Below, piece by piece: positions 1 to 64,000 of a DNA stretch of 64,000 nucleotides (the first letter of the stretch is position 1; every line of letters begins with the position of its first letter). The DNA is from Chytriomyces cf. hyalinus JEL632. Taxonomy: Eukaryota; Chytridiomycota; Chytridiomycetes; Chytridiales; Chytriomycetaceae. Made by a program: the position numbers and the translations under genes. Below the pieces are notes generated by a model. The model was not told the DNA's origin, ran no database searches, and saw only the letters and a list, made by a program, of their open reading frames with translations. The stretch is from positions 45,847 through 109,846 of the forward strand of contig JAIWWG010000095.1 in NCBI GenBank assembly GCA_025435555.1, read 5' to 3'.

Positions 1-335
1 GGTACTCGTTTATGGCTGTTGAGGCGCTTTCCACACTCCTTCAGTCGTTTGCGTACAAGTTGTTGATGGGAAGTGAATGTAAAGCTTGATTTCTTCAGAC
101 AGTCGTCGTCCAGTTCAACCGCGTTGGAGAAAATCGGTCTAGTGGGAGTTTGAATATCTGAGTGAGGCGGTTTCCTTCGTCGAAGTTTTGATAGTGATAG
201 CACTGCTCGATATTTGGTTGATTGGGTCTGAAATCCATGCAGAATTTGTTGAAGTTGCGGAGTGGACAGCTTGCTGAGGTCGAAAATCACGGATCCACTG
301 CTGGCCGGAACGCATAAGGAGTCACACTGGACAGC
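1..335. other. no gene recognised
   Basis: I see no convincing coding exon, RNA gene or repeat here. It may hold the 5' flank or first exon of the decayed F-box/LRR gene that follows, but the intact homologue at 17331-18962 gives no clear match this far upstream. Confidence 0.4.
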
Positions 336-2494
336 ATGCTGCTTCATCATGTCGAACAGGAGTGGGTCGCGGAAAAAATAATCACAAGCGCTCTTGAGTT
401 CAACAAGGAGCTCCTTCAGCAACGTATTGACCGCCCCTCGCTTCTCGGATCTCGTTGCCCTCGTTCACATCGCACGCTCCAATCTGGGCCTGCATCCTTT
501 GGGGAGATATTCTTGGAAATGGTCGCACGCAGATCATCTTCACATTCGAGAAGTTTCCCGTGAACACTCTTCGTGCTGTCCCAATCAACCCTCTCATGGC
601 AACCAACGAAACATCATTGTTCGATTCGTTCCCGTCGGAGGTCAATGACCCCGGCAAAGCCTTCCATTTGGCAGGTCCATTGCCTTGCACAATCGGCACC
701 CTCAAGCAACTAACATCGCTGGAATTTGGGGGACGGTTTCGCATCCTTCCGCGCAGTACGGGCAGTCTGGCAAACCTGACGAAAGTGAATCTGATGGGCA
801 AAAGGCTGCTGGAAGTATTCTGACGGACTTGTGCTATCTTGTTAACTTGAAGAAACTGAATTTCGACCGCATTTCTCTGCACGAAACGATACCGGACAGC
901 TTTGGGAACCTCGTCAACCTGGAGGTGCTCGAAGTTTCCAGCACCAGTCTGACTGGCTCCATTCCTCCGAGTTTTGGGAACTTGGTCAACTTGGTGGAAC
1001 TGAGTTTGCGAAACAATCAGCTTTCAGGCAAACTGCCAGATGTGTTTGGAGGCATGGCCAAGCTACAAACTTTGATATTAAGCAGTAACCGCTTGGAAGG
1101 ACAGATCCTGGAATCCATTTGTCGATGCATGCAACTGACGACGCTGGAGTGCGAACGGAACAGATTTTCCGGGATCATCCCTGAATCGATATTCCGACTG
1201 CCATTGCTTTCTACATTGAACGTTCAAAGAAACTTGATCCTATGGGAAAGCCCAACAACTTGCAATGGCAGTGCCAAATCTGTCGAAATGGGAGACGTGC
1301 CTGACTCCGATTGTGTCGCTGGAGCAATTTCTCCATTTCCATCGGCGTCGCTTGATTTCGCATCGCTGAATCTCACATCAAAACAAATCAAACAAGAAAG
1401 GCTTTCATGTCCAAAGGATGGTGTTTCGCAGGTTTTGTCATGCCTGAGACTTTCACGCAATCGATTCTCTGGAAGACTTCCTGCCTCTGTCACAATGTTA
1501 ACAAACCTTCAAACCCTTGGAATGGATGACAATAATCTCGAAGGTCCGTTACCAACTGAAATTGGGGAGTTGAAAAATTTGTGGACTCTGTCCCTGCGCA
1601 GAAACAAATTCTCTGGCGTGATCCCCAACTCCATATCCAGCCTTGTTGCGTTGAATGAATTGGATCTCAGCCGGAATCTATTCGCTGGCAGCATTCCAGA
1701 TTCAATCACCATGCTTGTGAATCTGACTTCTCTAAAGTTGCAACAGAACAAGCTTAGCGGTCAGTTACCAGTGTAAATTGGAGTCCTGACTTCTCTCGAG
1801 ATCCTGGACCTTAGTCACAACCTCTTGTGCGACGAAATTCCAGAGTCAATTGGAAGCCTCCGTGTTTTGCAGGTGTTGGATCTCAGTCACACCCAGCTCA
1901 CCGGCGAGATTCCAGTCAGCGTTGCTATGCTTTCAGCAGTCACCGATATTTTTCTTGAACAACAACAGCCTTGTGGGTCCATTGCATCCAGATCTTGGCA
2001 ATATGGACAGACTGAGCAATTTCGACCTCAGCCGCAATCAATTGACTCGTTCCGTGCCAGAAAGCATATTTCAGCGGCCCTATTTAGTCACTCTAAACCT
2101 GGATCACAATCAACTCTCTGGTCACCTGCACGCAAACGCGCGAGACTTGAGTTATATATGCAGTTTGAACCTCAGCCACAATCAGTTGTGCGGCCCTATT
2201 GACGCATTCATATCATCTCACGGATTCAGTAAAAGCTTGAACCTGAGCTACAACCGTTTCAACGGTGCTTTACCTCACGAGTTTTATTTGGAAAAGGAAG
2301 GAATCAAGACTCTCAATTCAAGCAATAACCAATTTTGTGGGTTGATTCCCGAGAGTCTTGCTGATTGTAGCAGATTGGAGATATTGGATTTGAGCGGAAA
2401 CAGTTTTGAAGGGGACTTTCCGGGGCGTTTTCGAATGCAGTCGGCAGACAAGCGGGCTATACCACTTCGTTGGGAGAAGGAAAGCGACTCCTGA
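336..2494 (+). pseudogene. F-box/leucine-rich-repeat protein, decayed
   Basis: This is a paralogue of the intact 543-residue F-box/LRR gene at 17331-18962. Matching stretches in order are an F-box tail (reads FSNVLTAPRFSDLVALVH, about 415-470), a spacer ending in a first LRR (PLPCTIGTLKQLTSL), then about fifteen plant-like LRRs of the type L.LS.N.FSG.IP.SI. The frame is broken several times: between the F-box frame and the spacer frame near 490-560, again near 815 where the LRR frame changes, an in-frame TAA at 1774-1776 right after GQLPV, and a frameshift near 1945-1960. After that shift the last repeats run to the stop at 2492-2494. The LRR array would be a protein-binding surface and the F-box an SCF adaptor, but no continuous product is possible. 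A shorter inverted copy of its first half lies at 9535-10670. Confidence 0.85.
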
Positions 2495-3057
2495 CAGTTT
2501 TTTAGTATTGGCAGCGAGACAGCGCGCAGAAACGATGTCGGAAACTGGGTTCTGGTGCAGTTGAGTCGCGGATTTGGCTCTGTCAAAACTAAATAAATAG
2601 TGTGAGTATTGGTTGGAGGACTGAGAGTGAAACAGCCCGAGAAATTGACAAGGCCGGCGATTTCGTTTCGGTCTTTCCGTGAAACAAGTGAAGAAAAGGG
2701 TTTTAAGCAAGGTCGAGCCCCAGAAAGTAAAACAGACAGTAGCAAGAAGTGCTTGAGTTCTCGTATGTATTGGGAAGGCCTCAGGACGGGTGAAATAAAG
2801 GAACAGATTCGACAAACAGTACCAAACGGGTTGTCAACATTTATTTTTCCCACCTTTTCAGTCTCGCTCTGCACCAAACACGTGTGCAAAAACTGTACGG
2901 ACACCATTGTTGAGGGGTAATACATAAAGTGGGTGAAAAAACATGGGGATCGCGGTTAATTTGACAGCTCTCTGAGTATTATTGACGTTTGAGAGTAAAT
3001 CAATTGCGGATCTGTAAATCTTTTGCAAAGTTCCTCAACCGCCAATCCAACCATTAC
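2495..3057. other. intergenic, nothing recognised
   Basis: Only chance open frames on both strands; none has recognisable domains or splice structure. The last part is the 5' flank of the membrane protein gene that starts at 3058. Confidence 0.4.
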
Positions 3058-4108
3058 ATGTCCATATCGCCCCTCGCAAAACGCGACGACTGCCCATCCA
3101 GCGACAATTACGTCCAAACAAGCCTGACAGTCTTCCAACTCAGCATCCTCACGCTCATCCTCGGCCTAACAGCCGAAGTCGCACTCAGCGGGATAATTTC
3201 AACAGTCTGCTTCATTCTCAAAAAGGGCATCAACCAATCCTGGAGATTTGCTACTCTGATTACTTTCTTTAACATGTGGTGCATAGCGTACATGTGCTGC
3301 TTCTTTGCAAACTCTTTCTTGGTTAAAGAGACGTGTGGTTCTGGCACGTTTGCAACGAATCTGGCGTCGCATTTCTTTTACAACGCATTGTGAGAATATT
3401 CTATGGATTCGAACCCTTTTAACATTACTAATGTTCAGTGACGCGTTCTTGCTGTACAAGGCGTATGCAACGAGTGGCGGGAACGAGACCGTCTTTTACG
3501 CGTGTGTGCTTCTTATTGCGCATCGAATTGCGTGGAGCGGCGCTGACTTATTTCATGTGGTGGCCAGCTGGGATGCGGACAACAGGACTTGTCAGTCTGT
3601 GACTAACGGAGTGACAGGTGAGCGGTTGTGCTTGCGCTGACTCCATCGATCATTGACACTGACTGTGGATGAACAGGCATAGGATACAATGCGGCCGATA
3701 TTGCCATTGACTTGTTTTCAACCGTCGTTTCAATCGGAAGTAACTGGAACCTGGTGGGCACATCGTACGGGAAAATAGTTGAAGTGATTGCGTATGACAA
3801 CAGTTGAGTTTTTTGTGGTTTGTGTGATGACTGCTTCTTACTCTGTTTTCAAAGTCCTTCGCTCAGTCGTGGTTCTGAGCATTACGTCTTACGGCATTTA
3901 TGTTAGCGCAACGTCGACGGACTTGTACACGATTTTGATCAGTTTCTGCGTGCAAAACTATGTCTACACGCGCTGTGTGAATGCAGAGTATTTTTGGTGG
4001 ATACGCGCGCTATTTCTGTCGCTGTTTTCTTCACGCATTCTAATGCGCGCCTTCTTGTGTCGTCACCAGGATGGAGGAACGGCAGCGCGGACACAACCAA
4101 GTCACTAA
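3058..4108 (+). CDS. multi-pass membrane protein, unknown function
   Basis: The first ATG of the open exon is at 3058. The product has several hydrophobic segments: SLTVFQLSILTLILGLTAEV, then around ATLITFFNMWCIAYMCCFFA, YACVLLIAHRIAW and later VVVLSITSYGIYVSA. Exon 1 ends near 3389 at a GTGAGA donor. The second exon (from about 3440) ends near 3617 at GTGAGC. A third exon starts after GAACAG near 3676. The last exon runs to the TGA-type stop at 4106-4108. Its 5' junction is uncertain: a GTAACT donor near 3740 joined to the AG at 3854 keeps the frame, while the nearer GTATGA donor does not. The layout is seven-helix-like, and its distal part resembles in pattern the truncated minus-strand gene at 13076-13700. 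No family was recognised, so receptor or transporter function would be a guess. Confidence 0.6.
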
Positions 4109-4251
4109 CGGCAACCAATTCAAGTCTGCAGTAAAGCAGGCGGAAGTTGGCAGTAGAAGTGGGAGGAGTATCGTCGCCACCGATGGGCGGAGCATCGGAG
4201 TTCACAGTTGTGTCGTTTGAAGAAAAGGCGTTGAAAAAAAAAAAAAAAAAC

Positions 4252-5628
4252 ATGTCAGAATCTCCATACCCACCCAAATTCACACAATTCCTCGTATCAA
4301 ACGGCATCCAACTCTCGGACGTTGAAGCACACAAAAAGTACCTCGCTTCATCCGGATAAACCCATCCCGCGCCGACCCCAATCCTGTCATCGAAGCTCTG
4401 GCAAAGGAAACTGGCAGCACATGCACAAGCGTCGATTGGATGCCACGTGAAATGCGCTTTTACTCTCTCGATTCATCTGCACGGATTTCTGGATGTCCTG
4501 CGTATGAGTGCGGTGATGTGTATGGTATTGACGTTGCAAGTGCTGTCGCTGTGATTGCTTTGGGCGTTGAGTCCAACGGTATGTATTTGCTTTCGATCAA
4601 TGTCGTGGTTCCTATAATGTCTCACGCCTCATTCTGCTCTTAGATCACGTACTGGACTTGTGTTGCGCGCCAGGGGGGAAAATGTGTTTGATTGCGGACA
4701 TTCAAGGAAACTCGGACGATGTTGTGGGTACAGTGACTGGAGTTGACATCTCACGGGCGCGAATTTCGACCTGCAAAGCGTGTTGAGGAAGTATAAAATG
4801 CGGCGGTTTCGGCTGTTTGAGGCAGGTGATTGGCAAGTTTAATCGCGATTTGTTGCGGTTTGTTTTCTGACTCTTGATCCATGTTGTTTTTGCATGTGTG
4901 CGTAGATGGAACTAGTTTCGATGTCCATGCGCCGTTGCGCGTGGGCAAGTGGACGAGGCCTGCTTCAATTTCCGATGAACCGGCCGACTCACATGCGAAT
5001 ACCTCGAAATCCGATTCCGATACACCCGCAATCCCATCGAAAAGAAAAGCCGTGAACGGCGACGAAAACCTCGCAAGGAAACCCATTCAAACAAAAGTGA
5101 AACCATTCCACGCAACGAAACTCGTCATTGGCGATCTACAAATCAAATCTGCCGCTCTTTTGTACGATAAAGTGCTTGTGGATGCGGAATGCACGCACGA
5201 TGGATCCATTGCGCATTTGAAAAAGTGTAATGAAATGGGGTGGGAAAAGTTTAAAGCAACGTTTTTTGACCCAGCAAAGATGGACAATCTGGAGACATTA
5301 CAGGTTTGTCTAAATTTGTGTGAATTGAATCGGATAAGAACTGATGCATTCCTCATAGAGGGGCTTAATATCAAACTGGTTCCGCCTTTTGAAACCCGGC
5401 GGGATCCTGGTGTACAGCACGTGTAGTTTCCTAAAACGACAAAACGAAGACATTATAAACTGGTTTCTCACAGCGAACACGGGTTGTGCCGTGTTGGAAG
5501 CTGTTCCAGGCAGTGACAAGTTCCCAGTTGCAAAGGCATTGGCTGGCGAGTCGCCGTGCATGCTAAGGTTCACTCCAACTGCGTCGAATACAAGTGGACT
5601 ATTTCTCGCACGCATTCGAAAGATTTGA
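4252..5628 (+). CDS. NSUN-family RNA (cytosine-5) methyltransferase, two apparent frameshifts
   Basis: This is an RsmB/NOL1/NOP2/Sun-type m5C methyltransferase acting on RNA with S-adenosylmethionine. Visible family motifs in order are the SAM-binding loop VLDLCCAPGGK (near 4650-4680), TGVDISRARISTCK (near 4735-4780), the acidic/Cys motif VDAECTHDGS (near 5177-5206) and the catalytic-Cys motif GGILVYSTCSF (near 5400-5430). Introns fit at 4579-4643, 4826-4905 and about 5304-5358. The start ATG at 4252 follows a run of 17 A; an open frame also extends upstream of it. Two 1-nt shifts interrupt the frame: in the AAAAA run near 4335, before PRFIRINPS, and near 4782, where GTGTTGAGG would need one more T to read LRKYK. 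Both look like missing bases in homopolymers, so the gene may be intact in the organism. An AATAAA lies just past the stop. The exact NSUN subfamily is not resolved. Confidence 0.75.
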
Positions 5629-5697
5629 ATAAACGCATTCTTGTGTTGAAGTAGTTCCTTTACCACTCTAGTGCACGGAACAAAAATTATCTCAAGA

Positions 5698-5988
5698 ATG
5701 GGGCCAAACCGTCAAGGGCTGAAACCTCGGAAAGGCGGCGCCGTGGACAAGCGCGACAAGAAGAAGCGCGACAGGACCAGGAAAGAGCGTGACGACCGTG
5801 ACAAGAAGGCCAAGGCAATGGACAACGAGAGGAAAGGAAAGGGAAAGGGACGACCAACCAAGGAAAACTACAAAGCCAAACTGTTCGAAGCACTCGAAAA
5901 GAAAAAGAATCTGTATCGAAAGGAATTGCCGAGACTTGTGCTGGATAAGGCCACTGTTTCGAGGCTAAAGTTCATTCTGGACAACTAA
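5698..5988 (+). CDS. short Lys/Arg-rich protein or first exon of the next gene
   Basis: A 96-residue frame from ATG 5698 (an in-frame ATG also exists at 5671) to TAA 5986-5988. It is extremely basic: blocks such as KRDKKKRDRTRKERDDRDKK are followed by a better-behaved end, ENYKAKLFEALEKKKNLYRKELPRLVLDK. The frame is the same as that of the acidic segment starting at ATG 6010, separated only by the TAA and seven codons. It may therefore be the N-terminus of that gene interrupted by a nonsense codon, or a separate tiny gene; the sequence does not decide. No domain is recognised. The composition suggests RNA binding or nucleolar location, which is inference. Confidence 0.45.
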   Translation: MGPNRQGLKPRKGGAVDKRDKKKRDRTRKERDDRDKKAKAMDNERKGKGKGRPTKENYKAKLFEALEKKKNLYRKELPRLVLDKATVSRLKFILDN

Positions 5989-6009
5989 AGGCAGGCAAAG
6001 ACACGGATT

Positions 6010-9000
6010 ATGGGTGTGGACCTTGACGGAGAAGATGATGACGCTGACAGTGTGGATCTGGAGAATATTGATGTGGAGAACATGGACCAGGACGAACTTG
6101 CGAAACTTCTTGGTTTGACGGATCGTGACTTTGATTCGTCAGATTCAGATTCATCCGATTCCGATTCCTCTTCTGGCGATTCGGATGAGTCGGAGCAAGA
6201 TTCGGACTCTGCGAGTTCAATCGATTCGGACATTGCAAACGATTTCATGGTGAGCGTCACTTTGGGCTCATGTGGGATGCAACACTGACCATTTTCTTCT
6301 TCCCAGCAAAACTGAGTTTTTGAGTTGCCCGCCGCCAGCGTATTTGAAATTGGCGCAAGAAGAGCAGCGTTCTGTGTCAAGGCAGGCAAGCGCCATTCCT
6401 TTGAAAACTCAGCAGAAAAAGGCATTGACGGGTGGACCCTTGCCGCGGTACAATCAACTTTATTATTGTGTTGGTGTTACGATTACGTTGAAAGCGGATC
6501 AAGGGACGGGTCAAACAGTCAACGGCTTTATTCAAGAAGGTCTCTTGCTGGTTACTATTTCATCTTGTCGCCGACACTCAAACATTCTTTTTCAGTTCTT
6601 ACAGCGGGTGATCATCCTCGTGGAGTCAAAGTGCGTCTGAGGGATAGCCGAGTCGGCCGCGTCCAATTCTTGACAGGACTGTCATTCGAAGCTGGCATTC
6701 AGACAACCAAATCAAGTTCAAGCAGCCTTCCCTCGGGCTTCAAAAATCTTTCCATTAAAGAAAAATCCGCTACTCCCGCGTCTCCAAAAGGCATTCCACA
6801 AAAATCCAAAGTTTCAGCGTTCAAGAATGCTTCCTTCATCACTGGAATGGGTCAGGCGACTCAAAGGTCCAGGAGTCCCAGCCCAGTGCGTATCAGAAAG
6901 TCCATCGAATCAGTCAAAACAAAAACGTTCATGCCCAACATGTCAAAAGATACATTGGATCGACAGATTTACGAGATTCAAAGCGCATTCATCAAACATC
7001 AGCAGAGCGAAAAATACATCAAAATGAAAGCTCGGCGTGACGGCTTGCCCGCCTTTCAATTGCAAGACGAAATCATCAAAACGATTGCAAACAATCGCGT
7101 CGTGATTGTCTCAGGAGGTTAAGACACTCCCTCTCATTTCTATTTCTCAAAAGACAACCAACCTTCAACTTCAGAAACCGGATGCGCTGCCATATTCGCC
7201 TGGAAAACCGAATGAGCGCCAAAACGCGGATTCTGTTTTGCGCGACGGGGATTTTGTGAAGGCGGATGGAGGAAGGTCCTGAAGGCGAGTCTGTGGATGG
7301 TGGGATTGACGATGTGAGTCACATTATTGTTGATGAGGTGCATGAGCGGTCTTTGGATTCGGACTTTTTGTTGATGGTGCTGAAGGATTTGCTCAAAGTT
7401 CGGTAACGCAGGCCAGCGATTCTTGTTGCTTTTTATTTCGACACTGACTCCCTTCACACATCTCAGTGTCGACTTGAAAGTTATTCTCATGAGCGCCACA
7501 TTGAACGCTGAATTATTTGCAAGTTACTTTGATGGTGCTCCTCTGGTTCACATTCCAGGACGCACATTCCCAGTGACGGCGTTGTATTTGGCAGATGCTC
7601 TTGCGAGGACTGCGTACAAACCAAGCGTCGAATTCTGTCGCAAGGGAGGTCACGGGAAAGGAAAGCAGGTCATGGATGACCACTCGAAATCTCCAAAAGC
7701 ATTCAAATCCGACGCATTGAATCGAAAAGACAGCAAAATGTTCGATCCCAAATTTGACCCGTCTCCAAGCAAAGGCAGAAAATTCCAAAAAAATCGTTTC
7801 ACTGTGGAAACTGAAATCAGCGATGACGAAACTTTCCCCACATTCGATTCAGAAAACGTTCGAGATGAAGATTTGAACGTGACCGCGCTCATGAAGCGGT
7901 ACCCAAAACTCAAAGAACCTGCCGCATCTGCACTCAGCATGATGGATACCGACAAGATTCAGTATCCTCTTGTCGAGATGATTGTTGTTGAGATTCCAGA
8001 AGCCGTTCAAGCTGCAATCAACACGCTATGTACGCTACGAGCGCTTTCAAAAAATGAAACGTTGACGCCGCTTGGATTTCATTTGGGGAGGTTGCCGGTA
8101 GATGTTCGGATTGGAAAATTGATTTTGTTTGGGAGTATTTTTGGGTGTTTGGATTCAGTGTTGACGATTGCGTCGGCAATGAGTGTCAAGTCGCCGTTTG
8201 TGGCGCCGTTTGAAAAGAGGTTTATGGCGGATGTGAAGAAACAGGTTTGTTTGTTAGTTTGCTGCTGTAATTCCAGGGATTAACCAAACACTGGAAACAG
8301 GAATTTGCAACCGGTGTTTCTGATTACTTGACACTCCTCACTGCCTACAACACGTGGCTGGTCGTGCGTCGAGACGGTTTCCCAGCCGAACGCGCATTTC
8401 TGTACGACAACTTTTTATCAGGCAAAACACTCAATATGATTGCCTCAGTGAAGCGACAACTGGCGGAACTATTGAGCGACATTGAATTCATCAAAACGCA
8501 TGTTCGTGCAAAAGATATGGAGCGCAAAGGTGGTAGGATTTCGGATGGTGTGGCAGATGCGATTGGCGAGTCTGGAATGCGTGGGGATCACTCGGAACTT
8601 ATCAATGCAGTGCTCGTGTCGGCGTTGTATCCGAATGTCATCAAGATTGAGAGTCCTCCTCCGAAAGGTGGGGGTATGAAAGGGAAAGGTCCATCAGCGC
8701 AGGATTTGAAGTTGTGGGTTCAGAATGATGAGGCTGTTTTCATTCATCCAACTTCAGTGGTGAGATTTTCAGGGTTGTCGTTTTGAATGTGTATTATCTG
8801 ATTCTGACTCACATCATCATCATTAGAATCACAAAGGTGGAAAGTATCCCACAAAGTTTCTCGTATATCACGAAAAATTAAAAACAAGCAAAGTCTACAT
8901 CCGTGATTGTTCAAGCGTTCGCCTTTTGCGCTCGCATTTTTTGGGGGAAGGTTGATTTGGGACCGGCAACGTAACCTCCTGAAACTGGATGAAGGTTGCT

Positions 9001-9223
9001 TTTCTTTTCATTATCTTGCTTGTAATCTAACATGTTTTCGTGCATTTAAATAGGTTGGATCCAGTTCGCAGCGGGAGAAAAGGAAGCCGCAGTGATTGAA
9101 GCAACGCGCACGGCGTTTGACAAACTGCTGCAAATGAAGATTGAGAATCCAGAGTTGGACGTGTCCACGACAGGTTTGGTGAGAGAAATTATCTCGTTGG
9201 TGACGAGGAATGGGGGAAATTGA
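6010..9223 (+). pseudogene. DEAH-box RNA helicase, DHX29/DHX57-like, with parts of the core missing
   Basis: After an acidic Asp/Ser-rich start and a YwbE-like segment, a continuous exon (to about 7110) carries the helicase entry: LPAFQLQDEIIKTIANNRVVIVSGE. It is split by a GTTAAG...CAG intron (7112-7174). The next exon reads ETGC and then jumps, out of frame, to IRLENRMSAKTRILFCATG, so the P-loop Lys-Thr and motif Ia are absent. Motif II is DEVH (IIVDEVHERS, near 7326-7355) and motif III is SATL (near 7495). The chain then goes from IQYPLVEMIVVE directly to EAVQAAINTLCTLRALS and the HA2 region (TPLGFHLGRLPVDVRIGK), so motifs IV, V and VI are missing with the frame kept. The C-terminal OB-fold part continues through introns at about 8246-8301, 8761-8827 and 8993-9052 to TGA 9221-9223. 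One T seems missing near 8921. As written it cannot be an active ATPase. Confidence 0.75.
6301..6690 (+). other. YwbE-like (DUF2196) segment inside the helicase reading frame
   Basis: Two spliced pieces, with an intron of about 60 nt between 6540 and 6600, read VGVTITLKADQGTGQTVNGF and VLTAGDHPRGVKVRLRDSRV. This pattern (DQ.TG....G.V...LT...HPRG.KVRL.DG.VGRV) is that of the small YwbE/DUF2196 family found in bacteria and fungi, normally a free-standing protein. Here it runs in frame into the helicase exon. It could be a true fusion or two genes joined by loss of the DNA between them. Its function is unknown. Confidence 0.6.
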
Positions 9224-9534
9224 GTGCATTGTTGGCGCTTCAACCATTGCAGCTTGTTGTCGTCTTCCCTTTTTTTTATTCAACACAAAACACCTCCCAC
9301 ACTCACTACAATTGAGAATAAAATATATTGGGCAACTCCCGTCTCGCTTCCAATTGACGAGTCCACAAAAAGATATGGTAGCAAAACGAGATATGTTGTT
9401 GATGTTGCGAATTTGATCACCATCCACTCTCTGGTCCTGCCAAAATCTGGAGAACTGACCTTGGAAAACATGAAAGACATCCATACGTTGGATTTATGCA
9501 CAATTTCGGTTCAACTTTTTTGGCCCCCCAGTGG
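9224..9534 (+). other. unassigned open frame
   Basis: An open frame between the helicase stop and the inverted LRR copy reads SLPIDESTKRYGSKTRYVVD and then ANLITIHSLVLPKSGEL. It looks coding-like in composition, but no family is recognised. It stops where the LRR duplicate begins and may be the remnant of a gene cut by that duplication. Confidence 0.25.
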
Positions 9535-10670
9535 GTCGATTGCGTGAAAGTCTTGGGCATGACAAAACCTGCGAAGCGCCATCCTTTGGACGTGAAAGCT
9601 TGTCTTCTTCGATCAGTGTTGGTGTGAAATCCAGCGATTCGAAATCCAGCGATGCGAAATCCAGCGACGCGAAATCCAGCGACGCGATGGAAATGGAGAA
9701 ATTGCTCCAGCGACACAATCGGAGTCAGGCGCGTCTCCCATTTCGACAGATTTGGCACTGACATTGCAAGTTGTTGGGCTTTCCCACAGGATCAAGTTTC
9801 TTTGAACGTTCAATGTAGAAAGCAATGGCAGTCGGAATATCGATTCAGGGATGATCCCGGAAAATCTGTTCCGTTCGCACTCCAGCGTCGTCAGTTGCAT
9901 ACATCGACAAATGGATTCCGGGATCTGTCCTTCCAAGCGGTTACTGCTTACTATCAAAGTTTGTAGCTTTTTCATTCCTCCAAACACATCTGGCAGTTTG
10001 CCTGAAAGCTGATTGTTTCGCAAACGCAGTTCCAGCAAGTTGATCAAGTTCCCAAAACGCGCAGGAATGGAGCCAGTCAGACTGGTGCTGGAAACTTCGA
10101 GCACCTCCAGGTTGACGAGGTTCCCAAAGCTGTCCGGTATCGTTTCGTGAAGAGAAATGCGGTCGAACTTCAGTTTCTTCAAGTCCGCCAGAATAGTTCC
10201 AGCAGCCTTTTGCCCATCAGATTCACTTTTGTCAGGTTTGCCAGACTGCCCGTACTGCGCGGAAGGATGCGAAACCGGCCCCCAAATTCCAGCGATGTTA
10301 GTTGCTTGAGGGTGCCGATTGTGCAAGGCAATGGACCTGCCAAATGGAAGGCTTTGCCGGGGTCATTGACCACCGACGGGAACAAATCGAACAAATATGT
10401 TTCGTTGGTTGCCATGAGAGGGTAGATTGGGACAGCACGAAGAGTGTTCACGGGAAACTTCTCGAATGTGAAGATGATCTGCGTGCGAGTCCTTGCAGCT
10501 CCTCGATTGGACCGTGCGATGTGAACGAGGGCAACGAGATCCAAGAAGCGAAGGGCGGTCAATACGTTGCTGAAGGAGCGGCAGACTCGCCGGTACTTTG
10601 CGATGCGTGAATGGATCGAGTTGGCGAAAGGTGAGCACTTCGAAGGGCAGGTCACCATGAATAAATAAAA
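9535..10670 (-). pseudogene. F-box/LRR protein fragment, inverted copy of 394-1475
   Basis: The minus strand repeats the first half of the gene at 336-2494 almost word for word: the F-box tail (FSNVLTALRFLDLVALVH near 10540), the spacer, then LRRs such as IPDSFGNLVNLEVLEVSSTS and ESICRCMQLTTLECERNRF. It ends around LSCPRLSRN near 9545, where the other copy continues with more LRRs. Frameshifts occur near 10190 and 9720. The Ser-Leu-Asp-Phe stretch near 9640-9690 has been expanded by 15-bp duplications relative to the other copy. The first exons run into the 3' end of the HNH gene. Truncated and frameshifted, it is not functional. Confidence 0.85.
9637..9690. repeat. 15-bp tandem repeat inside the LRR fragment
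   Basis: About four copies of a unit close to GAAATCCAGCGATGC; read on the minus strand they give repeated SLDFA. The homologous spot at 1345-1370 has about one unit, so the array grew after the duplication. Confidence 0.7.
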
Positions 10671-10712
10671 CAAATGAAACGCATGAGCCAAATGTCCAAC
10701 TGGACATTCCAT

Positions 10713-11858
10713 TTATTCACCATCGTCCAATCCGCGCAGCGTTCCATATGAACCTTCATTGTCTGCTTCCAAACTCCGCAATTTGTCGCTCACACGCGCT
10801 AAAACACCATCAACACTCCCACCACCATCCGTAAAGTCGTCCTCGGCATCGTCACCCGCCCCAGCCATCTTCCAAATCAAGCACGCAGCTTTATGGAAAG
10901 AAAGCGCAGTGCGATTGGGATGTTTGCTTTCATCATCATCCGCGAAGTAGACAGGGAAGTGGGCAGACAGTTCGTTTTCTTTGATCACTACAGTCCTACT
11001 GGCAAAATAAGCATTCCTTCGGAACTTCCCATATCGAGTATCTTGAATGACTCCTACGGCATCAATATAATCCTCGTCGTCCGGATTTGGATGCGTCAGA
11101 TTTACAACCCTGGCCACCAAACGTCCATCCACGACATCAATGTAGCGTCTGAGTTTGTCAAATTGACCATGGCACACCTTACACAGTAAGACACCGTTCT
11201 GGATACGGTAGATATTGTCCAGGCCAGCCCGATCAAGAAGATCTTGCACAACAAGCGTAACTGGAACTCCTCCCTTTTGAGCAATGAGGTGAGCAGCGTC
11301 AAGCTCCAGATGTCCCCAACAGAAAAGGCACACTTTGTCTCTTTTGAGAAGCGCAGATCGAAAGTTGCCCTGTCCTGGGTTCAAAGCATTTGACGCCAAA
11401 GCCGTCGACGATCCACCAGGTGTCGAGGGGAGGGATTCGTGAGGCGTCGAATTGGAGCTTCCCGTGCCGATTTGCTTGAAGGGATAGATGAAGCGGCTGT
11501 ACAGGAGTTCCAGGCAGCTCCATTCTTCTGGTGTATCAGGAGCTGGGAGCCTAGCTGTCCCGAGAGTCCAATAGAGCTTTAACGCATAATCATCCCTCAT
11601 GTTTTGATCTGGTGAATGGGTCAGAATGCCGTAGAGGAACCCGAACTTGTTCTTGTTCTTGAAATATGACCAGGTGGGTCTCTCTGGTTCGCTGACAGAA
11701 AGGACCTCATGCAGTGCACCATCAACATCGTTGATCCCGTAGAAGGCTGCTAGCTTTTCAATCGCCCGATCGTAGGTGATGACCTCAGGGGTGCCGGAGG
11801 CAGGGGGATCGCAGAACACAAAATCCATTGCCTTGTTCAAATTCTCAAAGTGAAACAC
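10713..11858 (-). CDS. HNH nuclease-domain protein
   Basis: An uninterrupted 381-residue frame. The central part (about residues 165-235) carries an HNH-type zinc/metal site: LLKRDKVCLFCWGHLELDAAHLIAQ, then NGVLLCKVCHGQFDK. This matches the fungal HNH_2 layout C..C...AH(L/I)I...NG..LC..CH..FD, with the H of AHL and of CHGQFD as the likely catalytic and ligand residues. The flanks have no recognised domain; the tail is Asp/Glu-rich (DDAEDDFTDGGG). No introns are needed. Proteins of this type are abundant and usually uncharacterised in early-diverging fungi; nuclease activity is inferred from the motif only. A copy of its first ~20 codons and 5' flank is found again at 12768-12868. Confidence 0.75.
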   Translation of the reverse strand: MFHFENLNKAMDFVFCDPPASGTPEVITYDRAIEKLAAFYGINDVDGALHEVLSVSEPERPTWSYFKNKNKFGFLYGILTHSPDQNMRDDYALKLYWTLGTARLPAPDTPEEWSCLELLYSRFIYPFKQIGTGSSNSTPHESLPSTPGGSSTALASNALNPGQGNFRSALLKRDKVCLFCWGHLELDAAHLIAQKGGVPVTLVVQDLLDRAGLDNIYRIQNGVLLCKVCHGQFDKLRRYIDVVDGRLVARVVNLTHPNPDDEDYIDAVGVIQDTRYGKFRRNAYFASRTVVIKENELSAHFPVYFADDDESKHPNRTALSFHKAACLIWKMAGAGDDAEDDFTDGGGSVDGVLARVSDKLRSLEADNEGSYGTLRGLDDGE

Positions 11859-12038
11859 ATCTTCCTTTTTTAATGATCAGGGACTCAAGCGTCTCCCGCC
11901 CCCGCCATAAACTTCACTGTGTGTGTGGAGCATTGATGAAGGGTCTGAGTCGCGACCATGGTTCCAGTTTATTTTTATCAAAGACTGGTAACAATTACCC
12001 ATACTTGTGACCAGTCTCTTATTTGACATGACAACATC

Positions 12039-12750
12039 TTATTGCGGCATTTGATTCGGGTATGAACCGAGCACATTGATCATAAGACGGAACGCCTGCA
12101 TTTCTTTGAGAGCATTCTTGACGTTTTCGTCCGGTGAAGTCAATGAAAAAGTTGTATTTCCTGCGCGAAAGAGGTGTTAATCAAATTTCCAAAGTGACAA
12201 ACTCGTGAAGACAGCCACAAACGAGTTCATGGCTCCACTCGGCCACGAATCAATCTCTGTCAGATTAATCTCATGCTGCTTCAACACGCTCAATGCGTCC
12301 ACAAGTGCATCGGGTAACCGGTGATGCGCAGTAAAGTATAGAAGCGTCTTGTCGTTACCAGTTCGTAGGGATCGCAAGCATCGCCGAGAATGAAGAAACA
12401 TGTCATGTTGGATTTTTTGTCTTCAAATGTTGTTGAGCGAGTATAAATCTGCGCATTGTTTGCTTCAAATTGCGGCGGAAAGGGGTTCCTTTGATGCCAT
12501 GAGAGCGGCGGTAGAGTTGCTGGAGACGGTGACACGTTCGATTCCTTTCAAGTCTTTTTCGTACCATTGCGCGGTTTGGCCGATCGACTGATAATAGCTT
12601 TGGAAAATGGATCAGTGACTTTGCGCAAAATTGCGAGATGCAGCAGGTGTCAATAGGACCTCGTAATGGTTTCGAATTTCAATTTTGCTGTCGCAAGCAC
12701 TGAAATAATCTTTGGCGCGAATCTGCAATCAGTGATTTTATTGAACATTG
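12039..12750 (-). pseudogene. prephenate dehydratase, decayed and 5'-truncated
   Basis: The minus strand shows pieces of the phenylalanine-pathway enzyme that turns prephenate into phenylpyruvate. In order they are a catalytic-domain stretch (QSIGQTAQWYEKDLKG then VTVSSNSTAALMASKEPLSA, 12600-12480), a second piece (NNAQIYTRSTTFEDKKSNMT then CFFILGDA), and the regulatory ACT domain (DKTLLYFTAHHRLPDALVDA then LSVLKQHEINLTEIDSWPSG, 12350-12230). A 5' splice site at about 12222 and an acceptor near 12162 join it to KYNFFIDFTG and VLGSYPNQMPQ, the usual end of ACT domains in this family, with TAA at 12039-12041. At least two frameshifts (near 12470 and 12375) break the frame, and the N-terminal half of the catalytic domain is not seen. 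A functional copy must exist elsewhere if the organism makes phenylalanine by this route. Confidence 0.75.
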
Positions 12751-12767
12751 TCCAATTCGCCCACCGG

Positions 12768-12868
12768 CGCTGGAGGCAGGGGGATCGCAGAACACAAAAT
12801 CCATTGCCTTGTTCAAATTCTCAAAGTGAAACACATGTTCCTATTTTTATGATCCGAGACTCAAGCAT
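12768..12868 (-). repeat. duplicated 5' end of the HNH gene
   Basis: About 100 bp nearly identical to 11797-11890: the first ~20 codons of the HNH protein plus its 5' flank (shared text such as GGCAGGGGGATCGCAGAACA). It is followed at once by an LRR fragment, making a chimera of two gene pieces. Confidence 0.85.
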
Positions 12869-12984
12869 CTTATGGCATTTAAAGTCCCAGGAATGTAGCC
12901 AGTCAGACTGTTACTGGACACTTACAGCACCTCCAGGTTGGCGAGCGAGGTTCCCAAAGCTGTCATGTCCTTGAAGAGAAATGC
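12869..12984 (-). pseudogene. LRR gene fragment
   Basis: Similar to 10060-10160 (and 870-1000 in inverse): the minus strand carries the repeat around SFGNLVNLEVLEV with several changes. Only about one and a half LRRs remain, ending against the GGTT repeat. Confidence 0.7.
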
Positions 12985-13025
12985 GTTGGTTGGTTGGTTG
13001 GTTGGTTGGTTGGTTGGTTGGTTGG
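12985..13025. repeat. GGTT microsatellite
   Basis: About ten uninterrupted copies of the tetranucleotide GGTT (TTGG). It marks the junction between the LRR fragment and the next truncated gene. Confidence 0.95.
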
Positions 13026-13075
13026 CACATTGTCTTTTATTTTGATTAAACTGTTGTGTTGAAATTGTCAGTTTT

Positions 13076-13700
13076 TCATACAAACAAATCAAATCCACAT
13101 GCACACTTTGCGCAATGGACAAACAAACTTGGGTTTACTTGTACGTACACAGTGTTTGGGGATTTTTGTTGCCCGCTGTCCAGCGTCGTCATTCTAGGTC
13201 CAATCCCATTTGCGGAATTTCGCGAGTCGCCTTTCGAGTCAGCTTTGCCGTCAGATTCAGACACCGATCCCACAGCAACTTTACGACTCCCAATCACCAA
13301 AAACAGCTGACAATACACAAACACAATCGTCCCGGTGCGATACGAATTGACATTTGTCGTGCTCACGGTTGTCTGGACCGTCACAATGCACATTCCAAGC
13401 GACACCAAAAGTAATCGCAACAGCATTCGGTGCATGGTTGTTTCCTCCACGGCTTGCAGGATCTGCGTCTCTTTGATCATTTTTCGGAGTTTCCACATGA
13501 CCATGGCGGCAGCAACTACGTCCTCAACAGTGCAGTACAAATAAAGTCCCACGAGTGGAACATTGGATTGATAGTGTGGAGCACACTGGTCAGCCGCGTT
13601 GAATGAATACACCTGTGCCATAAAAATCCAGTACAGAATCAAAGAACCCGCGCCAGCAGCATACCCAGTCCTCCGGGCTGGTGCCCCACGGTACCCATCA
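13076..13700 (-). pseudogene. membrane protein, 5'-truncated
   Basis: A 188-residue open frame with several hydrophobic segments (ILYWIFMAQVYSF, VPLVGLYLYCTVEDVVAAA, LLRLLLVSLGMCIVTVQT, TIVFVYCQLFLVIGS) and a polar Ser/Asp/Lys tail. The first helices expected for such a protein are missing; upstream sequence belongs to the truncated MFS gene. The order of segments is like the second half of the membrane protein at 3058-4108, so a shared chytrid seven-helix-like family is possible. The frame itself is intact, and whether it is expressed from any promoter is unknown. Confidence 0.5.
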
Positions 13701-14909
13701 ATCGTCAGCGAACGATATGATACGTACCCATACTTGGAGCGCTATTCCGAGATACTGATCCTGTAGTAGAAAGAAGCGGCGTCGATTCTGTTGCTTCCTC
13801 GATAGCGAGTGTGGATGACGGTGGTCCCCTGGAAGCGCCCCCAAGACAGTTTCATCGGTCGAAACAGCGGAAATCACCTTTGGCCTCAATTTTCCCACAG
13901 AGAAGCAATGCTCACGATTCAAAGGCTGCGAAACTGCTCCTCATCCTCCGCCGCAACAACACCTCGCCCAATGCATTTCATGTTTGGGTTCGTCTCCTCC
14001 AACAAAAACGCCGTCACAATAAACCCGGTAAAACTGAAAAGCGCCGAAACAAAACACGGCAAAAAATACGGACTCTCCTTCAAAAACACGCCGATCCAAA
14101 CACGCCCGGATACGTTTCAACAGGATTCGCGAGTAAACCTCCAATCATGGGCCCGAAAATTGTACCAAGCGACCACATGATGTTGATGAGCGAGAACCCT
14201 TCGCTTTGGTTTGTTGAATCGGTGACTTCGCCAATGATGGATTTGCAGATGCCAACGTTTCCGTAGAGCATTCCGCAGAGCATGCGCGACGCGATGGCGG
14301 CTTGAAGAGTGTGTGCTTGGCCAAAGAGGAGCAGTGAGATTGCGTTTCCGATGAGGCCAATGAGGAGGACGGGTTTGCGGCCTGTTCGTTCGCTGATCCA
14401 ACCCGTGCAAAACTGCGCCAGAGAAAATGATGATGCAATAAATGCGACATAGAAGCCGACTTCCTTGTCGTCGGATATTCCGAAATCGCGGACCATGAAA
14501 TTAATGAACGGGACTTTGAAGAAGTGGGTTGATGAGATTACTGCAGTGGGTTTCAAAAAAGTAACTTACAAAGAACCGTCAATGACAGCGGCTCGCAAAT
14601 TATAACAAAGCTGAGAGCGGTGATTACATTGACCGGAAGCGGCGTTGCTTGCACTGGATGCACAGCTGCTTCGACAGTCGCGTCGTGATGCCTCAAATCG
14701 GCATCACTCTGATGCTGCTGCGTGCTGAGCACAGCGGACCCAGAGAATGTTTCGATGCCGAGAGATGAAGTTGAAGTGAAAGAGTTCATTCGAAGAAACA
14801 GATCCGTGACAGTTATGCGACTGATTGGACTCTCGTTTGCTTCTGAGCCTGCTGTATTGGTTACAGTCTGATCAGCAACGCGTGTATCCGGACTGAAGGA
14901 GGAATTCAT
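13700..14909 (-). pseudogene. MFS transporter (ZIFL-like), N-terminal half only
   Basis: A major-facilitator gene starting at ATG 14909 with a polar leader. Exon 1 ends at 14570 (GTAAGT donor) and exon 2 begins at 14513, giving KVPFINFMVRDFG. The helix 1-6 half is well preserved: GFYVAFIASSFSLAQF, the RTGRKPVLLIGLIGN loop typical of MFS (D/E R.GR+), SRMLCGMLYGNVGICKSIIG and the GTIFGPMIGGLLANPVE motif. A frameshift near 14085 interrupts VFLKESPYFLPCF. After a linker with STPLLSTTGS the C-terminal six helices are absent, replaced by the truncated membrane gene. It is the tandem paralogue of the MFS gene at 14984-16951. Half a transporter is unlikely to work. Confidence 0.75.
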
Positions 14910-14983
14910 TATTTGTCCTTTTTGGTTTTGGTTGTTGATGGACCGTGTTATTCACAGTGTCCCGCAAGTCCGACACGCAAAAA

Positions 14984-16951
14984 TCAATGCGCTGTGCATC
15001 CCACCAGTTCATCCGGATCTACCTCATCCCCATCATCCGATAAATACCGAGCCTGAAAAATAGTCCCAACAGCCCAAACAACCAACAACACAAATACGAA
15101 CCAATAATTAAACGAAAACGATCGTCCATTCGTAATACTCCACGCCCACATGATTCCACCCAGCACCGGACCAATGCTTCGAACAAACGCGGCGCTCGTC
15201 TGCGCGACTCCATTCACAAGACCCAAGTTTCCATCCGCTGCGCTATTGTTGATGATGATGAAAATGCTTGTGAAGCAGAGAACGTTGCAGAATTGGCGCA
15301 TTGCCAGGTTTGTCAATACAATGAACCAAATGAGCGTTGAATTTTGTAGTGATGGTGCTAGAACTCCTGATATGAATGGGTACATCAAGTATGGCACGAT
15401 GCACAAGACCCTGCCATTTTGGAATAGTACCACGGGGTTTGATGATCGGGACATGGATGGGTATAAAACAAGTTGAAAGTATAACGCCACGAATCCAAGG
15501 ATCGACAGGCAAGTGCCCACATCGGATGGCGTGTATCCTAGACCGCCGTCCTCGGGAGGTGAAACCACCCATAAGCTGAAGACTTCTTCAAGGATAATGT
15601 TTTGAAATGAGAACATGGCGTACGCTCCGATTGCGATTATGGATTTTGTTTCGAAACGTGAAGCAGGTATTTCGGTGGAAGCTCGTAGAGTCTCTTGGCT
15701 GGATGTTCGAGTGTTGTTATCTTCGATTTCGAGAGAGTCTGCAGACAGTGAGCGTGCGCAGGATTGCTGAGATGCTTCCGTTGGAGACTCAGAGATCGCG
15801 GTCAAAGTTAAATTGCGCTGGAGGAGGCTGCCACTGACTATGCAGATACTACTGGCTGACGTCCATCGCTCGCGGTCCTCACGTCTCCATCCTCTATTTC
15901 AGTTTCGGCCAATCGCCGCCCTGCCTTCACTTTTTCATTCGTCTCCTCCAAAAACAACAACCCAACGACAAAACCAATCAAACCCACACACGCACTCAGA
16001 AAGCAAGGCAAAAATTACGGATTCGCCTTCAAAAACGGACACCCTCCAAACCAACCAGGAAACTGCTTCACAGGCTCCGACAAACATCCGCCCACTATAG
16101 GTCCAAAAATCGTACCCAGCGACCACATGATTCCAATCAATGAGAAACCGAGGCTTTGGTTCGTCTCGTCTGTTACTTTGCCAATGACGCTTTTTGCGAT
16201 GCTGACGTTGCCGTTCAGGATGCCGCACAGCATTCGAGAGAAGATGGCCATTTGCAGTGTGTGACATTGGCCAAACAGGATCAGCGAGATGGATTTTCCG
16301 AGGAGACCAATCAGCAGAACGGGACGGCGTCCAATGCGGTCGCTGAGCCAGCCCCACAGCAAGCTCGTGAGGAACTGTGCCAGGGAGAAGGACGACGCAA
16401 TGAAGCCAACGTAGTACGCGACTTCCTTGTCACTCGCAAGTTCAAAGTCGCGTACCATAAAGTAAATAAAGGGAACTGAATAAAATAAAGGGATCAGTAT
16501 CAGAATTTCAAGTGACAATTCCTTAATAGTTGCACAGGATCGTCATTGACACGGGTTCGCAGAATAAAACAATGCACAGCACCGTCATTACTTTCTTCGG
16601 AAGGGGAGTCACTTGTCTTTGCAGCAGAAGCGGTGTGTGCTAATTGTCGCTGGCGTTTCGGCTTCGCGACAGGGACAATACTGCTGAAGAAGCACGGCAC
16701 TCTGACACTTGTCTGCCCCGCTTCTGGATGTTTAGAGTTGCGCTGGGCCCAGAGAACGCTTCAATGCCAACTGCGCACGCGGATGAAAACGAGTGCAAAT
16801 GCTGCAGTTTCGAATGCGGGAACGCGTCACGCTCATCTCTAAAGGAACCCGGCTGAGAAGAAGACGTTGAGATTGGCATACGGCTGTGCCATGAGCGAGG
16901 TTGCGAGGGCGCAGGATTATTGTCTTCGTTGGTGCGGGTGTTTTCGCCCAT
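14984..16951 (-). pseudogene. MFS transporter (ZIFL-like), full length with two in-frame stops
   Basis: ATG 16951 opens a ~140-residue polar leader. Exon 2 from 16475 gives FIYFMVRDFELASDKEVAYY and the MFS signature WGWLSDRIGRRPVLLIGLLG, then SRMLCGILNGNVSIAKSVIG and GTIFGPIVGGCLSEPVK. After a cytosolic loop the C-terminal half (14984-15805) has helices 7-12 in one open frame, including LRASTEIPASRFETKSIIAI. Stops interrupt an otherwise normal coding frame: TAG at 16640-16642 in the leader and TAA at 16015-16017, where the paralogue has Tyr (ESPYFLPCF against NP-stop-FLPCF). The first intron (16476-16533) only keeps the frame if it starts with GC instead of GT. The half-to-half junction near 15800-15850 is uncertain. 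The family (plant ZIFL, fungal relatives) exports small organic compounds or drugs by proton exchange; the substrate is unknown. Confidence 0.75.
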
Positions 16952-17330
16952 TTCCTGAACAGTTGTTTCGTCCTGTTTTGTGTGTGAGCCTGGACAAAAA
17001 AAACGCGCTGTGAATCTTGTGACTCGGTTGAAAATTTACACTTGCAACTTCCCCACATTTGTCGTTCAAACAAGTGCTGCGAAAACAGGCAGTTTTGGTT
17101 GTTTTTCTTGCGAGCACCTTGTACGAATACACTGGGTCGGTCAATTTAAACATCCGAAACGAAACGGGAATGTCATTTTCACAGCCCAAACATGCAATTC
17201 ATTCCATCTGCTAAGCTTGCTGCTAATCTTCATCATCATCCAGACACAATTTGCCAACAAGGCTGTTGATCATTATCTCTTTATTACTCTCCTGCTACCA
17301 CAGCAAACTCCAAAAATAAAGACACGAATC
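16952..17330. other. intergenic, nothing recognised
   Basis: 5' flank of the minus-strand MFS gene and 3' flank of the F-box/LRR gene. No exon, RNA or repeat seen. Confidence 0.4.
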
Positions 17331-18962
17331 TTAAAGAACTCGATAGTTTGAGAGAGGTTTAGGATCCAGACATAATTTACCAGCAAGGTTGTTGTTCATT
17401 AAACAAAGTATGACCAAATTTGGAAGCATGAAAATGCCCGGCGGAACCTCGCCGGAGAGTTGATTGTGACTCAGATCCAAGATTTGCAACTCTCGAAGGT
17501 TTCCAATCGACTCTGGAATTTCACCACGGAACTGGTTCTGACAGAGGATCAATTCTGTGAGAGAAACTAAAAGCCCAATTTCCTTTGGTAACTGGCCGCT
17601 AAGCTCGTTGCACTGTGCCTCCAAATGAGTCAGGTTCAAAAGCGATCCGATTGACTCTGGAATCATGCCAACGAACGAGTTATAGCTAAGGTCAAGCCTT
17701 TCCAACGCGGCAAGACCAGATATGGAATGAGGTATTTCGCCAGAAAATTGGTTGTTGCCAAGAAGCAGTCTCTTCAGTTTTGTCAACGCTCCAATATCAG
17801 TTGGTAACGGACCGTGCAGCTGGTTTTTTTGCAGCAGAAGGTATTCCAGGTTTTTGTGCGATGTGATGTTGTTTGGAAGTCTCCCAGAGAGATTATTGCA
17901 AGCAAGGTTCAGCTTTGTCAGAAAGGACCAGTCGTAGCATTGGTATGGCGCTGATTTCGGTGACTGGAGATGATCCGTCACTGATGGCAATGAGCAGGTT
18001 GTACCACTGACATGATCAAGGTCAAGTTCCGGTCTAACGAATTGCCCGCTGCAAGTCGGCGAACTTTCCGTCACGATCAAACCTTCAAGTGGCATTCGCA
18101 CTGTCAAGTCGGGGGTAGGTTCCGAGAAGCCACTATCATCGCACGCAAATGCTGTTTGTTGCATGCATCGACCAATGGATGCCGGTATCGGCCCTTCGAG
18201 ACTGTTTTCAGTTAAATCCAGCGTTTGCAGCTTGGTCATCCCTCCGAATATGTCTGGCACTGTGCCCGACAGCTTATTCCCTTTTAAACGTAACTCCACC
18301 AAGTTGACCAAGTTGCGAAAACTCTCAGGAATGGAGCCAGTCAGTCTGGTGTCACGGGTCTTGGTCCTCAAATGGCCACTCAGATTCAGTTTCTTCAAGT
18401 TGAAGAGATTGCCCAACTCTGACGGGATATGACCCATCAAGCCAGCCAGATTGATGCATGTCAACTGAATCAAGTCGCACAAACCATGCGGAATAGGACC
18501 ACACAGTAGATGGAGTTCCAAGTTCACGGATGTCAATTGCTTCAGCCAGCCGATCGTGCTTGGGAAAGGACCATCCAAATTGAAAACTCGGTATCTACCA
18601 TTGGTTAGGCCAGCGAAACTTTCAAACATGGACTCCTCGTTGGTTGCCGTGGTGAGATGGTTGGTTGGGACAGCACTGTCAGTGTTTACGGAAAACTCGT
18701 CATAATTTCCTGCTTCCAATGAAATCTGCACGAGATTCATAAAGTCCTGCCTGCCAGGTCCAGGCTCAACGGAACAGACGACTTCCACCAGCGACCAGGA
18801 GGAGTAGCCAATAAAAACAAGGCCAGTCAGATTCGAGAAGGGAGGGCTGGTCAAAATGTTGTAGAAGGAGCGGCAGACTGGCCGGTACTTTGCAGTCTTG
18901 CATGGGCCTAGTTTCCATAAGATTTGCTGCAGAACTTCGATGGGCAGATCGAGCAGGTGCAT
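17331..18962 (-). CDS. F-box/leucine-rich-repeat protein
   Basis: A single intact exon of 543 residues. The N-terminus is an F-box (LPIEVLQQILWKLGPCKTA then KYRPVCRSFYNILTSP, residues 4-38), which would bind Skp1 in an SCF ubiquitin ligase. A spacer to residue ~125 follows, then about fifteen leucine-rich repeats of the plant-type consensus L..L.L..N.LSG.(I/L)P..IG (for instance LEYLLLQKNQLHGPLPTDIG and LQILDLSHNQLSGEVPPGIF). There is one non-repeat insertion around residues 290-345. No signal peptide or membrane helix is seen, so the protein is probably cytosolic or nuclear and uses the LRR horseshoe to pick substrates. This is the only complete member among five LRR loci in the first 21 kb, and is presumably the type from which the fragments derive. 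No introns are visible. Confidence 0.85.
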   Translation of the reverse strand: MHLLDLPIEVLQQILWKLGPCKTAKYRPVCRSFYNILTSPPFSNLTGLVFIGYSSWSLVEVVCSVEPGPGRQDFMNLVQISLEAGNYDEFSVNTDSAVPTNHLTTATNEESMFESFAGLTNGRYRVFNLDGPFPSTIGWLKQLTSVNLELHLLCGPIPHGLCDLIQLTCINLAGLMGHIPSELGNLFNLKKLNLSGHLRTKTRDTRLTGSIPESFRNLVNLVELRLKGNKLSGTVPDIFGGMTKLQTLDLTENSLEGPIPASIGRCMQQTAFACDDSGFSEPTPDLTVRMPLEGLIVTESSPTCSGQFVRPELDLDHVSGTTCSLPSVTDHLQSPKSAPYQCYDWSFLTKLNLACNNLSGRLPNNITSHKNLEYLLLQKNQLHGPLPTDIGALTKLKRLLLGNNQFSGEIPHSISGLAALERLDLSYNSFVGMIPESIGSLLNLTHLEAQCNELSGQLPKEIGLLVSLTELILCQNQFRGEIPESIGNLRELQILDLSHNQLSGEVPPGIFMLPNLVILCLMNNNLAGKLCLDPKPLSNYRVL

Positions 18963-19524
18963 ATGTGTGTCTTGGATTTTTGTTTCCTTTTTTTATTTCA
19001 AGAACTGAAACTGTTTCAAGTGGGAAGACTTTACCGCCCGATCAAAATACCATTGATTTGTATGATTTTCCAGATGCAGCGCTGTGCGTTCATTGCCTCG
19101 AAACAGACAGTGAAGAAGCACCACCAGCACCACTGCACTTCGACCCTTTCCTTGTGACTCGGGTGATACCGTGTCGCGCGCTCTATATTCCCCGTTTCGA
19201 CTTCCCGACAGGTTTCTGTCCCAGTGTGGGCACTGGCAAAAGTTCATAACCTCTTTATTTAGTCTTCCAAGTGTCGGGAAAAAATACTTGTCGGCACGGT
19301 ACCGAAAAACTGAGGCTGGCGAAGTTTATTTCACCCGCGTAAGGATGCCTGCCAGTTGTGGGAAATCGCGAATGCGATTCGAAAGTGCACCGTGGGTTGT
19401 TGGTTTGAACCCAACTTCAGAACTATTTATTCCAATAGCGTCGTCATCTGGACTTATAAATAGCCCGCAATGGATGCTGCTCTCATGCCTTTCATACCCA
19501 AGAACTCTCAAGAAATGACTGCAT
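18963..19524. other. intergenic, nothing recognised
   Basis: Upstream of the F-box/LRR gene and downstream of the F-box gene, both on the minus strand. Only chance open frames are present. Confidence 0.4.
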
Positions 19525-20640
19525 TTATTTCAGGACACTTGAACTCCCGCGATAAACAAAACACACTCTGCCATCATCAACACGGGTTTCCGTGTGCCAG
19601 CCATGCTTGAGAAAGTCAGAGGTGATTGCCAAGGATTCAAACTCACACGAATGCCCTGCTCGCAATGGTAGTTTCTTGCACCACACCTTTCGAATACGCG
19701 ATCCTTTTATCTGTTGGAGAATCCAATGCACCAGACCCTCACAATCGTCAAAATGCAACAGTTGCGTGAATGAAATCTCTGTTAACTCCAAGCAGCGAGA
19801 AAGATTGCATTGAAATATTTCTGTTGGAAGAGCCACTTCAAGGTATTTGAGTCCAGAAATGAACGGAAGCGCTTCCTGAACGTGGATTGGGAGAACGACT
19901 TTAGCAACCCAGATCAGTGACTGTATTCGGAGCCGCGTGAGTTGAATGGCAATTTCAGGCCAACAGCTGAACTCCAAGTCTGCGTTCACTGTGCAAGATT
20001 GGATACGTTTCTTTGCATCAGCAAGCCCGCACAGGAACTTGACCCATCCAGAGGTTGACGAGGCGTCCCCATAACGGACAGACAGCACATCAGGAAGTGC
20101 ACCAAGATAGTTCAAGACGTTCTCGGAACAATGTATATAGAAATTCCCGCTGTGTTTCGAAATGATGCGCGAATATGCTCCAGCGGCGTGCAAGTGTTGG
20201 ATTGGAAAATCGATTGGTTTCGAGTCGGCGTCGTCGAGCATCGGGAAATACATATCTGGCCATAGATCTGGAGGTGAATAATATTCGTCTGGGAATCGAT
20301 GCGCAAAGTTGAACATGGCAGTGGATATGTACTTGTAGTACGGGAATGAATGGCACAGCGACAGGATTGATTTGCCGTCAACGAACTGGACAATCCGATC
20401 GAGGATCTCTGCAGGCATTGCTTCGAGACCAGCAGAGCGACTGATGGATCCTTGGCATGAAGCCGGTTGGAGGTTGTTGGTATCGTCTGTCGATAATTCG
20501 AATGCATCCGCACTCGTCAATGGTTCCATTTGGAGTAGTTTCCGGTAGAAATTAAGCTCGCCGAGGGCTCTTTGCAGCATCGAGTGGATGTGGACGCTAT
20601 GCCTTTGACAGCACGCGCAGTTTGACTCGCACGGAGTCAT
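19525..20640 (-). CDS. F-box protein
   Basis: An uninterrupted 371-residue frame. Residues ~72-110 read LEAMPAEILDRIVQFVDGKS then ILSLCHSFPYYKYISTAMF, a standard F-box; the Cys-containing N-terminus (CESNCACCQRHSVHIHS) precedes a short helix rich in Leu. The rest is Leu- and Ile-rich with irregular LRR-like spacing (ISGLKYLEVALPTEIFQCNL then LSRCLELTEISFTQLLHFDD), as in many fungal F-box proteins whose substrate domain cannot be named from sequence. It probably acts as an SCF substrate adaptor. Unlike the LRR family nearby, its repeats are not of the plant type. A 5' fragment of an MFS gene lies 50-150 bp upstream of its start. Confidence 0.7.
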   Translation of the reverse strand: MTPCESNCACCQRHSVHIHSMLQRALGELNFYRKLLQMEPLTSADAFELSTDDTNNLQPASCQGSISRSAGLEAMPAEILDRIVQFVDGKSILSLCHSFPYYKYISTAMFNFAHRFPDEYYSPPDLWPDMYFPMLDDADSKPIDFPIQHLHAAGAYSRIISKHSGNFYIHCSENVLNYLGALPDVLSVRYGDASSTSGWVKFLCGLADAKKRIQSCTVNADLEFSCWPEIAIQLTRLRIQSLIWVAKVVLPIHVQEALPFISGLKYLEVALPTEIFQCNLSRCLELTEISFTQLLHFDDCEGLVHWILQQIKGSRIRKVWCKKLPLRAGHSCEFESLAITSDFLKHGWHTETRVDDGRVCFVYRGSSSVLK

Positions 20641-20689
20641 TGTTCTTAAAATATTTATTTACTTTACCAACGCGTTATTGACAGGACGT

Positions 20690-20790
20690 TTGCACGGGGT
20701 GGCATACGGCTGTGCTGTGAGCGCGGCGGCGATGATCCAGCATTATGGTCTGTGGTGCGGTTGTTTTCGCGAACCATTGTTTCTTGCTGT
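20690..20790 (-). repeat. fragment of an MFS gene 5' end
   Basis: On the minus strand this reads MVRENNRTTDHN then AGSSPPRSQHSRMPP, matching the first codons of the MFS gene at 16951 (MGENTRTNEDNN then PAPSQPRSWHSRMP). Nothing else of the transporter follows. Confidence 0.7.
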
Positions 20791-20879
20791 TTTGTGCAGT
20801 GTGTGGAGGGTTGTATGAGTATTCGATTTGATGCGGCGCTGAATTAGGTGAATGTGGACACTGCGGCATCGATGGAAAT

Positions 20880-21300
20880 GATTCACTGCCATAATCGGTG
20901 GCGAGTTCAGGTCTGATAGATTGCGCGCTGGAAGGAACTTGGAGAACTGTCTGCGAAAATCAAATCTCCTTCGAGCTTCACAATCAGAAGTGATGGCACT
21001 TGGAAAGAGTTGTCAGTTGCATACGCTCACCAATGGATGTCGGTATCGGTCCTTCCAGATGGTTGCTGCATAAATCCAAAGTTTGCAGCTTGTCCCTCCC
21101 TGAAGATATATCTGGCAACTTGCAAGAAAGCTTCTTCCTCTGCAGATTCAACCTGACCAAGCTCTCCAAGTTCCCCAAACTTAGCAGCTTATTCGACCTC
21201 AAGCTCGATGCAACATTGTTGGAAATGTCCCAGCCGTTGCCAAAGATAACAGCCAGGCGGCGACTTTTCCAACGCTCACAGGATTGATCATGACGCACAA
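20880..21300 (-). pseudogene. LRR gene fragment
   Basis: The minus strand carries about three LRRs (SLGNLESLVRLNLQRKKLSC then GRDKLQTLDLCSNHLEGPIP) followed by the non-repeat insertion seen in the intact gene at about 18000-18160. Both the F-box end and the remaining LRRs are missing. Confidence 0.75.
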
Positions 21301-21366
21301 TGGACTCGAAGATTGCGATTGAAGTGCATCATCTCACTAAGATTCCCCCAAAAGGAAAAAGAAATG

Positions 21367-21440
21367 CGCCCGGTAGTGGGATCGAACCACTGACCTTGAG
21401 GTTAACAGCCCCACGCTACTACCATCTGAGCCAACCGGGC
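21367..21440 (-). tRNA. tRNA-Asn (anticodon GUU)
   Basis: The minus strand folds as a cloverleaf: acceptor GCCCGGT pairs with ACCGGGC; D arm with GGCTCAGATGGTAG; anticodon stem TGGGG/CCTCA around the loop CTGTTAA, giving anticodon GTT. The T arm AGTGG-TTCGATC-CCACT is perfect. The discriminator base is G, usual for Asn. No intron is present. Confidence 0.93.
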
Positions 21441-22717
21441 AGATATGCAGAATAAAATCAGTATTACTATAATAATAGATTTATCTACTCAATGGATAAA
21501 ACCGTGTGGATGGATTTTCATTGATGGTATTTATGACTTTTTTCAATACCTGCATGGTGTATCAACCAATTTCATGCGGGTTGTTCTTGATTCTGGCATA
21601 GAAGGCCAGTTGCAACTGGCAAGTTGAAGAGATGCAAGGATGAGATGATGTACAAACGGCAGAAGTGGTCATGTTCAGCGATTCATTTATTTCTTATTTT
21701 CTAAAGTCAGGTCGCGTGAATGCACGCAGTGGGTCAACGTATTCTATTCATCGCCCAATCGTATCATTTGCACAGCGCTAATTTCGATGTTTTTTGACTG
21801 ATTAAAAGTTGATATTAACAACAAAGTGTCGGTCGCTTGCTGCAATCCTCGCACCACATGCCGTGGTGGGAGGATAACTACACTACACTGCACTACACTA
21901 CACTGCACCGGTGGATGTATCGAGATGGATGGATGGATGGATGGATGGATGGATGGATGTATGGATGGATGGATGGATGGACGGACGGACGCGCGAAGAC
22001 AGACAGGTGAAACAAACTTGCTTGAACCGAAGATCCACTGATTGATTCGATACCTTCGCAACCATCACCCCATTCTCCACGCAATACCTCGTCCTGCTTC
22101 CCAGTACATACGTACTTCAAAATCAGATCCAATGAACCCGAAACTATGACTGAGGAATTAAGAGCGTATGAATCTTGACGAAGCCTGCAGGCTTGGATCA
22201 ATATGCATCAAACATGAAACTTGCAAAACAGTCGCTCACCAAGTGACAGTCGAAATAACGCCGCTAAGTTCTTGCGGGGATGCGTAATTATTTGTCTCCC
22301 ACCGGCCTGGCCAATGTTGGAGAAAGATGGATTTTTTCCGGGGGGCACTGTGATATTCGGATCCCATGAACTACAAACTCGAAAATGCGCCGCAGAACAA
22401 CTCGGAATAACGTTTCTCAGCATATTGGTTCATGAATTGTGGGAATGCTGAAGCAGGGATGCTGGATTCGAACTGGGGAATGAGCGACTGTCTGAATCGC
22501 TGGGCGAGGGGACTCTCGCATCAACGCTGAGAGGACTTCGAATCGTCAGCTCTGAAAAGTACAATCTCGACCGACGTGGCGCGTTGCAGCTGATTCTGGC
22601 TGTTGATGACGCTCGAATTTCTTTCGCACAAATTTGGGGAACATTTTGCGACGTCCGAATAGATCCCGCTCTTTTTCTCTCACGAAAACAAAGTTGACCT
22701 GTCAATAAGCGCAAATC
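21441..22717. other. intergenic with simple repeats
   Basis: It contains a CACTA-rich stretch at 21884-21908 (ACTACACTACACTGC twice) and a GATG tetranucleotide array at 21923-21990. The remainder (22208-22700) has chance frames only; no RNA gene or domain was recognised. Confidence 0.5.
21923..21990. repeat. GATG tetranucleotide array
   Basis: About sixteen units of GATG/GGAT with one GTAT interruption near 21958, grading into GGAC units at the right end. Confidence 0.93.
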
Positions 22718-24578
22718 ATGTCTGCCCTCACTGCGAGCTTCATCAATGCACTGAACAACCCGATTCAGGTAAGACTCGACCCTCTCCAACACCACCCTCC
22801 CTTCGCGTCTCTGGCGTTGTTGTTACGCGTGGTTGACACGTCAAGTTCCCGCTCCCATATCTTTGCGCATGTGCCCTGGGTCTCTCTCACGCGTCGTCAG
22901 CTTTCTGAAAGCCATGCAAGTCGACAGCTGAGGTTGTTTCACCCCGCGCGTAATACATGCGTCATCTTTGTTTGGATGCTACCAACTTCCGCTCAGCATC
23001 TCCTCCCCGCCCCCCTCTCATCCTCCGTCACATTCTCGTGCACACGCTCCGCATCTGCCGCGGTTTATTAAACTGCTGTTGTCTAACATGTTCTCTCACC
23101 TGTCCACAGCAGATTATTTTCTGCATTGCCATGTTGGCACTTGTGCTGCACCTCCGACAGGAAATTCAGACCTTGAAGCAAGAACAGTCCTCAACCGCTG
23201 TGCTGAACACTGTTCAGAAGATCTTTCAGACGCTACTGGAAGACCGAGACGAAGCGCGCGCCAAAGTCAGCTCAATTACCGCGCTCAATGAGAAACTCAC
23301 ACATGAAAGGGACGCCGCGCGTGTCGAAACTTCAACTGTGAAACGAGTGAGTTTATTTTACTTGATTTTGTTTGCAGATGATGTTTACTGATAATTCATC
23401 TCTTATTATATGTATAAAGCGTCTCAATGTCAAAGAACGTGCTGAGGTACTCCACAGCAAGAGAGTGACACCCAAAAACGGCGCTTGTCGCCTCTGCCCA
23501 TCACCAACCGACCTTCCACTCACACACGGACCAAAAAACGATCTCATTAGTCAGGTCCCGGCTGCCATCAGTGCATGCATCAACTCTCTGTCGTCATCGT
23601 CTCACGCCCCCCTCGTCCCATCTGCACTGCCCGCCACCACCACAAAAACCACCATCAACCAAGTGGCACTGGCTGCCGAAGCTCATCAAGGTCCCATTAG
23701 CCGTCGAGTTTTGGTGGCTGGTGCCCAACCCGCCAGCACAACCCAGTCGCCCACCACTTTCACCGCCACATGCACAACCAAGTCCAACACATCGACCATC
23801 AACATCACCACGGCCGCTGGAGCAACACGCGCCCTCATTAAGCGCGCTCTAGGGGCCATCAGTCCATCTACACCCTCCCCTTTACCAAGACCAGTCGCCA
23901 CCACTACCACCACATCCGTCTCCACACTCGCAGTCAAGACCAGCCCAGCTCGTTTGACTCCCTCACGCCCGCCAAGGGTGAACTCGCCCCAGTCAAACAC
24001 GCCCAACAAGCCCAGCCCCCTTGGTCGATCCTGGGTGACTGCACCATCCACGCCATCACTACCGCACAACGCCACACCCACCGCCGTCAAGCCAGTCGCA
24101 TCCGTGTCCAAGTCCACCTACACACCCGACAAGGCGACCCTTGCCGCTGCAGCAATCCTTGGTCTCATTAGCCGAGGTTCTGCAGGCAAGGGTCCGCTTA
24201 CGTCATCGAAATTACCCAAACTTGACAAGACGCCGGTCAAAACGCCGGCCGCAACGCCAATTCGTACCATCATGCAAGCCAGCCGTATAGCAGCCAATGT
24301 GACACCGAGCAAGATACCGTTGCCGTCGCCAGACACTCATGAGCGCGCGTTTTTTGCGGAAGAAAAGTACTTCTCGAAGCTGCCGTTCCCGAATGCGTCA
24401 CGTCCGCCTCCGGTGTGCAGACCGTGTGACGATGCGGTTGTGTGTGCATACGCCCAGGTGGTGAAAGAACTGGTAATATTGCTGTTTTTTGCAAAGTGTG
24501 TTTTGCATGCTGACACTGCCTGATGAATAGAAAGCGCAGTTCAGGGATTCGAATCGCAGCAGCTGTGAAGAAAACTGA
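22718..24578 (+). CDS. coiled-coil, Ser/Thr/Pro-rich protein, unknown
   Basis: Four exons fit: 22718-22768, 23110-23346, 23420-24472 and 24531-24578, with GTAAGA, GTGAGT and GTAATA donors and frame kept throughout; the product is 462 residues. Residues 18-30 are hydrophobic (IIFCIAMLALVLHL), followed by a coiled coil to about residue 95 (LRQEIQTLKQEQSS, VQKIFQTLLEDRDEARAKVS, LNEKLTHERDAARV). The rest is a low-complexity tail rich in Ser, Thr, Pro, Ala and Lys, with TP sites (KTPVKTPAATPIR, VTPSKIPLP) suggesting kinase targets. A motif GLISRGSAG/GPISRRVL/GAISPST recurs three times. The composition resembles microtubule- or chromatin-associated proteins, but no family is recognised. Confidence 0.6.
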
Positions 24579-24851
24579 CACTGAAACGAGCGAAGCAGCG
24601 TTGATTGTGCTATATCCTTTTATGAACATTTTATTTACATTTTATTTATTACTTAATATATATTGAATAAATTCTGTGGCCACTTTATCGTGTCTTTCTT
24701 TTGCAAGCAGTCGGAAAAGGAACGATATGCGCGATCATTTCTTGAAATCATGTTTTACGTTTCTCATTCACAAGCATTCTACTGAGATCGTCACAAGAAC
24801 CGAGAAAACAAAAACTGGATAGAAATAACCATGAAAAACACACACACGACT

Positions 24852-25304
24852 CTAGTTCTTTTTGTTTTGGGCCACCTGCCACGCAACCACCGCTGCAATG
24901 ATAACAACAATCACCAAAATAATCCAGAAAATCATCCACTTGGTGCGTCGCGCGCTTGCCGCCTTCTTGTTGGCGTCCGTCAGCTGAACAACTCCCGCTT
25001 CAACGTTTCGAACAGTGTTGTCAACGAAACATTCGGAATCATCGATCCATTCTTGTTGTTGCTAGCGGGGGAGGAAATTCAAATGTTTCAAGATTATTTG
25101 TGGGGGGAATCAAAAAAATAAATTCAAAACTCACGTTGATCATGTCGCTCATTTCTTGCATAAGTTGCTGCAAAGCTCCCATGCTTTCAAGAACTTTGTT
25201 TAGTTCCATTTGACGCTCCTGGACTGCGCTCAACTGGCGCTGTTGATCCGCGACACGCGAGGAAAGCATCATTTCAGCAAACACATCTCTTCCCGAATCC
25301 AAAG
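24852..25304 (-). CDS. syntaxin (Qa-SNARE), C-terminal exons
   Basis: Two exons on the minus strand, 25304-25135 and 25061-24852, joined by a GTGAGT...TAG intron. They encode the SNARE helix (ERQMELNKVLESMGALQQLM then EMSDMINQQQEWIDDSECFV) with the central Gln of the ionic layer, the juxtamembrane NVEAGVVQLTDANKKAASAR, and a C-terminal membrane anchor (WMIFWIILVIVVIIAAVVAW). This is a plasma-membrane/endosomal type t-SNARE that drives vesicle fusion. The acceptor at 25305 shows more exons must lie upstream, but I could not find the three-helix Habc domain between here and the calponin gene. The gene may be 5'-truncated or have a missed exon set near 25790-25900. Confidence 0.75.
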
Positions 25305-26055
25305 CTGTGTGTAATATCAGGGGGTCAGCAAAAAGCGGATGAAATTATTTTGTGTAAAATACTTTCAAAATAAAATGATTCCAGTACAGTACCCTCAGCT
25401 GGTGGAGTATGCTTCTGGCAGACAACCTCCTGAGATGGTCTTGCTGAATTTCTTCTGGAAGGAAGCAGATTCAATCACTTTTCCTGTCAAGATCCAAATA
25501 GCCGGATTGGAATCGCACCCAAACACTGCGTTCAGTATCCTGAATGTTAGAATCCTGGGTGATATGGAGGCGGGGCTGCAGTTGTCGTACGCTCTCAACG
25601 GTGATCATTGCTGGACGCAGCTTTGAACCATGAACCATGAACCATGAACCATGAACCATGAACCATGAACCATGAACCATGAACCATGCGAATGTTTTTT
25701 CGTTTTTTAATTTGTTCATTCTGGTAATCAGATGAAAATAAAGTAGTTGGTTAAGGGCGAGCAATATTATAGACGCTGTTCTCACCCAGATGCATCCTCA
25801 TTCGTCAATGTCTTTTGCGTTGAAAGGTTCACGGAAAAATCTGTGGCGACATCAACTTGCTGGAGTGGGGGAGCTCCAGGTCACGTTGAAGGTTCAAAGT
25901 GAGATGAACAAACGCGTTTAATTATCAAACAATTCAAAAAGAGCCCTCTACACCCAATTGCCATAATTCAAAACAAAACCAAAAACCCGCACCTGAATAA
26001 TCATACACAGCCACTTCATCTCATCATCCCTCCTTGCAGGTTGACCCTGCTGCTC
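25305..26055. other. intergenic or unresolved 5' part of the syntaxin gene
   Basis: Holds a 7-bp tandem repeat (25627-25690). A possible exon on the minus strand at about 25790-25860 reads QQVDVATDFSVNLSTQKT with a following GTGAGA, but its phase does not match the next syntaxin exon. A plus-strand open frame at 25339-25626 has no recognised domain. Confidence 0.35.
25627..25690. repeat. ATGAACC 7-bp tandem repeat
   Basis: About nine uninterrupted copies of the heptamer ATGAACC. Confidence 0.93.
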
Positions 26056-27614
26056 TCACACAGTTTCAACCCTCCCACCTCTCGCGCGTGACTGCGATCG
26101 CGATGAAGAGCTCGCGGACCGTGGCGGTCGTTCCCGGGATCGCCCATCTCGTGCAGGTGCAGCAGAAGAAGCAGATGCAGCCGGTGCAGGACCATACTCC
26201 AATTCAATCGCCGCTTTTGCCGCTTTGTATTCTGCGTAGGTTTTGAATTGGGTGATGGAGAGTGTTGGTCTTTCTTTCGATTGCGATGAATAGGTTTGAG
26301 CGGATGGCGGTGCAGCGGTTGCAGGGATGGATGGGTTGCTATTTTGTCGAGGTGCGTGGGATCTTGATGTGGGTTGCGCCGCGTGTGAGACTGGATCAGG
26401 CTGCGTCCTCATTTCATTTTGAAAAGATTGGGGTTGTTGCTGTTGCTGTGGTTGCTGTGGTTGCTGTGATTGATGTGGCTGAGTTGGAGGCCTTGAACGC
26501 ATTTGTTGTGGTTGCTGTGGAGGAGATGCTGGCGCAATTTGCACAGGTGGGGATGGGTAAGCTGGAACAGAGTATTCAGAACGCGATGGTGCCACTTGAA
26601 TGTGTTGTTGCGTCGGCGGCCTGGACACATACGACGACGAAGAAGCCACGCTCGGAGCGGAGTAATTTTGAGAAGGAGAAGAAGAAACGGACATGTTTCG
26701 CATTCCTTGAGAAACAGATTCGACAGGCCGTTGAGGAGCTGGAGCAGCCACAGACTTTGGTGGCTCGACTCCATCTTCCTGCGATACAGGTTTATCCATA
26801 TATTTCCCCCCAATCTCGCGTCTCCCACTAAACGACAACCCCGAAGATACATTGGATGAGAAGGACATGAGTTTCGATGGCATGGCGGCAGCCTGGCGTA
26901 ACTGCTCATCCGTGAATGTGCGTTCATTCTTTTCCGACAACTTGGGTCCCAAAACAGGACCACGGAAGCCTCGTTGCGCAGCATGCCTTGAAAGTGAGAA
27001 AATCGAGTTGACGACCTGTCAAAGAATCATTGTTTTCAGATGTGGGGTGAAGTTGAAACACGGATGAAACACGAAAAGCAAACCTGGTTCAAATCCTTGG
27101 CCTCATACAGATCCACAGTCAGGAATCGCTCATGCGCAGGCACCCCAATTCTTTCCATCTGAGCCAGAAAGTTTCCAACGTTTTCCATCTTTCGAAAAAA
27201 AAGCTGTTGTCAGCGAGAGCACCCTTCATGCAATCATTACGCTGTACTGAAGAGAAATAAATATGCACACCTGCTTAAACGGCATCTTCGAAACAACCAC
27301 TTTGATCTGATCCGTCTCGCCAATGTCCCTCAGAATCTTGTTCACGGCTTTACACAGAATCACGCCGTCCTTCAGGGATTCGTGGAACGAGTCCGACGGG
27401 AACGGCGTGTCTGCGAGTTCTTCAATGAACCTCCGCGCCTCAGCTTCACGCTTGGGATCGTATTTGGCGGCGAGCTTCTCGGCAAGCTGGATGAGTTGAT
27501 GCATGCAATGGGATGGATATGCGAATGAGTTGTATGCATAGCATGGATGCATAGTATCGGGCATACCTCCTTGTCCAGGCCGTACAGTTGTGTTTCTTCC
27601 TCGTCAGCGAGCAT
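26056..27614 (-). CDS. calponin-homology (transgelin/Scp1-type) actin-binding protein with Q-rich tail
   Basis: Four exons: 27614-27567, 27486-27271, 27188-27084 and 27015-26056; all junctions are GT-AG and in frame, giving 442 residues. Residues ~5-135 are a single CH domain of the fungal transgelin family: YGLDKELAEKLAAKYDPKRE, FHESLKDGVILCKAVNKIL, MENVGNFLAQMERIGVPAHE, DLYEAKDLNQVVNSIFSLSR. The downstream GFRGPVLGPKLSEKNERTFT is the usual end of this family. Scp1 proteins crosslink actin filaments and act in the cytoskeleton and endocytic patches. Yeast Scp1 is about 200 residues; here the C-terminus is extended by some 270 residues rich in Gln, Ser and Pro, ending in an RS/Ala-rich stretch (SASSSSRSQSRARGGRVE). 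Part of the tail may still hold a short actin-binding segment (SITQFKTYAEYKAAKAAIEL). Confidence 0.88.
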
Positions 27615-28146
27615 GTTTCAATGACAGATTTTTTGAGTTTGATAAATGCAAGGTGGACTCGGTTTCAAAAACAACAACTTCAACAAGAGGCAAGGATACG
27701 ACCAGGATCAGATATCACGGCCGCAGGAACGAGTTACCGCTATTTACGGCTGGCTATCTCTGCCGCATTCCTCCCTCCAAAAACAAACGCGACGTTCATG
27801 TCATACTGACCGGCTGGTTGCACGGGAGAAGTGTGCGATAATAAACCAAATCAGACTGGGATTTGCTATTCCTACCAGCTATGCAATTGGGCGAAATGGA
27901 AAAGGTCGATATGTTTTATGAGGTTTAGTGTCAATCTGTCTGACTCCCGTAGATTCCACCAGCAATCCAAACCATCCAAGAATCCCCGCAGATCAACTCG
28001 ACTCCTGTTTCTCCATGAAATCTACTTGTTCTGTTAAATTCCTCTTCGTCCCCACACTTAAGCTACTCACAAACTTTGAACCAATCCGCCACGCGCCACT
28101 TCCTCTACAACGCCAAAGACAAAAGAAAGAGTCATAGCTACTGCAA
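27615..28146. other. intergenic, nothing recognised
   Basis: 5' flank of the calponin gene. Small overlapping open frames on the plus strand have no coding features. Confidence 0.4.
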
Positions 28147-28991
28147 TTAAAAGAAGCACGAAAGAGAATGCGCCCACCAGTAATTGCACCGTGTTTGGAG
28201 GCTCAGCAGCGTTCGCAACACCAAGTCGGCAGGGAGGCTGAAGTCATGCGATCTTTTGTCGGCAGCAATGAAAAGCGCAAGTTCCTGCAAGTCTCGTGCG
28301 GTCATGTATTGCGATTCGATAGTCAAATAGGCGGCTGATAATTGCATTGACTGAACTCATGTTTTATCAGCTTGCGCCGCCACTTGGGCATAGAGCCTTC
28401 CTTTCAGCACCGTCTCTGAAATTACTTTGAAGAACTTGGCTTTGGTGAGTGCATCATCTGCTTTAGTAGTGTCTTGAGTTGCTTCTTCACCGATAAAATA
28501 GTGCTGATGACATATTAGGAGCCGGTAATGCGATTGTATATGAACTTGCAGCAGTACAGGCAACGAGCTCGAAGAATAGGGAGCCCAGACCAAACGATCG
28601 CGGAGAAGGGCAGCTTGTATGACTTCAGCGAAGCCGGTTGGGTCTTGAATGGTAACCGGACGACAGTGGAGACGAAACAAGCGATTTTGGTCTCCTCCTG
28701 AAGGATCTATTGCATGCGGTTGATGCAACTGGATAGCAAAGTAACCCGACTCCTCATTGCCAAATCGCGATTCAGCTGAAAGACAACGTTTGGAAACGGC
28801 ATATGGGCGATGGCAACAAGCACGGGTCTTTGAGGCCATCCTTCTAATTGGCGCCGTAGATCCTCGACGGACGTGACGACTGCATTCGTAAAGATTGCTG
28901 GTGACATCTCTTGTCGTAGATGTCCGCCCATCGTGCCCAAGGCTTCCTGAAAGGTTGGGTGATACGTGTTGGGCGCTCTTCCTTCATTCAT
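28147..28991 (-). CDS. hypothetical protein, frame interrupted
   Basis: Three open stretches follow one another on the minus strand: 28991-28707 (starts MNEGRAPNTYHPTFQEALGT), 28839-28357 (from NEESGYFAIQLHQPHAIDPS to LKGRLYAQVAAQADK) and 28347-28147 (AYLTIESQYMTARDLQEL). The first two overlap and look like one protein shifted by one base near 28770 (FPNVVFQLNRDLAM then EESGYFAIQLH). The third may be a further exon. Composition is coding-like with no membrane helices. I do not recognise the family; its position next to a transposon relic allows that it belongs to a mobile element. Confidence 0.4.
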
Positions 28992-29235
28992 GGGGTGACT
29001 TCAGTTGGGACTTTGCTTGGTACTTGAATTACGTTGGCCGAGTGATTGCCAGAAGAGCGTACGTTTTTGGATGATTTTGTTCAGCTATTTCATTTCTGCC
29101 ATTTTCTCAAATTTTCATTTGAACACTTGCTTGTTCACGGGCATGTTTAAGCGTTTGGCAAGCCAAAGGTACCTGCCCAATTTGTGGTGTTACGTTTTAG
29201 ACACAGTTTTATACGGGGAACAATAAAGTGAAGAA

Positions 29236-29760
29236 GCTAGCTACCTGCTATTCCCTCCTACCTCTGACACCAACACCAACATTGAGACCTCTTGAATCGC
29301 CGCTTCATAGCTCATTATCGTCTTCTGGTGGGGTCTGTTGTTGATCTGTGGAAGTTTGTGCAACGTCGTTTTCAAACGCGGCGGCTCCAGAAAACTTCTC
29401 TTCCACCTGAACGTGTACCCTGAAGCGTTTGCAGGAGCGAAGTCTCCAGATCATCCGAACGCAACTGGACGGATAACGTGTTTGAAGGGGTCAGTTGATG
29501 CATGAGGTGAAAATTTTCTCAACTATCACACATGCATTTTAAGCAGCGGTTCAAACAACGGCCGATAAAAAGACCGTTTTGTTTTGTTAGATGGTGTCGA
29601 TCTGACTGTCACATTGAACGCAATAACTTCTTGGCCCTTACGTGTCAAATCAAGGGCTTGCGAGATACCAAGCAGATCATGCCTCTCATCAGCAACTAGC
29701 AGCGCTTGGGCACTGTTTTCCAATCGTAAGCACTCAGAAATGGGCAACTCATTTTTTATT
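29236..29760 (+). mobile_element. decayed copy of the 41-44 kb DDE transposon
   Basis: Two blocks match the transposase genes farther right. 29258-29410 (CTCCTACCTCTGACACC... and CTTCTGGTGGGGTCTG) matches 44361-44500. 29532-29610 (AGCAGCGGTTCAAACAACGG, then GATGGTGTCGAT) matches 44690-44770 and corresponds to the exon around the first catalytic Asp. No open frame survives. Confidence 0.75.
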
Positions 29761-30171
29761 TGATGTTGAACCTGTTTGAATTACACGTCATCCATGAATA
29801 ACTCTTTAAAAAGGTCCAGCCAGGCGTACCCTCGTACGTAACCCAGTTATCCCAGCTCCGAAGCAAACTGTGCTGAGATGAGACGTGTACCCGAAAAACG
29901 AGTTTCAATAAAAATAACTATCAGGGCATCAAAAACCGCGTAAACCTCTTTGCTTTAATAAATCTGCCCCTTTGTATATTTTAATTCTCAATAAAGCAAT
30001 CAGTGATTTGCAAAGAATTGTTTTTTTGTAAAGTTTGTCAGTTTTTCTGTTGGAACAAGCAAGTGCTGCAATCGCGACTTCCGACAACGCCATATCCGCA
30101 TAAAACCAGCTGTTGGAACTCTCTCTCTCTCTCGCTTTTCGCTTTGCCTGCTCAAGTTGCGCCCAAAAACA

Positions 30172-32611
30172 ATGCCGTACTCAACCTTCAGATCAGCGCC
30201 GTACACTCCACCATCCTACGACGCGCTCGCAAACGCAAAAGAGTTCATCAAGGGTAGCATACTCTTACAATAATCCCTACAGTCTCGAATATCACTGAAC
30301 CCCGCCATCCCCCCTTCCCCGAAACATTTCCCATCAAAACCCCAGACCGCTTATACTTTGCATGGCTACCCCACATTCCATCTCAACAGCAAAACGTGCA
30401 CTTTTTCAGCATCGATGCAACTCTGATTTACATTAGTTTTTACTCGGACTTTGGGCCAAACAGTTTGGCGCATGTCATCCGCTTCTGCGACTTGATGAAG
30501 GAAAAGTTTAACGTGAGACAAAAAAAAAAAAAAAATACGCACGCGTCGAAATTGACTGAATTTGTTTCATCACAATAGTCTCCACAACTTCAATCGAAAA
30601 AAATTTGTCTTTACTCTTCGACAGAGAGCGATAAACGCGCAAACGCTGCGTTTCTTATGTGTGCATACATGGTGAGAGCACACTCTCCTCTCGAACGGCT
30701 ACAGTTGATGTCAAAAAAAAACCTAAAAACTCTTACCCCACACTTCACACTCTCTCCCCAGATGCTCGTCCAAAAACAAACGCCCGAAGAAGCCTTCCAA
30801 CCCCTCGTCGGAGTAAGCCCACCCTTTGTCCCATACAGAGACGCAGGTTATGGCGCAGCAACATACCACATTACAATTCTCGACTGCTTAAAGGGCGTTT
30901 TCAAGGCATTGAATTTGGGTCTGATTCATATTGAAAATTTGGATGCCGTCGAGTACGAGTTTTACGAAAAAGTGGAACATGGGGATTTGAATTGGATTAC
31001 GGACAAGTTTATTGCTATGGCGTGTCCGAGAGATGATCCGCCAGTGTCGCAGTTTCCGGGACAGCCGTAAGTTTTTTTGTTTTGTCATGATTGTTGAATT
31101 TGAACTGAGAGTTATGAACAGGTACATGTTTGGAGGGAGAACATCAACCCCGTCACGCCGCCTTCTCCAACCAGCATACAAAATGGACGACCTGATCAGT
31201 CTCTTGAAAGAACGCGGCACCACAACAGTTGTCCGCCTCAACAACAAAACCTACGAAAAGAAAAAGTTTGTGGATGCAGGGCTCCAACACGTGGAACTTT
31301 ACTTTCCAGACGGCACAACTCCGCCGGAAGGCATTTTGAAGCGATTCTTGGATCTCGTTGAAAGTCAGCCTGGTATATACCCCAAAAAAAAATTCTCCGT
31401 CTTTGCGGGCTTCATTTTTATCAAAATCCTGATCGCCGTTCTCGGGAAAAAAAAAAAAAAAAAAAAAAAAAAGGTGTTATTGCCATACACTGTAAAGCGG
31501 GTCTCGGCCGGACAGGAACTTTGATTGCTTGCTACTTGATGAAACATTACAAGTTTTCTGCGTCGGAAGTGATTGGTCTGCTACGCGTTCTGCGGCCAGG
31601 CAGTGTCGTGGGTCCACAACAAAACTACCTCGCAGGGTACGTAAACCAATCACTTTGTACGCAATTGCAACCAAAAAATATCAACCCGTCTTCTATTTCA
31701 ACAGCATGCAAACGAAACTGTGGCGAATGCATCCAGCCGGCCTCCTCCCAACCCACATCTCAATGCTCCGACCACCAACCTTCCCAACATCAACACGCTA
31801 CCCAGCAATCAACACAGTCTCTCGAAACATCCGAAACTCTGCCGAACAACTATCAGCCGCCATGGGGAAACTGCATCACCAAAAGACGAACCCACCCCAC
31901 GGCGACTTTATGGTTCTCGACAATGACAATGCGCTAGAAATGGAATTAGGATCTATTTCCATGGAAGACAATGAAGGGTTTATTCAAGTTGGACCTGGAG
32001 GGTTGTATGAACGCGAGAGTCCAGTGACGTTGGCTGCGGCTGCAATGAACATGACCGAGATGGATTCGTACCAGCCAGTTGAGTTGCAAGAAGGCGGTGG
32101 TGGTATGTACGCGGGATACGCCGTGCCTGTGCAGCCTCGGAAGCAGATTGGATCATCGAAAACGGTGAGTTGCAGTCGTAAAAAAAACCAACTAAACAAA
32201 ATGAAAAAAAAACAGAGCCACACCCCAGACGACTGGCGAAGCACAACCCCCAACACGATATCCAACGAGCCATTATCCACGCACGCCCATGCATCCTCGC
32301 AACCCCCATCCTCTTCGAAATACTACGCGTACACAACACGGCCCGCCACACAGGGAAACAGTTTCGCTCAACCAACAAGCTCGCAAGGAACGCAAACTCG
32401 CTACAACTTGCGACCAACTACGGGCGTTTCTGCAAGCCGACCTACAACTCAATCACAGCCACCACGAAGCTTTAAACGGCCCGAAACTTCAGGGATTGAC
32501 AGTTTGATGGTGTCGGGACAGAATTTGGATAAACTGAAAAGCGGGGCAAACAGTCAGCAGGAAGAACAGCAGCAACATAGACAGTCAGTAAGAACCGGAA
32601 AACGTAATTAG
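30172..32611 (+). CDS. CDC14: Cdc14 dual-specificity phosphatase
   Basis: Eight exons fit: 30172-30253, 30346-30512, 30579-30671, 30762-31066, 31122-31372, 31474-31636, 31705-32164, 32216-32611; all in frame, 638 residues. Cdc14 removes phosphate from Cdk sites (Ser-Pro) at mitotic exit and in cytokinesis. The substrate-side half has DRLYFAWLP and [19 protein letters not shown]. The catalytic half has [40 protein letters not shown] and the active-site loop [20 protein letters not shown] (Cys and Arg of HC..G.GRTG) followed by [10 protein letters not shown]. The C-terminal ~260 residues are Gln/Ser/Thr-rich and species-specific. The intron before the active-site exon ends in 26 A and then G. 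The last intron (32165-32215, 51 nt) is open in frame, so its retention would also give a protein. Confidence 0.93.
31447..31472. repeat. A26 homopolymer at a 3' splice site
   Basis: Twenty-six A directly before the G that completes the acceptor AG of intron 5 of the Cdc14 gene. Confidence 0.95.
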
Positions 32612-32789
32612 ACGTGCCTGCGAAAAAAAAAGGATGAGGACAGGGAATCAAGGAACATTCGTTTTTTAAAATTTCAGGCCTGGCAGGGATGGGGCCTTCG
32701 ATCCGAATTTTAGAATAAATTAGAAGAGACATGCACAAACAATGGTAGTATTTCTGCACTGAGAAGACCAGGTCAACTCCGAGTCTTGT

Positions 32790-32885
32790 TTCTCTATTTT
32801 ACTTCTTCTATTTTACTTCTATTTACTTCTTCTATTTACTTCTATTTTCTTCTTCTATTTTACTTCTATTTTACTTCTTCCCTTT
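32790..32885 (+). repeat. polypyrimidine repeat upstream of the surface-protein gene
   Basis: Imperfect repeats of about 11-16 nt made of TTCTATTTTACTTC, entirely on one strand and ending about 70 bp before the next start codon. It could act as a promoter element or 5' leader; that is inference. Confidence 0.7.
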
Positions 32886-32957
32886 CCAGTTGCTCTCTTT
32901 TCAACCAGTTCACTTTTTCAGTCACAAGTCCTTCAAAAAGAAATCTCATTTCGCGTC

Positions 32958-33848
32958 ATGTCTGTTTCATTTTCAACAACAACCAAAAAAACCCATTCAC
33001 ACCAACACATGTCAGGCATCGTCAGCGACATCAGCTCCAGACTCACCATTAACGCTGCAAGCTCAGCAGCACCACCCGCCACCTCCGGGCCCAGTGCCCC
33101 TGCCACCACCACCGCCAGAGAATCCTCAGTCGCACAAGTCACATCACGAACAGAGGCACCATCCCCTGAACCAACCGCCATTGAAGAACCCACCTCAATA
33201 CCTGCAACCGTCGCAACTACAACAGCAGCACCCATCATCGAAATAACGACGCAAGGAAACGTCCGAACTTCAGTTCCAGCTGTACAACCTTCAGTTACCA
33301 AAAACCCAGGTTCGACTGCACCTTCTGCAAGTGCAGAAAGCACATCCACGTCTGCATCGGCAAGCGATCAGCAAGCTGGATCACAACAGGTGAGCAGAAC
33401 ACTTCTACTTTAACACTGACAACTGAAAATCTAAACCCTTCTTCTTCATGATAACAGGAGAAGAGCTCTAGCACCCTCTTTATCACATTCGGTGTCATTC
33501 TTGCAATCATCCTTGGTGTCATCGGTAAACCCCTCTTGAACCCCCTTACAAACTTCAAATCTAACCCCCCTTCAAAAACAGTCATCACATTCATCATTCG
33601 CAAATGCTTCCTCAGCGAATCCTCCAACATCCGAAACCGCCGCCTCCGCCGCGCTTCAACCCACAAACCATCCCTCCCAGTCCACTCTTCCTCCGCTCTG
33701 GGACTCATTACCCCAAACTCATCCCGCCCCCCTTCAAAAGACGTTATCCAAACAATCCCTCGCAGATCGTCTCGCACAAGTTTCATGAGCCATAACAGCA
33801 GTGTTGCAAGTATCGGGCGCATGCCACCTCCAATCCAGCAACAACAGC

Positions 33849-33883
<35 letters not shown>

Positions 33884-34111
33884 ATGTACGCGCAACAAGT
33901 GGTGTACCCGTACCCGCAACAGTATGCGCAGTACCCGCCGCAGCAACCGTCGGGATTACAGTATGAAGCGTACGCGGGTGGGTATCCTGCGCCAGTTTAC
34001 ATGCAACAAGCACCGCAACAGTTTGGGACTTTTGAGTCTGTGTACGGACAACCGCAACAGCAGCAGCAGCACTTCCAGCAGCAGCATCAGCAGCAGCAGC
34101 ATCAGCAATAG
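32958..34111 (+). CDS. single-pass surface protein with Ser/Thr-rich ectodomain and Q-rich tail
   Basis: Three exons, 32958-33389, 33458-33524, 33582-34111, in frame, 342 residues. Residues ~20-145 are rich in Ser, Thr, Ala and Pro (a typical O-glycosylated stalk). The short second exon plus the start of the third encode one membrane helix, TLFITFGVILAIILGVIVIT, followed by basic residues (IRKCFLSESSNIRNRRLRRA). The cytosolic tail holds a 16-residue Gln run coded mostly by CAA (33837-33883) and then Tyr/Pro/Gln-rich sequence. No cleavable signal peptide is obvious, and a second ATG lies at 33009. The plan resembles fungal wall-stress sensors (Mid2/Wsc type) but without a Cys-rich WSC domain, so a sensor role is only a suggestion. 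Confidence 0.65.
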
Positions 34112-34346
34112 TAAAATGCGCCGATCTACGCGCCGTTCTTCCCATCAAGAAAACAGCTTTTTTAAAAAAGAATTCTCGCTTACAAATTGTGCGCCATTAC
34201 ATAAACTTGCAAATTTTTTAAGAATTGATTCCATATTGGTGTTACACAGAACGTTGCCATCGACGGGTATTCAGAAAGACATCAACCAAAAAACAATTCA
34301 GTCGTATTTTCCATAAACGCATAGATCCCTGCAAAAAAAACACTTT
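34112..34346. other. intergenic between convergent genes
   Basis: AT-rich 3' flanks of the surface-protein and transporter genes; nothing else seen. Confidence 0.4.
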
Positions 34347-35753
34347 TCAAATCTCATCATCCCCATCCTCATCTGCCCTCGCAGTCTCCGCATTTCCCAA
34401 CCCAAGCACAGCCGGCAACGCAACAACATCATTGAACACAAACGTTCCATAAATCAACACAACAAACCCAGCCACCTGCATCCACCGGAACCCTTCCCAT
34501 CCGAGACTTAACGAAATGATCCAAATGAATACGGTTCGGCACGTGTCAATGGTGCTTCGTGAAGTGGCGCTGACCATTTGCGTCACACTGAGTCCGGACC
34601 AGTTGAAGAAGGAGATGGAGAAACAAATGCCAATGCCAGTGTAGAAAATGACGGGTACAAAAAACACCTGTAAAAAAAAAGGCAGTTTTTAGGGAAGCAG
34701 TGCGATAAAAGCATACACAAAAAAATTCATACTTCGCGAAACCCTTCGACAATGTTGAAATAATTGTCAGGCCCTTGATACTGTCCATAGAACCAATAAA
34801 CCGGCGGAAGCACAATGAGTCCAGTCAACAGTCCAAAGAATCCCTCCAGTCCCACCGCCTTGAGGGCATCCACCTTGTACTTTGACAGCACTTTTTCTTC
34901 AACCACAAACTGCGTTGCCGTCAAAGACTGCGCCAAAACCACCAAAACCACGCCCAGCAAGGCAGTTGAATTTGTCGCGGGTTCGGAAGAATTGACAGAC
35001 ACAAAATGTCTCACGGATGGGTGTTCAAAGATGGAAGATGCGCCGACAAGAGACACGCCAATAAACACAGTTACAAGCGCGAACCACCGGTATGGAGGAT
35101 GCTTTCGGCCAAGAAACAGAGTTGAAAACGTGCCCGTGAATAAAACAACTGACCCACGGAGCTGTTGGAAAGAAAAACAAAGACACCGGTTAATGGAAAA
35201 ACTCACTCTCGCTTTGCTCGCATGGCCTTCGAAAAGCAAATCCACTCACCATTTGGTATATAGAAGCAGAGACAAACAATAAACCAACATTCATCAAACT
35301 GGTGGCGAGCAAGTCGCACAGGGTTGGCAGCCACAGCAGCAACAAGTTCCAACCTTCGAGTTCGATTTTCACGTCTTCAGTATCCTCAATATCATCGTCT
35401 TCGTCGTTTACGGCAGCTTCATCAATGAGTGGCGCGAGTTCGGGAGAGGCGCTTGGCTTGTTTTTGAAGAGGAGGAACGCAAGGAGACAACCAGTTTCAC
35501 CAACAAACATGGTCAGCGTCTGCAATCAGTCATACAGTATAAGGGGTGAGTAAATTATCCGATGTTGAAACAGTGAAGGGTGGGGCTGGACGGGCACCTG
35601 CCACACGGGCTGCTCAAACAGCTTCCTGCCTGGTCCGTCGCAGTCGCGCACACATTGCATGTCTTGCCACTTGTTTAGGATGGTGTTCATGCTACCCGTC
35701 GCGAGCATCACAGCGACCAGGACTAGCAGCGGTGCAGTCTTCTTGCCTTCCAT
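34347..35753 (-). CDS. SLC35F6-like multi-pass carrier
   Basis: Four exons, 35753-35598, 35519-35250, 35161-34733 and 34667-34347, all in frame; 391 residues. The protein begins with a signal-anchor helix (APLLVLVAVMLATGSMNTIL) and the family signature GSMNTILNKWQDM, then TLTMFVGETGCLLAFLLF, a Glu/Asp-rich loop, and about nine further helices, with LLATSLMNVGLLFVSASIYQ, RGSVVLFTGTFSTLFLGRKH and ATQFVVEEKVLSKYKV. These match the drug/metabolite-transporter group containing human SLC35F6, which has ten helices and sits in lysosomal or mitochondrial-associated membranes in animals. The substrate is unknown. The C-terminus ends in an acidic tail (DEDGDDEI). Confidence 0.85.
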
Positions 35754-35823
35754 TTTTTTTTTTCAATTATATTTCCTTGGTTGCATTTTTTACGAATCTG
35801 CAAAAGCAAATGACACTCTCTGT

Positions 35824-36683
35824 TTATTCAAACTGAACGCGCTTTCGTTTTGGCTCCGGCGCTGCTGCTGATGCTTCGACGTCTGCACCACTGCTGCTTC
35901 GCTTGTCTGATTTCTTTTTCTTTTCCATTTCGAGAATCTCGGCCTTCTTGGCTTGCAGCAGCTTCTTTTTCATCCTTTCCTTTTCCTTCTCCTTCTTTTC
36001 CTTTTCGTCCAGGATTGCGTGAACGGCGCGCTGATTTACGTGGAATGAGGTGCGGTGATATATAAAAGGCGTTGGGTCAGTGAAAAACAGCGAGACCAGA
36101 AAATAAACATTGCTTATTTTACCCTCTTCACCAGCTTCTTTTCAATCTTGGACTCTTCGGATGAGTTGATCGAGTTGATGATGGAAAACATGTCCGTCTG
36201 TTCAAGTTCAAGGAAACTGGGGCGTTACTCGATCAGCATCTCAACAATGCGCGCGCTCCATGCAAAAGCAGAAAATTTCACACTCACGGTAGATGCAAAC
36301 TGTTTCCCTTTCTTTCCGGGACCGCCTTTTTGCTTTTTGGTGGTGGCTGTCACAGATGGCTCTTCGTCACCCGAATCACTGTTTGCAACATCGCCATCTT
36401 CCGCAACGTCCACTTCATCATCACCACTTGCATCCTCCTCGCCACCCTTCTTCTCCTTTGCAGCAGCTTTCGATTCTGCCTCCTCTTTCGCTTTAATGAG
36501 AGCAATGTTTCGTTCCCGCTTGGCTTTCGCAGCAGCAGCAGCAGCCCGACCTCGTTCGAGATCCGACTCGACAGCAACACGGTTTCGTCCGCCAAAGTTT
36601 CTTCCTTGGTTTTGTTGCTGTGTGAGACTGGCGGGTCTGGGGCGTCGGAATGTCTTCTTCTCTTTGCGGTCTGGCGGTGACAT
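35824..36683 (-). CDS. Lys/Glu-rich protein, probably nucleolar
   Basis: Starts at ATG 36683 (MSPPDRKEKKTFRRPRPASL). The first exon continues through an Arg/Ala helix (ERGRAAAAAAKAKRERNIAL), an acidic stretch (GDDEVDVAEDGDVANSDSGD) and KKQKGGPGKKGKQ. A second exon (from 36216) reads FLELEQTDMFSIINSINSSE then SKIEKKLVKR. The third (to 35826) is a charged coil, ILDEKEKKEKEKERMKKKLL, ending in PKRKRVQFE. The visible GTGAGT donor at 36287 and acceptor at 36217 do not keep frame; a weaker GTTTGC donor a few codons earlier does. The charged composition is common in ribosome-biogenesis factors, but no family is recognised. Confidence 0.55.
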
Positions 36684-36899
36684 TGGTTGAAAAGAAAAAG
36701 AAATAAATCGGACCTCCCGTCCAACGAAACGTTGACACAAGTTTGGCTGTAACCTTGCACCCGCATCTGGAAATGGGTTCATCCTACTCATATCAATATC
36801 TTCTATTTCACAAGCATCCTTCAAGAGAGTTGTTTACTGCCTGTGGTGTTGAGAACCACAACCACATCAAAAGGATCCAAATCCATGGAAAATGCAGTC

Positions 36900-37062
36900 A
36901 ATAAAGGCAGCTGCGCTCTGGCGAAATTCTCCGCGAATAACTGTTCACACGGTCGGCCAATTTCGAAGGCCAGATAATTGTTCCCACCCCCCATCTCCAA
37001 CCACTACTTAAGCCCCGACCCTCGAAGCTTCCAACACCACAAAAACCAACAAACTTCACAAA
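36900..37062 (+). promoter_or_regulatory. promoter of the secreted repeat protein, duplicated downstream
   Basis: About 160 bp upstream of ATG 37063, rich in CA and C; it shares long blocks with 40128-40291 (AACTGTTCACACGGTC, CCCCCCATCTCCAA, CGAAGCTTCCAACAC, AACAAACTTCACAAAATGCT). Conservation in both copies points to functional promoter and leader sequence. Confidence 0.6.
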
Positions 37063-39039
37063 ATGCTCTTCCCAACTCTCCTCTGCTTGCTCGCTTCTGT
37101 CAGCATTTCCCACCAATCTCCCATCTCGGTGGACCGACGCCAAACCAATGAGCAGATCCAAGCTCTCCAGGCTCAACAAGTCGGCGCTGCTCCAGCGGTT
37201 CAAGCCCAGATCCAGCAGCAGATTGGTGCTGCATTGAACGCGAAAACTGGAGCTTCCTCGGCTGCCACAGCGTACCAGGCCCAGATCCAAGCTCTGCAAG
37301 CTCAACAGGTTGGGGCTACCCCTGCCGTTCAAGAACAGATCCAGCGACAAATTGCTGCAATCATGAACGCGCAGGCTGGAGTTTCCTCGGTTGCTACCGC
37401 CTACCAGGCGCAGATTCAAGCTCTTCAAGCTCAACAAGTCGGTGCTACCCCTGCCGTTCAGGAACAGATCCAGAAACAGATTGTTGCAATCATGAACGCG
37501 CAGGCTGGAGTTACCTCGGCTGCTACAGCGTACCAGGCGCAGATTCAAGCATTGCAAGCTCAACAAGTCGGTGCTACCCCTGCCGTTCAGGAACAGATCC
37601 AGAAACAGATTGTTGCAATCATGAACGCGCAGGCTGGAGTTACCTCGGCTGCTACAGCGTACCAGGCGCAGATTCAAGCTCTTCAAGCTCAACAAGTCGG
37701 TGCTACCCCTGCCGTTCAGGAACAGATCCAGAAACAGATTGTTGCAATCATGAACGCGCAGGCTGGAGTTACCTCGGCTGCTACAGCGTACCAGGCGCAG
37801 ATTCAAGCATTGCAAGCTCAACAAGTCGGTGCTACCCCTGCTGTTCAGGAACAGATCCAGAAGCAAATTGTTGCAATCATGAATGCTCAGGCTGGAGGTT
37901 CCTCGGCTGCTACAGCGTACCAGGCCCAGATCCAAGCTCTGCAAGCTCAACAGGTCGGTGCTTCCCCTGCTGTTCAGGAACAGATTCAGAAGCAGATTGT
38001 TGCAATCATGAACGCGCAGGCTGGAGTTTCGTCGGCTGCTACGGCGTACCAGGCGCAGATTCAAGCTCTTCAAGCTCAACAGGTCGGTGCTACCCCTGCT
38101 GTTCAGGAACAGATTCAGAAGCAGATTGTTGCAATCATGAATGCGCAGGCTGGAGTTACCTCGGCTGCTACAGCGTTCCAGGCGCAGATTCAAGCATTGC
38201 AAGCTCAACAAGTCGGTGCTACCCCTGCTGTTCAGGAACAGATCCAGAAGCAAATTGTTGCAATCATGAATGCTCAGGCTGGAGGTTCCTCGGCTGCTAC
38301 AGCGTACCAGGCCCAGATCCAAGCTCTGCAAGCTCAACAGGTTGGTGCTACCCCTGCCGTTCAGGCCGAGATCCAGCGACAAATTGCTGCAATCATGAAC
38401 GCGCAGGCTGGAGTTTCCTCGGCTGCTACCACGTACCAGGCCCAGATTCAAGCTCTTCAAGCGCAACAAGTCGGTGCTACCCCTGCCGTTCAAGAACAGA
38501 TCCAGAAACAGATTGTTGCAATCATGAATGCTCAGGCTGGAGGTTCCTCTGCTGCTACAGCGTACCAGGCCCAGATTCAAGTGCTACAGGCCCAGATGGT
38601 TGGAGCCGCACCAGCAGTTCAAGCTCAGATCCAGAAGCAAATTGCCGCGATCATGAATGCCCAGGCTGGAGGCTCATCGACCACGGTTGCCCAGCAAGCA
38701 CAGATTAAAGCTCTGCAGGACCAAATGGTGGGTCTCAGCCCCCAGCAGCAAGCACAAGTTCAACAACAGATTGACGCTATCCAAAGCGGCGGGGACCCGG
38801 GATCCGACTCCAGCAGCTCTGACAATCCGTTTGGATTCATGGGAACCCCGCCAAACTTTCCAAACTTCAACTCTGGCAGTCCGTTTGGATTCAACACTGG
38901 AGTTGGCGGGATTAACCCGCTCTGCGCCCAGGTCATGCAACAGATGAACGACCTTGCCAACCAAGCGGCGGGGCTCGATCAAGCCACGATTCTTTCGCTG
39001 TGGCATCAACTTGGCTCTGCGCAGATGATGTTCTGCTGA
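37063..39039 (+). CDS. secreted protein of 43-residue repeats
   Basis: An uninterrupted 658-residue frame. Residues 1-18 are a signal peptide (MLFPTLLCLLASVSISHQ), with a likely dibasic processing site (VDRRQ) shortly after. About thirteen tandem repeats of 43 residues (129 bp) follow, of the form YQAQIQALQAQQVGATPAVQ then EQIQKQIVAIMNAQAGVTSA. Each is predicted to be helical with heptad-like spacing of Ile/Leu/Val. The repeats are nearly identical at DNA level in the middle and more diverged at the ends, which points to recent unequal exchange. The C-terminal ~90 residues differ: Ser/Asp-rich, then GFMGTPPNFPNF and a Cys-containing end (NPLCAQVMQQMNDLANQAAG, QMMFC). No introns. A structural, wall or secreted adhesive role is plausible but unproven. 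The minus-strand frame over this gene is an artefact of the repeats. Confidence 0.8.
   Translation: MLFPTLLCLLASVSISHQSPISVDRRQTNEQIQALQAQQVGAAPAVQAQIQQQIGAALNAKTGASSAATAYQAQIQALQAQQVGATPAVQEQIQRQIAAIMNAQAGVSSVATAYQAQIQALQAQQVGATPAVQEQIQKQIVAIMNAQAGVTSAATAYQAQIQALQAQQVGATPAVQEQIQKQIVAIMNAQAGVTSAATAYQAQIQALQAQQVGATPAVQEQIQKQIVAIMNAQAGVTSAATAYQAQIQALQAQQVGATPAVQEQIQKQIVAIMNAQAGGSSAATAYQAQIQALQAQQVGASPAVQEQIQKQIVAIMNAQAGVSSAATAYQAQIQALQAQQVGATPAVQEQIQKQIVAIMNAQAGVTSAATAFQAQIQALQAQQVGATPAVQEQIQKQIVAIMNAQAGGSSAATAYQAQIQALQAQQVGATPAVQAEIQRQIAAIMNAQAGVSSAATTYQAQIQALQAQQVGATPAVQEQIQKQIVAIMNAQAGGSSAATAYQAQIQVLQAQMVGAAPAVQAQIQKQIAAIMNAQAGGSSTTVAQQAQIKALQDQMVGLSPQQQAQVQQQIDAIQSGGDPGSDSSSSDNPFGFMGTPPNFPNFNSGSPFGFNTGVGGINPLCAQVMQQMNDLANQAAGLDQATILSLWHQLGSAQMMFC
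37262..38690 (+). repeat. 129-bp tandem repeat array
   Basis: Eleven to thirteen in-frame units within the gene at 37063-39039. Unit boundaries can be followed by the codons for TAYQAQIQAL, spaced exactly 129 bp (for example 37262 and 37391). Confidence 0.9.
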
Positions 39040-40127
39040 GACTATCTTTATTTTATGACTTTTTACCCTGATTGCTGCTTCTTCTTTTTTGAAGTATTGA
39101 ATAAATATGAACCATCCTTCATTGATGATCGAGTCTTTCAAACGCCTGACAAACTCACTTTCACACGCCGAACCTATTTCAAAGCCGGCAATCGTGCCGT
39201 TGAGCAAAAAAATGCCGCCAAAGAAAATGACAACGCTCTGAAACCCAATCAGCAGATTGATTCTCTGTGCTGTCCAAGAGAGGAGTGCTTTTTCGAGAAT
39301 GGAGCTGAAACTAAGAAATATGAGGAGAATGATTATTGTATTGTCCGTAAATATTTACAGGAAAATATCAGTTATTTTGTATCATGGATTTGTCAAGTAA
39401 CGAAAGAACTTGTTTCAGGAAATGCAAATTTTACATTTTACTGTCTTTGCTTTGAACGCGCCAAAGATGGCAAAGTGCTGCGGCCTCTCTCAATTCACAG
39501 GAATACGAGCAGTGACAGCCAAGCGCCACAGTTGATATGCTGTGGGTCGTGACAACCTTCTTGAAAAATCGATCCAGAAGTTTTAAGAATCAAATTTTCG
39601 GCATTTAAAATTCTGCAAATTTTCGTGATTCCAGCTCAGAAAAACCAATCAACGCACTTTTCAGCTCAGTGTCAAAATAGTAGCCAGGAAAAAACAACAA
39701 AAACATTAGCCAGGAAACAACAAACAGTCAAACGCAGCTTCTTTCTGTCGTTGTCTGTCTGCTGGCATTTGCCGTGCAGGAAGGGCTCTGCGGTGGATGG
39801 CAGCCCAGATTCCCAGCGCCTGCCACCACCAAAATCTCCCCCAAGCCAACCCATTCTCCAATCGCAATGATTTAAATAACCGCGAGTGAACTATTTCTTT
39901 TTTTTGGTCAAACTTGAATTTTTGAATTTCTCTTTAAAAGTCACTCAGAACGTGTTTTAAAACGAATAAAAGCGGATACTGTGAAATACACGGACCGAAC
40001 CACGAGAAGTACAGCTTCTAAATACCATCGGGAATTGAACACACCCTCGCCCAGTACGTTCTCAATCCAAATCGTCTCCCAAAGTAAAGGAGAGTTTTTT
40101 TACCCAGGCCAATAAATGTGAAACGAC
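39040..40127. other. intergenic, nothing recognised
   Basis: 3' flank of the repeat-protein gene. Open frames at 39055-39552 and nearby show no domain; the sequence is AT-rich without evident repeats. Confidence 0.4.
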
Positions 40128-40291
40128 GCTTATAAAATGGACTCTGGCGCTCTGGCGCAAGTTTCTTTTGACGTAACTGTTCACACGGTCCGCCAAATTC
40201 GAAGACCCCCCATCTCCAAACAAATACTTAAGCCGCGACCTTCGAAGCTTCCAACACAACAAAAAACCCAAAAACCAACAAACTTCACAAA
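40128..40291 (+). promoter_or_regulatory. second copy of the secreted-repeat-protein promoter
   Basis: Closely similar to 36905-37062, including CTCTGGCGCAAGTTTCTTTT, the CACACGGTC block, ACTTAAGCCGCGACC and the leader CCAACAAACTTCACAAAATG. The similarity ends within the first codons of the coding region (ATGCTCTT). Confidence 0.75.
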
Positions 40292-40414
40292 ATGCTCTTG
40301 GCCATCGGAAGCATCCTTTTTGGGTTATCAGAAATCCTGCAGTTTATCCCAGTAGGCGCAAATGGGATCCTCCACACGTTTGTTTTGGGGTTCCAAAACG
40401 CATTCAGAAAATGA
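40292..40414 (+). CDS. 40-residue hydrophobic peptide under a duplicated promoter
   Basis: Directly behind the copied promoter an ATG opens 40 codons: MLLAIGSILFGLSEILQFIP then VGANGILHTFVLGFQNAFRK, stop TGA 40412-40414. The first codons are shared with the signal peptide of the 43-residue-repeat protein; the remainder is unrelated. It looks like a short hydrophobic or secreted peptide, or the chance continuation of a truncated duplicate. No repeats follow. Confidence 0.35.
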   Translation: MLLAIGSILFGLSEILQFIPVGANGILHTFVLGFQNAFRK

Positions 40415-41221
40415 GACACCGACATTACTCTTGCTCACCAATTTATAAACGCAAGCCCGGAACATCCATTTATTCTGCAAGCAATCGCCAAAGACCCACG
40501 TTTGAAGCAAATTGTATGTAGCATGATTGCTGATTCACATCCCAGCACCGGTCTCAATTCCAGTTGATCAGTACGCAACATAAATTTTCTAAAAAAAAAC
40601 AAAAAAAAACTGATGAGTGTGGAACAGAGTCTGTCAACACCAGCAGTTTTTCGGCAAATATCTCCACACAAGACACACCACCCCGAGTGGTAATTCCGAA
40701 TTCATCCGACAATAAAGCCACAACAAGATTCGGATGTTTGTTCTTGACTTGGAATGCAAAAATTAGGTGCATTATCAATGGGATTTAGCAGTTTAAAATT
40801 AGGACTGTGGACATACATGTCCAAGTAAGACTGAAACTTTCATGTTAGCGCGAGTTCTTCTTTCCAAATTTCTTTGATGTAATGCGACTTAATTTCGAAA
40901 GCCAGGCCCATTTGAATTATTCCCAAAATGTTGGGGTGCCACCAGTTTCTCTGGTTTCAAGATCCTTGGAATACACAGGTCCAGTTTTTGAACAGACTTG
41001 CTGAACTGTACTTCCTCCTGGTGTGTACGAGACAGATGCGTCAACAATATATTTTTTTACCGCCAAAATTCCTGGACCTGATGGTCTGCCAGGAAATTTG
41101 TGAGAGCTCAGAAGCACAGCATCAGGAAGGCACACGAATGAGATAAATAAAGATAGGCACTGCATATATTTCATGACTCATTCACATTCACAAAAAAAAA
41201 AAAAAATTGTTGAACCCTTTT
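40415..41221. other. intergenic and probable left flank of a transposon
   Basis: No coding exon recognised. Contains A-rich runs near 40588-40612 and 41190-41207. The left end of the transposon carrying 41222-43907 probably lies here, but I could not pair terminal repeats. Confidence 0.4.
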
Positions 41222-42269
41222 TCACCAGTCGCTCTCGCGATTGCCACTGCGCTGACCAGAAACCATGTACACCAGAACTTTGGCAACAGCTTGCATTATG
41301 GTAACAGGGCGCCCAGCAAGGTCAGTAGTGTGAATGGCTCTGTAAACAGATCTCTTGCTGATGCAGTTTGAGTCCACAGCTTCAGGAAGTGTGATGGTGT
41401 AAGTGAATTCTTCTGTGCCAGGATCATTGTGAAAATACTGCACAATGGCAGTGGTGGGAGGGTGGCTTATGTCGGAGTGTCTGGGATCAATAAAGTCAAT
41501 GGCAGCAACTGTTTTTGGAGTCAGAGTGTACACCAATTGCTTCCCGTCTGATGACACATCAAAATCCATTTCATGGTCAGTGAGAATCTTGAAGATGATC
41601 TGCACATGATGCAGACCAGTTTTGTCATCTTTGAATCTCATCAGCTCATGGAGTCGGAGTGTGGACAGGACTGGGGAGGCCTTGATGACTGGCTTGGTAT
41701 AGACCATGGAGTCCACTACACCAGACTTTGATGGACTTTCAACTTTGACCCTTTTAATTGATCCAGGTACCAATCCAGACAGTCGACGAATGTCTTGCAT
41801 GCCTGGGGGACTAGTTTGGAGGCTCGGTGGAGCACCAGGAGTGGAGTGTAGGCCTTGTGGGGTCAACTGGGGGGTGATTGGAGATCCAGTTAAATCACCA
41901 GGCCCATCCTCACCACTGCTAGAGAGCAGTGAATGGTGACTAGAAAGATCCATGGGCTTGCTGTCTGCCTGTGGATCATACACTGTTTGAATGTAACCGC
42001 ATTTTAGAACATTTGGATCGAAAAATTTTAAGATTTTTGAATAAAAATTTCTACTTACAATCACCATAATCATGGATCTTCTTGCGAATGGTCCTGATTT
42101 TTGAGTTAAGGACTGGCGCTTGAAAAGCAGCGAGGGCAGGAATGGCTTGCTTGACATGGGAGCCAGTTTTGGTGCCGTCATCTTGGGCCTTGAGGTACTT
42201 GAACAGGGCAATGTCATGCTCGGGTCTCCAGTCAGGGTTGCCAAGTAGCTCAGCTCTACTGCGTCTCAT
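41222..42269 (-). CDS. transposon companion protein, unknown family
   Basis: Two exons, 42269-42059 and 41982-41222, joined in frame by a GTAAGT...CAG intron, giving 323 residues. It is divergently oriented to the transposase at 42942, with a ~670-bp region between them, so both probably belong to one element. The N-terminus reads as a compact helical domain (NPDWRPEHDIALFKYLKAQD then VLNSKIRTIRKKIHDYG), compatible with a Myb/SANT-like DNA-binding fold as in the second protein of Harbinger elements. A Ser/Pro-rich linker follows and then a conserved-looking C-terminal domain (LSTLRLHELMRFKDDKTGLH, TPKTVAAIDFIDPRHSDISH, TITLPEAVDSNCISKRSVYR) that I do not recognise. The frame is fully intact. 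Confidence 0.65.
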
Positions 42270-42379
42270 TATCAGGATTGTTTGTTGGAATGAATGGAAT
42301 AGTTGGTACTGAAAGGCAGTGGTTTTATAGTGCATGGGAACAAAAAATTATGTGTTCGGCTTTTTTTAATAAAATTTTT

Positions 42380-42760
42380 TTAAAGATTAGCGGACTTGTT
42401 CAGATGCAGTTGGTGCCACTGAATGAACACATCAACTTTGGGAAATCAAACAGTGAATACTTGTGAACCCGATTTTAGTGATTTTAGTGAATTTATTCAG
42501 ACAACACTGGAACTGCGCCAGTGTTTTTTCAACTGAACTGGTGCACCAATTTTTTTTCATGGTTCAAACTTGTGAACCGTTACAATATGTGACTCTGTGC
42601 AGTTGGGTTCATATTTGTTCACCAATTCATTCACACGTTCATCCAATTCACTGAGAAACAGTTTATGGATGTAGAGAGTGGCAAAACATGAATGAATTCA
42701 GATGAACTGATTTCACCGATTCACTGCAAAATTTTTTTGCACATCAGCTGACATTGGCTG
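42380..42760. promoter_or_regulatory. cluster of GTTCA/TGAAC motifs between divergent transposon genes
   Basis: The spacer between the two divergent genes contains many half-sites of TTCAC/GTGAA and GTTCA/TGAAC in both orientations, including GGTTCAAACTTGTGAACC, ATTCATTCACACGTTCATCC and AATGAATTCAGATGAACTG. Such density suggests binding sites for the transposase or companion protein. Confidence 0.45.
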
Positions 42761-42906
42761 ATCTGCGTTACAGTTTTTTGGCATGACCAAAATTCTTACA
42801 TAATTTTGCACAATTTTTTTGAACAAGCCCATGTTTCAGTGCATTCTCCCTCACAAAGTCACGCGCAAATCACGTTGATGGTTGTTACAGCATTGATCTT
42901 TACCAG

Positions 42907-42914
42907 TATATAAA
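42907..42914 (+). promoter_or_regulatory. TATA box of the transposase gene
   Basis: TATATAAA, 28 bp before the start codon at 42942; the leader would be very short. Confidence 0.5.
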
Positions 42915-42941
42915 GACAGCCTTTTTTCGACTTTCTTGATC

Positions 42942-43907
42942 ATGTCTCTTCAGTACACACCTTCACACATTTGGAATGAGCTCCTTGGCTCTTTCATCAA
43001 ACTTGCTTCTCCCCACATTGGCAAGTCTGCTCTGTCCTACCACCGCCACCGAGACCTTTGGGACCGCCGCTTTGTTGCCCACTTTGGCCTGACTATCCTC
43101 TCTGCTGTCGATGTGTGGCTGATAGTCGAAAAATTTTTCAAGAACTACCGGTTGCTCAAGATCCACTACCTTTGGGCTCTCCATTACCTCAAGGTGTATC
43201 CCACCGAGGCAGTCGCTGCTGCCAAGTTCAACACATCTGAAAGCAACTGGAGGGACAAGGTGTTTTACAGCATCAGCTGTTTTGGTTTCATGGATGAGGT
43301 AAAATTTTTCTGTTGCACAAAAATTTTGTTACAAAACTTTAAAATTTGCTTTATTTAAATTCAGATCCATTTTGAGGATCGGTTTGAGCACTGGAGCTGC
43401 ACACAGCCATCCTGCTACGTTGATGGGGTGGACATGATGGTCTCGGAAGCACGGCCTTTGGATAAGGATCTGTTTAGCCACAAGTTCAAGAGAGCTGGTT
43501 ACAGGTACCAAGTGGCAGTGGCTTTGGGAACCAGCAAAATTGTCTATGTGGGTGGTGGTGTGCCCTGTGGGAAGTATCCAGACCTCACATTAGTGAGGCA
43601 GACACTGCTGAAGCACATTGAGCCACACGAAAAGGTAGCAGCTGACCAGGGGTACATTGGAGATCCTCGTCTGATGATGAGAGTTCCTGTGACAAGTATG
43701 GCAAATGCCAATCATAATCACAATTTGAAAGAGATGGGGGCGCGCCATGAAACTGTGAACAGAAGGTTCAAAGATTTTCACATTCTCACCTCCCTTTTTC
43801 GATCCGATCGTAACAGCCATGCTAGAATTTTTAAAGCTGTCGCTCAAATCACGCAAGTGAAACTGAGACGGCAGCCACTTTATGATTTAAGCAAGAGGCT
43901 TCTTTAG
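42942..43907 (+). CDS. DDE_Tnp_4-type transposase
   Basis: Two exons, 42942-43298 and 43365-43907, in frame; 299 residues, no interruptions. The DDE domain shows the first Asp in CYVDGVDMMVSEARP, the second in KVAADQGYIGDPR and the third acidic residue in GARHETVNRRFKDFHILTSL. Between the first two lies YQVAVALGTSKIVYVGGGVP, typical of the IS5/Harbinger/ISL2EU-related DDE_Tnp_4 fold. The N-terminal ~115 residues (SYHRHRDLWDRRFVAHFGLT) are helical and would bind the element ends. It should cut and paste the element together with its divergent companion gene. The intact frame suggests recent activity. Decayed relatives are at 44286-45228 and 29236-29760. Confidence 0.85.
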
Positions 43908-44285
43908 TGATAGGGAAATAAATAGCAGGTTTTATTTTTTAAGCGTGTTTATTTTTTATTTTTTTTATTAGTGTGCCTTCCAGAATATGCCATGTTGCCT
44001 AAAAAATGTGCAAACCTCAAAAAGTGGATTCATGAACTTCAGTGGAATTCAGCTCAATGTACCTTTGAAAATTTTCATATTCATGTGGTGATTGATTAGT
44101 TCATGTGGTGATTGATTAGTTACAGTACTGCTCGTTTTACGTCACATGTACATCACATGAGCTTGTGATCTAGCCACGTTCATCACATGAACTCTTTTGA
44201 CACAGTTTGGTGATGGTGATGGTTGGAACAATAAAGAGAATGAAGAACTGACAACGAGGGTTATTTGTTTCAATTACCTGTCCAT
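43908..44285. repeat. transposon flank with 20-bp direct repeats
   Basis: Contains GTTCATGTGGTGATTGATTA in direct tandem repeats at about 44081-44120 and further ATCACATGA/TCATGTG words to 44190. Probably the right end of the element at 41.2-43.9 kb, but no matching left end was found. Confidence 0.55.
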
Positions 44286-45228
44286 GTCCCAGTTTGAGTG
44301 GGATCAACAGCTATCTCTTCTGATCCAACTGGCTTCCTCACACATTGGCAAGTCAAGCTTGTCCTACCTCTGACACCAAAACCTCTGGAATCAATGCTTC
44401 ATAGCTCACTTTAATCTTCTGGTGGAGTCTGCTGTTGATCTGTGGAAGATCATATAACGTCACTTTCACTCGAGTTGACTCCAGAAGATCCACTTTCTGT
44501 AGAGCCTGTTCTACCTCAAGGTGTATCCCACAGAGGCAGTCGCTGCAGCAAAGTTCAACACATCTGAAAGCAACTGGAGGGACAAGGTGTATCACTTGTT
44601 TTGGAATGATGGACAAGGTGAAAATTTTCTCATTTCAACAAATGTTCAAAACAATTTATTTTAACAACCCACTCTAAAAACAGATCCATTTTGAGCAGCG
44701 ATTCGAACAATGGCCAATAAAGAGACCATCGTGCTATGTCAATGGTGTCGATATGCTTGTCACTGAGACCTGTCCTCTTGATTGAGACTTGTACAGTCAC
44801 AAATTCAAGCATGCTGGGTTCAGGCATCAGGTGGCTGTTGCATTGGGTACCAGTCAGATTGTGTATGTGGGTGGTGGGGTGCCTTGCGGGAAGTGGCCAG
44901 ACTTACAAATGGCCCATGAGACTCTCTGCACCACATTGGACCTGGTGAGAAGGTTGCAGCTGATCAAGGTTACAGAGGAGATCCCCGGCTGATGACAAAA
45001 CTGCTTGTTACCTCTGCAGCCAAGATTGCTCACAATCATAACCTGAAGCAGATGGGTGCACAACATGAGACTGTGAACAAACGATTCAAAGACTTCAGGA
45101 TTCTCACCTCACTGTTCCAATCTGATAGAAACAGCCATCATTGGGTTTTTAAAGCTGTTTCTCAAATTACTCAAGTCAAATTACGCTGCCAACTGCTTTA
45201 TGACCTACATGCAAAACTACAACAATGA
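44286..45228 (+). pseudogene. decayed DDE_Tnp_4 transposase
   Basis: Homologous over its whole length to the intact transposase at 42942-43907: start-like MSQFEWDQQLSLL near 44290, KVYPTEAVAAAKFNTSESNW at 44519, the intron, then IHFEQRFEQWP, VNGVDMLVTET and HNHNLKQMGAQHETVNKRFK. Stops and frameshifts occur in the first exon, and near 44780-44960 the frame breaks again. The second catalytic Asp region is out of frame. No companion gene accompanies it. Confidence 0.85.
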
Positions 45229-45368
45229 CAGAAAAGAGAATCATTTATTATTATTAAAGAAAAGAATAAAGTTTGAAATTCATGTGCCTTCCAGGTCAAA
45301 TGTCAAAAATGGATTTTATGTTTTACTATTTGAGCAGCGAATAGTCAACAACATCTGACAATTGACAA

Positions 45369-46260
45369 TGCCACCAAAACAAAGTGGCTCCAAAACACAG
45401 CAAAAGCCCTGCAAATCAGCAGGAGTCAATGCGGCAGCCATAGGAGAGCCTGGGAATGTGCAAGGAGAGGGGCTGGGGGAAGGTGCATTGGAGGGAAAGT
45501 GGTGCAAGAGGAGATGTAGGCAGAAAAAAGAAGATTCACTTTAGTGCAGGGATGGACATTGATCTGCTGAAGGAGGTTGTCAATGAGGAGCCATTTGCAG
45601 CTTCGCATGGGGCTGTCACTGGAGCATGGGCCACAGTGGCATCCAACTTAAACACTGTCTGGGGATCTGGACCACTCTGCTGCAGGGTCACAGGACCCAT
45701 GTATCAGAAGCGATTCAAAGCGCTCATGGATGTCTTTTGCAAGGAGGAATTGGATGCACTGAAGGCATCTGGAACAGACAAAAAATCTGGACAAAGAGAA
45801 GAAGCTGAAGACGAGAGAAGAGATTGACATGACAAGAAGCTGGAAGATATCAAAAAACGCGAAAGCAATGGAAATATTGTTCATGAAGGCTGCTGTTTGC
45901 ATGTTTATCTGACAAAGTGTCAGATGCAGCATCTGAAGCAAGCAGTGATCAGGAGCCCAAAAAAAAGTGAAGGTATTCTTGTAGGGAGTCAGGAAACAGC
46001 AGTGACTTGGTGAAGCCATAGTAGGACTTGCTGCTGCAATTGCACCTGCAACTGGAGATGCAAAGTCAAAAAGAGGAAGCTGGAGCTGGAGGAGTCAAAG
46101 CTTGCGTTTGAACGAGAAAAATTTATGGCTGAGCTGGGAAGATTCAAAGAAAGGAAAAACTGTTTGAACGGGAGGAAAGACGCAAAGAAAGAGATGAACG
46201 GGATGCTCATAGCAAGCAAATGATGGAAATATTTCAACTGTTGGCAAAGCACTTTAATAA
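45369..46260 (+). pseudogene. Harbinger-type Myb/SANT companion gene, decayed
   Basis: Starts with MPPKQSGSKTQQKPCKSAGV, and after a frame change near 45520 reads FSAGMDIDLLKEVVNEEPFA, GAVTGAWATVASNLNTVWGS and KRFKALMDVFCKEELDALKA. This is the Myb/SANT-like DNA-binding protein that accompanies fungal Harbinger transposases. The coiled, charged C-terminus (KRKLELEESKLAFEREK-like text near 46070-46140) is broken by more frameshifts. It is convergent with the transposase relic at 46254-47380. Confidence 0.75.
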
Positions 46261-47380
46261 AAATAACGTTGTTTTATTAATTTAAATTGGAAGAGGTGCA
46301 GAGTGTAAATATTCTTGTGCAGTAGGGGTGGGATTTTAAAAAAGTCAGAAATCTGATTTCCTCTGTTCATGCACATATGTACATTTGTCAGGATGCATGC
46401 TACAGAGTAGTAAACAGCAATGGGCTGTATCCAAAGCTTTAAATTTTTGCTGTAATCACAGAAAGCCCAGTACTTTTCAATCAATCCGAATCCCCATTGA
46501 CAGATACGCGCACTGAGCTCATAGAGGCATTGAAAATTTCTTTTTGAGGGTCTGAATATGTGCACATGAAAGGGGAAGTCATCCAAGAAAGCAGGATGTA
46601 TGCTGGATCCCCATAAATAACATATGTTATTCCATTATGATGCAACCAAATTGGCATGTTTTCCTTCAAGCCACTTTGTCGCAATAGATGCAAATCATGC
46701 CGAGGAACCTGTTTCAGGGCCATATAAATATGCGATGATTCTGTCGGGACAAGTAATTGCTCGAAATTTAATTGCATGTTTTCGCTTGTGTCCATTGAAC
46801 ACAGCTTTTTGCACACCTTTTCCTGGTCTGGATATTGCACAGACAGTACCATCAATAAACCAACACATGTGTCCAATGCGCCACCAGCATCATGAACTGC
46901 AGCAGCAAATTTTTGAAGAGTCCTCCCATTCAAACAAGTTGTATCCCAGCAGAGAATGTGCTTAAAACGGTTATAAACAAGAAACAGCATTTCATTGATG
47001 ATTTCTGATAAGGCTTCATGGCTGCGTCCAAAAAACCCGGTCAGCTCTCCCAGTCGATTTGGATACGAAAGCCATTTCAGTAAAATGCAAGTTGCCTCAA
47101 TAGCAGATACATTATAGCGGTTTTGAGTGATGATTGCAGAAGGAATTTCGAGAAGCCCTGCAAGATCATAAATCTGACTCTTTGTAAATCTGAGGTGAAA
47201 GATACTTGTCTCATTGTCCACACTGTTCAATGAAAACCGGGATTTTGGGATCACATTGTAAGTCCAAAAATTTGGCAATGCGATGGACAAACTTGATTTG
47301 TTTCGCAAAGCGAAAAAAACACTGTTCCCGCAGGACAAAACAGACCAATCCAAGGAGGTAAGATCTGCAGCTGTACTCAA
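46254..47380 (-). pseudogene. PIF/Harbinger transposase, frameshifted
   Basis: Reads on the minus strand as a Harbinger (DDE_Tnp_4) transposase: LRFTKSQIYDLAGLLEIPSA, LLKWLSYPNRLGELTGFFGR, SHEALSEIINEMLFLVYNRF, then after a shift near 46870 FIDGTVCAISRPGKG (first catalytic Asp), a shift back near 46700 to RHDLHLLRQSG, and VIYGDPAYIL (second Asp). The C-terminal KNLKLWIQPIAVYYSVACIL follows a further shift near 46490. Otherwise complete, it is inactive as written. Together with the Myb/SANT relic it forms one element of about 2 kb. Confidence 0.8.
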
Positions 47381-47850
47381 TCTGATGGCAACACTCCAGG
47401 CTCTTCATTCAGCACAATACACAGCATCAAACGTCAGTTACTGGCTTGGGCAAACTGCATCCAGTCACAGGAGGAAGACATGCAAGAGCAACTTGTCAGA
47501 GAGTGTCCCCCATCAGAACTGATCATGCATTTCCAATTAGCAAATACTGATGAAGCTCTCCACAACTAAATGATAATGCAGTCCAATGAGGTTGCAATTC
47601 GACAGAACGAAACTGCAATTGAAGGCTATGAGTGCACTCTTGCATGCTTTGGATGACGCGGAAGCTCAAGCCAAACATGTGCTTCATGAGTTAAAAATTC
47701 GTCTCAGTGTTTTGATGGATTTCAGCATGTCCCTGTAGCCTTGGGAGGTTGGGAACAGTTTGGACTTGCTGGCCAGAGTGGGATTGCAAGAAGATGTTGA
47801 CCACATGTAACTTGGGCTGGACTATATTGTTGATCTTACAAATAAACCTG
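47345..47850 (+). pseudogene. relic of the Tc1-like element's accessory gene
   Basis: Translates in part as RSAAVLNLMATLQALHSAQY then TASNVSYWLG, resembling the accessory protein at 54123-55115 (DTVTTLKEIHGTRYVAADVH). It lies convergent to the decayed transposase at 47859-48905, the same order as in the open element. Several stops follow. Confidence 0.5.
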
Positions 47851-47858
47851 AGTACAAG

Positions 47859-48905
47859 CTAATCCAAACCAGGCATTTCAGCAAGGTCCATTTTGAATGC
47901 AACACTGGGAAAGAATCCATGATTACCATAACCACACTTCCCAAAGATCTTTGTGAAGTCACAGTTGGCAAATTTCAACAACACCAGAGCAACAACTGAC
48001 AGCAAATCCCATCGGTCATTCTCCTTGTACTCCTTCTGAAGCTCTCCTTTGATCAAGCCAAAAACAAGCTCAATCAGATTGAAAAATGGACAGTAAGCTG
48101 GCAAAAAATAGGAAAAATCCCAAGTGAACGCAAAACGTACACAATGTTTTTGTCACAATGAATCCGGGCCCTGTCCAAAATCCAAACTGAATGCTGCCCA
48201 GGGTATTGCTGAACATTCTGACTCAATGCGAATTCACGGCAGGATGCAGTAAGCTTTGTGCAATCAAAAGTGCCTTCAGTTGCAAATGTATTGAGCAAGC
48301 CACTGATTCCAATGAAACAGAGGAGTGAGACACAGCTTGCAAGTAAATTCACCGCGATAGATCAGCCTCTCTCCACGCAGTCCATATCCGCGTTTCACAA
48401 GCATGTCCCGATTGTCAAATGAGACTTCATCCAGGAAGACCAAATTTTCGAGAATCCAAGGGAGGGTAATCATTTCTTCAGTGAATTGAACAATGCCCTC
48501 TTGGCTAATTTGGAGTGCTCGTTGTTCAAGGACTTTCCACATGAGGCCAGCCTCTTTGAGTGTATACGAGATTGATGATGTTGCTATGGCGGAACCAGGA
48601 TACTGCAATGCAAAAAGTTCCTTTGCTTGTTTGTGAAGGAGAACAGGTCTCTTGCGATACAGTTTGACAAGCCACTGACGCCGCTCTGGACCATTCTTTT
48701 TATACACCTTTGCTCTTTGTGCCCATTCAGTTCCATCCCCCCTTTTGTACTGATCAATCCAGCTGGTAATTGTCAAACCACCCTTCCCAAACATAAGGGC
48801 AAGTTTGGCCCTGTTTGTGAAGCCCTGGTAGTATTACATGTACAGGCAATGGGAACTGACTTCTGGGGTGGCCTGTTCTTGAAGCACTGTGCGCAGAATG
48901 TCCAT
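47859..48905 (-). pseudogene. Tc1/mariner-type transposase, decayed
   Basis: Three consecutive frames match the open transposase at 53034-54092: NGPERRQWLVKLYRKRPVLL, SISYTLKEAGLMWKVLEQRA and LENLVFLDEVSFDNRDML, then GTFDCTKLTASCREFALSQN and WILDRARIHCDKNIVYVLRS, then MPAYCPFFNLIELVFGLIKG. Changes include a TAA early in the gene (CLYM-stop-YYQ), frameshifts near 48320 and 48110, and an Asp-Gly to Asp-Arg change next to the second catalytic Asp. The copy abuts the TTA target site of the Harbinger element that starts at 48926. Confidence 0.85.
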
Positions 48906-49099
48906 TGAGTGGTGGGGGGAAATTAGGGGTAGTTTATAAAGGCTGATCGGCAAGAAAATCGAAAAAGGATTGAGAAACTTTTGAAAACAAATCGAGAAAG
49001 TATTGAACGGTTTTTTCTCAAAAATATCTCAATCCCTGCTCGCGACCAGGGATTGACTTCAGGATTGACTTCAAAAATGCAGCGTTTTTTTCTTATTCG

Positions 49100-49600
49100 A
49101 TTTATTTAATCACCGTCACGTGGAGGCCACAAGCCCAATTGAACAGCTGCCAATCCACCACCAGCAACCCACCAACCACCAATCCACCGCCATGCTGCCT
49201 GCTTGACAAAGCAGGCATCCGTCCGCATCGTATGCCAGACATTCAGTCCAGCTGCGTGTGAGAGTGACTGGCAGTAAAAGGAGAAGGCATGTTGGGAAGC
49301 AGATTCAAAGCAGTTGGTTGCATGAGGGACAGAAGGTAGCGGAAGGAGGGAGGAATCCCAAAGGGATATTAGCGGCAGAAGGGTAAGCTCTGACTTTAGG
49401 ATAAAGCTGCAGCCGCAAGGTGATGGGTGTTCTGCTGCAAGGGAGGTTGTTCTCTTCTCTTTTTTCACGTAAAAAAAACCGCCTAAACAGCTCTGCCACC
49501 TCACGCACGAATGCAAGACCAACGAGTAACAACTTACCACATGCGCTCCAACCACCAATCTTAACACTGATCATTTCAGCAATCAATCACCAATGTAGAC
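49100..49600. other. left internal part of the Harbinger element
   Basis: No clear exon. A minus-strand frame (KIGGWSACGKLLLVGLAFVR) and the plus-strand counterpart have no recognised domain. Confidence 0.35.
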
Positions 49601-49651
49601 GAATTCCTCGCCGGCCTTCAGTCCACTTACCTCCCGCCACCATCCCAATCA

Positions 49652-51537
49652 ATGTATCTGCAACGCCACAACACCGTCCACCAGCAACAGCTTGGGTGGA
49701 ACCCTTCAGCAGTAAATTCCCATGCCAGCACCTCCTTAGCAGCCAACCCTTGCCCTGCTAACGCAACAAAATCAGCCAATGATCCCCTCTCCAACACTCT
49801 CAACATCAATGCTCTCACTGTCAATACTCATGCAGCCAATACTCATGCAGCCAATACTCATGCAGCCAATACTCATGCAGCCAATACTCATGCAGCCAAT
49901 ACTCATGCAGCCAATACTCATGCAGCCAATACTCATGCAGCCAATACTCATGCAGCCAATACTCATGCAGCCAATACTCCTTTACCAGGTAGCTTTAATC
50001 CACTCAATCCTGGAGCTTCAACCGCATCAGCTGAAAGCAGCCATGTCTTGACCTCTGCCGACACACAGGAGTGAGGTAAAAGCAGAAGAGGAAGTCAGAG
50101 ATCGAAAAAGCTGAAGGCATTTCAAAGAAGGAGGAAGCAAGAAAGAGAAGGGAGTTAAAGCGACGTGAGCGGGACCATGAGAAGAGGCTCAGGGATGAGA
50201 GAACAGCGCGAAAGAGGCAGGAAGCTGCAGAAGAGGCTGCGCGGAAAGTCAAGCGATTCAAATGGACGGAGGAAGCCAGTTTGGAGGTAGCAGCAGTATA
50301 TGTGCAGCTAAAAGATGAGCAGTTGACATTGGAGCAGAACAAAATTGGTTTCACTTCCTTCGTGAAACACGTTGAAACAAACCTCAGTCAACGCAAGGTG
50401 TAGTATTGCATTGATTGGAACTTCCATCAAGATATCTAATGAAAACCTAGCTTTCATATGAAACGCTTGCAAGCATCGATGACACCACAATCATGAATTG
50501 ACATCGTGCATTGTGCTCAACAGTGAAGGTAAAGTCACATTTTAATTGGCACTGCCTGACACAATACCCTGTTTATGCTGATACAATTGCAATGTACAGA
50601 CAATTAAAGATAAATGCAAGCAAACTGGTGGAGGGGGGTTTGCAGACTCACTTGACAAGCATGGGATCAGTCACCAGCTCTTCACAGCTTTTGATGACTC
50701 ATATGGTGATCACCCAGCATTCCAAGGAGATGGAGAAGCATGCAGTCGAACAACGCCGCATCAATGAATCACCAGCCAAATTTCGCAGCCACCATTAGAT
50801 GATGAAGCAGACGATACATCTGGATATGCCTCAGATCACTCTGCGGTGTCCAATATGCAACAGCCCTGTGAAAACCTGGTCAATAGCATTGAGCTGCATG
50901 AGAGCGATCTGCCATTTAATGATGACAGTGATATGTCCAGTGGCAAATTGTTTGATACAAATTTATCTTCTGCTTCTGGCATTCAAAGAATTGATGGTAC
51001 AAGCACGGAAGTGTCAGGAGTAGGAAATCTTGTGGCTCAGAGACCTGATGCTCTGGGTAATTTTATTTCTTAATGCTCTTCCTCTGGTACAAATTATCAA
51101 TGCATTTCCTCATCTACAGTTTTTTCCCAAACAAACTCGCGTGTTTCCTCCATTCGCACTTCAGTTTCCTCGACTTCTCATCAAGCCATGTCCTTGACAC
51201 CGCTTCAAACCTCACCCTTGACACTTCGTCAACCACTCCCTTGACACTTGTGCCAGTGCGTCCAAGAGCGCTTACAGCAGGAGCATCACAAAAGTCGAAA
51301 GCAAAGGCGAATGACGCAGACTCCACCAGCTCAACCGCAAATAGCAGCTACCAAGAGACAATGTTGCTGCAGATGATGTTCGAAATGCGATGGTCTGATG
51401 AGCAGAGAAGAGAGCTTGCTGAGTTGAGGGCAGAGGAGAGGAGGCAAAAGCAGGAAGAACAGGAAGAGGAGCGACGGCTAATCCGAGATGCTCAGAGCCA
51501 GGAAAGGGAGGAAAAAAAGGAGGCACGGGAAGCTTGA
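49652..51537 (+). pseudogene. Myb/SANT-like companion gene of the Harbinger element
   Basis: Several plus-strand pieces in order: an N-terminal low-complexity part (MYLQRHNTVHQQQLGWNPSA) with a 15-bp repeat coding NTHAA ten times; a charged helix and Myb/SANT-like region in another frame (ERDHEKRLRDERTARKRQEA, FKWTEEASLEVAAVYVQLKD, 50110-50400); a middle part with YADTIAMYRQLKINASKLVE (50565); an acidic section (SIELHESDLPFNDDSDMSSG); and a Glu/Arg coiled tail (MFEMRWSDEQRRELAELRAE to 51537). Introns may explain some frame changes (GTGAGGTAAAA near 50072, GTGTAG near 50397), but not all were resolved. It is convergent with the transposase, as in the older copy at 45.4-47.4 kb. Confidence 0.55.
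49824..49976 (+). repeat. 15-bp tandem repeat coding NTHAA
   Basis: Ten perfect copies of AATACTCATGCAGCC, in frame with the companion gene and also open on other frames. Confidence 0.95.
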
Positions 51538-51705
51538 TGAAGAAAGGCGGAATACAATGCAACTTGCTTTTATGGAAGCACTTCACCGAATAACCAAAGG
51601 GAGCTTGCCAGAGATGAAATGATGATCTTTTTCAATACAGTATCTGCACACATGTTTTATTATTCCTCTATTTTGTTCAGTAATCACCATGATCACTTTA
51701 CAGAG

Positions 51706-52920
51706 CTATTCATTAGAAATGCCTGCCAATGTGTTCCTCCAACGCAGCAGTTCTCGTGCTCCTTCAACAATTCTTTCCAGAGTCACCCTTCCATTGTCAC
51801 GTATCTCACCCCTTTCACCAGGTTGCAATGCTCCCCACTGTTGTTCCCATGACTGCAGGTGCAAGTCTGGGTTTCTCCGATTCAAAATGTTGTGTAAGCA
51901 CATACATGCAAAAGCAACATCCCGTGCAAACTCTGGTTTTGCAATTTGCTCGTGCAGCAGAATCCTGAAGCGCCCTTTTAACATTCCAAAGCTTTGCTCC
52001 ACTATGATGCGTGTAGATGAATGAATGAAATTAAATTGACTCTTCCGTTCATTGTCTCCCGCAGCAGGAAATGGGGTGAGCATGAACTCAGACACTGGAT
52101 AGCCAGAATCTCCAATCAAGTATTGCATTTGGCCATTCAAACACGGTGGACATAGAGAATCTGAACATAGTTCCTTGTACAGTGTGGATCGGCGAAATAG
52201 CCTGTTGTCATGTACAGAGCCTGGTCCACCTCCGTAGACATCTCAAAAGTTTCCAGCGCCATCAACAACTGCTTGCATCAAATGGAATTAAAGTTCTTGC
52301 GGTTGATATATGCATTCCAGTGGTCTCCGACAGGTTTCTTGATTGGTATGTGGGTTCCATCAATTGCACCAATTATGCCAGGCAATCCGTGTTTCATGGC
52401 AAATGATGTCTTAATTGCATTCCACCCGTCTGCATCATCATTGTTGGGAAACCTGAAAATATGATGTTGTTGTTAGAATCAGGAGGAGAAGAACATGCCA
52501 ATAAAGAGAGCCTTACGCAATCACTTTGGTTGTGAGATGGTTATTGATCGCATCAATGACTCGATGAAAAGTCTGATGCATGGTTGCTTTGCCATATCCG
52601 AACACATCCCCTAATGTACCATAACCACAGCCTGACCCGAGGCGGTAGAGAGTGATTCCGAGCTGGACTTCCACAGAGAGTGGATTTCCGATGCCAGAGC
52701 CGTCCTTGTGTAAGAACGGATACAACCGATCACGCAACCAGAAGAAGTCCTGGCTGTGGACCCGAAACTTGGATTTGAAGTATGCCTCATCAATGGGGGA
52801 TTGGTTCCACAGGTCCATTTGCTGCATGCGTGTCTTGGCGACTCTTGTTTTGCGCGGCTTGGCTGCACCTAGTCGCGCCTCCGCCTCTTGCCGCTGACGA
52901 CATCTACGAGCATACAGCAT
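51706..52920 (-). pseudogene. PIF/Harbinger transposase with one shift and one stop
   Basis: ATG 52920 opens MLYARRCRQRQEAEARL. Exon 1 ends with KVIA near 52516 and a GTAAGG...TTTTCAG intron leads to FPNNDDADGWNAIKTSFAMK. Then comes PGIIGAIDGTHIPIKKPVGD (first catalytic Asp), the second Asp in MQYLIGDSGYPVSEFMLTPF and the Glu region RIIVEQSFGMLKGRFRI. A frameshift near 52285 and an in-frame TGA at 52243-52245 (GNF-stop-DVYGGG) break the middle of the DDE domain. A helix-turn-helix region (LGDVFGYGKATMHQTFHRVI) precedes the DDE domain. The start codon lies only 4 bp from the nested Tc1-like insertion, so its own promoter is now 2.4 kb away. Confidence 0.85.
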
Positions 52921-53033
52921 ATATTGTGCGTTTAATGAAAAACTGGAATTTTGCGGGTACAGAAAAAGGGATTTCTATATCCGCGCACGCATAATAAACA
53001 GCAAAAGTGCAGTGGGAAGACAGAATCGAAAGC

Positions 53034-54092
53034 ATGGATATCCTCCAGACCGTTAAAGGTCAGCATGCGACTGAAGAGGTCCGCTTTCACTGCCTCTACA
53101 TGTACTACTACCAGAACGTCTCGAAAGTGAAACTGTCGGTCCTCTTTGGAAAGGCGCCCTCCACAATCTCTGATTGGATACTGCAATATGAAGAAGGCAG
53201 AGGAGCTGTACGGAAAGCAAGGGTAACGGCATACGTGCGTCATGGACCAGAGCGCCGTGCCTGGGTTGTGGGCCAATTTCAGAAAAGGCCAGTTATGCAC
53301 CTCTCCGAAGCGAAATCGAAATATGCACTGCGCTATCCAGGCAGCACAATCAGTGCTGCATCTATAAGCATTATCCTTAAAGAGGCTGGACTATCCTGGA
53401 AAGTGCTTGAACGGCGGGCAATACAAATCTGCAATGCTGACGTCATTCGCTTCAGCACTGAACTCATGTCATTCCCCTGGCTTCTCCAGTCTCTTCTCTT
53501 CTTGGACGAAGTTTCATTTGATAATCGGGATATGCTCGCTTCAAAAGGATGGGGGAAAAGGGGCGAATCTCTTGTCTACGTTGGGGAATTTGTTCGAAAA
53601 CCCCGTGTGTCTCTCCTGTGCTTCATTGGACTTCAAGGCATTGTTGAAGTTTGCAGCACAGAAGGAACTTTCGATCGTACTAAGTTTGTTAACGCATGTC
53701 GAACATGTGCTTTGAATGGTGCAGTCAAATGCTTTCCTGGACCACATTCACTTTGGATCATGGACGGTGCGAAAATTCACACAGACAAAAACATTGTTTA
53801 CTACCTCCGTTCCTTGGGTGTCAAGGTCATCTTCCTCCCTGCTTATTGCCCGTTCTTCAATCCAATTGAACTTTTGTTCGGAATGGTCAAGCGGCAAATG
53901 GAAAAAAGTCGTGATGCGAATAAGCACAAGGATATTCTCTTTATTGTATCGACAGTGTTAGAGAAATTCCGTGATTATTCCTTAAAACATTTATTTTCAA
54001 AGTGCGGGTACTCAGAGAGGGGATTTAACGCAGCAACTGGTTTCAATGTTCCACTGTCTTCTTTTAATGGATTTGAAGACAATCAAGAGTAA
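53034..54092 (+). CDS. Tc1/mariner (DDE_3) transposase, DD34E
   Basis: An open frame of 352 residues from the first ATG at 53034. The N-terminal helix-turn-helix part (CLYMYYYQNVSKVKLSVLFG then KAPSTISDWILQYEEG) resembles a paired-type DNA-binding region and is followed by a second HTH (SISIILKEAGLSWKVLERRA). The catalytic triad is in LLFLDEVSFDNRDML (Asp 1), WIMDGAKIHTDKN (Asp 2) and AYCPFFNPIELLFG (Glu). There are 34 residues between Asp 2 and Glu, the classical Tc1 spacing. All three motifs are intact, so it may be active. A decayed relative lies at 47859-48905. Confidence 0.9.
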   Translation: MDILQTVKGQHATEEVRFHCLYMYYYQNVSKVKLSVLFGKAPSTISDWILQYEEGRGAVRKARVTAYVRHGPERRAWVVGQFQKRPVMHLSEAKSKYALRYPGSTISAASISIILKEAGLSWKVLERRAIQICNADVIRFSTELMSFPWLLQSLLFLDEVSFDNRDMLASKGWGKRGESLVYVGEFVRKPRVSLLCFIGLQGIVEVCSTEGTFDRTKFVNACRTCALNGAVKCFPGPHSLWIMDGAKIHTDKNIVYYLRSLGVKVIFLPAYCPFFNPIELLFGMVKRQMEKSRDANKHKDILFIVSTVLEKFRDYSLKHLFSKCGYSERGFNAATGFNVPLSSFNGFEDNQE

Positions 54093-54122
54093 AGCTTCAT
54101 TATCTCAGCATGTTCTTGAAAT

Positions 54123-55115
54123 TTACTCAGCATGGTCAACATCATCTCTGTTTCCAATGCGTGATCGGATTCTTCGAGATCCTTCATTTTCTTGAGGGTC
54201 CAAAGACAAACTGAAGTCCTCCAGAATGGCACTGCGTACTTTGTTGTTCGCAATTGAATATTTCGTGCGAGTAATTGAATCTTCAAGTGCACGTTTTGTT
54301 GAAAGTTGACTTTCAAGAATTTCTTCCAGCTCTGCAAGGATACGGGCATTCTCATTTATAGCAACAAGATTTGCTTGTCTGCTCATCTGAATGTGAATTG
54401 CTGGTTCCGTTAATGCAGATCGAAAGAACTGCATCAGGTGCATCGGAGGAGGGTTATTGACAGCACAATCAATAAGATGCGCATCTCCCGCTACAATTTC
54501 GTTTGCCCACATGCCCCAATGGACATCTGCAGCAACATATCGGGTTCCATGGATCTCCTTGAGTGTGGTCACTGTGTCACTAAAAGCGCTTTCACTTGCT
54601 GCTTGCGCTCGATCAACTTCCAGAGGCTTCAGCAGCTTTTTATGCGCCTTTTTAAATGTCGCGCTGTTGATCATTGCATTTGAGTACTTCTGGACAAACA
54701 CTGTGATAGATTTTGGTGACTTCCAAGCAACCAGCAGTGGAACTGTTAAATCAGCCAAAGGGATGGGTTTCCGTTTACTTGAAGATTCGCTGACAAGGAC
54801 AAACGTATCCATGGTATCAATCGAAAGGTGGCCAATTGAATCCGAAGCCCATGCTGGTTCTCCATTTGCTTGCATCAGAATTTCTCGAAACATGAATGGA
54901 TGAACAACGTCATAGAGTTTGGTTCGAAATTCGTCCATTGAGTGGGATTCGATAGCTATAGCTGCTTGCGGTGGGATTTGCTGTCCAATAAACTCGCGGG
55001 GACAGAGGCAGACAGCATTTTGGTAAAGTCCAATTTGGGCAGGCAAATCCGGCAGCCTGTTTTCATCCTGCTCTTCAGCAATGCGCTCATTGGTGTCCTG
55101 TGAAGGTGTTGGCAT
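54123..55115 (-). CDS. accessory protein of the Tc1-like element, unknown family
   Basis: A 330-residue frame without interruptions, convergent with the transposase and only 30 bp from its stop. The N-terminal half has ordered-looking sequence (VCLCPREFIGQQIPPQAAIA, KLYDVVHPFMFREILMQANG, PIPLADLTVPLLVAWKSPKS). The middle reads TLKEIHGTRYVAADVHWGMW then ANEIVAGDAHLIDCAVNNPP, and the end is a coiled coil (ILAELEEILESQLSTKRALE). I do not recognise the family. Tc1/mariner elements normally encode only a transposase, so a second gene kept open here, with a homologous relic in the other copy, suggests a real function in transposition or regulation. Confidence 0.7.
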   Translation of the reverse strand: MPTPSQDTNERIAEEQDENRLPDLPAQIGLYQNAVCLCPREFIGQQIPPQAAIAIESHSMDEFRTKLYDVVHPFMFREILMQANGEPAWASDSIGHLSIDTMDTFVLVSESSSKRKPIPLADLTVPLLVAWKSPKSITVFVQKYSNAMINSATFKKAHKKLLKPLEVDRAQAASESAFSDTVTTLKEIHGTRYVAADVHWGMWANEIVAGDAHLIDCAVNNPPPMHLMQFFRSALTEPAIHIQMSRQANLVAINENARILAELEEILESQLSTKRALEDSITRTKYSIANNKVRSAILEDFSLSLDPQENEGSRRIRSRIGNRDDVDHAE

Positions 55116-55669
55116 GCCTTGGGGCCAGAATGATTATTAACAGAATTACTTGAACGTTCAGTTGACTCGATCTCACCCGAATTGAGCGTTCTTTGGCTCT
55201 GAGGTGTTGCCATTAGCATTTCGAGTCGAATGCCTATTTTTTCGGATTTTTTGGGGGGTGGGATGGTGCTGGGTCTGTGTTTGCGCGTACAGTTTGGTGG
55301 TGTGCGGAAATAAGTTTTGCGCGGATCGAATATCGACAAAATTCCAGTTTTGTGTTGCGCGCACAATAATAAAGCCACATCATCCATGTGATGTCGCTTC
55401 CAGTCATCTTTTATTTTTTTAAAGGATCTCATACGTATTTGAAATGCGCGAAAGTGTCATGCGCTCATAAACGCTTTTTCTGATTGAACCAGAATCGAAA
55501 AAGTATTGAGCTTCAGAACAGCTTCATTTTTTAGTAAAAAGGAGTTCAGTTCCTTTTCGATATTTTGTGTCAATTGGCTTTATAAACCGCCCCTTATATT
55601 GTGGGATTTTTTGTTTTGCCATTTCTCCAATTTGGCGCTGAACGCACAATACACCCCCAATCTTTTCAC

Positions 55670-55870
55670 GGGCGAAATCGGCCGATTTATCAGTCGAAAA
55701 CGGCGACGATGCGGCGACGATACACGACCGATAAATCGGCCGAGATCCGGACGCTCACGCCATTCGGCCGATGTTCTTCCGATTTATCGGTCGAACATCG
55801 GAAACCTATCGGCCGTATCTCGCAAGCATATCGGCCGCGTATCTGCAAACCAGTCGATGAACGGTCAACC
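55670..55870. repeat. left subterminal array of ATCGGCCGAT-like motifs
   Basis: About ten occurrences of CGGCCGA, GATTTATCGG and ATCGGCCG in both orientations. It is probably the transposase-binding array, as in CACTA-type elements. Confidence 0.75.
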
Positions 55871-56020
55871 CAAAAGCTGGATTTATGGGCAGTAAAATAA
55901 AATATTTATCGTTCGTAAAGTTAAAAATTTATTATGTATAAAATGAGCACTCGTCGCAAGACCAGCTGTCGCAAGACCACCCGTCGCAAGGAACAATGCC
56001 GCTGTTGAGGTGAGCAGCGA

Positions 56021-57152
56021 TTATACCCCTTCGTTCTCATCATTTGAGTCAGCGGCTGCCTGTGGGCCCTGATCTGTGTATGTTGCCAGATCTAAGGCCT
56101 TGATCCGTTCCAGTTCAGCAGGACCCCCCGGCCCAAGACCTGCAATGCGCCTCATCTCCTCGATGAGGATCGCAAAGTAGGGAACCCTCACCCTCAACAT
56201 ACCACGGACTCTGCGCTGTGTGAAGGTGAGTATTTATATTCGTGTCACAATTGCGAAACATCGTGAAACACTTACCATCAACGCTGCACGCTTCAGAACG
56301 TCATTCGTCAACTTGCACCTATCACCGAATACAACTACAGCGTATTTTTGAAGGGTGAGATTAGCGGTGTTTTTATTGTAGTGTCCTTTGATCTATTAAT
56401 GCAAAGTTAGTTCAGCACAACAGAGCCATTCATACTCAATGCCATCAACTCACCTTCTTCACCATAGTGTCGCGAGCGCTTCGAAATGAGCTCTTGATCT
56501 CTTCAATAAACATGGTGCGCTGATCTTCATTGTATGTTGCAATCAAGGGTCCCCATTCTGTTTCAAGGTGATGCTGAATGTGAAGAAGCAGAGTTAATAA
56601 AGATGAATATCAATAGGACTTGTTTTCACCTCTATCTTAGTGAGATTTGGTTTCAGAACGTACTTGGTGGCAGTTGCGACAAAATATTTCTCATTTGCAC
56701 GTTTGATGTCTGTCCTCAACGCTTTTGGAATTGTCTCACGCATCTTGGGCACAAAGCTATTGCTGAGCATAGCAATAGACTGCCTCAAAGCTGTGGTTTC
56801 ACTGTTACTGTATTCAGCCTGCTCTTGAAACTGTTCTTTCAGATCTCTGATCACAGAGACAAAGGGCTGCATATCTGAATTTGAATGAGACAGTGAGGTG
56901 AGAAACATCATGTAGTGAAAGGCAACATACCAATCTGAGTTGATGGACCAGCCTGAAGAGGTGAGTTGGAGAATCTGGCAGGTCCCCTTTGTTGGGGGCT
57001 GAATTGGTCAAACTCTTCATCCTGATGACGAGGGCGGTAAGAAACTGGCTGGCCAGTAGATCCCTGGAAAGTAAAGCTGATTGACCCCTGTGCAGTGGAA
57101 GATACACTGTATCAGATCACCCTTGCATGCTGATCAGTTCTGAGGCTCATTT
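56021..57152 (-). CDS. Plavaka companion gene, multi-exon, unknown function
   Basis: Exons on the minus strand read, in order, MSLRTDQHARVI (57152), SFTFQGSTGQPVSYRPRHQD (57070), then the main exon 56880-56625 with DMQPFVSVIRDLKEQFQEQA, SIAMLSNSFVPKMRETIPKA and LRTDIKRANEKYFVATATKY. Further exons read TEWGPLIATYNEDQRTMFIE (56560) and FGDRCKLTNDVLKRAALM (56320), and a last one MLRVRVPYFAILIEEMRRIA ends at TAA 56021-56023. Exact junctions are not all fixed. The charged helical main exon suggests nucleic-acid or protein binding. It is divergent from the transposase at 57177, with about 25 bp between the start codons, so both must share a promoter. Confidence 0.5.
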
Positions 57153-57176
57153 TTCTTTGCTCCAATTTGTTCCGAC

Positions 57177-60103
57177 ATGCCCAATTTGTTCTGTGATTCA
57201 TCCCAATTTGTGCCCAACATGCATCAAAGTCAGCACAGATGTCCAAACTGCAACACGCCATTTGCTGGGAAACGCTGGGCAAGGAATCTGAACCATCATC
57301 TGCAGCGTTGCACAAATGAGTCGGAATCAGATGATGCTTGGAGTATGCATTCATGCAAGAGTACAAGCTCTGCTCAGCAAAGTTTTGACAGCCTTGCATT
57401 CAACCAAGAGTGCATCAATATGATTGCTGAGACTGAAGCAGGTAAAGGCTTTTTGACTGGGTTAGCAATTTACAAAATGGACTGACAGATCTGTTGCCAG
57501 CAGATTCCAATGATTGTCTCAGTGACAAAAGTGTCAGAGCAGAAGAACAATGCGCAATTGTGGCTGGACCAGATGAACATCACAGCACAAGCGACAGCAA
57601 CAGTATTGATCAGTCAGATAGAACTGACATGGAATTGTCAGACACTGATGATGGTTCTGATATGGACTCTGATGATGGTTCTGATATGGACTCTGATGAT
57701 GCAGCTTCTGACTTTGGATCCAGCCATTTCTACCCATTTCCATCAAGAACACATGCTCTGCTATTCAGTCTGCTATTTGCTAAGCGTCGCCGCATCAGTA
57801 TTACTCAAATGAAACTTCTCTGGGGAATATTTGAACTGCTGCAAGTCAAGTGCCCTTCTTTGAATGCAATTTTGAAGCTACGCAAGAAGCTTTGCAAAGT
57901 GCAGCCCATTGAAAGGAAATCTGCATCAGGCATTCAAATCTTTGTCAGGCCTATTCCTGAGCTCATTGAATCTGCGTTTGCAACACCATCTATTGCAAAG
58001 GAAATCCGATATGGTCCACAGTTATCAACACATCCACAAGAAATTTTTGAGTCATTAGCATTTTCTGTGAGAGCGCCTTGCCTTTGGATGGACAACAATT
58101 CAACTCGATTTTACGCTGGGTGAGATCTTCCTTAAATGTTTTTAGTGATTTAGCTGATATCACTTTTAGAGATACTGTTGTAATGCCCAATTTTGAAGAA
58201 GGCATTATTAAGTGTTTTCCAAAACCTGGTATTGTGGCATTTGGGCAAGTTGCTGAGCATTTCCATTCTGTGTTGTTGCAAAACTTCACAACTACAGTTG
58301 AACTGCATCCAGGGGATGCAATGACACTTGTTCAAAGGGGCAATCTCAGTATTCGAGGTTTGTGTGCAAGCATTTATTTTGAAGATAGTAACTGAATTTG
58401 TTCAGCAAATGGCCGGAAAGTCATCAACTTTCCAGTCATCTGCAGCTCAGATGAAACTTCAGGAAACACAACCAAGCGCTACAACCACTTTGAAAACTTT
58501 TTCGTTATATTTCCATTGCTTCCGCACAAGTTTTATGGTCCTCGATATATCAACTTTGCTGCCACTACAAACACTGGATCATGGTCAGATATTGCTGAGG
58601 TTGTCTTGCACGATTTGAGAGAAGGTAACATTAATCTGTATTTATTTTGACATTGCAGTACTGAATAAATCACCAGGCAGCCCTCTATCTCTTGGAATCA
58701 AAGTACTTGACTCAAGCACCGGAGAGGATGTGATTGTTGTTTCACAATTACTTGCAATGCTTGTGGATAATCCACGTGCAGCCCAAATATGCCATCAAGC
58801 TGGAGCACGAAGTGACTTCAACTGTCGAGTTTGCACTGCACCTATTGGAAGTCCATCCACTTGCATGCAACTTCATCCTTATCGATGGTTATATGAAACC
58901 AAGCAAGTACTGTCTCGAATGGCACAGATGAACAAAACACAATCAGAGTCTCTGAGAAAAGCAACTGGGATAACTGTTCCATCTGAGCACGCCAACATCT
59001 ATCTCTCCCTCCCTGGTTTTTCACCTCATGCGCAAACTCCAGTTGAAATTCTCCATACACTGTTACTTGGAGTCATGAAATACTTGGGGACAGAGTCCAA
59101 AGAAAAGCTGAAGTCAAGGTCTCTCAAACTCAGAGCTGCATCTCTATTTGCAATCATCTCAACCTATCAACACTGTCATTTGTCATCAAAACAAGTGACT
59201 CGCTACATTGGAAGCATGAATGGAAAAGACTTCAAGGGCCTTGCACAAATAGGGCCATTATTCTTCCCTTGGCTTCAGCCAAATCTAACTTGGCTTTGGC
59301 TTGCTGGTGCAATTCTTACGAAACTGGCATATGATTCCAAGTATCCACACTTTGAGTTAAGGTACCGCCATCTCCAAAAGGCTACCATTGCAGTTCAGCG
59401 TCTGTTCCATGTTTCACTGCCATCAGCAAAAGACAAGCTCAAAGTCCATCTACTTTCTCATCTCCCTGATAATTTCCGGATCTGGGGACCACTGTCTCTG
59501 TATGCTGTTGAAGTTCCAGAACAAATGAATGGAGATGTGCGCAAAGACATAGCAAATTCAAATCGGCATTCACCATCAAGAGATGTGGCATGGGCATTTG
59601 CAATTCGGGAAGGGACAGTATCATATTTACGAGGGGCATCAGGAGGAGGGCCTGGATTACTTGAACTTGGAGCAAATTCCATTATAGTCAAGCATTTGTT
59701 CCCTCCCATCAGGCCAGTTCCATCAAGAGCTCGCATTCAGATTGGCAGATTCTTCTTTTTTGACAACTGGGGCCGTATTGGAAAAGTCATTCAACATAAC
59801 GAGCACACCAAAACTTGTCTAATGCAAGAATTAGAGCTGAACGGCCAGTTAACATCATGGAGATTACGTGCATGTAGTTTGCACAACAACTTCTATGTCC
59901 CTGTTGGCAATATCAATGACCAAGCAGATGTCAGTCACGACTGCTGGGAAGAGCAGTTTTTGTGCAGCTGGAGACAAGATGGATCTATTGCACATTCAAC
60001 TTTGAACACGTATTTTCTAAATCCCTTTCGCATGGAATGTCATCACACACTTGGAAGTGCCCAAACAGATGTGTTCCTTGACTTTTTACTCTCAAAAGCT
60101 TGA
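57177..60103 (+). pseudogene. Plavaka-type transposase, frameshifted
   Basis: Exon 1 (57177-57441) encodes a C2H2 zinc finger (HRCPNCNTPFAGKRWARNLN then HHLQRC), usual at the N-terminus of Plavaka transposases. A GTAAAG...CCAG intron joins ADSNDCLSDKSVRAE. The acidic linker (DMDSDDGSDMDSDD) leads to SITQMKLLWGIFELLQVKCP and CLWMDNNSTRFYAGE, with a shift near 58110. GDAMTLVQRGNLSIRG follows. VINFPVICSSDETSGNTTKR, a strong Plavaka signature, needs another frame change near 58400. The long last exon (58690-60103) has DNPRAAQICHQAG, CRVCTAPIG, SPHAQTPVEILHTLLLGVMK and PEQMNGDVRKDIANSNRHSP, matching the C-terminal domain of this group. Some changes could be introns that I did not resolve, but at least one true shift seems present. 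Confidence 0.7.
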
Positions 60104-60700
60104 GATGTTTGTTGCTTCTTTGATTCAATAAAGAATTGAGAGCCTGTCTGAGCACTTGAGGTCCAAGGCCCATGTAGTGTTGCAAAACAAAGGTGAAAGG
60201 AGATGATTTGGTGGAGCAATTGATTGGCAAATAGTGGTTGGTCATGAAATCCTCTCACAAAATAAGAGCGCAGCCTTTTAAGTGTTTTATGTTCAGTCTT
60301 GTCAAAGCCCTCTGTTACGTAATCAGCCTGATCACGTAACTACCGCTCTCGCCTTTCAGCTATATTTGGAACCGTTCTTCACAACATTTTTGGAACCGGA
60401 TTTCGACATGTCGAAATCTCTCTCGCCACTTCCCACGACATTTTTGGAAAACTCTTTATTTAGAAAACTGGAATTCAATATTTAAAGCGCTCCTCGTTCA
60501 CTTGAATAAAGCAGCTTCTCTTACAACTCTTAATTCTCTTAAAGACAATCCTCAGAAAAACTCCTCGTACTCAGAGCCATTCCACACTATTAGCTATTCC
60601 GTCCCATCGTCACTGGGCATGCAGGATAGTCGTGGGAACCCTCGCATCCACTGCGTGGTATGCTGGTTCAAGTCCCCTTTTTGTCACTTTTATCTCTAGC
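60104..60700. other. right internal part of the Plavaka element
   Basis: 3' flank of the transposase with an AATAAA at 60126. No coding exon recognised. Confidence 0.4.
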
Positions 60701-61000
60701 ACCGCTTTTCTGCCGATGAAACGGCCGTTTTTCTCCAGCTCATCCGCCGATGATCTGTGGCTAAAAATCGGGCGACAATCTTCAGTGTCATGCGACCGAA
60801 TAACGGCCGATTTCAAAAGCGGCCGTTTATTCTCCGCCAATCGGCCCGTTTTTTAGCAGTTTATTCAACAGTTTACTGACAGGCAAATCAACCGGTCATC
60901 GTTGCCGAATCGGTGACGATCCCGGCCGACGCCGATTTCGGCCGAAAGCTTTGCCGATTCCGCTCCGATTTCTTTCGCGGCCGTTATCGGTCGGTTTTTT
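60700..61000. repeat. right subterminal array of CGGCCGAT-like motifs
   Basis: Counterpart of the left array: CGGCCGTTT, ATAACGGCCGATTT, AAGCGGCCG and TTTCGGCCGAAAG among others, again in both orientations. Confidence 0.75.
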
Positions 61001-61049
61001 CGTTGGCGGTGTATCCTCCACAAACAAAGCAAAAAAAAAAATTGTTCAA

Positions 61050-61643
61050 ATGAGGCGCCCTGTTCCGACACACCGAAGCCACCATGTCCGCCAATCCATG
61101 CACAAGGGAGACGCTGAGATACCCACGGAGGTTGAACTCTCGTTTCTTGAACTCGAAGCAGTGTTCAAGACGCGACAAGACCGTGAAAAACGGCAGACGT
61201 GGCACTCGCGCATTGTAGCGGAAATGCGACAGCAACTAGTGAAGGAGAGAGGATTGGACGTCACGGTTGCGCAAGACTTGGGATACGTTGGTTCTGTACG
61301 TGTCAATTCTGGCAAGTCGAATGCGGAGCAAGACAAGCAAGAAGAGCAAAACGAACAAGATCAACAAGATGGACAGGATGCGCGGTGGCGTGTTTGCCTG
61401 CACAAGCCAAATGTTGAAGATTTGGACGCGGTCTTTTCTTCCGAACTTCCGGCGACCAATGACGTGAGCCATAACCGACTCTTTGAGCATAGCACCAGCG
61501 CCGTTCATGGCAGCAATGCCTTTCAAAATAACGCTTTTGAACCAGACTTGACAAGCACCAGTGCTGCAAGCTCAATTGACGTAATATCGTTTTCCAGTTT
61601 CGAGGAACTGTTGAACCATTTTCCTCACGCTTCTCTGACTTGA
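61050..61643 (+). CDS. tandem paralogue 1 of a family with C-terminal FEELLNxFP motif
   Basis: An open frame of 197 residues from ATG 61050, no introns. N-terminal basic stretch RRPVPTHRSHHVRQSMHK, then the conserved block KGDAEIPTEVELSFLELEAV and IVAEMRQQLVKER (residues ~24-70), helical and charged. A Gln/Asp-rich linker (EQDKQEEQNEQDQQDGQD) follows, then a second conserved spot, VCLHKPNVEDLDAVFSSELP. The C-terminus is SFSSFEELLNHFPHASLT. Basic head, charged helix and a short acidic-hydrophobic tail (FEELL) suggest a small regulator with an activation- or docking-type motif; that is inference. A Plavaka element ends 38 bp before its ATG. Confidence 0.65.
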   Translation: MRRPVPTHRSHHVRQSMHKGDAEIPTEVELSFLELEAVFKTRQDREKRQTWHSRIVAEMRQQLVKERGLDVTVAQDLGYVGSVRVNSGKSNAEQDKQEEQNEQDQQDGQDARWRVCLHKPNVEDLDAVFSSELPATNDVSHNRLFEHSTSAVHGSNAFQNNAFEPDLTSTSAASSIDVISFSSFEELLNHFPHASLT

Positions 61644-62134
61644 GACTCGTTTATGCACTACTCATTTCCTTTTTATTTCGATATCCCTATTTCCTTTACT
61701 TTTTATGATATCCTTTGTCTTCTCATCCATACTTTGTAATGGCCGGGTTTCAGTGTTGTCAATGGGGTGATGCATGGACGGTCGCTGTTGATCACGCGAC
61801 CAAATCGCAATTAAAGAACATCTCCACAGGCATGCACAACAATTGCTTTGCCGTGACACGGATCACTCATCACGCGTTTCTTTTTTTTTTCATTTCATAT
61901 TATTTAAGAGATGAATACAAAAAATTAAAAAAAAGGCATATGCGCTGTGGAATGTTCTAGTATTTGTTCTTCTGCGGAATACGCGCATATCCCTTAATTT
62001 CTCCTCTTAATTGAGACACAGAGAACCCTTTCTCCAAAAAAGAAAAAAAAGTGCAAAAATTCAGTTTCGAAAATTGGACCATCTCGCGGCGAGTTCTCAA
62101 CAAACACTGGTTGCAAAATAAATTTCACTCCCCA
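61644..62134. other. spacer between paralogues 1 and 2
   Basis: AT-rich with T and A runs; no exon. It serves as 3' end of gene 1 and promoter of gene 2. Confidence 0.45.
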
Positions 62135-62701
62135 ATGACGCGCCATGTACCCGCGCGTAACCACCGGCGGCCATCACGTATCCGTGCAAGAGCTGGGTTC
62201 CTCAAGAAGGGAGACGCTGAGATCCCCTCTGATGTTGAGCTGATACGGCTGGAGATTGAGGCACGGTTCAAGGCACGCATTGACGGCGACAGACAGCGAG
62301 CTTTGCATGCGTGGATAGTGGCGCGAGTGCGGCATCAGCTTGTGGCTGAGCAGCGAGTGCGCGATATCGGCCAACCTTCCATTGAGGATGTATCTAATGC
62401 TGCTGCGGATGTGGATGTTAGCTATCAGCAACAAAGCACTGCATCTCAAACCCAGGACGACCTGCTCTCACATATTTGTCTTCACGTGGCGGCCGAGGAA
62501 GACGAGCTGGAAGCAATCTTTTTATCCGATCATTCAGCCGGCGAAACCACATCCACGCCGATACCACAAACACCGAGCAGCCTTGATACCACCACGGATA
62601 ATGATAGCTATGACCCAATAGGGTTCACTGAAAGAGATTATTTAAATATTTCCAACTTTGAGGAACTGTTGAACGCGTTTCCTCTCTTCCCGGCGACCTG
62701 A
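62135..62701 (+). CDS. tandem paralogue 2 of the FEELLNxFP family
   Basis: 188 residues from ATG 62135, single exon. Head MTRHVPARNHRRPSRIRARA, then the family block GDAEIPSDVELIRLEIEARF and IVARVRHQLVAEQRV. The mid motif is ICLHVAAEEDELEAIFLSDH and the tail is NISNFEELLNAFPLFPAT. Compared with gene 1 the block differs mainly in charged positions (KTRQDREKR against KARIDGDRQR), while the Pro of AEIP, the VEL triplet, the Leu/Glu spacing and the tail motif are kept. No known domain is recognised. Confidence 0.65.
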   Translation: MTRHVPARNHRRPSRIRARAGFLKKGDAEIPSDVELIRLEIEARFKARIDGDRQRALHAWIVARVRHQLVAEQRVRDIGQPSIEDVSNAAADVDVSYQQQSTASQTQDDLLSHICLHVAAEEDELEAIFLSDHSAGETTSTPIPQTPSSLDTTTDNDSYDPIGFTERDYLNISNFEELLNAFPLFPAT

Positions 62702-63019
62702 ATTCACTTTACTTTTATTTCCGTACATGTTTATGTTTATACTATCCCTTCTATAAGATATATATATCTGCATTGTCTCCTTCGTGTTTTTATTTTCGAA
62801 TATGGCCATCAATCCAGCGCTCTCCATCCATTTTACTTTATTGTAAACACAGTGCGTTTGAAGCTGTCAACTCTTGAAGCTCTCAACTCATTGACTCCCG
62901 GACCACGGACCGCGCCATCAAACGGGAAAGTTATTTGCAATGATTGGATCATCCCGTCAATTTTTTTTAATACCAGGCATGCAAAGAAAATGCAGTTACA
63001 TCTTGTAAAAACTATAAAA
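62702..63019. other. spacer between paralogues 2 and 3
   Basis: Intergenic; an in-frame extension of gene 3 runs back to about 62852 without an ATG that looks used. No other feature. Confidence 0.4.
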
Positions 63020-63562
63020 ATGCCACGACAATTCCATTTCCTACAAACCAACGGCCATGTCCGCACACCTGCAAGAGCCGGTATCCGCAAGAAGGGAGGC
63101 GCAGAAATACCCTCCGATGTTGAGCTACATTTGCTTGAAGTCGAGGCACTATGCAAGGCGCGCATGGACGGCGACAGGCTAAAGCATTTGCATTCGTGCG
63201 TCGTGGCACAAGAGCAGCACGAGCTTATGATTGAACAGCGGCAGCGGCAGCAGAGAAGCGACACGCGAGTTTTGGCGAGCAAAGATTCGATGGACCCGGT
63301 TGAGCTTGGGCCGGACCCGTTCTTGTCTGTTTGTTTACATGTGCCAGCAGAGGTTGAGGAATTGGATGAACCAACTGTGCTTCAAGCGTTGCTGCCAGTA
63401 GACGCAACAACCACTCTTTGTGCTGTTAACTCTTTGATACCCGCAGTTGATTTTAATCAACCACAGTTGGTGACAAGTGGTTTCACAAACTCAATTGAAT
63501 TTATGCATTGTTTAAACTTTGAGGATCTGTTGGACGCGTTTCCGCTTCCGTCTCATTTCTGA
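63020..63562 (+). CDS. tandem paralogue 3 of the FEELLNxFP family
   Basis: 180 residues from ATG 63020 (CTATAAAA directly precedes it). Head MPRQFHFLQTNGHVRTPARA, then GGAEIPSDVELHLLEVEALC and VVAQEQHELMIEQRQRQQR. The mid motif is VCLHVPAEVEELDEP and the tail is CLNFEDLLDAFPLPSHF. Upstream in-frame codons could extend it, but the alignment with the other two supports this start. The three genes share orientation and spacing of 0.3-0.5 kb, a young tandem array that could continue beyond the right edge of the window. Confidence 0.65.
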   Translation: MPRQFHFLQTNGHVRTPARAGIRKKGGAEIPSDVELHLLEVEALCKARMDGDRLKHLHSCVVAQEQHELMIEQRQRQQRSDTRVLASKDSMDPVELGPDPFLSVCLHVPAEVEELDEPTVLQALLPVDATTTLCAVNSLIPAVDFNQPQLVTSGFTNSIEFMHCLNFEDLLDAFPLPSHF

Positions 63563-64000
63563 GTTACATACCCATCATCCGTTTTTTATACTTTTGACAT
63601 TCCCTCTTTATTCTCTCCTTTTTCTGCAATCCATGTTATGATTGTCGACATCGTTATTAACGCGTCTGTGAAACGTGCACTATGAATTTTTGCAAGCGTC
63701 TTCGAACATTATTAAACGCCACGTGATTGGATATCGTCATGAAATGCTCCCATCGAAAGGGTGTAAAGACAAATTCATGGATTGTTTATCACAGTTGAGC
63801 CCTTTTTCCCAAATTTTAGGACCCATTCAGGATCAAGGAGAAGCGGGTATCTATCTGAGCAGAGCCGGTGCGGACAAAACAAGAAAAAAAAGACGAGATC
63901 ACAAATAAAAAAAAATAAACCCTGACTTGTTTGCGGCTGTGAGTCACCGACGGAAAACGAAAATTGATGACATTACAGAATCTCATCACCCCGCAAATCG
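63563..64000. other. right edge, nothing recognised
   Basis: No further copy of the conserved block is visible before the end of the window. A 77-codon open frame at 63675-63908 has no recognised domain. Confidence 0.4.

What the first reader, a model, noticed from the sequence alone, without database searches (positions are those of the whole stretch)
61050..63562. Unrecognised tandem gene family with AEIP-VEL block and FEELLNAFP tail
Three adjacent single-exon genes on the same strand encode 180-197 residue proteins that share three separated blocks: a charged helical block beginning KGDAEIPSDVEL, a mid motif (I/V)CLHV with acidic neighbours, and a C-terminal FE(E/D)LL(N/D)xFP. Linkers are freely variable. 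Conservation of three short blocks in otherwise diverged tandem copies implies selection on function. I do not recognise the family. The tail resembles short activation/docking motifs (amphipathic, acidic plus Leu/Phe), and the head is Arg/His-rich, so a transcription-regulator or adaptor role is worth testing.
Basis: partly seen in the sequence, partly recalled or inferred. Interest (0 to 1): 0.75.

Follow-up and report, generated by a model that had tools for sequence, protein, structure and literature searches.

The report
New tandem family of helix-tail proteins
Three neighbouring genes belong to an undescribed family of small, mostly unstructured proteins in this eukaryote that keep one probable long helix and a short tail motif under selection while the rest drifts; it looks like a family of adaptor or regulator proteins, not a known system.

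Summary
Three same-strand, intron-free genes (197, 188 and 180/190 aa) share a core block, a CLH mid motif and an FE(E/D)LL(N/D)xFP tail. They belong to a larger family in this genome: 17 open frames of the same type on four contigs (9 in C181, 6 in C49, 1 each in C221 and C226), plus 6 remoter proteins sharing only the core (one doubtful). No Pfam, NCBIfam or PDB family matches significantly. Selection is purifying and block-wise: in three C181/C49 pairs compared by region, dN is 0.02-0.13 in the core and 0.07-0.14 in the tail, against 0.15-0.33 in the linkers. Two low-depth AlphaFold models show one 40-46 residue helix, a low-confidence acidic linker and a short helix on FEELLN. I read them as small adaptors or co-regulators: basic N-terminus, long interaction helix, tether, C-terminal docking motif. 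A transcription role is plausible but unproven: a published activation-domain rule is failed by all 8 tail-bearing proteins in strict form and met by 3 of 8 in relaxed form, outside the tail. Canonical coiled coil and bZIP are not supported. Lineage specificity could not be tested. In this copy a 5.4-kb transposon-like insertion sits 38 bp upstream of gene 1.

The parts
61050..61643 (+). gene 1 (W1), 197 aa, intron-free, family member with core, mid motif and tail
   Evidence: identical copy at C181:15887-16477 and 67%-identical counterpart at C49:8310-8891
61107..61247 (+). W1 core block (GDAEIP..., about 47 residues)
   Evidence: helix 27-66 in model
61392..61403 (+). W1 mid motif VCLH
61599..61625 (+). 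W1 C-terminal motif FEELLNHFP; FEELL ends 9 residues before the stop
   Evidence: helix 184-189 in model
62135..62701 (+). gene 2 (W2), 188 aa, intron-free
   Evidence: identical copy at C181:14829-15392, 61%-identical counterpart at C49:10783-11367
62210..62350 (+). W2 core block
   Evidence: helix 33-78, block-mean pLDDT 83-88 over residues 31-70
62474..62485 (+). W2 mid motif ICLH
62657..62683 (+). W2 C-terminal motif FEELLNAFP
   Evidence: helix 175-180 in model
62990..63562 (+). gene 3 (W3), 190 aa from first ATG, 180 aa from ATG at 63020 (more likely start)
   Evidence: identical copy at C181:13968-14537
63095..63235 (+). W3 core block (GGAEIP...)
63329..63340 (+). W3 mid motif VCLH
63518..63544 (+). 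W3 C-terminal motif FEDLLDAFP
55652..61011 (.). 5.4-kb insertion absent from the otherwise near-identical C181 copy; imperfect terminal inverted repeats (CACCcCCAAtc / CACCgCCAAcg) and TA on both sides; ends 38 bp upstream of the W1 start codon
   Evidence: its long ORFs 57446-58123 and 58619-60103 have no Pfam match, so 'transposon-like' rests on anatomy

Best explanation
A tandemly amplified, fast-diverging family of small, mostly disordered adaptor proteins, most likely nuclear co-regulators. Shown here: each of 17 members has a basic N-terminus and a conserved block of about 47 residues that models as one long helix (two members modelled); 8 of 17 also have a CLH-like motif in a linker (acidic in 7 of 8) and a C-terminal FE(E/D)L(L/F)xx(F/L)P motif near the stop, which is a short helix in both models. 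Inferred: the long helix packs on a partner (a common partner, or another family member); the linker is a tether of nearly free sequence; and the tail docks into a hydrophobic groove of a second protein, in the manner of activation-domain or other short linear motifs. The genes would thus bring two proteins together, with paralogues and haplotypes differing in linker and surface residues. Tail-less members would bind the helix partner only.
For: Core in 17 of 17 GDAEIP-type members and recognisable in 6 remoter proteins (L20, E21, A24 and D31 invariant in 23 of 23); profile comparisons, each a single comparison, E 6.9e-9 and 2.5e-7 for two of the remoter groups. Core and tail have the lowest dN in the C181/C49 pairs compared by region (3 pairs; 2 have a tail of 22 codons). 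One continuous helix in both models (residues 33-78 and 27-66), a second helix only at FEELLN. Net charge before the core +4 to +9 in 17 of 17; tail -3 to -5 in 8 of 8; FEELL ends 9 residues before the stop in 7 of 8 and 11 in the eighth. No hydrophobic N-terminal stretch (mean Kyte-Doolittle of the first 30 residues negative in 17 of 17).
Against: The strict activation-domain rule of PMC10550315 is met by 0 of 8 tail-bearing members; the relaxed one by 3 of 8, by tiles within residues 89-139, before the tail; the strict rule is met only by two tail-less members, over their core helix. No known DNA-binding domain. No heptad pattern beyond column shuffles (best 304 of 3000; hendecad best 186 of 3000). 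Helical hydrophobic periodicity was near significance only for columns 33-54 with one scale (50 of 2000; four other scales 217-620 of 2000); columns 13-35 peak at 141-164 degrees in all five scales, nearer an alternating (strand-like) pattern than the 100 degrees of a helix. Both models are poor overall (mean pLDDT 56.6 and 53.7, pTM 0.24 and 0.22, 3-sequence alignments). Flanking frames have dN/dS 0.13-0.56 (5 pairs), so the array's 0.21-0.59 is not unusual for the region. No expression data.
Confidence: 0.4

Rival explanations
1. Same anatomy, but the tail is an Atg8-family interacting motif (AIM/LIR: aromatic-x-x-aliphatic, here F-E-E-L or F-E-D-L with acidic neighbours), so the proteins are selective-autophagy or membrane-trafficking adaptors.
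For: FEEL or FEDL in 8 of 8 tails on a disordered tether. The AIM pattern is recalled, not from a call.
Against: The pattern is loose and common; conservation extends beyond it to the L(L/F)xx(F/L)P part, which an AIM would not need. Basic N-terminus not explained.
Confidence: 0.13
2. A self/non-self or mating recognition locus: divergent paralogues and haplotypes whose helices pair selectively.
For: Tandem array with two broadly colinear, strongly diverged versions (C181/C238 and C49) in one genome; fast-evolving linkers; a study of chytrid genomes found no significant blastp hits to MAT genes (PMC6572847, passages), so the slot is empty if this is a chytrid.
Against: Flanking frames are diverged too (dS 0.21-0.38 in 5 pairs, against 0.22-0.46 in five array pairs and 0.88 in a sixth, short one), and an unrelated gene of the window shows the same layout of one near-identical and one diverged copy (C111 96%, C234 pieces 61-88%), so the divergence is not special to this locus. 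The three window genes are identical between C238 and C181 (2,989 bp at 100%). dN/dS is below 1.
Confidence: 0.06
3. A decaying, transposon-rich multigene family with little present function; conservation reflects recent ancestry.
For: Broken copies in both arrays (C181:12702-13247; C49:9514-10231; C49:10248-10451; the C49 counterparts of C181:10637 and C181:34323 lose frame or tail); transposases nearby; an insertion 38 bp upstream of W1; flanking frames show a similar dN/dS range.
Against: dN/dS 0.21-0.59, with 0 of 1000 bootstraps at or above 1 in 6 of the 7 pairs bootstrapped and 7 of 1000 in the seventh; core and tail change less than the linker in the close pairs.
Confidence: 0.13
4. The core is a classical dimerising coiled coil next to a basic DNA-contact region (a bZIP-like transcription factor).
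For: Basic N-terminus followed by a long modelled helix; weak matches to the ZMYND8 coiled coil (Pfam, 2 of 23 cores at E <= 1, best 0.0025; PDB E 8.2 and 8.6).
Against: Heptad test not significant; a proline conserved in 17 of 23 rows separates the basic stretch from the helix, and both models start the helix just after it; no Pfam bZIP match.
Confidence: 0.1

Closest known systems
Acidic activation domains / coactivator-docking short motifs (rule of PMC10550315; abstract, outline, sections 7 and 11 and 12 passages seen)
   Same: acidic, Phe/Leu-rich short helix in a disordered region, here next to the C-terminus
   Different: C-terminal 39-residue tiles have charge -3 to -7 and 6-11 W/F/Y/L in the 8 tail-bearing members, short of the rule's -9; the paper's p53 example (-6, 8) is also outside the boundary; no DNA-binding domain found
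ZMYND8 coiled coil (Pfam PF23460; PDB 9wv4, 5mq4)
   Same: similar run of residues (LQxLHxxxxxEM...) in the second half of the core; weak matches in Pfam and PDB
   Different: 2 of 23 cores at E <= 1, best 0.0025, and E 8.2-8.6 in PDB; no significant match to any other domain; heptad test not significant
RAYH candidate-effector family of Synchytrium endobioticum (PMC6572847, passages seen)
   Same: expanded, highly variable proteins held together by a short conserved motif, associated with repeat-rich DNA
   Different: different motif (RAYH in 0 of 20 proteins); no hydrophobic N-terminus here

Membership tests
any Pfam-A, NCBIfam or PDB sequence family | significant profile match | tested here: not met
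   Pfam: 1 of the 3 genes has a match, E 0.015, below cut-off; 0 of 3 in NCBIfam; 17 full-length members, best E 0.015; 23 cores, best E 0.0025 (cut-off not shown there); PDB best E 0.57 for the core profile and 0.77 for the three-gene profile
acidic activation domain | 39-residue tile with charge <= -9 and W+F+Y+L >= 7 on or above the VP16-CITED2 line (PMC10550315 eq. 1) | tested here: not met
   0 of 8 tail-bearing members; relaxed eq. 2: 3 of 8, against 131 of 1600 shuffled proteins; eq. 1 met by 2 tail-less members over the core
acidic activation domain | activates transcription when tethered to DNA | not testable with these tools
   needs a reporter assay
bZIP | heptad zipper contiguous with a basic helix | tested here: not met
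   heptad statistic not significant; modelled helix begins after the proline, not in the basic stretch
AIM/LIR adaptor | [FWY]xx[LIV] in a disordered, acidic context (recalled) | tested here: met
   FEEL or FEDL in 8 of 8 tails; the pattern is weakly specific
AIM/LIR adaptor | binds Atg8-family proteins | not testable with these tools
   needs a binding assay
MAT HMG / alpha-box protein | HMG or alpha-box domain | tested here: not met
   no such Pfam match among the members scanned
secreted effector | N-terminal hydrophobic signal sequence | tested here: not met
   first 30 residues hydrophilic on average in 17 of 17; no signal-peptide program was run

The most novel reading that the evidence does not exclude
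The core is a new helical interaction domain whose paralogues pair combinatorially, so that one tandem locus encodes a set of mix-and-match two-ended regulators (helix partner plus docking tail), possibly with a recognition role between haplotypes.
Probability: 0.15. Interest if true: 0.65.

Novelty: new member of a known kind. Interest (0 to 1): 0.4.

Why it matters
Short conserved blocks in otherwise drifting sequence are a natural mutagenesis of an interaction helix and a docking motif: 17 paralogues and diverged copies tell which residues matter. If expressed, the family gives a small, testable adaptor or regulator system. It also shows a family that present domain libraries do not hold. 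As a kind of thing, an orphan tandem family is common; the interest lies in the clear block-wise selection.

Tried and rejected
Family libraries (Pfam, NCBIfam) and PDB sequences: no significant match. The one PDB hit of the three-gene profile, nitrophorin 4, is a chance-level 'CLH' match at E 0.77. Scans for relatives in viral contigs and prokaryote genomes with alignment A4 and with the C226 member gave pattern matches (90 and 9 stretches in viral contigs, 90 and 52 in genome contigs) but no confirmed relative.

Coiled coil: heptad and hendecad statistics against column shuffles were not significant overall (heptad best 304 of 3000, hendecad best 186 of 3000). A hydrophobic-moment test gave no peak near 100 degrees for columns 13-54 with any of five scales; only columns 33-54 with one binary scale reached 50 of 2000 shuffles; columns 13-35 peak at 141-164 degrees. 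I had expected a clear amphipathic helix.

Mating-type idea: attractive because C181 and C49 are two diverged versions of one array, but the flanks and other genes are diverged in the same way, so I keep it low.

Literature: the motif letters gave 0 papers. Listings of searches on chytrid genomes, mating type, ploidy and gene family expansion showed no description of this family (only PMC6572847 of these was opened, for passages). A search on activation domains led to PMC10550315. No fold search was run: the one attempt met a full queue, and a single helix with mean pLDDT 56.6 would have matched meaninglessly.

Rows dropped before counts: broken or frame-split pieces of the family in C181 and C49 are not among the 17; the three C238 genes are counted once through their identical C181 copies. 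Two of the 17 (C49:6902 and C49:11643) are open frames that lose the frame or tail of their C181 counterparts; three of the six C181/C49 ratios use N-terminal slices only.

Full report
What is there. Three same-strand genes fill the last 3 kb of the window. Their proteins align over a basic head, a core block (KGDAEIPSDVEL...), a (V/I)CLH motif and a C-terminal FE(E/D)LL(N/D)xFP. The third gene probably starts at 63020 (180 aa), where its start aligns with the other two. No Pfam, NCBIfam or PDB family matches them significantly.

A larger family. The window lies at the end of contig C238 of a 37.8-Mb genome in 242 contigs. Searches of that genome with W2, W1 and W3 gave 25, 25 and 21 matches, and the three-gene profile picked the open frames listed. 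After setting aside broken pieces and the three C238 duplicates, 17 open frames of the GDAEIP type remain: nine in C181 (9 of 9 on the minus strand), six in C49 (6 of 6 on the plus strand) and one each in C221 and C226. The core is in 17 of 17. A loosely defined mid motif is in 9 of 17 by my reading; strict CLH is in 5 of these 9. Both patterns also match C49:11643 at a stretch past its frame break, which I left out. The tail is in 8 of 17, all 8 also having the loose mid motif. Six further proteins (C221:149595 and 150625, C226:57297, one in C197, two in C28) share only the core. Profile comparison supports the C197/C28 group (E 6.9e-9) and the C221/C226 long proteins (E 2.5e-7) as relatives (single comparisons). 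C221:149595 is doubtful: searched on its own it found only itself and one match at E 0.34, and it sits on a long branch in the tree.

Chance and selection. Strict core and tail patterns, written after the fact, never occurred in 20 random replicates of the same DNA. Between C181 and C49 counterparts dN/dS is 0.21-0.59 in the six pairs measured, three of them on N-terminal slices. In the three full-length pairs compared by region, dN is 0.12, 0.13 and 0.02 in the core, 0.30, 0.33 and 0.15 in the linker, 0.40, 0.32 and 0.09 in the head, and 0.07 and 0.14 in the tail where there is one (22 codons each, with low dS there too, 0.19 and 0.30). Between the three window genes dN/dS is 0.33-0.41 with dS near or past saturation, so those values are rough; 0 of 1000 bootstraps reached 1 for each. 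One pair (W2 with C49:10669) had 7 of 1000 bootstraps at or above 1. The two C221/C226 pairs are saturated at synonymous sites and gave no ratio. Five flanking frames had dN/dS 0.13-0.56 (these frames were not checked for introns), so the overall ratio of the family is not unusual for the region; it is the contrast between blocks and linkers that speaks for function.

Structure. AlphaFold with only the three window proteins as alignment gave one helix at 33-78 of W2 (block-mean pLDDT 83-88 over residues 31-70) and at 27-66 of W1 (69-80 over 21-60), and a short helix exactly at FEELLN in both (tail block 64 and 72); the rest is mostly below 60 (mean pLDDT 56.6 and 53.7). The core is thus most likely a single long helix that begins just after the conserved proline. 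I expected an amphipathic coiled coil; the heptad and periodicity tests do not show one, and the first half of the core even alternates in a strand-like way. So the helix is a model result, not settled.

How it most likely works. Shown: basic head (+4 to +9 before the core in 17 of 17), net negative linker in 7 of 8 tail-bearing members, acidic and hydrophobic tail at a nearly fixed distance from the stop, no hydrophobic N-terminus. Inferred: the helix binds one partner, the tail docks on another, and the linker is a tether. Transcription is the leading setting because of the basic head and the tail's make-up, but the published activation-domain rule is failed in strict form by 8 of 8 and met in relaxed form by 3 of 8, by tiles within residues 89-139, in the linker before the tail; two tail-less members meet the strict rule over their core (rule seen in PMC10550315). 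An Atg8-type docking motif is a fair rival.

Genome setting. Window 41123-55651 and 61012-64000 match C181 at 99.75% and 100%; between them the window has a 5,360-bp insertion with imperfect inverted ends and TA on both sides, ending 38 bp before the W1 start codon. Its two long open frames have no Pfam match. C49 is broadly colinear with C181 through the array and both flanks, with gaps such as C181:16.6-32.5 kb; most of the longer flank alignments are 81-89% identical, others lower. A helicase gene elsewhere in the window likewise has one 96% copy (206 of 299 residues) and one diverged copy in pieces at 61-88%, and at least seven pairs of proteasome-family places share an exon layout (my reading), so much of the genome may be present in more than one version. 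The array's divergence is therefore not special. Losses of frame or tail in single copies of both arrays point to birth-and-death evolution.

Limits. No fungal proteome, transcriptome or AlphaFold database was on hand. The collections scanned (IMG/VR viral contigs, GTDB prokaryote genomes) are the wrong place to expect relatives, so their silence says little. That the family is not in print rests on one search for motif letters and the listings of four topical searches of an open-access library.

Verdict. A real, unnamed gene family with convincing block-wise conservation and a plausible two-ended adaptor design: a new member of a known kind (orphan tandem families), of moderate interest.

Noticed in passing
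window 55652-61011: Transposon-like insertion present in C238 but absent from the otherwise near-identical C181, 38 bp upstream of the W1 start codon: a natural promoter-interruption allele.
   Followed up: partly
window 41123 (C181:31047): Window and C181 are 99.75% identical up to this point and then part ways: a haplotype rearrangement or an assembly join.
   Followed up: no
window 37012-39039: Open frame with, by eye, a hydrophobic N-terminal stretch and about 11 tandem 129-bp (43-residue) repeats QAQIQALQAQQVGA....
   Followed up: no
window 51706-52239 and 53076-54089: DDE transposase frames (Pfam DDE_Tnp_4 and DDE_3) in the stretch between 42 and 55 kb.
   Followed up: no
window 17331-18992: F-box plus leucine-rich-repeat frame; similar LRR frames, by eye, at 649-2494 and 9613-10712.
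   Followed up: no
L063 (C197), L064 (C28): Core-bearing remote relatives; two of the three share a second block (RTWTLNAVDV..AQTLIRTLLR, partly kept in the third) and 3 of 3 end in LGFD or LGFDE, another possible docking end.
   Followed up: partly
L059 and L060 (C221, C226): C2H2 zinc-finger frame near core-bearing genes: Pfam-confirmed in C226, by eye in C221, with conserved DNA blocks between the two contigs.
   Followed up: no
window 49822-49979: Perfect 15-bp repeat, 10.5 copies, coding NTHAA repeats.
   Followed up: no
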